NCBI GenBank assembly: GCA_017549145.1
Contig: JAFYVM010000007.1
Location: forward strand, 1 to 37,077
Source: Bacteroidales bacterium
GTDB lineage: Bacteria; Bacteroidota; Bacteroidia; Bacteroidales; UBA932
Reading direction: 5' to 3'
DNA: 37,077 nucleotides
Both the position numbers and the translations under genes were made by a program. Positions within the stretch are counted from its first letter, which is position 1. Every line of letters starts with the position of its first letter. Below, piece after piece: positions 1 through 37,077 of the stretch. Under the pieces are notes generated by a model that ran no database searches, had not been told where the DNA came from, and worked only from the letters and a program-made list of their open reading frames with translations.

Positions 1-1
1 G

Positions 2-1744
2 GGACATGATTTCAGACCGGAGTATCGTCGTATCCGTACAATCATTGATGACATAGGCTATTCACCGATCATTGCTCTTACTGCAACAGCGACTCCAAAG
101 GTCCAAAGTGATATTCTGAAGAATCTCGGTATGCCGGATGCTACCGTCTTCAAGTCATCATTCAACCGCTCGAATCTTTATTATGAGGTGAGGGATAAGT
201 CAGACCCTAAGCGCGATATCATTAAATTCATACGTCAGAATCCTGGTAAGTCGGGTATCATCTACTGCCTTAGCCGTAAGAAGGTTGAGGAGCTGGCGGA
301 GCTTTTGAATATCAATGGTATCAAGGCGGCACCTTACCATGCTGGTCTGGATGCAAAGACACGTGCAGACAATCAGGATGCCTTCCTTATGGAGGAGGTT
401 GATGTGATTGTGGCAACTATTGCATTCGGAATGGGTATTGATAAGCCGGATGTGCGTTTTGTCATCCACTATGATATCCCTAAGAGTATTGAGGGATATT
501 ACCAGGAGACAGGCCGCGCAGGTCGTGACGGTCAGGAAGGACAGTGTATTACATTCTATAGTTATAAGGATATCCAGAAACTGGAGAAGTTCATGCAGGG
601 CAAGCCGATTGCCGAGCAGGAAATCGGTAAACAGCTCCTCATGGAAACAGTGGCGTATGCAGAGTCAAATGCATGTCGTCGTAAGCTCCTTTTGAACTAC
701 TTCGGCGAGGCTTATCATGTTGAGAATTGCGGCGCATGTGATAACTGTCTGCACCCTAAGAAACAGTTCGACGGCCGTGAGGAGATGGCTCTTGTGATTG
801 AGCTTATTCAGGCTCTTCCTGAAAGATTTAAGATGGAGCATCTGTCTAACATTCTTGTGGGCGAGATGAACTCTATCATCAAGTCGTATCATCATGACCG
901 ACTTGAACTCTTTGGAGCAGGTAAGGAGCATACGGTGAAGTTCTGGAATGCTGTGATTCACCAGGGACTTATTGCAAAACTTCTCTTCAAGGATATTGAA
1001 GCTTATGGTCTGTTGTCTGTGACAGATGCAGGTAAGGCATTTCTGGAGAACCCATATCAGTTGATGTTGACTGAGGATAGAGAGTTTGTTGAGGGAGATG
1101 ATGATGACGATGATGCACCAATCGGCGCAGCTGTCCGTGGTGGCGGTGGAGGAGATGAACAGCTCCTTTCAATGTTGAAGGATCTTCGTAAGGATTTAGG
1201 TCGCAGACTCAAACTTCAGCCGTGGGTAATATTCTCTGATCCTTCGTTGGAGGATATGTCTATAATGTATCCTGTTACAGTTGAAGAACTTAAGAATTGT
1301 CAGGGAGTAGGAGAGGGCAAGGCTAGAAAGTTCGGAAAGGAGTTCCTTGCACTGATTGCAAAGTATGTTGAGGAGAACGAAATCGTCCGTCCTGATGACT
1401 TCGTTGTCAAGTCTATCGTAAATAAGTCTGCCAATAAGGTATATATCATCCAGAATATCGACCGTAAGATGCCTCTTGATGACATCGCTTCTGCAAAGGG
1501 GCTTGAGATGGAGGAACTTATGGATGAGATTGAAGGCATCGTCATGTCTGGTACAAAGCTCAATCTTGATTATTATATTGAGCAGACCCTTGACGAGGAT
1601 GTGATAGAGGAAATCTATGACTACTTCATGGAAGAGGCAGAGTCTGATTCACTTGTGGATGCAATGAAAGACCTTTCATCGGACTATGATGAAATGGAGG
1701 TGCGTCTTGTACGTGTGAAGTTCCTTTGTGAGGTGGCTAACTAG
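2..1744 (+). CDS. recQ: ATP-dependent DNA helicase RecQ (5' truncated by window edge)
   Basis: Superfamily 2 3'-5' DNA helicase of recombination and repair. The reading frame is already open at base 2 and starts with GHDFRPEYR and then ALTATATPKV, the RecQ signatures of helicase motifs II-III, so the start codon and Walker A/DEAH motifs lie outside the window. Motif V/VI follows (VATIAFGMGIDKPDVRFVIH, then QETGRAGRDG). The RQC zinc site is visible as a cysteine, then CGACDNC. An acidic/Gly linker (six Asp, then a Gly run) precedes an HRDC domain (ending in KNCQGVGEGKARKFG). The tail of about 130 residues beyond HRDC is acidic and helical, as in other Bacteroidetes RecQ proteins. The first ATG in frame (131) is internal, not a start. 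Its stop overlaps that of the convergent dacB gene. Confidence 0.95.
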   Translation, partial: GHDFRPEYRRIRTIIDDIGYSPIIALTATATPKVQSDILKNLGMPDATVFKSSFNRSNLYYEVRDKSDPKRDIIKFIRQNPGKSGIIYCLSRKKVEELAELLNINGIKAAPYHAGLDAKTRADNQDAFLMEEVDVIVATIAFGMGIDKPDVRFVIHYDIPKSIEGYYQETGRAGRDGQEGQCITFYSYKDIQKLEKFMQGKPIAEQEIGKQLLMETVAYAESNACRRKLLLNYFGEAYHVENCGACDNCLHPKKQFDGREEMALVIELIQALPERFKMEHLSNILVGEMNSIIKSYHHDRLELFGAGKEHTVKFWNAVIHQGLIAKLLFKDIEAYGLLSVTDAGKAFLENPYQLMLTEDREFVEGDDDDDDAPIGAAVRGGGGGDEQLLSMLKDLRKDLGRRLKLQPWVIFSDPSLEDMSIMYPVTVEELKNCQGVGEGKARKFGKEFLALIAKYVEENEIVRPDDFVVKSIVNKSANKVYIIQNIDRKMPLDDIASAKGLEMEELMDEIEGIVMSGTKLNLDYYIEQTLDEDVIEEIYDYFMEEAESDSLVDAMKDLSSDYDEMEVRLVRVKFLCEVAN

Positions 1745-3240
1745 TTGTTTTCTGCAATAGTTGCCATAAGTTTGTCAAGTAGCTGTCTTACCTTCCATGA
1801 TGGGGCAGTGCAGTTTCCTGTAAGAATAGAGAATATGATGGTCTTTCCGTCAGGTGTGCTCGGGAGGACGTATCCGCTGTAGCATCTGATTCCGTTCATC
1901 GAGCCGCTCTTGGCTTTGATTCTGGTCTTGAGCTCATCCGGGTAGCTTCTCATGTTGAATTGTAGAGTGCCGTTGCCTCCAGGACTTGGTAGTCCATAGA
2001 CAAAATCTTTGTATGCTGGAGAAGCCATCATGGCTTTGAGGAAACTGCATAGAAAATCTGCACTCACGTAGTTTTGTCTTGAGAGTCCGCTTCCGTCATC
2101 GACATGGAGGCTCTTTGTGTCAAGCCCCATCTTCTTCAATACATTATTCAATGCAGTGCGTGATACCTCATAATCAGTGCTGCCGTGGAGTTCTTTTCCA
2201 AGGGTTCTGAGCAGGGTCTCTGCAAAGAGGTTGTTGCTGACATGGTTGGTCGAGAGTGCGATTCTTTTCAGATTTGGAGATTTTGTGCTGCCGATGATTG
2301 TAATGTCTTCATCTTTAGCACCTCTCCACTCGTTCTTGAGTCTGAAGTCTGCAGCTCCTTTTGTGCATGATATACCTTTCCCGTCTAGGTACTTTTCAAA
2401 GTATACTGCGCAGGTGTACTCAGGGAATTTATTGCTGAAGTCAACTCGTTTCTTGCTTTTGTCAATAGCGAAGGTTCCTCTTACTGCACCGACAGGGGCG
2501 AATTCGCTTGTGTACATATAAGTCTCATCTCCTGTCCCTGCCTTGCCGGTTGTTGCCTCGTTGCGGATTGTCATCCATGGAGTCTTAGGGTAGCTTGCGT
2601 TAAGCTCGATAGGTTCTCCAAGTTCTTTTCCTGGCAATATATGATATGAGAGCATGTTCTCATAAAACATAAGTCCTGTCACTCCGGTTCCATAGTATGT
2701 GCCTATGTCCTGCCATGACCAGCTGGTTTCTTCAACCTCTCCTTCCACCCATCTTCCGTCTCCGATGATGTGTCCGTCAATCTTTTTGATGCCTGCGCCT
2801 TTGATTAACTTTTCCCACTGAGCAAATGTTGAGTTGATGTTGGTTGCGATGCTGTCAATGGAGCCTATTGTCGGGTCTCCACCTCCTATTATATATAGGT
2901 TGCCTTTAAGTACTCCATCCTCAATGTTTCCCGAGTAGCCGATCTTGGTTTCATAGGAGTAGTCGCTGCCCAATGTGTGAAGAGCTGCTCCAGTGGTGAT
3001 AAGCTTCATGTTTGATGCAGGAACCAGCATCGTCTTGGCATTATGCTGTGCTATTGTCTGGCCGTCTTCTGTGCGGATGCATACGCCCAAAAGGGACTGC
3101 GAAAATGCAGGGTCAGAGGCGATCGTGCTTAACGCAGAGGCGACGTCAAGAGGCTTGTTTGCAGTGTCCTGTGCCTGCGCTGGAATATAAAGTACAACTG
3201 AAAGTACAATAGAAAGTATAAAAGTGCGAATAATGCTCAT
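1741..3240 (-). CDS. dacB: D-alanyl-D-alanine carboxypeptidase/endopeptidase, PBP4/DacB type (peptidase S13)
   Basis: Low-molecular-weight penicillin-binding protein that trims or cuts peptidoglycan peptides in the periplasm. The predicted 499-aa protein starts with a signal peptide (about residues 1-24, cleavage near AQAQ-D). All three active-site motifs are present: SxxK at S76-K79 (SNMK), SxN at S335-N337 (SNN), and KSG at 444-446 (KTG equivalent). The long insertion between SxxK and SxN is characteristic of the S13 family. The ORF stays open upstream to 3402, but that extension runs through the galE promoter and leader and has no signal-like start; the ATG at 3240 directly precedes the signal peptide and is chosen. 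The gene converges on recQ with overlapping stops and is divergent from galE. Confidence 0.93.
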   Translation of the reverse strand: MSIIRTFILSIVLSVVLYIPAQAQDTANKPLDVASALSTIASDPAFSQSLLGVCIRTEDGQTIAQHNAKTMLVPASNMKLITTGAALHTLGSDYSYETKIGYSGNIEDGVLKGNLYIIGGGDPTIGSIDSIATNINSTFAQWEKLIKGAGIKKIDGHIIGDGRWVEGEVEETSWSWQDIGTYYGTGVTGLMFYENMLSYHILPGKELGEPIELNASYPKTPWMTIRNEATTGKAGTGDETYMYTSEFAPVGAVRGTFAIDKSKKRVDFSNKFPEYTCAVYFEKYLDGKGISCTKGAADFRLKNEWRGAKDEDITIIGSTKSPNLKRIALSTNHVSNNLFAETLLRTLGKELHGSTDYEVSRTALNNVLKKMGLDTKSLHVDDGSGLSRQNYVSADFLCSFLKAMMASPAYKDFVYGLPSPGGNGTLQFNMRSYPDELKTRIKAKSGSMNGIRCYSGYVLPSTPDGKTIIFSILTGNCTAPSWKVRQLLDKLMATIAENN

Positions 3241-3288
3241 ATTTGTCTTATTTGTGGTCAATCTGCTCGCGAAAATAATAAAAAATAC

Positions 3289-3296
3289 TAAATTTG
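3289..3296 (+). promoter_or_regulatory. Bacteroidetes -7 box upstream of galE
   Basis: TAAATTTG matches the TAnnTTTG -7 consensus of the Bacteroidetes primary sigma factor. It lies in the divergent dacB-galE gap. No good -33 TTTG is visible at 19-21 bp upstream, so the call is partial. It would give a leader of about 50 nt before the galE ATG. Confidence 0.5.
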
Positions 3297-3320
3297 CAGG
3301 TTGGAAAAAACTACAAGTGC

Positions 3321-3344
3321 AACTACAACTACAACTATAACTAA
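3321..3344 (+). repeat. Imperfect AACTAC hexamer repeat in galE leader
   Basis: Four consecutive hexamers, AACTAC, AACTAC, AACTAT and AACTAA, are followed by TATAACT and then the ATG at 3352. The stretch lacks G and should be unstructured. It has no Shine-Dalgarno sequence. It may act as an A-rich, open translation initiation region, or be a slippage-prone tract; the function is inferred. Confidence 0.6.
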
Positions 3345-3351
3345 TATAACT

Positions 3352-4389
3352 ATGGCAAAAAAAGTTTTGGTTTCCGGCGGTGCTGGTTACATTGGCAGCC
3401 ATGTAACTGTCGAGCTTATGGCAGCAGGCTACGAAGTAGTCGTTGCAGACAACCTTTCAAACTGTGACATGACAGGTTTTGAAGGAGTTAAGAAAATCAC
3501 TGGAAGAGAGGATATTCCTTTCTATCAGATTGATTGCTGTGATTATCAGGCAGTCGAGGATCTCTTCAAGAAAGAGAAGATCGACGCAGTAATTCACTTC
3601 GCTGCATTCAAGGCAGTAGGTGAGTCAGTGGCTGAGCCAATCATGTACTACCGCAACAACTTGGTATCATTCCTTAACATTCTTGAGGTTGCCAAGAATC
3701 AGGGAGGTTGCAACGTTCTCTTCTCTTCTTCTGCAACAGTTTACGGTGAGGCTGAGGTTCTTCCTGTTACTGAGCAGACTCCACGTCTCCCTGCAACTTC
3801 TCCATACGGAAACACAAAGCAGATGTGCGAGGATATTCTTCGTGACGTAGTTTTTGCTACTGCATCTACAGAGGGTGTGATCAAGGGTATCGCTCTTCGT
3901 TACTTCAACCCTATCGGAGCACATCCATCAGCTCTTATCGGTGAGCTTCCACGTGGCGTTCCAAACAACCTTGTACCTTTCGTTACTCAGACAGCTATCG
4001 GAAAGCGCGAGTGCTTGAGCATCTTCGGTAAGGATTATCCTACAGAGGATGGAACATGTATGCGTGACTATATCGATGTAGTTGACCTTGCTAAGGCACA
4101 CGTTGCTGCTGTTTCAAGAATGGTTGACGGTAAGATGAAAGAGGGCTACGAGATCTTCAACGTAGGTACTGGCCGTCCTGTTTCAGTTTACGAGTTGGTA
4201 ACTGCATTCGAGAAGGTGAACAATGTTAAGCTTAACTACAAATTCGTAGATCGTCGTCCAGGTGATGTTATGGCTATCTGGGCTGATACAACTCTTGCAA
4301 ACGAAGAACTTGGCTGGAAGGCAGAGAGAACAATTGAGGAGACTCTCGCTGCAGCTTGGGCTTGGGAGTGCAGACTTGCTGGAAAATAG
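3352..4389 (+). CDS. galE: UDP-glucose 4-epimerase (extended SDR)
   Basis: Interconverts UDP-Glc and UDP-Gal (some homologues also UDP-GlcNAc/GalNAc) in the Leloir pathway, cytoplasmic. The 345-aa protein has the usual GalE length. Visible motifs: NAD-binding GGAGYIGS at 9-16, catalytic serine in SSSATVYG (S127), and catalytic YxxxK as Y152-K156 (YGNTK). RYFNPIGAH and the C-terminal RRPGD region are typical of GalE. A TTG at 3301 is in frame, but it lies in the repeat-rich leader; MAKKVLVSGG at 3352 is the natural beginning. It ends 36 bp before the susC start with no terminator seen, so read-through into the PUL is possible. Whether it is functionally part of the PUL or a housekeeping neighbour cannot be decided here. 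Confidence 0.95.
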   Translation: MAKKVLVSGGAGYIGSHVTVELMAAGYEVVVADNLSNCDMTGFEGVKKITGREDIPFYQIDCCDYQAVEDLFKKEKIDAVIHFAAFKAVGESVAEPIMYYRNNLVSFLNILEVAKNQGGCNVLFSSSATVYGEAEVLPVTEQTPRLPATSPYGNTKQMCEDILRDVVFATASTEGVIKGIALRYFNPIGAHPSALIGELPRGVPNNLVPFVTQTAIGKRECLSIFGKDYPTEDGTCMRDYIDVVDLAKAHVAAVSRMVDGKMKEGYEIFNVGTGRPVSVYELVTAFEKVNNVKLNYKFVDRRPGDVMAIWADTTLANEELGWKAERTIEETLAAAWAWECRLAGK

Positions 4390-4425
4390 TATTCCACTAT
4401 TTATATAACCTTATTAAACACAAAT

Positions 4426-7400
4426 ATGAAAGTACAAAAATTTTGTCAGATGCTTCTGACTTTCGCATGCATGCTTTTGTCTATCAATGCATTTGCACAG
4501 CAGGTGAAAGGAGTCGTTGTTGACGAGGCGGGGCAGCCAGTTACTGGAGCCTTCGTTCTTCAGAAGGGTACCTCTAACGGTACCGTGACCAACGTTGATG
4601 GTCAGTTTAATCTTGACGTTCCTTCTGACGCAGTTCTTGAGGTATCTTGCCTAGGATACGTAACTCAGGAAGTTGCAGTTGCAGGAAAGTCTTTGTTGAA
4701 TGTAGTCCTTGCTGAGGATACAGAGCTTCTTGAGGAAGTTGTTGTAGTCGGTTATGGTACTACTAAGAAGGAGAACCTTACCGGAGCCGTTTCGGTGGTT
4801 TCTTCAGATGCGATTTCAAATCGTTCGCGTTCAAACCTTGGACAGATTCTTCAGGGAGCCGTTCCTGGTATGACAGTTACAACTTCTTCAGGTCAGCCTG
4901 GTGAGGGTGTTAGCTTGAATATCCGTGGATGGAACTCAATCAACTCAGGTTCACCACTCGTATTGGTGGATGGTGTTGTAGGTTCTCTTGATAGAGTTAA
5001 CCCTAACGATGTTGAGAGTATCTCAGTTTTGAAGGATGCATCTTCAGCAGCCGTTTATGGTGCACAGGCAGCTTTCGGAGTTGTACTCGTGACCACAAAG
5101 TCTGGTAATGAGAATGATGGTCGTGCAAGCATCAACTATAGCGGCCGTTGGGGTTTCACTGCTCCTACTACAAGAACTGACTGGGAGACACGCGGTTATG
5201 ATGCTGCTTATGTTACTAACCTTTTCATGAACGCGTACCAGGGTCAGAATCAGATCAAATACGGCGAAGATGATATGTATCAGTTGTATATCCGTCGTGA
5301 TGATGTGGTCGAGAATCCTGAAAGACCTTGGGTTATGATGGACCAGAGCATGGGACGTAACACTTATAAGTACTATGCTAACACAGACTGGTGGCATTAC
5401 TTCTTCAATGATATCAAGCCTACTCAGAGCCACGATATCTCTTTCCGCGGTGGTACAAAGAGAATCAAGTATTACCTCTCTGGAAACTATAGCAAGGAGC
5501 AGGGTATCTACAAGCAGATTCCGGATATCCACAACAGATATAATCTTCGTGCACGTATCTCATTCGATGCGACAAAGTGGTTGAATATCAGCAATAACGC
5601 AGCTTACTATTCTACTACTTATACTTATCCGGGTGCGACTGACCCAGAGAGTACTTTCTACGTTCTTACAGCTGGTTACTTCCCACACATTACTCCAATT
5701 ACTCCTGATGGAAACTATTTCTATAAGGATGACTTCGGAGCTGGTGGACAGGACTATGTTGCAATTCTTAACAACGAGAACTACAAGAATCGCAAGAGAA
5801 CAAACAACTTCACTAATACAACTGAGGTAACAATCAAGCCTATCAAGCAGTTGGAGATTAAGGCTAACTACACTTACTCTTCTAACAACTACTCTTCTAT
5901 GCATCGTCACGTAAATCTTACATTTGCTGACGTGATTCCAGGCCAGACATTTACTCTTACAACAGGAAATGGTGAGGATAAGCTAACAGAGCAGGTACAG
6001 ACTACTGATGTTCACTCTGTGAATGCATTCGCAACATATACAGATACATTCAAGGACGCACATAACCTCAAGGTGATGGTTGGTACAAACTATGAGACAT
6101 ACTATCACAAGAAACTCTCTGTTACTGGTTATGATCTTCTTTCACAGGAGCTTAACGATATGAACCTTGTCAGCGGTAATGAGGAAGGTGTTAAGCGTAT
6201 CGAGAGCTCAGGTGGACAGTCTGCTTACGCATTGCTTGGTTTCTTCGGTCGTGTCAACTATGACTACAAGGGCAAGTATCTTGCTGAGATCAGTGGACGC
6301 TATGATGGAACATCACGTTTCCCTAAGGGTCAGCGTTTCGGTATCTTCCCTTCATTCTCTCTTGGTTGGAGAATTTCTGAGGAAGATTTCTATACTCCTG
6401 TAAAGGACGTTATGAACGATGCTAAGATCAGATTCTCTTATGGTAGCCTCGGTAATCAGCAGGTCGGATATTATGACTATATCCGTTCAGTTTCATTGAG
6501 CACTCAGAGCTATCTTTTCGGTGGTGGAAAGTCATCTACAGCTACCTATGGAGCTCCAGTTGCTTCTTCATTGACTTGGGAGACTGTAAATCAGATGAAC
6601 CTTGGTCTTGACCTTGCTTTCTTCAATAATAAACTTACATTCTCTGGTGAGGCTTACATCCGTGACACTAAGAACATGCTTACAACAGGTAAGGCACTTC
6701 CTTCAGTCTATGGTGCATCAGCTCCTAAGACAAACAATGCTGACCTCCGTACTAAGGGTTATGAGCTCATGCTTACTTACAAGGATCAGTTCATGCTTCT
6801 CGGTAAGCCGTTTGCATACAACGTGACAGCAACATTCAATGACTTTGTTGGCCACATCACTAGATTCCACAATCCTGAGAACGAGCTTACTACATATTAT
6901 GAAGGTATGAAGTATGGTGAGATCTGGGGTTATACTACAGACGGATTCTTTGCTACAGATGAGGAAGCTAAGAGCTACGCAGTAGACCAGTCACCAGTAA
7001 ACTCTATTATCTATGCTTCAACTGGTGAGAACTTTGGCCTTCGCGCTGGTGACTTGAAGTATGTTGATGTAGATGGTGATGGTGTTATCGGAAAGGGTAC
7101 TAACACTCTTGATAACCCTGGTGACCGTAAGGTAATCGGTAACTCGCAGCCACGTTATCAGTATGGTGCAACAGTAGGATTCAACTGGGCAGGCCTTGAT
7201 TTCTCACTCTTTATCCAGGGTATTGGCCGTCAGGACTGGTATCCAGGTGCTGATGCCCGTTACTTCTGGGGACTTTACGCTCGTCCATTCTCTTCTTGGA
7301 TCCAGAAGGACTTCCTTGAGAGATGCTGGTCAGAGGAGAACCCTGATGCATACTTCCCACGTCCACGTGCATATATCGCAATGAAGGATGGTCGTGCTCT

Positions 7401-7665
7401 TGCAACAGTTAATGATAGATATCTTCAGAATATTGGCTACTGCCGTTTGAAGAATGTTACTGTAGGTTATACACTTCCTAAGAAGTGGACAGATGCCGTG
7501 AAGATGGAGTCTGTTCGCGTATACTTCTCAGGTGAGAACCTTGGTTACCTTGCTCCTGGCCTCCATAGTGAGTACATGGACCCAGAAATGGCTATGGTTG
7601 GTGGCAAGTGCCATATCTATCCTTGGCAGAAGACATTCATGTTCGGTGTTGATATTAACTTCTAA
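4426..7665 (+). CDS. SusC/RagA-family TonB-linked outer-membrane glycan transporter
   Basis: TonB-dependent beta-barrel that imports oligosaccharides together with its SusD lid. The 1079-aa protein has a signal peptide (1-25, ends NAFAQ-Q), a carboxypeptidase-regulatory-like beta-sandwich (about 27-100, VKGVVVDEAG...), and the SusC signature with the TonB box region (EEVVVVGYGTTKKENLTGAV, about 104-123). The plug follows, with LNIRGWNSINSGSPLVLVDG and SISVLKDASSAAVYG, and then the barrel, ending in an aromatic C-terminal beta strand (FMFGVDINF). No STN domain precedes the plug, so coupling to an anti-sigma factor is not indicated. It is the first PUL gene and sits 10 bp before susD. Confidence 0.95.
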   Translation: MKVQKFCQMLLTFACMLLSINAFAQQVKGVVVDEAGQPVTGAFVLQKGTSNGTVTNVDGQFNLDVPSDAVLEVSCLGYVTQEVAVAGKSLLNVVLAEDTELLEEVVVVGYGTTKKENLTGAVSVVSSDAISNRSRSNLGQILQGAVPGMTVTTSSGQPGEGVSLNIRGWNSINSGSPLVLVDGVVGSLDRVNPNDVESISVLKDASSAAVYGAQAAFGVVLVTTKSGNENDGRASINYSGRWGFTAPTTRTDWETRGYDAAYVTNLFMNAYQGQNQIKYGEDDMYQLYIRRDDVVENPERPWVMMDQSMGRNTYKYYANTDWWHYFFNDIKPTQSHDISFRGGTKRIKYYLSGNYSKEQGIYKQIPDIHNRYNLRARISFDATKWLNISNNAAYYSTTYTYPGATDPESTFYVLTAGYFPHITPITPDGNYFYKDDFGAGGQDYVAILNNENYKNRKRTNNFTNTTEVTIKPIKQLEIKANYTYSSNNYSSMHRHVNLTFADVIPGQTFTLTTGNGEDKLTEQVQTTDVHSVNAFATYTDTFKDAHNLKVMVGTNYETYYHKKLSVTGYDLLSQELNDMNLVSGNEEGVKRIESSGGQSAYALLGFFGRVNYDYKGKYLAEISGRYDGTSRFPKGQRFGIFPSFSLGWRISEEDFYTPVKDVMNDAKIRFSYGSLGNQQVGYYDYIRSVSLSTQSYLFGGGKSSTATYGAPVASSLTWETVNQMNLGLDLAFFNNKLTFSGEAYIRDTKNMLTTGKALPSVYGASAPKTNNADLRTKGYELMLTYKDQFMLLGKPFAYNVTATFNDFVGHITRFHNPENELTTYYEGMKYGEIWGYTTDGFFATDEEAKSYAVDQSPVNSIIYASTGENFGLRAGDLKYVDVDGDGVIGKGTNTLDNPGDRKVIGNSQPRYQYGATVGFNWAGLDFSLFIQGIGRQDWYPGADARYFWGLYARPFSSWIQKDFLERCWSEENPDAYFPRPRAYIAMKDGRALATVNDRYLQNIGYCRLKNVTVGYTLPKKWTDAVKMESVRVYFSGENLGYLAPGLHSEYMDPEMAMVGGKCHIYPWQKTFMFGVDINF

Positions 7666-7675
7666 TGAATAATAT

Positions 7676-9496
7676 ATGAAAGCCACAATAAAATATTTTG
7701 GTACTTTATTGACTGCTTCGCTGTTGTTCGCTTCATGTGAGGGATTCTTGGATAGATTCCCACAGGATAAACTCTCTCCTGAGACTTTCCTTGCGAACGA
7801 GACAGAGATGCAGACATATACAAACTCGTATTATACGATGTTCAAGGGCGCCGGTGACTTATATAATGAGTTCAGCGACGTCGTGATTGGAACAGATCTC
7901 AGCAAGGAATTGTGGGGTGGTCGTACAATCACTTCTGGTGAGGGTTCATGGTCATGGACTACTCTTCGTAAACTCAACACTTTCATTGAGTACTCTGGTA
8001 ACTGTAAGGATGAGGCAGTTCGTAATCAGTACATTGCTCTTACGCGTTTCTTCCGTGCATACTTCTATTTTGAGAAAGTGAAGGCATTTGGAGACGTTCC
8101 TTGGTATGACCATACCCTTGGTTCTGAAGATCCAGAGCTTAACAGACCACGAGATAACCGTGATTTCGTTATGCAGAGGATGATCGAGGATATCGATTAC
8201 GCTATCGAATGGCTCCCAGAGACTAAGTCTGATTACCGTGTGACAAAGTGGACTGCTCTTGCATTCAAGTCGCGTTTCTGCCTCTATGAGGGAACATTCC
8301 GTAAGTATCATGAGGGTAAAGAGACTCTAAAGACTCTTCCTGCTGATGCACAGCCTTATACATATTATCTTTCTCAGGCTGCTGATGCTGCTGATAAGTT
8401 CATGACTGGAAGCGGATATACACTTTACACTACTGGTGATCCTAACACAAGCTATCTTGAGCTTTTCAACAAACACAGTGTTACTGAGGGTCCTAACAAG
8501 GAGGTTATTCTTGCTAGAAACTATGATATCCAGTATGGTGTAGTTCATAGTGCAAATGCTTCTTATCAGAGTGCAACACTTGGACGTCCGGGTCTTACTC
8601 GTAAGCTTGTTGCAAGCTACCTTATGAAGGACGGTAGCCGCTTTACTGACAAGGCTGGTTGGGAGACCATGACATTCATGCAGGAGACTAAGGATCGTGA
8701 TCCGCGTCTTGCTCAGAGCATCAGAACTCCAGGTTATTGCAGAGTTGGTGAAACAACTCCAGTTGCTCCACTGCTTAACTATACTGTGACAGGTTATGCT
8801 CCTATCAAGTATTTGACAAGTGCTGCAGATGACACATATCAGACAGCATATGTTGACATGCCGATCTTCCGTGCTGCTGAGGTTTATTTGAACTATGCTG
8901 AGGCAAAGGCAGAGCTTGGTACTATCAATCAGGCAGATCTTGACCGTTCAATCAATCTTATCAGATCACGTGTTGGCATGCCAGCTCTTAATCTTGCTGC
9001 AGCAAATGCAGATCCAGACGAGTATCTTCTTCATAAGCACTATGGATATCCTCAGGTAGCTGTTAAGAATACTAATAACGTAGGTGTGATTCTTGAGATC
9101 CGTCGTGAGAGAACAATCGAGCTTCTCCAGGAGGGATTCCGTTACTACGACGTTATCCGCTGGGCTGAGGGTGCAACATTTGAGACTCCACTTCAGGGTA
9201 TGTATTTCCCTGGTGAGGGTACTTATGACCTCAACGAGGATGGAACTCCAGATGTTACTCTTTACCTTGGCGATTCTGCTCCAGCAGGTGCTGCAGCTCT
9301 TGCTTATAAGATCAATGATGGTCTCAAGCTCACTGAGGCAACTAAGGGTTGTGTCGAGTTCCATAGAGATACTCGTCCAGGTTGGAAATGGGATGAAGTT
9401 AAGGACTACTACTATCCGATCCCAGTAGGAGACAGAAACCTTACAGGTGGCGCTCTTACTCAGAACCCAGGTTGGAATGACGGTCTTTCTTTCTAA
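7676..9496 (+). CDS. SusD/RagB-family outer-membrane glycan-binding lipoprotein
   Basis: Surface lipoprotein that closes over the SusC pore and binds the glycan. The 606-aa protein has an SPII signal with cysteine at residue 21 (LFASC), then the SusD-typical GFLDRFPQDKLSPETF. The TPR-like helical core shows the family hallmarks ALTRFFRAYFYF, DVPWYDH, RAAEVYLNYAEAKAELG, and near the C-terminus REERTIEL-like text (RRERTIELLQEGFRYYDVIRWAEG). It ends with YYYPIP and LTQNPGW, the usual SusD terminus. Paired with susC in the order expected for a PUL. The glycan specificity cannot be read from the sequence. Confidence 0.95.
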   Translation: MKATIKYFGTLLTASLLFASCEGFLDRFPQDKLSPETFLANETEMQTYTNSYYTMFKGAGDLYNEFSDVVIGTDLSKELWGGRTITSGEGSWSWTTLRKLNTFIEYSGNCKDEAVRNQYIALTRFFRAYFYFEKVKAFGDVPWYDHTLGSEDPELNRPRDNRDFVMQRMIEDIDYAIEWLPETKSDYRVTKWTALAFKSRFCLYEGTFRKYHEGKETLKTLPADAQPYTYYLSQAADAADKFMTGSGYTLYTTGDPNTSYLELFNKHSVTEGPNKEVILARNYDIQYGVVHSANASYQSATLGRPGLTRKLVASYLMKDGSRFTDKAGWETMTFMQETKDRDPRLAQSIRTPGYCRVGETTPVAPLLNYTVTGYAPIKYLTSAADDTYQTAYVDMPIFRAAEVYLNYAEAKAELGTINQADLDRSINLIRSRVGMPALNLAAANADPDEYLLHKHYGYPQVAVKNTNNVGVILEIRRERTIELLQEGFRYYDVIRWAEGATFETPLQGMYFPGEGTYDLNEDGTPDVTLYLGDSAPAGAAALAYKINDGLKLTEATKGCVEFHRDTRPGWKWDEVKDYYYPIPVGDRNLTGGALTQNPGWNDGLSF

Positions 9497-9524
9497 AGAA
9501 TACAATTTAAAATACTAAATACAA

Positions 9525-11333
9525 ATGAAGAAAATTCTAAGTCTATTTATGATTCCTGTTATGGGTCTTCTCGCACTCTCGTGCGAGAAGCCTGGCCAGG
9601 AGGGCGGCGGAAACACAGGCGCTGCAGTTTTGGGAGTTTCAGTTACTGATCTTCCACAGGTAGTTGAGGTTCCACAGAACCAGTCTCAGTCTTTTGAGAT
9701 TCTCGTAGTTGCTAACCCAGGACCATCTGAGGCAATCCAGGTTACACTTGGTACTGATGAGTCACTCGTAGCCAAGTACAACGCTGCTAATGGTACAGCA
9801 TACGAAATGCTTCCATCAGCAGCATTCGAACTTCCATCTTCTGCACTTATGGTTATGAAGTACAATAAGACTTCAGTTCCTGGTACTCTTAAACTTATTG
9901 GTGCAGGTTGCGAGCAGGGTAAGACTTATGTCCTTCCTGTAGTTGTATCTTCAGTTAAAGGTAATGCAGCATATGAGGCTCCAGAGGATAGAGTTGCTTA
10001 TGTAGTATTCAAGATGCTTGCTGCTCAGATGGCAGGTTCTGGTACACAGGCTGACCCATATCTTGTAACTAATACAGAGGAGTTCAACAAGATCGGTAAC
10101 ATCCTTAAGAGTGGTGAGACTGTATATGTGAAGCTTGCTGCTGATATTGACTACAATGGTGCCGCATGGACACAGGCTGATGCAACTGGCGCTCCTGTTT
10201 ATCTCGATGGTGACAACCACGTTGTTAAGAATGTAAATGCTCTATCTGGTCTCTTCTTGAATCTTGAGGGTACTGTTAAGAACATCACTTTCGACGGTGT
10301 TAAAGTTGAGGCAGGTGCAGCTATCGCTGGTATTCTTGCTGACGCGGCAGGTTCATCAGAGAGTGCTGTCACTATTAGCAATGTAAAACTTACAAATGCT
10401 ACAATGAACAATGTAGGCCAGGCTGGTGGTCTCATCGGTAAGCTCACTAATAGTACTGTTGATAATGTGGAAGTAAATTGTACAGTTACTGGTACATCAC
10501 GTGTTGCTGGTGTAGTAGGTCACGCAGTTTCATCTACAATTACAAATACAACAGTTGCCGGTACAGTAACTGGTACTGACTATTATCTCGGTGGTCTTGT
10601 TGGACTTATGTATGATTGTACAGTAAAGAATTGTTCAGCTGCAGTAAACGTAACTTGTGAGAGCCTTGCTAACGCATATGCACGTATCGGTGGTTTGGTT
10701 GGTGAGATCTTCAAGGGTGGTCTTATCGAGAAGTGTCATGCAACAGGTACAATCATTGGTAAGGGATACTTCGGCGGTGGACTTGTTGGAGTTATTGATA
10801 CTGTTGAGGATGTTGATGGCGTCTCAACAGTTGGTACAGTAACAATCAAGCAGAGCTATGCTACTGGTAGCGTTTCTCTTATCAGAGACGGAAATGCTAA
10901 GGATGCTGGTGCTGGTGGACTCGTAGGTTGTCTTGAGAAGGGTAAGGCAGTTATCACTGACTGCTACGCAACAGGTGCTATCGAGGCTGACAGATATAGC
11001 GCAGGTTTCTTTGGTGACCTTTATGCAAGCACTGAGGTAACTATTACTAACGGCTTCACAAATGCTGACCTTACTAAGCTCGGACCAGATGCTAATGGTA
11101 ACCACTCTGATGGAGTTGCTATCGGTTCTCTTAGAGCTGATGATGTAAAGATTTCTATCAAGGGCTTTGTGGCTTGGAGTGACAATCCAAATAAGAAGTT
11201 TATCTACCAGGATAAGGTACCTGTTACTGGTAACTATCATGGTACTGAGGGCACTATCTCAGCACAGGCTAAAGCTCTCGGTTGGGATGAGTCAATCTGG
11301 GATCTTAGCGCAGATATTCCTAAGCTTAAGTAA
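9525..11333 (+). CDS. Surface lipoprotein with DUF1735-like N-terminus and GLUG beta-helix repeats
   Basis: Likely an outer-membrane surface glycan-binding or adhesin-like protein in the SusE/SGBP position. The 602-aa protein has a lipobox cysteine at residue 20 (LALSC). Residues about 36-155 resemble the DUF1735/BT_3987-type N-terminal domain (EVPQNQSQSFEILV, KYNAANGTAYEMLP, GKTYVLPVVVSS). From about residue 170 (GTQADPYLV) it becomes a repetitive right-handed beta-helix with GLUG-like motifs (GGLIGKL, GGLVGLM, GGLVGEI, GGGLVGV, GGLVGCL), each followed by a CxATG- or CSA-like rung. The last 40 residues (YHGTEGTISAQAKALGW...) are shared with the lipoprotein at 13918. No catalytic motif is seen. 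The role is inferred from position and domains. Confidence 0.8.
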   Translation: MKKILSLFMIPVMGLLALSCEKPGQEGGGNTGAAVLGVSVTDLPQVVEVPQNQSQSFEILVVANPGPSEAIQVTLGTDESLVAKYNAANGTAYEMLPSAAFELPSSALMVMKYNKTSVPGTLKLIGAGCEQGKTYVLPVVVSSVKGNAAYEAPEDRVAYVVFKMLAAQMAGSGTQADPYLVTNTEEFNKIGNILKSGETVYVKLAADIDYNGAAWTQADATGAPVYLDGDNHVVKNVNALSGLFLNLEGTVKNITFDGVKVEAGAAIAGILADAAGSSESAVTISNVKLTNATMNNVGQAGGLIGKLTNSTVDNVEVNCTVTGTSRVAGVVGHAVSSTITNTTVAGTVTGTDYYLGGLVGLMYDCTVKNCSAAVNVTCESLANAYARIGGLVGEIFKGGLIEKCHATGTIIGKGYFGGGLVGVIDTVEDVDGVSTVGTVTIKQSYATGSVSLIRDGNAKDAGAGGLVGCLEKGKAVITDCYATGAIEADRYSAGFFGDLYASTEVTITNGFTNADLTKLGPDANGNHSDGVAIGSLRADDVKISIKGFVAWSDNPNKKFIYQDKVPVTGNYHGTEGTISAQAKALGWDESIWDLSADIPKLK

Positions 11334-11352
11334 AAAAAGATAAACCGTAGAA

Positions 11353-12606
11353 ATGAGAAAAGTATTATTACTTCTTTTATTACCTATACTTGCCATGGCT
11401 GCGGTATCATGTGAATCTGAGAGTGGTACTGGTTCCGACAATACGCCGGAACCGTACCTTCTTGGGTATACTACCGACTTTGCCGGTAACAAATGCGTTT
11501 CAGGCAAGCCCGTTAAAATTAACGGATTTGATATCAGCCCGGAAGTTTCTGAGAATCAGGTTCTATATGGTATTGGCTTTAACGCGACTTCGTTGCCTGT
11601 AACCGAGGCTTCTGATAAGCACGTTGTATTTATTGCACCACAGATTGAGGGAAAGGAACTCTATGTCAGATTATCATCAAGAGGTAAGGAGTCTAATCAG
11701 ATTCTTCTTCAGTTTGATAACTCATTGAATGTGGATTCAGATACTCCAGCTGAAGAAGAGAAGGAAGATGAGGTTGATCTTTCAGCGTTGCTTAATGCAT
11801 CGACTAAAACTGTTCTTCGCGATGGTATTGAGTGGATTCAGTTCCATGGAAAATGGGAGGGTCAGATTCGCAATATCAATATTGTAAAGACTACTCTTAA
11901 CGAGCACAATAAATTGGCAATGTACTACGACTGGGATGTCTATGCGACAATCACCCAGAAGTGTGAGTACTTGGATGCGATTGTTGGAACTAATGGTCCA
12001 ATGAAATGTTGTCACTATGTTCGTGTTGATGGTGTCCAGAAGCGTGGGGCAAATGAGCAGGATCCATGGATTACAAATGCTGCTGTGGTAATCGATGACG
12101 GCGTTCCAGATATCGTGGAGGTTAAGACCAACTATGATGGTGCAAGACTTCCGAATCAGAATGTAGGAGTCTGCGGACCGATGCTTGTCTTTAATGGTCA
12201 GATCTGTGAAGAGAAGCAGTCGTTCAAGGATGAAATACTACCTGTATGGAAGAAGCATGAGAACTGGAGCAGTGGTGCATTTATTTACAGTACTCACCCA
12301 CGTACGGCGTTCGGTATTTCTAAGGATCAGAAGACTGTGTATCAGGTAGCTGTTGATGGACGTTGGACAAGTTCAAACGTTGAGAAGAGAGCTATCGGAA
12401 TGCCAACTAAGACTCTTGCAAAACTTATGAGAGGTCTTGGTTGCTATAAGGCTGTTAACTTTGACGGAGGTGGTGGTACAGCAATGTGGATTTATCAAAA
12501 GGGAATCAATGGTATTGTAAACCATCCATGTGATGACCTTAACTGGGAGAACCCAACACTCCGCCCTTGCGGAACAGGTGTCTATATTAAAACAGATTTG
12601 AAATAA
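11353..12606 (+). CDS. IPT/TIG-domain lipoprotein with phosphodiester glycosidase domain (PF09992/NAGPA-like), copy 1
   Basis: Predicted surface enzyme hydrolysing a sugar-1-phosphodiester, by analogy with the mammalian uncovering enzyme NAGPA (DUF2233 fold). The 417-aa protein has a lipobox cysteine at residue 20 (AVSC), and an immunoglobulin-like IPT/TIG domain at about 33-118 (GKPVKINGFDISPEVSENQV). The catalytic domain spans about 150-417 with family hallmarks: VGVCGPMLVFNG, HPRTAFGISKDQKTVYQVAVDGR, KAVNFDGGGGTAMW (N369, D371, glycines 372-375) and GIVNHPCDD, then GTGVYI at the end. It is 9 bp upstream of its paralogue. The domain family is clear; the exact bond and sugar are not. The neighbouring phosphatase fusion and hexosaminidase support a phosphoglycan substrate. 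Confidence 0.85.
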   Translation: MRKVLLLLLLPILAMAAVSCESESGTGSDNTPEPYLLGYTTDFAGNKCVSGKPVKINGFDISPEVSENQVLYGIGFNATSLPVTEASDKHVVFIAPQIEGKELYVRLSSRGKESNQILLQFDNSLNVDSDTPAEEEKEDEVDLSALLNASTKTVLRDGIEWIQFHGKWEGQIRNINIVKTTLNEHNKLAMYYDWDVYATITQKCEYLDAIVGTNGPMKCCHYVRVDGVQKRGANEQDPWITNAAVVIDDGVPDIVEVKTNYDGARLPNQNVGVCGPMLVFNGQICEEKQSFKDEILPVWKKHENWSSGAFIYSTHPRTAFGISKDQKTVYQVAVDGRWTSSNVEKRAIGMPTKTLAKLMRGLGCYKAVNFDGGGGTAMWIYQKGINGIVNHPCDDLNWENPTLRPCGTGVYIKTDLK

Positions 12607-12615
12607 TAAGACAAT

Positions 12616-13848
12616 ATGAAAAAAGTATTACTACATCTTTTGTCTGCTTTGATCTTCTTTACATCATGTGATGTCTCTAAGAATTCCAATAACGGTCTGG
12701 AGCCATATATCTCAGAGATTTCAACAGATTATGGAACAGGTGCAGTACCTGGAAGGCCTGTAACTATAAAGGGCGTAAACTTCAGTTCAGTAATTTCTGA
12801 AAATGAGGTTTACATTGGTATTGGCCTAGCTGCTAAACATCCTGTGATTACTGCAGCGACTGAGACAAAAATAGAGTTTATTCTTCCTGAGGATTTTGTA
12901 GATGGACAGTACAAGTTGAGTGTCATGACCAACGGCAAAAATTCAAATCTTGTCGATTTGGTAGTAGATATTTCTTTGGACCCTGATCTTCAGGATACGA
13001 TTAAAGATAAAGTTGATATCAGCGAATTGTTGAACGCAGCTACCGTAGTAAAACTTTGTGAAGGTGTTGAGTGGATTAGCTTCCATGGCAATTGGGAAGG
13101 CCAGGTTCGCAATATCAATATTGTAAAGACTACTCTCAATGAGCACAACAAGCTTGGTCTCTATCACGATTACACAGAATACCGTACAATCACTCAGAAG
13201 TGTGAGTATCTTGACGCTTTGGTAGGTACAAACGGCCCTATGCAGTGCTGTCATTATGTGCGCGTTGATGGTGTACAGAAACGTGCTGCAAATGAGCAGG
13301 ATCCATGGATTACAAATGCTGCTGTAGTAATTGATAACGGCGTTCCTGATATCGTAGAGGTTAAGACCAACTATGATGCTGCCGCAAGACTGAAGAATCA
13401 GAACGTAGGTGTCTGCGGACCAATGCTTGTTTATGATGGAAAGATCGTAGAGGAAATGAATTCTTTCAAGAATGACGTGCTTCCTGTTTGGCAGAAACAC
13501 GCAAACTGGGAGAGCGGAAAGTTTATCTACACAACTCATCCACGTACTGCATTCGGTATTTCTGAGGATCAGAAGACAGTTTATCAGGTTGCAGTTGATG
13601 GCCGTTGGGTATCTGGTACTATTGACAAAAGAGCTATCGGAATGCCTACTAAGCTACTTGCTAAATTGATGTTAGGCCTAGGTTGCCATAAGGCTGTAAA
13701 CTTCGACGGCGGTGGTGGTACTGCCATGTGGATTTACAGACAGGGTAACAATGGTATCGTAAATCATCCATGTGACGACTTGAATTGGGATAACCCAACT
13801 CTCCGTGCTTGTGGAACAGGTGTCTATATTAAGACAGATTTGAAATAA
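12616..13848 (+). CDS. IPT/TIG-domain lipoprotein with phosphodiester glycosidase domain (PF09992/NAGPA-like), copy 2
   Basis: Tandem paralogue of the preceding gene, 410 aa, with the same architecture: lipobox cysteine at residue 18 (FFTSC), IPT/TIG domain at about 30-115 (GRPVTIKGVNFSSVISENEV), and PF09992 domain (VGVCGPMLVYDG, THPRTAFGIS, KAVNFDGGGGTAMW, GIVNHPCDD). From about residue 145 onward the two proteins are by eye roughly four-fifths identical, while the N-terminal third is clearly more diverged, which suggests duplication with different targeting or binding specificities and conserved catalysis. The last codons (GVYIKTDLK) are identical. It is followed directly by a terminator-like hairpin, so it ends the first transcription block of the PUL. 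Confidence 0.85.
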   Translation: MKKVLLHLLSALIFFTSCDVSKNSNNGLEPYISEISTDYGTGAVPGRPVTIKGVNFSSVISENEVYIGIGLAAKHPVITAATETKIEFILPEDFVDGQYKLSVMTNGKNSNLVDLVVDISLDPDLQDTIKDKVDISELLNAATVVKLCEGVEWISFHGNWEGQVRNINIVKTTLNEHNKLGLYHDYTEYRTITQKCEYLDALVGTNGPMQCCHYVRVDGVQKRAANEQDPWITNAAVVIDNGVPDIVEVKTNYDAAARLKNQNVGVCGPMLVYDGKIVEEMNSFKNDVLPVWQKHANWESGKFIYTTHPRTAFGISEDQKTVYQVAVDGRWVSGTIDKRAIGMPTKLLAKLMLGLGCHKAVNFDGGGGTAMWIYRQGNNGIVNHPCDDLNWDNPTLRACGTGVYIKTDLK

Positions 13849-13857
13849 TAACCGTTT

Positions 13858-13896
13858 AGGAAGACTAGCTGGGCTAATTGTCTGGTTAGTCTTCCT
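13858..13896 (+). terminator. Terminator-like hairpin after second phosphodiester glycosidase
   Basis: AGGAAGACTA at 13858-13867 pairs perfectly with TAGTCTTCCT at 13887-13896. The stem extends to 13 bp with G-U pairs, around a loop of about 13 nt. It is followed by a T-rich tail (ATTGTATTTT). Partial termination here would lower expression of the downstream genes. Confidence 0.7.
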
Positions 13897-13917
13897 ATTG
13901 TATTTTAATAACACTGT

Positions 13918-15600
13918 ATGAAAAAGACTTTTAAATTCATGCTTGCGGTTGCTGCCGCTTGCGCAGTGGTTCTCTCTTGTGAAAAGCCTGAGACACCACA
14001 GGATGATCCAAAGGATCCTACTCAGGAACAGCCTGAGACTCCTGGTGAGGAGGAAGAAGAACCAGCACCAGAGCCAACACTTGAAGTTAGTTTGACAGAA
14101 CTTGCTTTTGAGGCAGCAGCTGGCGAGGCTACATTCACTGTAACTACAAATCAGGACTGGACAGCGGCAACAGAGGCTGCTTGGATTACTTTGGATCCAG
14201 CTAGTGGCGCTGCTTCTACAGAGGCTGCGACTGTAAAGGTTACAGCAGCTGAGAATACAGTAACAGAGGCACGTACTGCTACTGTAACAGTTACTGCGGG
14301 TGAGCTTACAAAGACTATTTCTGTGACTCAGGCTGCTGCTATTCCACAGCCAGACGGAACAGAGGCTAATCCATACCTCGTATCTGATGCAGCTACACTT
14401 AAGGGAATGAGTGATCTTCTTGTTGCAAATGCTACAACTTACTTCAAGCTGACAGCTAACATCGATCTTGCTAGCGCTGAGTGGACTCCGATTTCTACAA
14501 CAGAGACAGTTGATGAGACTACTGTTGTAAAGGCTATCGCTCTTGACGGTTGCAACTATACAATCAGCAATGCTAAGGATGCTCTCTTCTCTACACTTTG
14601 CGGTAGCGTTCAGAACCTTACAATTGACGGAGCTGCAATCAATGCTAGTAACACAGTCGGTGTGGTTGCAAACCAGGTGAAGGATGCAACTATCAAGGAC
14701 GTTGAGGTCAAGAATTCGTCTATTGTTTCTTCTGCTGGCGAGGCAGGTGGAGCTGTAGGAAAGGTTTCAAACGGAACACTTGAGAATGTAAAGGTAGCTT
14801 GTAATGTAAGCGGTACTCAGCAGCTTGGTGTACTCGTCGGACGCTTCGAGGATGGTAAGATTAAGAACTGTACAGTAACAGGAGAGATTACAGGTGCGAA
14901 TTATTATATTGGAGGTCTTGCAGGTTTGATGATTGGCGGCTCAGTAGAGGGTTGCTCAGCTGATGTAAATGCTACAACAGCTTCAACAGCTTATGGCCGT
15001 ATCGGTTGTTTCATCGGACAGGTTGAAGGTGGTTCAATCTCAACTAGCCATGCTGCAGGTTCTGTGACTTCAGGGGGACACTACGGTGGTGCATTCATCG
15101 GTGTTCTTGCAAAGAACGTAGGAGTTAATATAAGCAAGTGCTATGCTACAGGAACTGTAAATCTTCCTGCGGGTGTAAACAAGTCAGGTGGAGCTGGTTT
15201 CATCGGTGCTGTAGAGAATGATGGTACATTCGTTATTTCAGACTGCTACACAACAGCGACTGTAACTGCTTACAGATGGAGTTCTGCTTTCCTTGGAAGA
15301 ATGCTAAACAACTGTAAGGTCACTCTTACAAACTGCTATACAAAGGCTAACTGTACATTCACTCAGCCAGCTAACTGCGGCGCTCTTGTAGGTGATGTGG
15401 CTACTACTGCAACTCTTACATACAGCGGCTGCGTTGCATGGAATGTAAATGCTCTTACTCTCTTTGTGCGCCCAGGCGTTGAGACCGCTCCAGAAGGAAA
15501 CTACTTCGGAACAGAGGGTACAATCTCTGAGAAGGCTAAAGCATTAGGATGGAATACTACAATCTGGGATCTTAGCAAAGACGATCCTACTTTGAAATAG
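13918..15600 (+). CDS. Surface lipoprotein with BACON domain and GLUG beta-helix repeats
   Basis: Likely surface glycan- or mucin-binding protein, a paralogue of the lipoprotein at 9525 over its C-terminal two thirds. The 560-aa protein has a lipobox cysteine at residue 21 (VVLSC) followed by a long acidic Pro/Glu linker (about 22-55), as expected for a surface-exposed lipoprotein. A BACON domain follows (about 57-140; LAFEAAAGEATFTVTTNQDW, WITLDPASGAAS, TVTVTAG, TISVTQAA). From about 145 (DGTEANPYLVSDAATLKG) the beta-helix begins, with GLUG-like turns (GGAVGKV, GGLAGLM, GCFIGQV, GGAFIGV, GAGFIGAV). The tail (YFGTEGTISEKAKALGW...) matches that of its paralogue. No catalytic signature is visible. 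It is bracketed by two terminator-like hairpins, so it may be its own expression unit. Confidence 0.8.
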   Translation: MKKTFKFMLAVAAACAVVLSCEKPETPQDDPKDPTQEQPETPGEEEEEPAPEPTLEVSLTELAFEAAAGEATFTVTTNQDWTAATEAAWITLDPASGAASTEAATVKVTAAENTVTEARTATVTVTAGELTKTISVTQAAAIPQPDGTEANPYLVSDAATLKGMSDLLVANATTYFKLTANIDLASAEWTPISTTETVDETTVVKAIALDGCNYTISNAKDALFSTLCGSVQNLTIDGAAINASNTVGVVANQVKDATIKDVEVKNSSIVSSAGEAGGAVGKVSNGTLENVKVACNVSGTQQLGVLVGRFEDGKIKNCTVTGEITGANYYIGGLAGLMIGGSVEGCSADVNATTASTAYGRIGCFIGQVEGGSISTSHAAGSVTSGGHYGGAFIGVLAKNVGVNISKCYATGTVNLPAGVNKSGGAGFIGAVENDGTFVISDCYTTATVTAYRWSSAFLGRMLNNCKVTLTNCYTKANCTFTQPANCGALVGDVATTATLTYSGCVAWNVNALTLFVRPGVETAPEGNYFGTEGTISEKAKALGWNTTIWDLSKDDPTLK

Positions 15601-15625
15601 TCTGACTATTGTCAAAAGGTTTATG

Positions 15626-15668
15626 AATTCTCCTCAAAGATGGCTATCTTTGGGGAGAATTTTTATTT
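15626..15668 (+). terminator. Rho-independent terminator before GH2 gene
   Basis: AATTCTCCTCAAAGAT (15626-15641) pairs with ATCTTTGGGGAGAATT (15646-15661) with one G-U, around a GGCT loop, and is followed by TTTATTT. An in-frame ATG at 15640 lies inside this hairpin and is therefore unlikely to be the GH2 start. Confidence 0.82.
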
Positions 15669-15684
15669 GCTAATGACTCACTGT

Positions 15685-18600
15685 ATGAATAAGATTTTGC
15701 GCTTGCTATACGTATGCTCAGCACTAGTCGTGATGGCGATGCAGCCGTTTGAGGCGACAGCAAAGAATGATAAAACACGCGGGATTGGTATTTATCCTGG
15801 CAATCCTGCCGAGTATTACGGTCCGCAGGTAGTAGCTGGAGGATCAGAGTATAGAAACGTGGCTCTTTTCAGAGCAGCAAGTCAGTCGTCTGCATTTGAC
15901 TTCAACCGCACAGCACAGCTCGTGACAGATGGCCTTGTAGCCTCTGCAAGCGAGGCAGCAGGCGAGGGCTTTGTGAGCTCTTGGAAGAGTGCAACAGGTA
16001 AGGATGAGTGGATCGCGGTGGACCTTGGTAGTGTATCTAAGATTGACAAGGTGACCTTCGAGTGGATCAATCCTCCTGTATCAGGTAAGCTTCAGGTGTC
16101 TATGGATGACAAGAACTGGAGCGATGTAGCTACTTTTGGTGCTGATGCTGAGATTTCTTTTCCTGTAGCTGAGTGTCGCTATGTGCGTGCAGTGCTTGAG
16201 CACACAGCTGATGAGGCTCCATTTGAGCTGAGCGAGTGGCAGATCTTCGGTAGGGGTGGTACAAAGACAATTCCAGCTAAGGCTGCAAAACGTGAAGGTA
16301 ATATACAGCAACTTGCAGGTGGAAACTGGAAACTCTGCCGTGCTACTGAGGTGAAGGCAACGGGTGAGGAACTCTCTCGTCCTTATGATGCCAGTGCGTG
16401 GATGGATGCTACCGTTCCAGGTACCGTGCTCGCAAGCTACGTGAACGCCGGTGCAGTTCATCATCCTAACTATAAGGAGAATGAGTTCTTTATCTCTGAT
16501 GACTATTTCTATCAGGACTTCTGGTATCGCAATACCTTTGATGCAAAGGTTAATTCAGAGCGTCAGTTCCTTCACTTTAGAGGTGTGAACCTGAAGGCTG
16601 AAGTATACCTTAATGGTCAGTATGTGGGCACTCTCGTGGGTGCATTCCGTGAGAAGGACTTCGACGTTACAGGTGTTCTTAAGAACGGACGCAATGATCT
16701 TGCTGTTAAGATTATTCGCAATAATAATTATGGCCGCGTAAAGGACTACGATGGCTTTAATCCTCGTCAGAATGGTGGCGATATCGGTGCTGACAATCCA
16801 ACAATGCATGCTACGACAGGATGGGACTGGATCCCTGCAGTTCGTGGACGTAATATCGGTATCTACGATGAGATGTTCATCAAGTACACAGGTGAGGTGA
16901 CCGTAGAGAATCCTTTCGTGCGTACAACCCTCCCATTGCCTGATACAACTAAGGCGACTCTCTTTGCTGAGGCAACATTGGTGAACCACTCTGATAAGCC
17001 TATGACAGGCGTTTTGAAGGGTAGTTTTGGTGAGTGGACCTTTGAGAAGGAGGAAACATTGGCTCCCGGTGAGACAAAGGTCGTAAAGTTTGATCCTCTT
17101 TCATTGAATAACCCTAAACTTTGGTGGCCTAAAGGATATGGGGATCCTCATCTTTACGATGTGACATTTGCATTCGAGACCGGTAAAAATGTGTCTGACT
17201 CGCGCTCATTCAAGGCCGGTGTACGCGAGGTGACATATAATCTGTACGAATATACACCAGTCTCACGCATGTACTTCAAAAGAGGACGCAACAATAATCA
17301 TCGCTTAGACTTCTATATCAATGGACGTCGATTCAATGGATTTGGCGGTAACTGGGGCTTCCCAGAGCATCTGCTCAACTACCGTGAGCGCGAATATGAT
17401 ATTGCTGTAGGCTATCATGCTGCGCAGAACTTCAATCTTATCCGTAACTGGGTTGGTATGACAGGCAGCCGCTTCTTCTATGAGGCTTGTGACCGTCATG
17501 GAGTGATGGTATGGCAGGACTTCTGGTTGGCTAATCCATATGATGGTCCTAACCCTACAGATCCAGACCGTTTCAATGCTACAGCCCAGGAGTATGTACG
17601 TCTTATCCGTAACCATCCAAGCATTCTGATCTATGTGGGACGAAACGAGGGTTATCCACCTGAGGAGATTGATAACTACCTTGCTAAGATGGTCCCAGAG
17701 GAGCATCCTGGACACTTCTACAGCTCACATTCCGGTGCTGACGGACTAAGTGGTGGCGGACCTTACAAAATGTTTAAAGTGTCTCACTTCTTCGACAATT
17801 TGTTCGGTGCTGATAAAATTCATAGTGAGCGTGGTATTCCTTCTATCATGAACTACGAGAATCTCGTGCGTACAATGGATGAGGAGAATGTGAACCCAGT
17901 GAATACCGTAGAGCATCCTAATAAGATGTACGGTGCGCATGACTTTAACTTGGGAGGAGCAGAGCGCTGGTGTGCACAGTATACACGCACATTCAATGAA
18001 CTATATGAAAAGGGCTTTGGGGCTCAGCCAGAGGATGCTCGTGAGTTTACAGAACTCTCACGTTGGTTGTGCTATGATGGCTACAGAGCAATCTTCGAGT
18101 CTCGTGCTGAGCATCGTCAGGGTATGCAGTTGTGGCTTAGCCATCCTACATGGCCTTCGCTCATCTGGCAGACTTACGACTATTACTTTGAACCTTTGGC
18201 ATCCTTCTTTGCGTGTAAGAAGGCATGTGAGCCTCTTCACGTTTTCTTTAATCCTGTACATAATAAAGTGGAGGTGGTGAACTATAGCGCCGGAAATCAG
18301 ACCGGACTTAAAGTTGTGACAAAGGTGCTTGATCTCACAGGCAAAGAGATGTGGAGCAATGCTAGCAATCTCGATATCAAGGAGGATGCTACTATACAGA
18401 TCGTTGCTCCTGAGGTGCCGGAGAATATCACAGATGTATACTTCCTGCGTTTGTTTATCTATTCTGCAGACGGAGAAATCCTCTCTGAGAACATTTACTG
18501 GCAGGGCAAGGAGGAAGGTAACTTCCAGGCAGTGCTCAATGCAGCAAAGGCTGATGTAGAGATGACTGTGGAGGGTATGAATGGCAGCTATACAGCCACT

Positions 18601-18807
18601 CTCACCAATAAGAGCGATGTCCCGGCCATGATGATTCGCGTGAAGGCGGTAGACAGCAAGACTGGTGACCTTATCCTTCCTGTATGGTATTCTGATAACT
18701 ACTTCTTCATCATGGGAGGAGAGAGCAAAACTATTAATATCAACGTTCGTGATGAGGATTGCAAGGGCAAGCCTGTTATCGAATTTGAGTGCTTTAATTG
18801 CCAATAA
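15685..18807 (+). CDS. Glycoside hydrolase family 2 enzyme with F5/8C-like domain (beta-mannosidase / exo-beta-glucosaminidase type)
   Basis: Secreted exo-acting GH2 glycosidase. The 1040-aa protein starts at ATG 15685 with a signal peptide (MNKILRLLYVCSALVV..., cleavage near EATAK). An F5/8 type C (discoidin)-like module follows at about 45-185. The GH2 sugar-binding jelly roll comes next (WKLCRA..., DASAWMDATVPGTVLASYV, YWYRNTF-like, FRGVNLKAEVYLNG), then the Ig-like domain and the TIM barrel (GGNWGFPE, NLIRNWVGMTGSRFFYEACD). The candidate acid/base is E655 in GRNEGYPP and the candidate nucleophile E715 in HSERGIPS. The C-terminal Ig domain ends in LPVWYSDNYFFIMGGE, as in exo-beta-glucosaminidase and mannosylglycoprotein-type GH2 enzymes. 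The exact specificity is unresolved. It sits 12 bp before the GH20 gene in a tight three-gene hydrolase block. Confidence 0.88.
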   Translation: MNKILRLLYVCSALVVMAMQPFEATAKNDKTRGIGIYPGNPAEYYGPQVVAGGSEYRNVALFRAASQSSAFDFNRTAQLVTDGLVASASEAAGEGFVSSWKSATGKDEWIAVDLGSVSKIDKVTFEWINPPVSGKLQVSMDDKNWSDVATFGADAEISFPVAECRYVRAVLEHTADEAPFELSEWQIFGRGGTKTIPAKAAKREGNIQQLAGGNWKLCRATEVKATGEELSRPYDASAWMDATVPGTVLASYVNAGAVHHPNYKENEFFISDDYFYQDFWYRNTFDAKVNSERQFLHFRGVNLKAEVYLNGQYVGTLVGAFREKDFDVTGVLKNGRNDLAVKIIRNNNYGRVKDYDGFNPRQNGGDIGADNPTMHATTGWDWIPAVRGRNIGIYDEMFIKYTGEVTVENPFVRTTLPLPDTTKATLFAEATLVNHSDKPMTGVLKGSFGEWTFEKEETLAPGETKVVKFDPLSLNNPKLWWPKGYGDPHLYDVTFAFETGKNVSDSRSFKAGVREVTYNLYEYTPVSRMYFKRGRNNNHRLDFYINGRRFNGFGGNWGFPEHLLNYREREYDIAVGYHAAQNFNLIRNWVGMTGSRFFYEACDRHGVMVWQDFWLANPYDGPNPTDPDRFNATAQEYVRLIRNHPSILIYVGRNEGYPPEEIDNYLAKMVPEEHPGHFYSSHSGADGLSGGGPYKMFKVSHFFDNLFGADKIHSERGIPSIMNYENLVRTMDEENVNPVNTVEHPNKMYGAHDFNLGGAERWCAQYTRTFNELYEKGFGAQPEDAREFTELSRWLCYDGYRAIFESRAEHRQGMQLWLSHPTWPSLIWQTYDYYFEPLASFFACKKACEPLHVFFNPVHNKVEVVNYSAGNQTGLKVVTKVLDLTGKEMWSNASNLDIKEDATIQIVAPEVPENITDVYFLRLFIYSADGEILSENIYWQGKEEGNFQAVLNAAKADVEMTVEGMNGSYTATLTNKSDVPAMMIRVKAVDSKTGDLILPVWYSDNYFFIMGGESKTININVRDEDCKGKPVIEFECFNCQ

Positions 18808-18819
18808 TTAACTATTGAA

Positions 18820-21150
18820 ATGAAATATTTAAGACTTCTAGTGGCGGCCATGGTTATGGCTATGACAGTAGCGAATGCTGCTGCAAAATCAAAAATTACA
18901 GTTGTTCCATATCCTAATGAAGTGACTGTTGGGAATGGCTCATTTGACGCACAGGGTGCAAGTGTGACATATGATGCAGTCTTGGATGAGGCTACAGTCA
19001 ATGTTATCAAGGCTTTTGCTGAAAAGTTATCATTTGTCAGTGGAACTCAGAATGCAGTTTCTGCAGGAAAGTCTGATGAGGGATTCGTGTTTGTGTATAA
19101 TGCATCGCTTTCTTCAGAGGCTTATACTTTGGAGGTTACTCCTAAGGCGGTTCGCGTAGAAGCTTCAGCACTTCGTGGTTTTAACTACGCTGTTCAGACG
19201 CTTAAACAGTTGCTCCCGTTAGGTATTTTCTCAAACGAGGCTTCTCCAAAGACAAAGTGGACAATTCCGGTGGTAAAGATCAGCGATGAACCTCGTTTCG
19301 GTTATCGTGGAATGCACCTGGATGTAAGCCGCCATTTCTTCAGCGTTGAGGAAGTGAAGAGATATCTTGACATCATGGAGGTGCATAAGCTCAATAAACT
19401 TCATTGGCATCTCACTGATGACCAAGGATGGAGACTTGAAATCAAAAAGTATCCTAAGCTTACTGAGATAGGTGCCCTTAGAAAGGGAACCTGCATCAAG
19501 AAGGAGTGGGATAATCTTGATGGTATACCTTATGGTGAGGGTATGTGGTACTCACAGGATCAGGTTCGTGAGATTGTAGCATACGCGGCAGCTAAGGGTA
19601 TTGATGTCATACCTGAGATTGATCTTCCTGGCCATATGTTGGGAGTGCTTTCTGCTTATCCTGAGTTTGGCTGTACAGGTGGCCCATATGAGGTTTGGAC
19701 TCGTTGGGGCGTGTCTCCGGATGTCCTCTGTGCAGGAAATGAGAAGATGTACGAGTTCTTGGAGGATGTTCTCTCAGAGGTGTGCGAGTTGTTCCCATAC
19801 GAATATATCCACATCGGCGGTGACGAGTGTCCTAAGACAAGCTGGGAGAAATGCCCTAAGTGTCAGGCTAAGATCCAGGAACTTGGATTGACAGATAAGG
19901 ATGGAGAGAAGGCTGAGCACTTCCTTCAGAGTTATGTGATTACTCGTGTCGAGAAGTTCATCAACAGCAAGGGCCGTAAGATCATCGGTTGGGATGAGAC
20001 TCTCGAGGGAGGTATCGCACCTAATGCCACTATCATGTCTTGGCATGGAGACAAGCCGGGCTGGAAAGCAGCTGAGATGGGACACGATGCAATCATGACT
20101 CCTAACTATTGTATGTACTTTGATAAGTATCAGTCGACAGATGAGTCAAAGGAGCCGTTCGGTATCGGAGGCTATGTTCCTGTTGAGAAGGTCTATGCTT
20201 ACGAACCATGCAAGGATGGAATGTCTGAGAAGGAGAAGGCCCATATCCTTGGAGTTCAGGCAAATATGTGGACAGAGTATATTGCTTCTGCTGATCATCT
20301 TTATTATATGCTTCTTCCTCGTCTGGCGGCCCTTTCTGAGGTGCAGTGGTGCAAGGAGGGACATAAGGATTGGGAGCGTTTCTATGCAGCTTGTGACCAC
20401 TATTGTGAGCTTTACAAGACTATGGGATATAACTACGCTCAGCATATTCTTCAGGCTAGAGGAACAGTGACTGTTGATTCTGCTAATAAGTGTGCAAGAG
20501 TGGAACTTGTGGCTCAGGGTGGTGTTCCTGTAAGATATACTCTCGATGGAACAGCTCCTACAAAATCGTCTAAGAAGTATAAGAAACCTCTGGTTCTGAC
20601 TGAGTCTTTTGCGCTCAGAGCAGTAGCATTCAGAGATGATGCAGAGTCTAGAGAGTTTACCGGTAAGTATGTTTCGCATAAGGCTCTAGGTGGTGAGTTG
20701 ACATATTCTTTGCCTCCTCACCGTAGATATCGTTATGGCCTTCCAACATGTTTGACAGACGGTCTTAGAGGTACTGAATCTTTCAGGTCTGAGTCTTGGG
20801 CAGCATGGAGAGGTGCTCCAGTTGATCTTGTTGTGGATATGAAGGCTGAGGAAAAGATCAGCAGTGTTGCCGTTGGCTCATTCAGAAATCAGCTTGATAA
20901 TATTTTCTTGCCAGAGAGACTTGTTGTTGCTGTTTCGACTGATGGTGTAAACTACACAGAGGTTGCATCTCAGAAGTACGAGGTTGAGCAGGAAGCTCCG
21001 AATTGCCTAGTTGATATAACTTTGACATTCCCGGAGACAACTGCCAGATATGTGAAGGTGACAGTGACTCCACTTGCGAAGATGCCGGATTGGCGCCAGC
21101 AGGACGGAAACTCTGCTTATGCATTTGTTGATGAAATCATAGTTAAATAG
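18820..21150 (+). CDS. Beta-N-acetylhexosaminidase, GH20
   Basis: Removes terminal beta-linked GlcNAc or GalNAc by substrate-assisted catalysis. The 776-aa protein has a signal peptide (1-22, ends VANAAAK), a GH20b alpha/beta domain (about 25-150), and the GH20 barrel: FGYRGMHLDVSRHFFS, LHWHLTDDQGWRLEI, PEIDLPGHMLG, then the catalytic pair D335-E336 in HIGGDECPK, and IIGWDETLEGG. C-terminal parts include a chitobiase-like beta domain (VRYTLDGTAPTKSSKKY) and an F5/8C-like module (about 640-776, ending YAFVDEIIVK). It overlaps no neighbour but is only 2 bp from the downstream phosphatase fusion, which indicates co-translation. In this PUL it would trim hexosamine from the phosphoglycan. Confidence 0.94.
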   Translation: MKYLRLLVAAMVMAMTVANAAAKSKITVVPYPNEVTVGNGSFDAQGASVTYDAVLDEATVNVIKAFAEKLSFVSGTQNAVSAGKSDEGFVFVYNASLSSEAYTLEVTPKAVRVEASALRGFNYAVQTLKQLLPLGIFSNEASPKTKWTIPVVKISDEPRFGYRGMHLDVSRHFFSVEEVKRYLDIMEVHKLNKLHWHLTDDQGWRLEIKKYPKLTEIGALRKGTCIKKEWDNLDGIPYGEGMWYSQDQVREIVAYAAAKGIDVIPEIDLPGHMLGVLSAYPEFGCTGGPYEVWTRWGVSPDVLCAGNEKMYEFLEDVLSEVCELFPYEYIHIGGDECPKTSWEKCPKCQAKIQELGLTDKDGEKAEHFLQSYVITRVEKFINSKGRKIIGWDETLEGGIAPNATIMSWHGDKPGWKAAEMGHDAIMTPNYCMYFDKYQSTDESKEPFGIGGYVPVEKVYAYEPCKDGMSEKEKAHILGVQANMWTEYIASADHLYYMLLPRLAALSEVQWCKEGHKDWERFYAACDHYCELYKTMGYNYAQHILQARGTVTVDSANKCARVELVAQGGVPVRYTLDGTAPTKSSKKYKKPLVLTESFALRAVAFRDDAESREFTGKYVSHKALGGELTYSLPPHRRYRYGLPTCLTDGLRGTESFRSESWAAWRGAPVDLVVDMKAEEKISSVAVGSFRNQLDNIFLPERLVVAVSTDGVNYTEVASQKYEVEQEAPNCLVDITLTFPETTARYVKVTVTPLAKMPDWRQQDGNSAYAFVDEIIVK

Positions 21151-21152
21151 TT

Positions 21153-23237
21153 ATGAAGAGACTAGTATTATCTGTTCTGTCTGTTGTTTGCTTTGTTGGA
21201 GCTGGCTTTGCTCAAACCACAGCAGATATTATAAAGCAAGATCCGAATAAGGCTGCTTGTTCGTTCTATGTGTATGATTATAAGAACGCATCGGAGGTAA
21301 CTCCAGCACCAGAGGGATATAAGCCGTTCTACATCAGTCAGTTTGCAAGGCATGGTGCACGTTATTGTACTAGTGAGTATGGCAGACTCTTCGAGTGGTT
21401 TTCTAAGGCTGAGCAGGCAGGTGTGCTTACAAAGGAGGGAAAGAAATTCTTTGCTCGTTACAAGCCTTTTTACCATAAGGTGAAGAATTGTAGCGGTAAT
21501 CTGACAGGAGTTGGTAGAGCTCAGCATAGAGCTATCGCTGAGCATATGTATCAGCGTTTCCCTGAGGTGTTTGATGGCCCTACACATCTTGAGGCTGTTT
21601 CTACAGAGTCGCCTCGCGTGATTATGAGTATGTGGTCATGCCTGTCACAGTTGGCAGCTCTTGATACAGACCTTGATATTGATGCTGACGCTTCTGCTAA
21701 GTATGCTTCGTGGCTTCAGCCTGGTCTTCCATCGAATCCTTACTATACTAAAGAGAGATTCAAAGCCAGTGATAAGGCTCATAAGGAAGTCTTGGATTAC
21801 TTCGTGAAGGAGGTTCCTTGCGATGAGATTGCTGAGAAGTTCTTTACAAGTTCAGATGTTCTGGAGACTGTACTTAAGATAACTCCAGATAAATTCATTG
21901 GTGCTATTCATGGAGTTGTGACAGGTTCCCAGTGTCTTGACGAAGATCAGTACTACTTTGATGGATTGTTTACAGAAGAACAGCTGTACCAGATGTGGAA
22001 AGGACAGTCTGCTAGATATTTCCTGGATGTAGCGAATTACGTAGAATCAGGACATAATGTGTTGGATTATGCGCGCTTTACACTTGAGCAGATAATAGAG
22101 TCTGCTGAAGCAGATATGGCTTCTGGCAAGACTCAGTTGAGACTTCGTTATGGACATGACTCAGGTATCGCTCCACTGATTTCTGTCTTGAATTTGAACG
22201 GCTATGGCGAACCAACATCTTCTTTTGAGGAGGGTTTGCAGGTGTTCCCTAGCTACTGTGTGCCAATGGGTGCTTCTGTGCAGTTGGTTTTCTTTAAGAA
22301 TGATGCCAATGATGTACTTGTGAAGGTACTTCTGAACGAGAAAGAAGCCACACTTCCTTTCGAGGCTGCATATGAGTCTTACTATAGATGGGCAGATTTC
22401 AAGGCTTATTATCTTCCATTCATTTCTTCTTCAAAGCAAAAGATTGCCTTTGCTGCTTTGAACTCCGCTGATTGGGGTTGGCGTCCTGTTAATGGTTCTA
22501 AGGTTGAGAGCGGTTCTGCTAGTGTAAATGTTTTTGGAGCGATGCAGACAATATCTGTGGTGCGTTTCCCAATGGCAGAGCATACGCTTTCTGTTTATGA
22601 ATCAGATGGTCCTGCAGCTGCAGTAACTAGCAGCTTGGGAGAGGCAAGTGGTGCTCTTGCTGCGATTAACGCAAGTTTCTTCGATAAGAAAAAGATCCCG
22701 ACAGAATATGTAAAGGATAATGGTAAGGTGGTTTGTACTCGTCCTGCAAATGGCGCGTCCCGTTCTAACGGAATGTTGAGAATCAAGGATAAGAAAGGTA
22801 AATCCATTGATATCCTGACAGTAGTCGATTCTATGAGCACAGTGAAGGCTGCCAGGGGATGGTATGAAGCAATCGTGTCTGGTCCAGTGTTGATAGAGGA
22901 TGGCAAACGTGTGGATTATTCTAATGACACGAAGAGAATTTCTGGTACTTTCCATACACGACGTCATCCACGTACCCTCATGGGCTATACTAAAGATGGA
23001 TGGGTTTATTTTATCGTAGTTGATGGACGTTTCCCTGGACAGGGTGAGGGTATGACCATATCGGACCTTCAGACACTATGCCAGTATTTTGGATTATATG
23101 AAGCAATGAATTTTGATGGCGGTGGTTCCTCAACTCTTTGGACTAAGGAGTATGGTGTAATAAACCACCCATATGACAATCGCACCTTCGACCACAAAGG
23201 CGAGCGCAGAGTCCCCAATGCCTTAATTGTGAAATAG
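21153..23237 (+). CDS. Histidine acid phosphatase fused to phosphodiester glycosidase (PF09992)
   Basis: Bifunctional secreted enzyme by domain content. The 694-aa protein has a signal peptide (1-20, GAGFAQ). Residues about 45-430 form a branch-2 histidine phosphatase (phytase/MINPP-like): RHGAR with nucleophile H67 between R66 and R70, and the distal HD pair H335-D336 in YGHDSG. Residues about 455-694 form a PF09992 domain: NASFFD (N506), VSGPVLIEDG, HPRTLMGYTKDGWVYFIVVDGR, AMNFDGGGSSTLW (N653, D655) and GVINHPYDN. The two halves would carry out consecutive steps, uncovering a phosphodiester and then hydrolysing the phosphomonoester. No frameshift or stop separates them, and the signal peptide serves both. 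It closes the PUL and is followed by terminator hairpins. Substrate and order of action are inferred. Confidence 0.87.
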   Translation: MKRLVLSVLSVVCFVGAGFAQTTADIIKQDPNKAACSFYVYDYKNASEVTPAPEGYKPFYISQFARHGARYCTSEYGRLFEWFSKAEQAGVLTKEGKKFFARYKPFYHKVKNCSGNLTGVGRAQHRAIAEHMYQRFPEVFDGPTHLEAVSTESPRVIMSMWSCLSQLAALDTDLDIDADASAKYASWLQPGLPSNPYYTKERFKASDKAHKEVLDYFVKEVPCDEIAEKFFTSSDVLETVLKITPDKFIGAIHGVVTGSQCLDEDQYYFDGLFTEEQLYQMWKGQSARYFLDVANYVESGHNVLDYARFTLEQIIESAEADMASGKTQLRLRYGHDSGIAPLISVLNLNGYGEPTSSFEEGLQVFPSYCVPMGASVQLVFFKNDANDVLVKVLLNEKEATLPFEAAYESYYRWADFKAYYLPFISSSKQKIAFAALNSADWGWRPVNGSKVESGSASVNVFGAMQTISVVRFPMAEHTLSVYESDGPAAAVTSSLGEASGALAAINASFFDKKKIPTEYVKDNGKVVCTRPANGASRSNGMLRIKDKKGKSIDILTVVDSMSTVKAARGWYEAIVSGPVLIEDGKRVDYSNDTKRISGTFHTRRHPRTLMGYTKDGWVYFIVVDGRFPGQGEGMTISDLQTLCQYFGLYEAMNFDGGGSSTLWTKEYGVINHPYDNRTFDHKGERRVPNALIVK

Positions 23238-23299
23238 GCTAATGATGCAGGAAATGTAAAGCTTTGGGCATTGAATTCTTCTTGTTTTTGAAAACGATG

Positions 23300-23346
23300 A
23301 GCATCTCAATGTGCCTCTCATTGCACAGAATGCATATTGAGATGCT
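23300..23346 (+). terminator. Hairpin downstream of the PUL
   Basis: AGCATCTCAATGTGC (23300-23314) pairs with GCATATTGAGATGCT (23332-23346), 15 bp with one G-U. A T-rich run (ATTAGATTTTTAG) starts about 9 nt downstream. It is probably the transcript end of the hydrolase block, though the T-tract is not immediately adjacent. Confidence 0.6.
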
Positions 23347-23368
23347 TACTTATTAGATTTTTAGAGGT

Positions 23369-23429
23369 GTTGAGCATGCGAAAATGCATTTCGTGGTGTA
23401 TATCATCAATCTTGATGCTCAACGTTTTT
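23369..23429 (+). terminator. Second terminator-like hairpin with T-tract
   Basis: GTTGAGCAT (23369-23377) pairs with ATGCTCAAC (23415-23423), followed at once by GTTTTTG. The long loop contains a nested CGAAA/TTTCG hairpin. It probably acts as a backup terminator for the PUL. Confidence 0.6.
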
Positions 23430-23458
23430 GCTAATCAATAATCCAGAGTCGAATAAAC

Positions 23459-23556
23459 ACAGCGAGAGCCCTCGCAAACTCGAGACATTGGCTCCCGAAA
23501 AGGGAGGGGACCCACAGAGTGGGGAGGATCTCACAGTTTGCGAGGGCTCTCGCTGT
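23459..23556. repeat. 98-bp element with perfect 22-bp terminal inverted repeats and internal hairpins
   Basis: Positions 23459-23480 and 23535-23556 are perfect reverse complements over 22 bp, rich in G and C. Inside, GAGA (23482-23485) can pair with TCTC (23529-23532), enclosing two small hairpins: CTCCC-GAAAA-GGGAG (23492-23506) and CCCAC-AGA-GTGGG (23511-23523). No ORF, T-tract or clear target-site duplication is seen. It may be a mobile or interspersed repeat (MITE-like), a structured RNA, or a strong insulating hairpin between the PUL and the opposing gene. Its GC content stands out from the AT-rich flanks. Confidence 0.7.
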
Positions 23557-23565
23557 ATTATCTAA

Positions 23566-23841
23566 TTAAGCCTGTTTTGAAACAGCTGCGCTAAGCTTCT
23601 CGCAGAGCTCATCAAGCTTCTCGAACATCTCTTTTGTAAGACCGTTGTAGTAAGCCTTCTTGTTGCCCTCTGGATGGTTTGACTTGTTCTTAAGGTCATT
23701 GTAAAGATCTACAGCCTCGTCAATGATCTGTGCGATCTCATCAGCATCCTTGTGTGGGTTAAGCGCTACGAAAAGTGCGCAATCATCAATAAACTCTCCT
23801 ACGAAGTACTCGATGTCCTTCTTGAAAACTCTAAGGTTCAT
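23566..23841 (-). CDS. Small conserved-looking helical protein, function unknown
   Basis: A 91-aa protein with no signal peptide, membrane segment or recognised domain. It is predicted mainly alpha-helical and charged (an acidic stretch around IAQIIDEAVDLYNDLKNK and a C-terminal helix MFEKLDELCEKLSAAV). Codon usage matches the neighbours and the gene has its own promoter-like sequence directly upstream, so it is very likely real. It lies 72 bp downstream of the NlpC/P60 gene on the same strand. I do not recognise the family and assign no function. Confidence 0.75.
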   Translation of the reverse strand: MNLRVFKKDIEYFVGEFIDDCALFVALNPHKDADEIAQIIDEAVDLYNDLKNKSNHPEGNKKAYYNGLTKEMFEKLDELCEKLSAAVSKQA

Positions 23842-23879
23842 ATCTGTAAAAAATTAAAAAATGTTTCACTTAATCTGTG

Positions 23880-23908
23880 CAAATATAGCAATTTTTCTGA
23901 AAAAGCAA
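23880..23908 (-). promoter_or_regulatory. Promoter for the 91-aa protein
   Basis: On the minus strand, TATATTTG (rc of 23880-23887) matches TAnnTTTG. A TTG (rc of 23906-23908) lies 18 bp further upstream, close to the usual 19-bp spacing. The start codon is about 40 nt downstream. Confidence 0.6.
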
Positions 23909-23913
23909 TTTTC

Positions 23914-24906
23914 TTACAATCTCCTTGCTGCAATAAGTCTATGAGAGTTCTCATAATAATCTTCATCGGTAGGAATCAATGAGTTGATACGTACAAGATG
24001 AGATGCATGGATGATGTGATTGTCGCCAATGTAGATACCTACATGCGTGATTCTCTGCGGTTTCTGATCTGTTGCAGGGAAGCCGAAGAATACTAGGTCA
24101 CCGCGCTTTAGATTCTTTACTCTTTCCTTCATCTCCTGAGTGAATGCCTCGCAGTTGCGCTCGTTTTCTTCCCAATATTTTGTGTCAATCTCCATTGGAA
24201 CGACGTCTCCGCAGTGGATCTGCTGTGATGCGTTGCGCGGAAGAAGCACGCCGTTCATAATGTAGCTGATTCGAACCAATCCGCTGCAGTCAACACCTCT
24301 TGAGCACATTCCTCCCCAGATGTAAGGAACTCCGAAGAGCTTCTGTGCTTCAGCGAGGATGTTTTCCATCTTCTGGTCAGACACGCTGTCTGCATTGCCT
24401 TCGCCTTTTGCGATGGATAGGAATCCTTCGTGCTTTTTGAGATTCTCTGACAATACCCAGCCTGTGCGTCCGGAAGGAAGCATGACCTCTGTCCAGGACT
24501 TACCCTTCTTGTTGCCGGTTATTCTCATAAGGTCGCCTCCGACAAGATCACCAAGGGCTCTGGCAGTAGTGGAAGGTTTCTCATAAAGATGGCCGTAGAG
24601 TGCGGTGAACATGACTTTTGGTGCTGCCTTATATTCTTCCAGCTGTTCTGGAGTCATTTCTACAACAACCTTGTTGGTAACCCATGCCCTATATGGTTGA
24701 GGTGACATGATGTCCAGCCAATAGCCCTTTTCTCCGAGAATCTCAACTACGGTTCCCATGAGCTCCTGTGTCTCAAGTGCTGATTCGTAGTCCGGCTGAT
24801 TTCTAAGATATGCGGTAGAGAGTTCTACAACAGCCCAACGTTTTTCCTGGCCGAATGCACTGATGCTTATTACAGCCATAAGAAGGAAAGATAAAATTTG
24901 CTTCAT
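23914..24906 (-). CDS. NlpC/P60 family peptidoglycan endopeptidase with SH3-like domains
   Basis: Predicted gamma-D-glutamyl-diamino-acid (dipeptidyl-peptidase VI-like) endopeptidase that cuts peptidoglycan stem peptides or turns over muropeptides. The 330-aa protein has a signal peptide (1-19, SAFGQ), two bacterial SH3-like domains (about 23-85 and 97-158, the second ending GRTGWVLSENL), and the C-terminal NlpC/P60 domain: catalytic C207 in GVDCSGLVR, H288 in THVGIYIG and the third polar residue H300 in IIHASH. The GDLVFFG motif is typical. It is divergent from the radical SAM gene; their -7 boxes are only 12 bp apart. Confidence 0.93.
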   Translation of the reverse strand: MKQILSFLLMAVISISAFGQEKRWAVVELSTAYLRNQPDYESALETQELMGTVVEILGEKGYWLDIMSPQPYRAWVTNKVVVEMTPEQLEEYKAAPKVMFTALYGHLYEKPSTTARALGDLVGGDLMRITGNKKGKSWTEVMLPSGRTGWVLSENLKKHEGFLSIAKGEGNADSVSDQKMENILAEAQKLFGVPYIWGGMCSRGVDCSGLVRISYIMNGVLLPRNASQQIHCGDVVPMEIDTKYWEENERNCEAFTQEMKERVKNLKRGDLVFFGFPATDQKPQRITHVGIYIGDNHIIHASHLVRINSLIPTDEDYYENSHRLIAARRL

Positions 24907-24927
24907 TTTTCAAACGATTTGTCTAGA

Positions 24928-24935
24928 CAAAAATA
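24928..24935 (-). promoter_or_regulatory. -7 box for NlpC/P60 gene
   Basis: The reverse complement reads TATTTTTG, matching TAnnTTTG. It would start transcription roughly 15 nt before the ATG at 24906. No clear -33 TTG is visible at the right spacing. Confidence 0.5.
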
Positions 24936-24947
24936 GGAATAAATGAC

Positions 24948-24955
24948 TAATTTTG
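24948..24955 (+). promoter_or_regulatory. -7 box for radical SAM gene
   Basis: TAATTTTG matches TAnnTTTG and ends 6 bp before the ATG at 24962, so the predicted transcription start nearly coincides with the start codon (leaderless or very short leader). No convincing -33 box is present. Confidence 0.5.
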
Positions 24956-24961
24956 CAGAAT

Positions 24962-25906
24962 ATGTCAGAAGGATTTGAGAAATACTGTTTCCCTGACGGG
25001 AAAAGATATAATTCATTCGTCGGATATTTCAAGAGGAAATACGGCGAACGACTCCAGAAGATTGTGCTGGATGTGGGATTCACGTGCCCGAATCGAGATG
25101 GTAAGGTAGGTCGTGGAGGATGTACATATTGTGATAACGCTGCTTTCCACCCTTCGTACAGTACTTCTGGAAAATCTCTTCATCAGCAGCTGGATGAGGG
25201 AATAGAGTTTCATAAGGTCCGCTATCGTACAACAGAGCATTATCTTGCTTATTTTCAGTCATTTTCAAATACCTATGCGCCTATCGAGAGATTGAAGGCT
25301 CTTTATGAGGAGGCGCTTTCGCATCCGTCAGTAGTCGGTATCGTGATCGGAACCCGTCCGGACTGTGTCGATGAGGAAAAACTGGATTATCTGGCTGAAC
25401 TTGCAAAGAAACATGTCGTTATCGTTGAATATGGTATTGAATCGTGCTATGATTCTACCTTGGAACGTATCAATCGTGGACATGATTTTGAGACAGCCCG
25501 CCGTGCTATTGAAATGACTGCTGCGCGTGGAATAGATGTGGGGGCTCATTTCATTTTAGGCCTTCCGGGGGAGAGCCGACAGATGATGCTGGATGCGTGT
25601 GAACTTATCAACCAGTTGCCTATACGTTCAGCTAAATTCCATCAGTTACAGATAGTTAAGGGGACTCGAATGGAAAAGGAATATGCTGAGCGCCCTGAAG
25701 ATTTTGAGCGTTTCACCTTGGATGAATACCTCGATTTCTTTGTGGATATGCTTGAGCGTTTGCGCCCGGACCTTTATATCGAGCGCTTTGTGGGTGAGGT
25801 GCCTCCACGATTTGTGAACGAGACTCCGTGGGGATTGATCCGTAATGTTGAGTTGTTACGCCTCTTAGATAAACGTCTGGAGGAGCGTAAGACCTGGCAT
25901 GGCCGC

Positions 25907-25927
<21 letters not shown>
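24962..25927 (+). CDS. Radical SAM protein, TIGR01212/YhcC family
   Basis: Cytoplasmic [4Fe-4S] radical S-adenosylmethionine enzyme of a widely conserved family whose substrate is uncertain. The 321-aa protein has the family-specific cluster motif with wide spacing: C42, C54 and C57 (CPNRDG then GGCTYCDN). Other family text: YFQSFSNTYAPIERL, VVGIVIGTRPDCV, VEYGIESCYDSTLERINRGHD, HFILGLPGE (SAM-binding region), and LDEYLDFFVDMLERLRPD. A TTG at 24953 is in frame but lies inside the predicted -7 box, so the ATG at 24962 is preferred. It is followed after 27 bp by guaB, whose promoter lies at its 3' end. Confidence 0.93.
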
Positions 25928-27420
<1,493 letters not shown>

Positions 27421-27421
<1 letters not shown>

Positions 27422-28281
27422 TGAAGAGATTCATAAAGATATCAGTAGCAATATGGATCGTCCTGACGATGTTTACATCGTGCAGGGCGATTTCACGCTT
27501 ACTGCACGGTGATGAGGTTGTTGCACAGGTATATGATGCAACCCTTTTCAGAAGTGATCTTGACAAGGTGATTCCAGCTGGTCTTCCTGAGGAGGATAGC
27601 GTTCGTCTTGCAAACCAGTATATCAACTCTTGGGCTCTTGAGCATGTCTTTATTGGAGTGGCTGAGGAGCAGCTCTCAAAGGCAGAGAAGGATGTGATGC
27701 AGGAGTTGGAGGCATATCGCAGGTCACTTTTGAAGTACCGTTACGAGCAGCTGTATGTCAATGAAAGACTTGATACTGCTGTAAGTGAGAATATGGTACA
27801 AAAGTACTATGAAGACAACTCTGAGATGTTTGTTCTTAAAAGACCTGTTGTGAAGGCTCGTTTCCTGAGCATCTCATCGCAGTCTCCGATGTTGGAGCAG
27901 ATTCGTAAGAAGATGTCTTCATCTGAGCTTGCAGATATGGTGGAGGTCGATTCTCTGGCATATTCTTCAGCTCTCAAATATATGACTTGGGAAGGCAAAT
28001 GGATAGATATAAACAATCTATCTCTCGAGTTTGGATTGGATAACGCTACTTTGCTGTCGAAGAAGAAAGGAAACTGGATTGAGGTGTCGGATAGCGTAGG
28101 ACTTACCAATCTTGCATATATTTCAGCATTCAAGGATAAGGGTGAAATGGCTCCGTTAGAGTATAGTACCCCTTCAATTAAGGATAAGATTGTCAGTGTG
28201 CGCAAGCAGGAACTTGTGAATTCTTTGGAACAGAATTTGCTCGAGGACGCGCGCGAAAACGGAAAATTTAAAACATATTGA
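27421..28281 (+). CDS. SurA-like chaperone lipoprotein without visible PPIase domain
   Basis: Probable periplasmic chaperone or assembly factor for outer-membrane proteins. The 286-aa protein has a lipobox-like cysteine at residue 21 (FTSC). The helical region at about 30-150 (QVYDATLFRSDLDKVIP, LANQYINSWALEHVFIGVAEEQL, YYEDNSEMF) resembles the N-terminal domain of SurA/PpiC proteins. The C-terminal 120 residues correspond in position to a parvulin domain but lack recognisable parvulin motifs (no GG.LG or HIL), so it may be a degenerate form. It overlaps guaB by 1 bp and lies 5 bp before the next SurA-like gene. The function is inferred from similarity and context. Confidence 0.75.
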
Positions 28282-28286
28282 TTATT

Positions 28287-29669
28287 ATGACAGGCATCCG
28301 CTATATCAAAATTATGGCTGTTGCTGCTTTTGCAGTGATTTCAACTTTGGCTTCGGCTCAGAAATACCCAGATGGTATCGTTGATAAGACAATTGCAGTT
28401 ATTGGAAACGAGAAGATAACAATCGCTGAACTCGAGGAAGAGATTCAGATGATGCAGGCATACGGTATGGGTTCTGACAAGAATGCCAGATGTGAGGCAC
28501 TTGAGGAGATGATGGTTGCAAAGCTCTTCCTTATGCAGGCGCGTGTGGACTCTCTTACTATTAACAATGATATGGTAGAGAGTGAGTTGAAGAATAGATT
28601 GGACAACGTAAAGACATCACTTGGTAGTGAAGAGGCAGTTGAGGAATATTTCGGAAAGCCTATCTATAAACTCCGCCAGGAGTGGAGAGAAGCTCTTCAG
28701 GATCAGAGCCTTACTCAGCAGATGCAGGGTAAGATTTCATCAGATATCCCTGAGCTTACTCCTTATGATGTCAGAAATTACGTTGATAGCATCGATCAGG
28801 ATGAGCTTCCAATGGTTCCGATCAAGTATCAGTTGAGCCAGATCTGTGTTTATCCCGACAGAGAGGCTGCAAATCTTGCTGTAAAGGAAAGACTTCTTGC
28901 TATCCGTGAGCGTATCATTAACGGTGAGAAATTCTCAACTTTGGCGCGTCTTTATTCTCAGGACCCAGGTAGCTCAAGAAAGGGTGGAGAACTCGGTATG
29001 GCTTCCAAGTCAATTTTCTGGCCAGTTTTCTCTGATGCTGCCATGTCACTTAAGATCGGTGTGGTTTCGCAGATTGTAGAGACTCCGGATGGATTCCATA
29101 TCATTGAGGTTCTTGAGAAGAAGGGTGACATGTTCAATGCGCGTCACATCCTTATGAAACCGGAATATACTTCCGTTGATAGAGAGAAAGGATTCAAGAT
29201 GCTTGATAGCTTGAAGACAGAGCTTCTTAATGAGGCTGTTACATTTGAGCTTGCTGCAAGATTCTATTCAGAGGATCCTGCCACAAGAACCAATGGCGGT
29301 CAGATGTCAGATCCAAACTCAGGTTCGTCTTACTTTGAAATCGACCAGCTCAAGCCACAGGACTATGAGGCTATCAAGAATCTCGAGGTCGGTCAGATTT
29401 CAGACCCTATCGAATCTCTTGATAATGAAGGACGTAGCGGAAATACTGTTTACAAGATTATTAAGGTAGATAAGATTATTCCAGCTCATACAGCAACATT
29501 CCAGAATGACTATGACCTTTTGCTCCAGCAGGCTAAGAATCATATGTCAATGGATGCAATCAACAAGTTCATTAACTCAAAGATCAAGACAACCTACATT
29601 ATCATTGACCCTCTCTTCAGTGATTGCGAGTTCGAGAGAGAAGGTTGGTCAGAGAAGTTCAGGAAATAG
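28287..29669 (+). CDS. SurA-like peptidyl-prolyl cis-trans isomerase with two parvulin domains
   Basis: Periplasmic chaperone/PPIase for outer-membrane protein folding. The 460-aa protein has a signal peptide (about 1-25, STLASAQ). The SurA N-terminal domain (VDKTIAVIGNEKITIAELEEEI, CEALEEMMVAKLFLMQA) spans about 28-160. Parvulin domain 1 lies at about 170-280 (YSQDPGSSRKGGELGMAS, VETPDGFHIIEVLEKKGD) and parvulin domain 2 at about 285-410 (NARHILMKPEYTS, FYSEDPATRTNGGQMSD). A TTG at 28278 is in frame but the ATG at 28287 gives a proper signal peptide. It is followed after 3 bp by the OstA-like gene, which suggests a shared role in outer-membrane/LPS biogenesis. Confidence 0.92.
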   Translation: MTGIRYIKIMAVAAFAVISTLASAQKYPDGIVDKTIAVIGNEKITIAELEEEIQMMQAYGMGSDKNARCEALEEMMVAKLFLMQARVDSLTINNDMVESELKNRLDNVKTSLGSEEAVEEYFGKPIYKLRQEWREALQDQSLTQQMQGKISSDIPELTPYDVRNYVDSIDQDELPMVPIKYQLSQICVYPDREAANLAVKERLLAIRERIINGEKFSTLARLYSQDPGSSRKGGELGMASKSIFWPVFSDAAMSLKIGVVSQIVETPDGFHIIEVLEKKGDMFNARHILMKPEYTSVDREKGFKMLDSLKTELLNEAVTFELAARFYSEDPATRTNGGQMSDPNSGSSYFEIDQLKPQDYEAIKNLEVGQISDPIESLDNEGRSGNTVYKIIKVDKIIPAHTATFQNDYDLLLQQAKNHMSMDAINKFINSKIKTTYIIIDPLFSDCEFEREGWSEKFRK

Positions 29670-29672
29670 TAA

Positions 29673-32396
29673 ATGCGCATTATCCTCAGATTCATAGCGG
29701 TTACATTAGCCTTATTGACCGGATTGTCCGTACATGCTCAGAAGAATGAGCAGAGGGACAGTCTGGTTACTCTGTTGAATTCACAGTCGGCTCAGATGGT
29801 TGACATTGAGGGTAATAGCTATAGAAAAGTTGTCGGCCCGGCAAGTTTTCTCCACAATAATGCGTATCTGTATTGCGATACAGCATTATGGAATGTTGAG
29901 ACTCGTATAATTGAAGCGTGGGGACATGTCAGTATCAAGCAGGATGAGACTGTACTCAAGAGTGATAAACTGACATATTTTATCGACCAGGACTTGGCTC
30001 AGTTCAGAGGTTCTATTGTCGAACTGACAGATAAGGATAAGAATACTCTCCGTACCCGCCATCTTGACTATAACACTAAGGACTCTGTTGCAATTTTTGA
30101 TAACGGAGCTTCGATGAGGGATAAGGATGGACAGATCATAGAGAGTGTAAAGGGTACATACGACTCTAAGATTGAATTGTTTACATTCACTGAGAACGTA
30201 AACATGTTCACAGATTCAATTTTCGTCAAGACTAACACGCTAACATACGATTCTCCTAAAAATCTTGCTACTTTTGGTTACAATACCAATGCTTGGAAGG
30301 AGGAAAATATGCTTTCTGCTGATGGAGGATGGTATAATAGAGCAAAGGAGATTTTCTTCTTCCGAAATAATGTCCACGTGATGTCTGACAGTCAGGAAGG
30401 TTGGTGTGACAGTCTGTTCTTCTATCGAAATACTTCAGATGTAGAGATGCTAGGACATGCTCAGGTGTCAGATACAACTAGAAATGTTTTCGGTATTGCC
30501 GGTAGGATATTTTACTTGGACAGCCTTTCTAAGGTTACAATGACCAGAAAGCCAGCTGTTATCACTGAGACAGAGGAGAAGGGTGTAAAGGATACGATTT
30601 ACCTTGGCGCAGAAAAGCTTGTTTACTATGCTCTTCCTATGTTTGAGGTTGACTCGATGGCAGTTGAGGCTGCAAAGGAAAGAGAGAAGACTCTTGATAT
30701 CGACCCTGTAGGAACATTTAGAAAGAAGGCTGCTGAGGAGGCTGCAAAAGCTGCTGAGGAAGCTGCTAAGAATGATCCGAATTATCGCCCTAAGACTCCA
30801 CGTGGGGGTGCCAATCAGGCACCTATGCAAGCTCCTGCGGCTCCAGCACCCGTTGCAGCAGAGTCTGATTCATTGGCTCTTAGCGTTGCAGACACATTGA
30901 TGGCTTCTGCGCCGATGATGTTGCCGGATTCTATCGGAAAAAGAGAGGATAAGTCGGTAAGAGATCTTATTGCTGAAAGAGACTCCACTGAGGTTGCTGA
31001 TACGAGTGCTCTTACAGATTCTGTTGCTGTTCCAGAACAGCCTAAGGATTCGACCCGTATCGGATTCTTGGAGGCAATCAAGAATGTACGTATTTATAGA
31101 AAGGATATTCAGCTGGTTTGTGACTCCTTGATGTACACAGATCTGGACTCAATTGCAAGAATGTACATAGATCCTGTGATATGGCAGGAGGAAAAGAGGC
31201 AGTATTCGTCCGACAGCTTGTACGTTGTGGTAAGTAATGGAGGACTTGACAAGGCCAACCTCATGTCTAACGCCTTTATTGCAATTCAGGAGGATACCCT
31301 TCACTACAATCAGATCAAGTCTACCGAGATGATGGCCTATTTTGATAAGGAGGGTGGACTTCGACGTTTCGATGCTTTGGGAGGTGCCCAGTCGCTGTTC
31401 TATATCGAGGAAAACGATGTGCTTGCGACTGTTAATAAGACAGATTCCAAGATGATGTCCGCTAACTTCAAGGATGGCGAGATTCAGAGAATATACTATT
31501 TCGAGCAGGCTAAGAATGATGGTTATCCTGTTGTTCAGCTTTCTGACGATGAAAGGTATCTTAAAGGATTCAACTGGCAGGAGAAGAGGAGACCTGCAGA
31601 TAGAAATGCCGTTACTCCGCTTTCGCTTCGTCCAAGTCAGAGAAGGTTCTATGAGAGACGTCCTCGAGCACAATATAAGCAGACAAATATCTACTTCCCT
31701 GGTTATATCGACAATGTCTATCGTCAGATTGAGGTGAGAGATTCGCTTCGCAAGGTGCGTCAACGTGAGGCTGCAATTGCTAAGCGTCAGGCAGAAGAGA
31801 AGGCACGTCTCGATAGTATTGCTTTCGCAGATTCAGTGTTGAGAGATTCTCTGTTCCGTGTTGATTCACTTGCAAAGGCGGATTCATTGAAGCGTCTGAA
31901 TGATAAATTGCTGAAGGATGCTGCGGATTCTCTGAAGGCCATAGGTGATTCATTGATGGTTTCTGACACATTAGCTGCAGAAAAGGTTCTTACCCCGGAG
32001 GAAATCAAGGCTGCTAAGAAAGCTGAGGCTCAGCGTAAGAAAGAAGCTGCAAAGGCTGCTCGAGAGGCTGCGGCACAGAAACGCCAGGAAGAAAAAGAGA
32101 AGCGTTGGGCTGAACTTGATAATAAGGATGAAATAAAGGCGAAGAAGAAAGAAGAGAAGAAACTCCAGAAGCTTCGCAAGAAAAAACGCAAAGCCTTAGA
32201 GGATCAGGCTCGCCAGGAAGCAAGAGATGCGGCTGTTCTTGAGAAATATCGTCAGAAGTTCGAGCAGCAGAAACAGAAAGCTGAATCGAAAAATAAACCT
32301 AAAGAACAGGATAACACAAACTCTCAACCGAAAGCTTCAAAATCCGCTATAAGGGATCTTAGTCTTCCTGCGGAATTGAAAAAAGATATCAAGTAA
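29673..32396 (+). CDS. OstA/LptA-like protein with long charged coiled-coil tail
   Basis: Probable periplasmic LPS-transport (Lpt) component, matching OstA-like (PF13100) proteins of Bacteroidetes. The 907-aa protein has a signal peptide (1-23, SVHAQ). Beta-jelly-roll OstA repeats span about 35-330 (YLYCDTALWNVETRIIEAWGHV, LKSDKLTYFIDQDLAQFRG, TNTLTYDSPKNLATF). An Ala/Pro/Ser-rich linker at about 350-460 follows, then more OstA-like sequence (NVRIYRKDIQLVCDSLMYTDL, about 470-650). The final 220 residues (about 690-907) are Lys/Glu/Ala-rich and strongly helical (EAQRKKEAAKAAREAAAQ...). Compared with an LptA of about 170-200 aa it is very long. It ends in a bidirectional terminator. Confidence 0.85.
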   Translation: MRIILRFIAVTLALLTGLSVHAQKNEQRDSLVTLLNSQSAQMVDIEGNSYRKVVGPASFLHNNAYLYCDTALWNVETRIIEAWGHVSIKQDETVLKSDKLTYFIDQDLAQFRGSIVELTDKDKNTLRTRHLDYNTKDSVAIFDNGASMRDKDGQIIESVKGTYDSKIELFTFTENVNMFTDSIFVKTNTLTYDSPKNLATFGYNTNAWKEENMLSADGGWYNRAKEIFFFRNNVHVMSDSQEGWCDSLFFYRNTSDVEMLGHAQVSDTTRNVFGIAGRIFYLDSLSKVTMTRKPAVITETEEKGVKDTIYLGAEKLVYYALPMFEVDSMAVEAAKEREKTLDIDPVGTFRKKAAEEAAKAAEEAAKNDPNYRPKTPRGGANQAPMQAPAAPAPVAAESDSLALSVADTLMASAPMMLPDSIGKREDKSVRDLIAERDSTEVADTSALTDSVAVPEQPKDSTRIGFLEAIKNVRIYRKDIQLVCDSLMYTDLDSIARMYIDPVIWQEEKRQYSSDSLYVVVSNGGLDKANLMSNAFIAIQEDTLHYNQIKSTEMMAYFDKEGGLRRFDALGGAQSLFYIEENDVLATVNKTDSKMMSANFKDGEIQRIYYFEQAKNDGYPVVQLSDDERYLKGFNWQEKRRPADRNAVTPLSLRPSQRRFYERRPRAQYKQTNIYFPGYIDNVYRQIEVRDSLRKVRQREAAIAKRQAEEKARLDSIAFADSVLRDSLFRVDSLAKADSLKRLNDKLLKDAADSLKAIGDSLMVSDTLAAEKVLTPEEIKAAKKAEAQRKKEAAKAAREAAAQKRQEEKEKRWAELDNKDEIKAKKKEEKKLQKLRKKKRKALEDQARQEARDAAVLEKYRQKFEQQKQKAESKNKPKEQDNTNSQPKASKSAIRDLSLPAELKKDIK

Positions 32397-32398
32397 AA

Positions 32399-32443
32399 AC
32401 TAGAAACCGCTAGAAATTCGTTGAATTGCTAGCGGTTTCTAGT
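32399..32443. terminator. Bidirectional terminator between convergent genes
   Basis: ACTAGAAACCGCTAG (32399-32413) is a perfect 15-bp reverse complement of CTAGCGGTTTCTAGT (32429-32443) with a 15-nt loop. A run of A precedes it, which serves as the U-tract for the minus-strand operon. It lies between the OstA-like gene and pepT, so it can stop transcription from both sides. Confidence 0.82.
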
Positions 32444-32457
32444 TATGTAGCGGCAGA

Positions 32458-33678
32458 TTACTCTGCGTAAAGGCTGATGATGTTGAGGATTACCTTGCTG
32501 GCTTTCTCCATGCTTTCGAGCGGTACGAACTCCATCTTGCCGTGGAAGTTGTGGCCGCCTGCGAAGATGTTAGGGCAAGGGAGACCCATAAATGAGAGGT
32601 TTGCTCCGTCTGTACCACCGCGGATAGGCTTGATGTTAGGTACGATGCCTTCCATTTCCATAGCCTTCTTGGCTTTCTCTACGATGTGGTAGTGTGGCTC
32701 TACCTCTTTGCGCATGTTATAGTACTGATGCTTGATGTCTACAGTTGCTACGCCTGCGCCATATTTCTCGTTGATAAAATCTACGCACTTGCGCATATAT
32801 GCCTTCTTGTCCTCATAGAGACCCATGTCGTGGTCGCGGAGGATGTATGTGAAGCTAGCTTCCTCTACTGTACCGTTGAATCCGATGATATGGTAGAATC
32901 CTTCGTATCCTGTAGTGTATTCCGGACGCTGCTCGACAGGGAGAAGGGCATTGAGCTCCATTCCGATGAGGATTGCGTTAAGCATCTTGCCTTTTGCGTA
33001 TCCTGGGTGGATGTTGCGGCCCTGAATCTTTACTGTAGCAGCAGCGGCGTTGAAGTTTTCGTACTCGAGCTCTCCGATAGCGCCACCGTCCATTGTGTAG
33101 GCATACTTGGCACCGAATTTAGCTACATCAAACTTAACGACTCCTCTTCCGATCTCTTCGTCTGGAGTGAATCCGATCTTGATTTCGCCGTGCTTGAATT
33201 CAGGATGATTTACAATGTACTGTACTGCATCCATGATTTCTACGATACCAGCTTTGTCATCTGCGCCAAGAAGGGTTGTTCCGTCAGTCGTAATGAGGGT
33301 CTGACCCTTGTATGCGAGCATCTCAGGGAAGTCGCTTACCTTGAGTGCAAGGCCTTCAACTCCTTTGAGAGGAATGTCGCTTCCGTCGTAATTCTCTATG
33401 ATCTGTGGGTTGGTGCATGCGCCGGCTGCATCAGGTGCAGTGTCAACGTGTGCGATGAATCCGATTGCAGGCACATCCTTGTCGCAGTTTGACGGAATAG
33501 TTGCCATTACGTATCCGTATTCGTCGAGTTCAGCCTGTACACCCATTGCTGTAAGCTCTTCGCATAGCAATTTCGATAGGTTCAGCTCTTTTGCAGCGCT
33601 AGGCTGTGATTCTGAGTTAGGGTCAGCCTGTGTATCGATGGCAATGTACCTTAAAAATCTGTCTAGTATCTTTTCCAT
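32458..33678 (-). CDS. pepT: Peptidase T (tripeptide aminopeptidase), M20 family
   Basis: Cytoplasmic di-zinc aminopeptidase releasing the N-terminal residue of tripeptides. The 406-aa protein has the normal PepT length. Zinc ligands/active site are visible: H77 and D79 (IAHVDTAPD), D140 (LLGADDKAGI), E174-E175 (GFTPDEEIGRG), and the C-terminal histidine in AGGHNFHGKMEF. GGTDGANLSFMGLP is diagnostic for PepT. It is the last gene of the minus-strand OPT-zupT-pepT operon; zupT ends 9 bp upstream. Confidence 0.96.
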   Translation of the reverse strand: MEKILDRFLRYIAIDTQADPNSESQPSAAKELNLSKLLCEELTAMGVQAELDEYGYVMATIPSNCDKDVPAIGFIAHVDTAPDAAGACTNPQIIENYDGSDIPLKGVEGLALKVSDFPEMLAYKGQTLITTDGTTLLGADDKAGIVEIMDAVQYIVNHPEFKHGEIKIGFTPDEEIGRGVVKFDVAKFGAKYAYTMDGGAIGELEYENFNAAAATVKIQGRNIHPGYAKGKMLNAILIGMELNALLPVEQRPEYTTGYEGFYHIIGFNGTVEEASFTYILRDHDMGLYEDKKAYMRKCVDFINEKYGAGVATVDIKHQYYNMRKEVEPHYHIVEKAKKAMEMEGIVPNIKPIRGGTDGANLSFMGLPCPNIFAGGHNFHGKMEFVPLESMEKASKVILNIISLYAE

Positions 33679-33687
33679 ATTGTTGTG

Positions 33688-34491
33688 TTATATTATTAGC
33701 AAACTGATGCCCATGATGGCCATTCCGGAGATGACACCGGCAATGGCGATATGGTGTTTTCCGTATTTTTCTGCTGTCGGCAGAAGCTCGTCAAGCGAAA
33801 TGTAGATCATAATTCCAGCAACTGCTGCAAGAATGAGCGGGAATGCCGGGCCGCCTCCTGTGAGTTCCACTCCGAAGATCGCGGTTACTCCCATGCAGAG
33901 CAATGCTCCAAGAAGCTCGCTGAAACCAGATAGGGTAGCGTATATAAGCGCTTTGCCCTTGCTTTTCGTTGCATAATATATAGGAATAGCAACGGCGATA
34001 CCCTCTGGAATGTTGTGGATGGCTATGGCGAAGGTGATGCTGGCTCCCATCTGAGGGTCGTTGAGGGCTCCGATGAAGGTCGCAATACCTTCTGGGAAGT
34101 TGTGGATTGCAATAGCAAGGGCGGACATTATACCGAGTCGATGCAATGTCTTTTCGTTGCTGCCACCCAACGATAGTTCAGAAGCCTCGTGCGGGTTTTC
34201 ATACTCAGGGACAAGGAAGTCGATGAGCATGATGATTCCCATTCCACCAAAGAAAGCTAATAGAGTAAATACCTCTCCATATTTTATTGAACCGATGGCT
34301 GCTATTTCTGCCTGTGCTTCGGGGAATAGTTCTGTAAGCGATATGAATATCATTACTCCGGCACTGAGTCCAAGTGATGCCGCAAGCGTGTTACTGCTCA
34401 GCTTTTTCTTGAACAGCACCAGCGCACCACCGATGCCTGTTGCGGCACCGGCGATGAGCGTGAGGAGTAATGCTGTTAATGTTCCGTTCAT
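33688..34491 (-). CDS. zupT: ZIP-family zinc (divalent metal) transporter, ZupT type
   Basis: Inner-membrane importer of Zn2+ and related metals. The 267-aa protein has about eight hydrophobic segments. The ZIP metal-binding motifs HNFPEG (H130, E134) and HNIPEG (H159, E163) in TM4-TM5 are both present, as is the SAGVMIFISLTELFPEA helix. The cytoplasmic loop between TM3 and TM4 is short. It sits between the OPT transporter (2 bp gap) and pepT (9 bp gap). Zinc uptake may support the zinc-dependent PepT; this link is inferred. Confidence 0.94.
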   Translation of the reverse strand: MNGTLTALLLTLIAGAATGIGGALVLFKKKLSSNTLAASLGLSAGVMIFISLTELFPEAQAEIAAIGSIKYGEVFTLLAFFGGMGIIMLIDFLVPEYENPHEASELSLGGSNEKTLHRLGIMSALAIAIHNFPEGIATFIGALNDPQMGASITFAIAIHNIPEGIAVAIPIYYATKSKGKALIYATLSGFSELLGALLCMGVTAIFGVELTGGGPAFPLILAAVAGIMIYISLDELLPTAEKYGKHHIAIAGVISGMAIMGISLLII

Positions 34492-34493
34492 GT

Positions 34494-36470
34494 TTACTTC
34501 TTAGTGCGGATTGCTGCTACTGCCATATATATAATGATAGCTGCGTATGGGATGATTGCAATCGGCTCAGTCCAAGGTGATGGCTTCATATACATATCCA
34601 CCTCTGCGAATCTTAGGATTGCGCTGACAACTCCCATAAGAGCACCTCCTGCGATGAATCCTGAGGCAATCAATGTGCCTTTTTCCATGCGCTCCTCATT
34701 AAGGGCCTTGTCCTTGCTGCGAGTGCTTACAAACCACGAAATAGCTCCACCGATGAGCATTGGAGTGTTGAGGTCGAGCGGGATGAACATTCCGAGCGCA
34801 AATGGGAGTGCAGGAATCTTGAAGAATGTGAGGACGAGTGCGATTACTGCACCGATTCCATAGAGAAGCCATGGTGCGCTTCCGCCGTTCATCATCGGCT
34901 CGATCACTGCTGCCATTGCATTGGCCTGAGGAGCTACGAGTGCACCTTCGCCTGTGAAGCCGTATGTCTTGTTAAGAACGAGCATCACACCACCTACGGT
35001 TGCTGCTGCTACTAGTGTTCCGAGGAACTTCCAGCTTTCCTGCTTCTTTGGTGTGCTACCGATCCAATATCCGATCTTAAGGTCAGTGATGAATGCTCCT
35101 GCTACAGAAAGTGCTGTGCAGACAACACCACCGATGATAAGAGCTGCTGTCATACCTGCTGTTCCGTTCAAGCCGACTGCTACCATAATGATAGAAGCCA
35201 GGATGAGGGTCATCAAGGTCATTCCGCTGACAGGGTTAGAACCTACGATAGCAATTGCGTTTGCTGCGACTGTAGTAAATAGGAATGCTATGATTCCCAC
35301 GATGAGCACTCCGACTACTGCATGCCAGATGTTGTCCACAACTCCAAGTGCGAAGAAACCGAATACGACTGCGAGTGTGATGATGATACCCACAACGACA
35401 ATCTTCATAGAGATGTCTCTCTGTGTTCTGATGGTTTCTGCCTCTGCGTCACTCTTCTTTCTGCTGAACTCGCTGGCAGCAAGTCCGAGAGCAGATTTGA
35501 TTACGCCAAATGACTTCACGATTCCCACGATACCGGCTGTTGCGATACCTCCGATACCGATGTGTCTAGCGTAATCCTTGAAGATCTGGTCTGCTGACAT
35601 TTCACCGATGGGCTGAGTTACGCCAGTGTTCATGAGGTCAATTACCTGGCCACCCCAGATAAGATTCATAAGAGGGATGATCACCAGCCACACGAGGAAG
35701 CTACCGCAGCAGATGATGAAGGCATATTTAAGACCTACGATGTAACCAAGACCAAGGACGGCCGCTCCGGTGTTGACCTTAAGTACCACCTTAGCTTTTT
35801 CCGCTAGAGCTGTACCCCATGGGAGAACCTTTGTGGTAAGGGTCTCGCCCCAAAGTCCGAATGTTGATACTATGAAGTCATAGAGTCCTCCGATAAGACC
35901 ACTTATAAGAAGGGTTGATGCACCTTTTCCGCCACCCTCTCCGCTGACGAGTACCTGTGTGGTTGCTGTAGCCTCAGGGAACGGATATTTTCCGTGCTGC
36001 TCTTTTACGAAGTATTTTCTGAATGGAATCAAGAAAAGGATTCCGAGGATTCCTCCGAGTAGTGATGAGAAGAATACCTTTGTAAAGTTGACTGTGAGTT
36101 CAGGATATTTGTCCTGAAGGATGAATAGGGCAGGGAGGGTGAAGATTGCTCCGGCAACGATGGCGCCTGAGCACGATCCGATAGACTGGATCATTACATT
36201 CTCTCCGAGTGCATTCTTGCGCTTGAGTCCGCTTGATAGTCCCACAGCGATGATTGCGATCGGGATTGCGGCCTCGAATACCTGGCCGACCTTAAGTCCC
36301 AAGTATGCAGCGGCAGCTGAAAAGATAACAGTCATGATGATACCGAGGCTCACTGACCATGGGGTCACCTCGGGATAGTTCTTCTTAGGAGAAAGCAATG
36401 GCAGATATTCCTCACCTGGCTTTAACTCTCTTTGCGCATTCTCTGGCAATTGTGTTTTTTTCTCTTCCAT
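34494..36470 (-). CDS. OPT-family oligopeptide transporter (TIGR00733 type)
   Basis: Multi-spanning inner-membrane peptide symporter. The 658-aa protein has a short hydrophilic N-terminus (MEEKKTQLPENAQ), then roughly 14-16 hydrophobic segments. The bacterial OPT signatures GLKVGQVFEAAIPIAI, ENVMIQSIGSCSGAIVAGA, KYPFPEATATTQVLVSGEGG, the hydrophilic loop SEFSRKKSDAEAE, and IPLDLNTPMLIGGAISW are visible. It heads an operon with zupT and pepT: peptides enter through OPT and are cleaved by PepT. The family is clear; whether the substrate is peptide, glutathione or metal-chelate is not known. A -7-like CAAAATTA on the opposite strand lies 34 bp upstream. Confidence 0.92.
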   Translation of the reverse strand: MEEKKTQLPENAQRELKPGEEYLPLLSPKKNYPEVTPWSVSLGIIMTVIFSAAAAYLGLKVGQVFEAAIPIAIIAVGLSSGLKRKNALGENVMIQSIGSCSGAIVAGAIFTLPALFILQDKYPELTVNFTKVFFSSLLGGILGILFLIPFRKYFVKEQHGKYPFPEATATTQVLVSGEGGGKGASTLLISGLIGGLYDFIVSTFGLWGETLTTKVLPWGTALAEKAKVVLKVNTGAAVLGLGYIVGLKYAFIICCGSFLVWLVIIPLMNLIWGGQVIDLMNTGVTQPIGEMSADQIFKDYARHIGIGGIATAGIVGIVKSFGVIKSALGLAASEFSRKKSDAEAETIRTQRDISMKIVVVGIIITLAVVFGFFALGVVDNIWHAVVGVLIVGIIAFLFTTVAANAIAIVGSNPVSGMTLMTLILASIIMVAVGLNGTAGMTAALIIGGVVCTALSVAGAFITDLKIGYWIGSTPKKQESWKFLGTLVAAATVGGVMLVLNKTYGFTGEGALVAPQANAMAAVIEPMMNGGSAPWLLYGIGAVIALVLTFFKIPALPFALGMFIPLDLNTPMLIGGAISWFVSTRSKDKALNEERMEKGTLIASGFIAGGALMGVVSAILRFAEVDMYMKPSPWTEPIAIIPYAAIIIYMAVAAIRTKK

Positions 36471-36504
36471 ATTTATATAATGTCTTTGTTTAAGCGCGGA
36501 ATTA

Positions 36505-36512
36505 CAAAATTA
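36505..36512 (-). promoter_or_regulatory. -7-like box for OPT-zupT-pepT operon
   Basis: The reverse complement reads TAATTTTG, matching TAnnTTTG. It is 34 bp upstream of the OPT ATG. No -33 element is seen at 19-21 bp, so support is partial. Confidence 0.4.
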
Positions 36513-36625
36513 GTAAATATTTCTCAAAAGAGGAATTCGTGTCTGTGAATGCGGATGTTGAAAATTTCTTAAAATTTATCATAAATCTAAATCGTTGATT
36601 TTCAATGGTGTTTGAAAATAGCGTG

Positions 36626-36665
36626 AAAAAAGTTGCAAAAAAATGTTAAAAAAAGTTCAGAAAAA
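36626..36665 (+). promoter_or_regulatory. Phased A-tracts (UP-element-like) upstream of the rRNA promoter
   Basis: A-tracts at 36626-36631, 36637-36643, 36648-36654 and 36661-36665 have centres about 11-12 bp apart, close to one helical turn. They lie directly upstream of the TTTG box and could curve the DNA or contact the alpha-subunit of RNA polymerase. The role is inferred from position. Confidence 0.6.
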
Positions 36666-36696
36666 TTTGGAAGTAAAGAAAAAATCCGTACCTTTG
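36666..36696 (+). promoter_or_regulatory. Consensus Bacteroidetes promoter for the 23S rRNA transcript
   Basis: TTTG at 36666-36669, a 19-bp spacer, and TACCTTTG at 36689-36696: an exact match to TTTG-N19-TAnnTTTG. The predicted start is near 36702. A CCGTT/AACGG hairpin begins the leader at 36701-36718. Confidence 0.85.
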
Positions 36697-36701
36697 CAGC
36701 C

Positions 36702-36911
36702 CGTTTGAGAAATAACGGAAAGTTCATTGACAAGTTTGAGAAAAGATAACGAGGTAAAGTTAGAAGAAAAATATTAGTCTGTAACTTTTAAGAGATAGAG
36801 AGTTTTTATCGTAAAGTTGTGGACTGCAATTTCAAGGCAACGAGTAAATGAGAACAAGTGTTAAACAGCACAATAGTTCTTGTGATTCATATCAAAGAAA
36901 ACAAACAGAGA
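36702..36911 (+). other. rRNA leader with boxA-like motif, no 16S or tRNA
   Basis: About 210 bp between the promoter and the 23S start. It contains GTTCATTGACA at 36722-36732, resembling the conserved boxA-type antitermination motif found in Bacteroidetes rRNA leaders and 16S-23S spacers. No tRNA cloverleaf or 16S 3' end (anti-SD region) is recognisable in this interval. Confidence 0.6.
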
Positions 36912-37077
36912 GAAGGTTACAAGAGCGAACGGTGGATGCCTAGGCTTCTAGAGGCGATGAAGGACGTGGTAAGCTGCGATAAGCACCGGGGAACTGCAAA
37001 CAGGTATTGATCCGGTGATTTCCGAATGGGGCAACCCGGCTGGTTGAAGACCAGTCACTGACATAGTCAGAGCAAAC
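36912..37077 (+). rRNA. 23S ribosomal RNA, 5' end (truncated by window edge)
   Basis: The sequence from GGTTACAAGAGCGAACGG onward matches the conserved 23S 5' end: GGTGGATGCC at 36931, GAGGCGATGAAGGACGTGGT, CTGCGATAAGC, GATTTCCGAATGGGGCAACC. The Bacteroidetes-like GAAGACCAGTCACTG block follows. The exact mature 5' end (about 36909-36915) is estimated by analogy with E. coli numbering. Confidence 0.97.

Follow-up and report, generated by a model that had tools for sequence, protein, structure and literature searches.

A SusC/SusD gene cluster with phosphodiester glycosidase-type lipoproteins and a histidine phosphatase/PF09992 fusion: a candidate system for phosphate-bridged glycans

The gene run and its products

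The window, by which we mean the whole 37,077-nucleotide stretch of Bacteroidales DNA analysed here, contains an operon-like run of nine co-directional genes at 4426-23237 with intergenic gaps of 2-69 bp (Table 1). The run encodes SusC, SusD, two GLUG lipoproteins, two tandem PF09992 lipoproteins, a GH2, a GH20 and a 694-aa fusion of a histidine phosphatase with a PF09992 domain. A SusC/SusD pair and carbohydrate-active enzymes (GH2, GH20), two of the criteria for a polysaccharide utilization locus (PUL), are thus both found in one gene run. An earlier note had drawn the cluster at 11353-23237. All the parts it named (the PF09992 tandem, the PF09992/phosphatase fusion, GH20, GH2 and SusC/D) are indeed located where it put them, and its interval does consist of cluster genes, but it starts too late to include SusC, SusD or the first GLUG lipoprotein (9525-11333). 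A promoter scan 3' of the operon found none. No dedicated regulator was recognised among the 20 window proteins scanned; a regulator is an optional feature of PULs.

Table 1. Genes of the run, in window coordinates
Product	Coordinates	Strand	Evidence
SusC-type TonB-dependent transporter	4426..7665	+	TIGR04056 E 1.5e-271; Plug, CarbopepD_reg_2, barrel
SusD-type lipoprotein	7676..9496	+	PF07980 E 2.8e-45; lipobox pattern FASC
Lipoprotein, BT_3987-like N-terminal domain (DUF1735) and GLUG repeats	9525..11333	+	PF08522 1.1e-14, PF07581 1.8e-16; lipobox pattern
PF09992 phosphodiester glycosidase-type lipoprotein 1	11353..12606	+	PF09992 E 5e-23; HPRT, DGR, NFDGGG motifs; lipobox pattern
PF09992 phosphodiester glycosidase-type lipoprotein 2 with TIG domain	12616..13848	+	PF09992 2.6e-21, TIG 1e-6
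BACON and GLUG lipoprotein	13918..15600	+	PF19190 6.5e-14, PF07581 2.4e-8; lipobox pattern
GH2 glycosidase with F5/8 type C domain	15640..18807	+	PF18368 1.5e-22, PF22666 5e-27
GH20 beta-hexosaminidase-type enzyme	18820..21150	+	PF00728 2.9e-116; nearest solved structure 6Q63, 1e-221
Histidine phosphatase/PF09992 fusion	21153..23237	+	PF00328 1.9e-14, PF09992 1.4e-37; RHGAR, GHD, HPRT, DGR, NFDGGGSS motifs

Inspection of motifs and alignments finds the active-site motifs intact. The two PF09992 lipoproteins are tandem paralogues, sisters in the tree (support 100/100) with 65% identity by blastp. With the fusion they score 77-130 bits against a PF09992 cut-off of 25, the two lipoproteins covering the profile only over positions 22/33-168. 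In the fusion, the histidine phosphatase occupies approximately residues 20-431 (His_Phos_2 match 65-395) and the PF09992 domain approximately 432-694 (match 500-693). The phosphatase carries the branch 2 signature (Pfam match, RHGxR and HD motifs), and R66, H67, G68, R70, H335 and D336 are invariant among the orthologues compared.

One might argue that this phosphatase targets inositol phosphates or unrelated monoesters, while the PF09992 proteins do something else, for example binding. It does have multiple inositol polyphosphate phosphatases among its relatives (4FDT, 6.5e-27), and to our knowledge few PF09992 proteins have been assayed so far. However, the 'histidine acid phosphatase' 7R5Y, its nearest solved relative, is far closer (8.2e-62), so that its closest relatives are not multiple inositol polyphosphate phosphatases, and every invariant position of a 14-protein PF09992 alignment is kept in all three window proteins. 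In our opinion this explanation is very unlikely.

By pattern, both PF09992 lipoproteins have a lipobox while the fusion, GH2 and GH20 have none. This fits the division between surface and periplasm proposed in the earlier note, and the fusion is probably periplasmic. The DUF1735-GLUG and BACON-GLUG lipoproteins are both probable surface binding proteins, judging from their domains.

The fusion in relatives and its repeated origin

Orthologues of the fusion occur in at least 13 of 300 sampled genomes of the genus and share 55-65% identity per domain with it. Since it is present in at least 14 genomes, our own included, the fusion is neither a one-off nor an assembly artefact. The genus search scored the best three candidates per genome; in samples of the order (393 genomes) and the phylum (395 genomes), where the best two were scored, no further match covered both domains. 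The two domains are equally conserved among the orthologues (mean majority fraction 0.764 and 0.775) and their motif residues are invariant.

The neighbourhoods of these orthologues were read as fetched stretches, some of them ended by contig ends. Gene calls come from home-made ORF pickers, one run of which placed some genes wrongly where G+C was high; labels come from blastp matches to window proteins and to Pfam-annotated proteins. The earlier note would have counted homologous loci without the phosphodiester glycosidase and phosphatase modules against its reading; the opposite is found in nine of the 14 orthologous loci, where the fusion lies beside SusC, SusD, a DUF1735-GLUG protein and another PF09992 protein. 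In both G754 and G696 the fusion is solitary, and around G594 no SusCD is seen in the stretches read. A FecR-like gene, so labelled by blast, lies by SusC in G792, G803 and G827, with an ECF sigma factor confirmed by Pfam in G792.

The glycosidases behave differently. The window has GH2 and GH20, and other loci have GH2, or two GH92 domains (G792, in the gene adjoining the fusion), or GH106 and GH3 in place of the window's enzymes (G827). No glycosidase was recognised in the stretches fetched for five loci (G471, G582, G839, G746 and G710); given that the Pfam scan covered only part of the unlabelled genes, 'none recognised' is not the same as 'none'. In the fetched stretches GH20 is seen at one and GH2 at two of the 14 loci. 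The suggestion that GH20 and GH2 trim the substrate as a fixed part of the pathway therefore has to be given up, and the two enzymes could be passengers of the cluster.

Phosphatase/PF09992 fusions arose at least twice in the genus. AU tests with four of the 14 window-type fusions and seven divergent ones reject a single ancestral fusion for the PF09992 domains (p-AU 1.5e-8) and likewise for those of the phosphatase (p-AU 0.004). For the PF09992 tree near-identical domains were merged and two short ones omitted, and the program warned of long branches that meet; the phosphatase tree left out hits of 300 residues or fewer; a group of 665-aa fusions (G803:C85, G801, G795 and others) stands outside both. 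One fusion has the reversed domain order, and in five of the ten loci fetched for divergent fusions neither SusCD nor a second PF09992 gene was recognised. PF09992 is also joined to a calcineurin phosphatase in a separate fusion, a combination known in print too (PMC11188070). A fusion of GH92 with PF09992 has a full-length match in at least seven of 151 genomes, the query included.

Within our own genome there are 16 PF09992 hits, 12 of them within 10 kb of a SusD, or 13 counting the window fusion, which lies 12.8 kb from SusD in the same gene run. Phosphoesterases in general (PF00328, PF00149, PF03372) do not mark such loci in this genome: they lie within 10 kb at 2/6 PF09992-bearing SusD loci (3/6 if the window fusion is counted) vs 8/16 other SusD loci (Fisher p 0.65).

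What the cluster may act on

We consider the cluster, with a probability of roughly 0.6, to be a polysaccharide-utilization-type operon for a glycan with sugar-1-phosphodiester links. SusD and the GLUG lipoproteins would bind the glycan, and the two PF09992 lipoproteins would cut glycosyl-1-phosphate bonds at the cell surface, leaving phosphomonoesters on fragments that SusC would take in. The first periplasmic steps would fall to the fusion: its PF09992 domain would cut the leftover glycosyl-phosphodiesters and its histidine phosphatase would take off the phosphate thus exposed, opening the neutral sugars to GH20 and GH2. The activities, their order and the protein locations in this scheme are all deduced from sequence. 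The logic of phosphodiester before phosphomonoester, put forward in the earlier note, gains from the preserved motifs, the equal conservation of both halves, the two or more origins of the fusion and the calcineurin-type fusion. That interpretation as a whole is partly supported. Several observations count against a phosphodiester-glycan operon: phosphoesterases show no enrichment at PF09992 loci of this genome, some orthologous and half of the divergent fusions lie away from recognised SusCD/PF09992 genes, the lipoproteins cover the PF09992 profile incompletely, and GH20 and GH2 may be passengers.

Could the target be a phosphomannosylated N-glycan or the phosphomannan of fungi? The PF09992 domain of the GH92-PF09992 fusions groups with the fused domain of the window in a 100/99 clade, two GH92 domains adjoin the fusion in G792, and at locus C19 of our own genome a GH92 lies about 3 kb from a PF09992 gene. 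The window's GH20 is nearest to 6Q63, which we take to be an N-glycan enzyme of B. thetaiotaomicron. However, a PUL for N-glycans or yeast mannan combines GH92 with GH18, GH76, GH125 or GH130, and the 20 window proteins scanned have zero matches to any of these five families, as the earlier note had held for GH92, GH18 and GH130. Further, at least 133 of 151 genus genomes have a match to some part of the GH92-PF09992 query; GH92 being so common in the genus, its nearness to PF09992 can be chance. The GH2 is closer to the exo-beta-D-glucosaminidase CsxA (2VZO, 9.5e-48) than to beta-mannosidases, with Glu aligned at two positions that are presumably the catalytic ones, and G827 has GH106 and GH3 instead. 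We regard a eukaryotic mannose glycan as a somewhat unlikely target. The link to mannose is confined to relatives (the GH92-PF09992 fusions and G792) and to C19.

It is also conceivable that the cluster scavenges phosphorus, importing organic phosphorus compounds and freeing phosphate, with glycosidases as accessories. In the PUS (phosphate utilisation system) loci of Flavobacterium, SusCD complexes are encoded together with phosphodiesterases and phosphomonoesterases, and expression is induced when phosphate is depleted (PMC8115612). The constant parts of window-type loci are likewise a diester-type and a monoester-type enzyme, and the five loci without a recognised glycosidase agree with such a role. 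On the contrary, the diester enzyme here comes from a glycosidase-type family and not from the phosphodiesterases reported in PUS loci, GH2, GH20, GH92, GH106 or GH3 are added at several loci, and neither a regulator nor a transporter for phosphate was recognised among the 20 window proteins scanned. In our opinion phosphorus scavenging is unlikely.

Returning to a glycan with phosphodiester links, the constant chemistry of the SusCD locus is probably, to judge from gene content, glycosyl-phosphodiester cleavage and dephosphorylation with exchangeable glycosidases. Since relatives keep this core but differ in their glycosidases, the target is probably microbial, a glycan with phosphate bridges whose other sugars vary, rather than a single fixed glycan of eukaryotes. 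No other step of our argument is as weak.

Relation to known systems and significance

Fungal mannan contains phosphate bridges, as do many capsules and cell-wall polymers of bacteria, yet little has been described of the enzymes with which glycan-eating bacteria open the bond between sugar and phosphate. In the open-licence literature searched, 'phosphodiester glycosidase' and 'polysaccharide utilization' never occur together; 'PF09992' turns up in a single bioinformatics paper, on associations of enzyme domains; the listed matches joining NAGPA, Bacteroides and phosphodiester are unrelated by title; and 7R5Y leads only to general histidine-phosphatase or unrelated work.

What the cluster has in common with Bacteroidota PULs of the SusC/SusD type is a gene run that joins the SusC/SusD pair to surface lipoproteins and to periplasmic glycosidases. 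It differs in its constant enzymes, a phosphatase and proteins of phosphodiester glycosidase type, in having no recognised regulator beside the operon, and in glycosidases that vary among orthologous loci. With the human uncovering enzyme NAGPA and the bacterial DUF2233 protein 3OHG the window proteins share the PF09992 family and its conserved motifs; however, they are exported, belong to a SusCD locus, include one fused to a phosphatase, and match NAGPA (6PKU) weakly (E 0.007, the fusion only). As to the PUS loci (PMC8115612), the common ground is SusCD beside diester- and monoester-cleaving enzymes, the diester activity of the window being deduced from family only; PUS has phosphodiesterases, phosphatases and low-phosphate induction, whereas the window has PF09992, GLUG proteins and glycosidases. 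The calcineurin-like phosphoesterase-NAGPA fusions related to ShfP (PMC11188070) similarly join a phosphatase of another superfamily to a PF09992 domain, but their phosphatase fold is different and, in the part of that source seen, they are described as cell-surface proteins and not placed in SusCD loci.

It is tempting to speculate, though we would put the odds slightly below even, that these loci form a distinct SusCD class, so far in one Bacteroidota genus, in which a PF09992 lipoprotein, a periplasmic 'uncover and dephosphorylate' fusion of several origins and interchangeable glycosidases serve to eat diverse phosphate-bridged microbial glycans. If the fusion were active on mannose glycans, it could be a tool for making mannose-6-phosphate glycoproteins. 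The recurrent fusion of a putative bridge-cutter with a phosphatase provides both a compact enzyme to study and a genomic marker for such loci.

The operon and its orthologues

All genes from SusC to the fusion lie on the same strand, with intergenic gaps of 10, 28, 19, 9, 69, 39, 12 and 2 bp. According to Pfam they encode, in order, SusC, SusD, a DUF1735-GLUG protein, two PF09992 lipoproteins (the second with TIG), a BACON-GLUG protein, a GH2, a GH20 and the His_Phos_2/PF09992 fusion. Judged by pattern match only, SusD has a lipobox, as do the two GLUG proteins and the two PF09992 lipoproteins; GH2, GH20 and the fusion lack one. The pattern failed on one of four orthologous PF09992 lipoproteins inspected (in genome G839), and its match at residue 8 of two orthologous fusions was discounted as too close to the start. 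The PF09992 lipoproteins, encoded in tandem, come out as sisters in the tree; genomes G471 and G582 have one each. Upstream, an epimerase/dehydratase-family gene, galE-like in our own reading, ends 36 bp before the SusC start; the window ends within a 23S rRNA gene.

Among the matches listed, the orthologous fusion (at least 57% identity across both domains) occurs in 14 of 300 sampled genus genomes, its own included; the match begins at residue 110 in G727 and 139 in G696. No further match covering both domains was found in the order (393 genomes) or phylum (395 genomes) samples. We read the neighbourhoods of all 14 loci. The fusion is accompanied by SusC, SusD, DUF1735-GLUG and a PF09992 protein together at nine (window, G471, G582, G792, G803, G839, G746, G710, G827). 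In G734, GLUG and PF09992 proteins lie beside it as far as the contig end. In G594 there is a single GLUG-PF09992 protein, and SusCD was not seen within the stretches read; none of these genes accompanies the fusion in G754 or G696. As to glycosidases, the window has GH2 and GH20, G792 a single protein with two GH92 domains, G827 GH106 and GH3, and the 3.7-kb contig of G727 the fusion with a GH2 (58%). None was recognised at the remaining 10 loci, where the domain scan reached a minority of unlabelled neighbours. Unfused phosphatase orthologues adjoin a GH2 (63% identical) in G823 and a GLUG-GH20 protein in G911.

Enzymes and constraint

The nearest solved structure to the fused phosphatase is 7R5Y, 'histidine acid phosphatase' (8.2e-62), inositol polyphosphate phosphatases ranking after it (4FDT, 6.5e-27). 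The window's PF09992 proteins match 3OHG, and the fusion weakly matches NAGPA, the human uncovering enzyme (6PKU, E 0.007). An alignment of 14 PF09992 proteins, including the window's three, has 15 invariant columns and 5 nearly so; the conserved ones include N, HPR, DGR, NxDGGG, PxD and R. The GH2 comes closest to 2VZO, an exo-beta-D-glucosaminidase (9.5e-48); beta-mannosidases follow at 1.3e-35 or weaker. It has Glu at two positions, aligned to 2VZO, which we take to be catalytic; no NCBIfam equivalog scored above its cut-off for it. The GH20 is nearest to 6Q63 (1e-221), presumably BT0459. Action of BT0459 on N-glycan GlcNAc is mentioned in PMC9522356.

In the 14 orthologues the mean majority fraction is 0.764 and 0.775 for the two domains and 0.668 for the linker. 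Residues R66, H67, G68, R70, H335 and D336, and N506, H605, P606, R607, D624, G625, R626, N653, D655 and G656-G658, are fixed in the rows present. Because the domains are equally conserved and these residues invariant, both halves are probably functional.

Repeated joining of PF09992 to phosphatases

In the genus sample of 300 genomes, at least 25 further rows, 29-34% identical, cover both domains. In the PF09992-domain tree, 4 rows of the window type separate from 7 rows of this divergent type. A single clade of phosphatase/PF09992 fusions was rejected for the PF09992 domains (p-AU 1.5e-8, 4 versus 7 rows) and for the phosphatase domains (p-AU 0.004).

Locus L149 has a second fusion adjoining the orthologous one, in reversed order; its phosphatase half falls under the Pfam cut-off, but blastp matches it to that of the window and its RHGSR and GHD motifs are retained. 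Locus L084 joins PF09992 to a phosphatase of another fold. Seven loci of similar layout fall in the same clade as L084 (86/79), the domain scan covering L084 only; calcineurin-NAGPA fusions are reported in PMC11188070. In locus L119 the partner is a glycosidase domain, with a SusC-like barrel and a BACON protein as neighbours; among the matches listed, 7 of 151 genus genomes have full-length matches (G516 itself, G804, G700, G715, G802, G599, G669), and its PF09992 domain forms a common clade with the window's fused one (100/99).

Since the same domain was joined, more than once, to two phosphatase folds, consecutive reactions appear the best explanation: a glycosyl-phosphate bond would be cut and the phosphate then removed. 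The earlier note had proposed this chemistry, phosphodiester cleavage followed by dephosphorylation, and the comparison of sequences lends it support.

Counting against a fixed link to such loci, a SusCD context is not required by the fusion everywhere: SusCD, or GLUG with a second PF09992 gene, was recognised at five of the ten divergent-fusion loci fetched (L112, L113, L116, L117 and L162, among L112-L118 and L162-L164), and neither at the other five, nor at any of three loci with 665-aa fusions (L159-L161).

Features and their positions
Feature	Position	Genome	Content
Operon	4426-23237	window	SusC through fusion
PF09992 lipoproteins	11353-12606; 12616-13848	window	tandem pair
Fusion	21153-23237	window	694 aa; histidine phosphatase, then PF09992
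Hairpin, two identical copies	23462-23475; 23540-23553	window	14 bases, 3' of operon; one terminator scored per strand
L015	C77:12000-31500	own	second PF09992-rich SusCD locus: three PF09992 genes, three GLUG-type proteins, GH3, GH97 (NCBIfam: retaining alpha-galactosidase), calcineurin / purple-acid-type phosphatase
PF09992 locus	C66	own	GH20
PF09992 locus	C56	own	GDSL esterase, beta-helix proteins
PF09992 locus	C19	own	GDSL esterase, S1/P1 nuclease, GH92
PF09992 locus	C52	own	Exo_endo_phos protein
L170	C18:30001-50000	own	SusCD locus with calcineurin phosphatase, histidine phosphatase, PF01261 protein; no PF09992 gene
L014	455-2197 (C70)	own	xylose-isomerase-like TIM barrel (PF01261) fused to PF09992
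L149	13428-15617	G839	PF09992, then histidine phosphatase
L084	1322-3661	another genus of the family	PF09992, calcineurin-like phosphatase and PQQ propeller in one protein
L119	6995-10015	G516	GH92 alpha-mannosidase-family domain fused to PF09992
L120; L121; L125	6796-9738; 719-3583; 8551-10599		histidine phosphatase joined to calcineurin-like phosphoesterase or 5'-nucleotidase C-terminal domain
L146	1195-6132	G792	1645-aa frame joining GH92, GH28 and RhaT transporter domains; an unusual combination, possibly an artefact of assembly or gene calling

Genome context and possible targets

The organism's own genome (2.35 Mb, 78 contigs, 83% complete) has 16 PF09992 hits and 22 SusD loci (23 hits, two sharing one frame). 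A SusD lies no more than 10 kb from twelve of the 16 PF09992 genes, or from six of nine clusters; about 17% of the genome is that close to one (P 0.0013, in a test chosen post hoc, with the data already seen). Phosphoesterases of PF00328, PF00149 or PF03372 are not commoner at this genome's PF09992-bearing SusD loci (2/6, or 3/6 with the window's fusion included) than at the others (8/16). The operon might instead serve phosphorus scavenging, like the phosphate utilisation system (PUS) loci of Flavobacterium (PMC8115612); in our opinion this is unlikely.

None of the ingredients (SusCD loci, PF09992, histidine phosphatases) is new; our searches of open-licence PMC papers found no description of a SusCD locus centred on PF09992 and histidine phosphatase enzymes. 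If the enzymes do cleave a phosphodiester and then dephosphorylate, glycosidases that change while the core stays constant point to targets that share a phosphate bridge and differ in other parts of the glycan. Mannose glycans are one candidate class, to which GH92 points; bacterial phosphoglycans are another, to which GH106 and the variety of glycosidases point.
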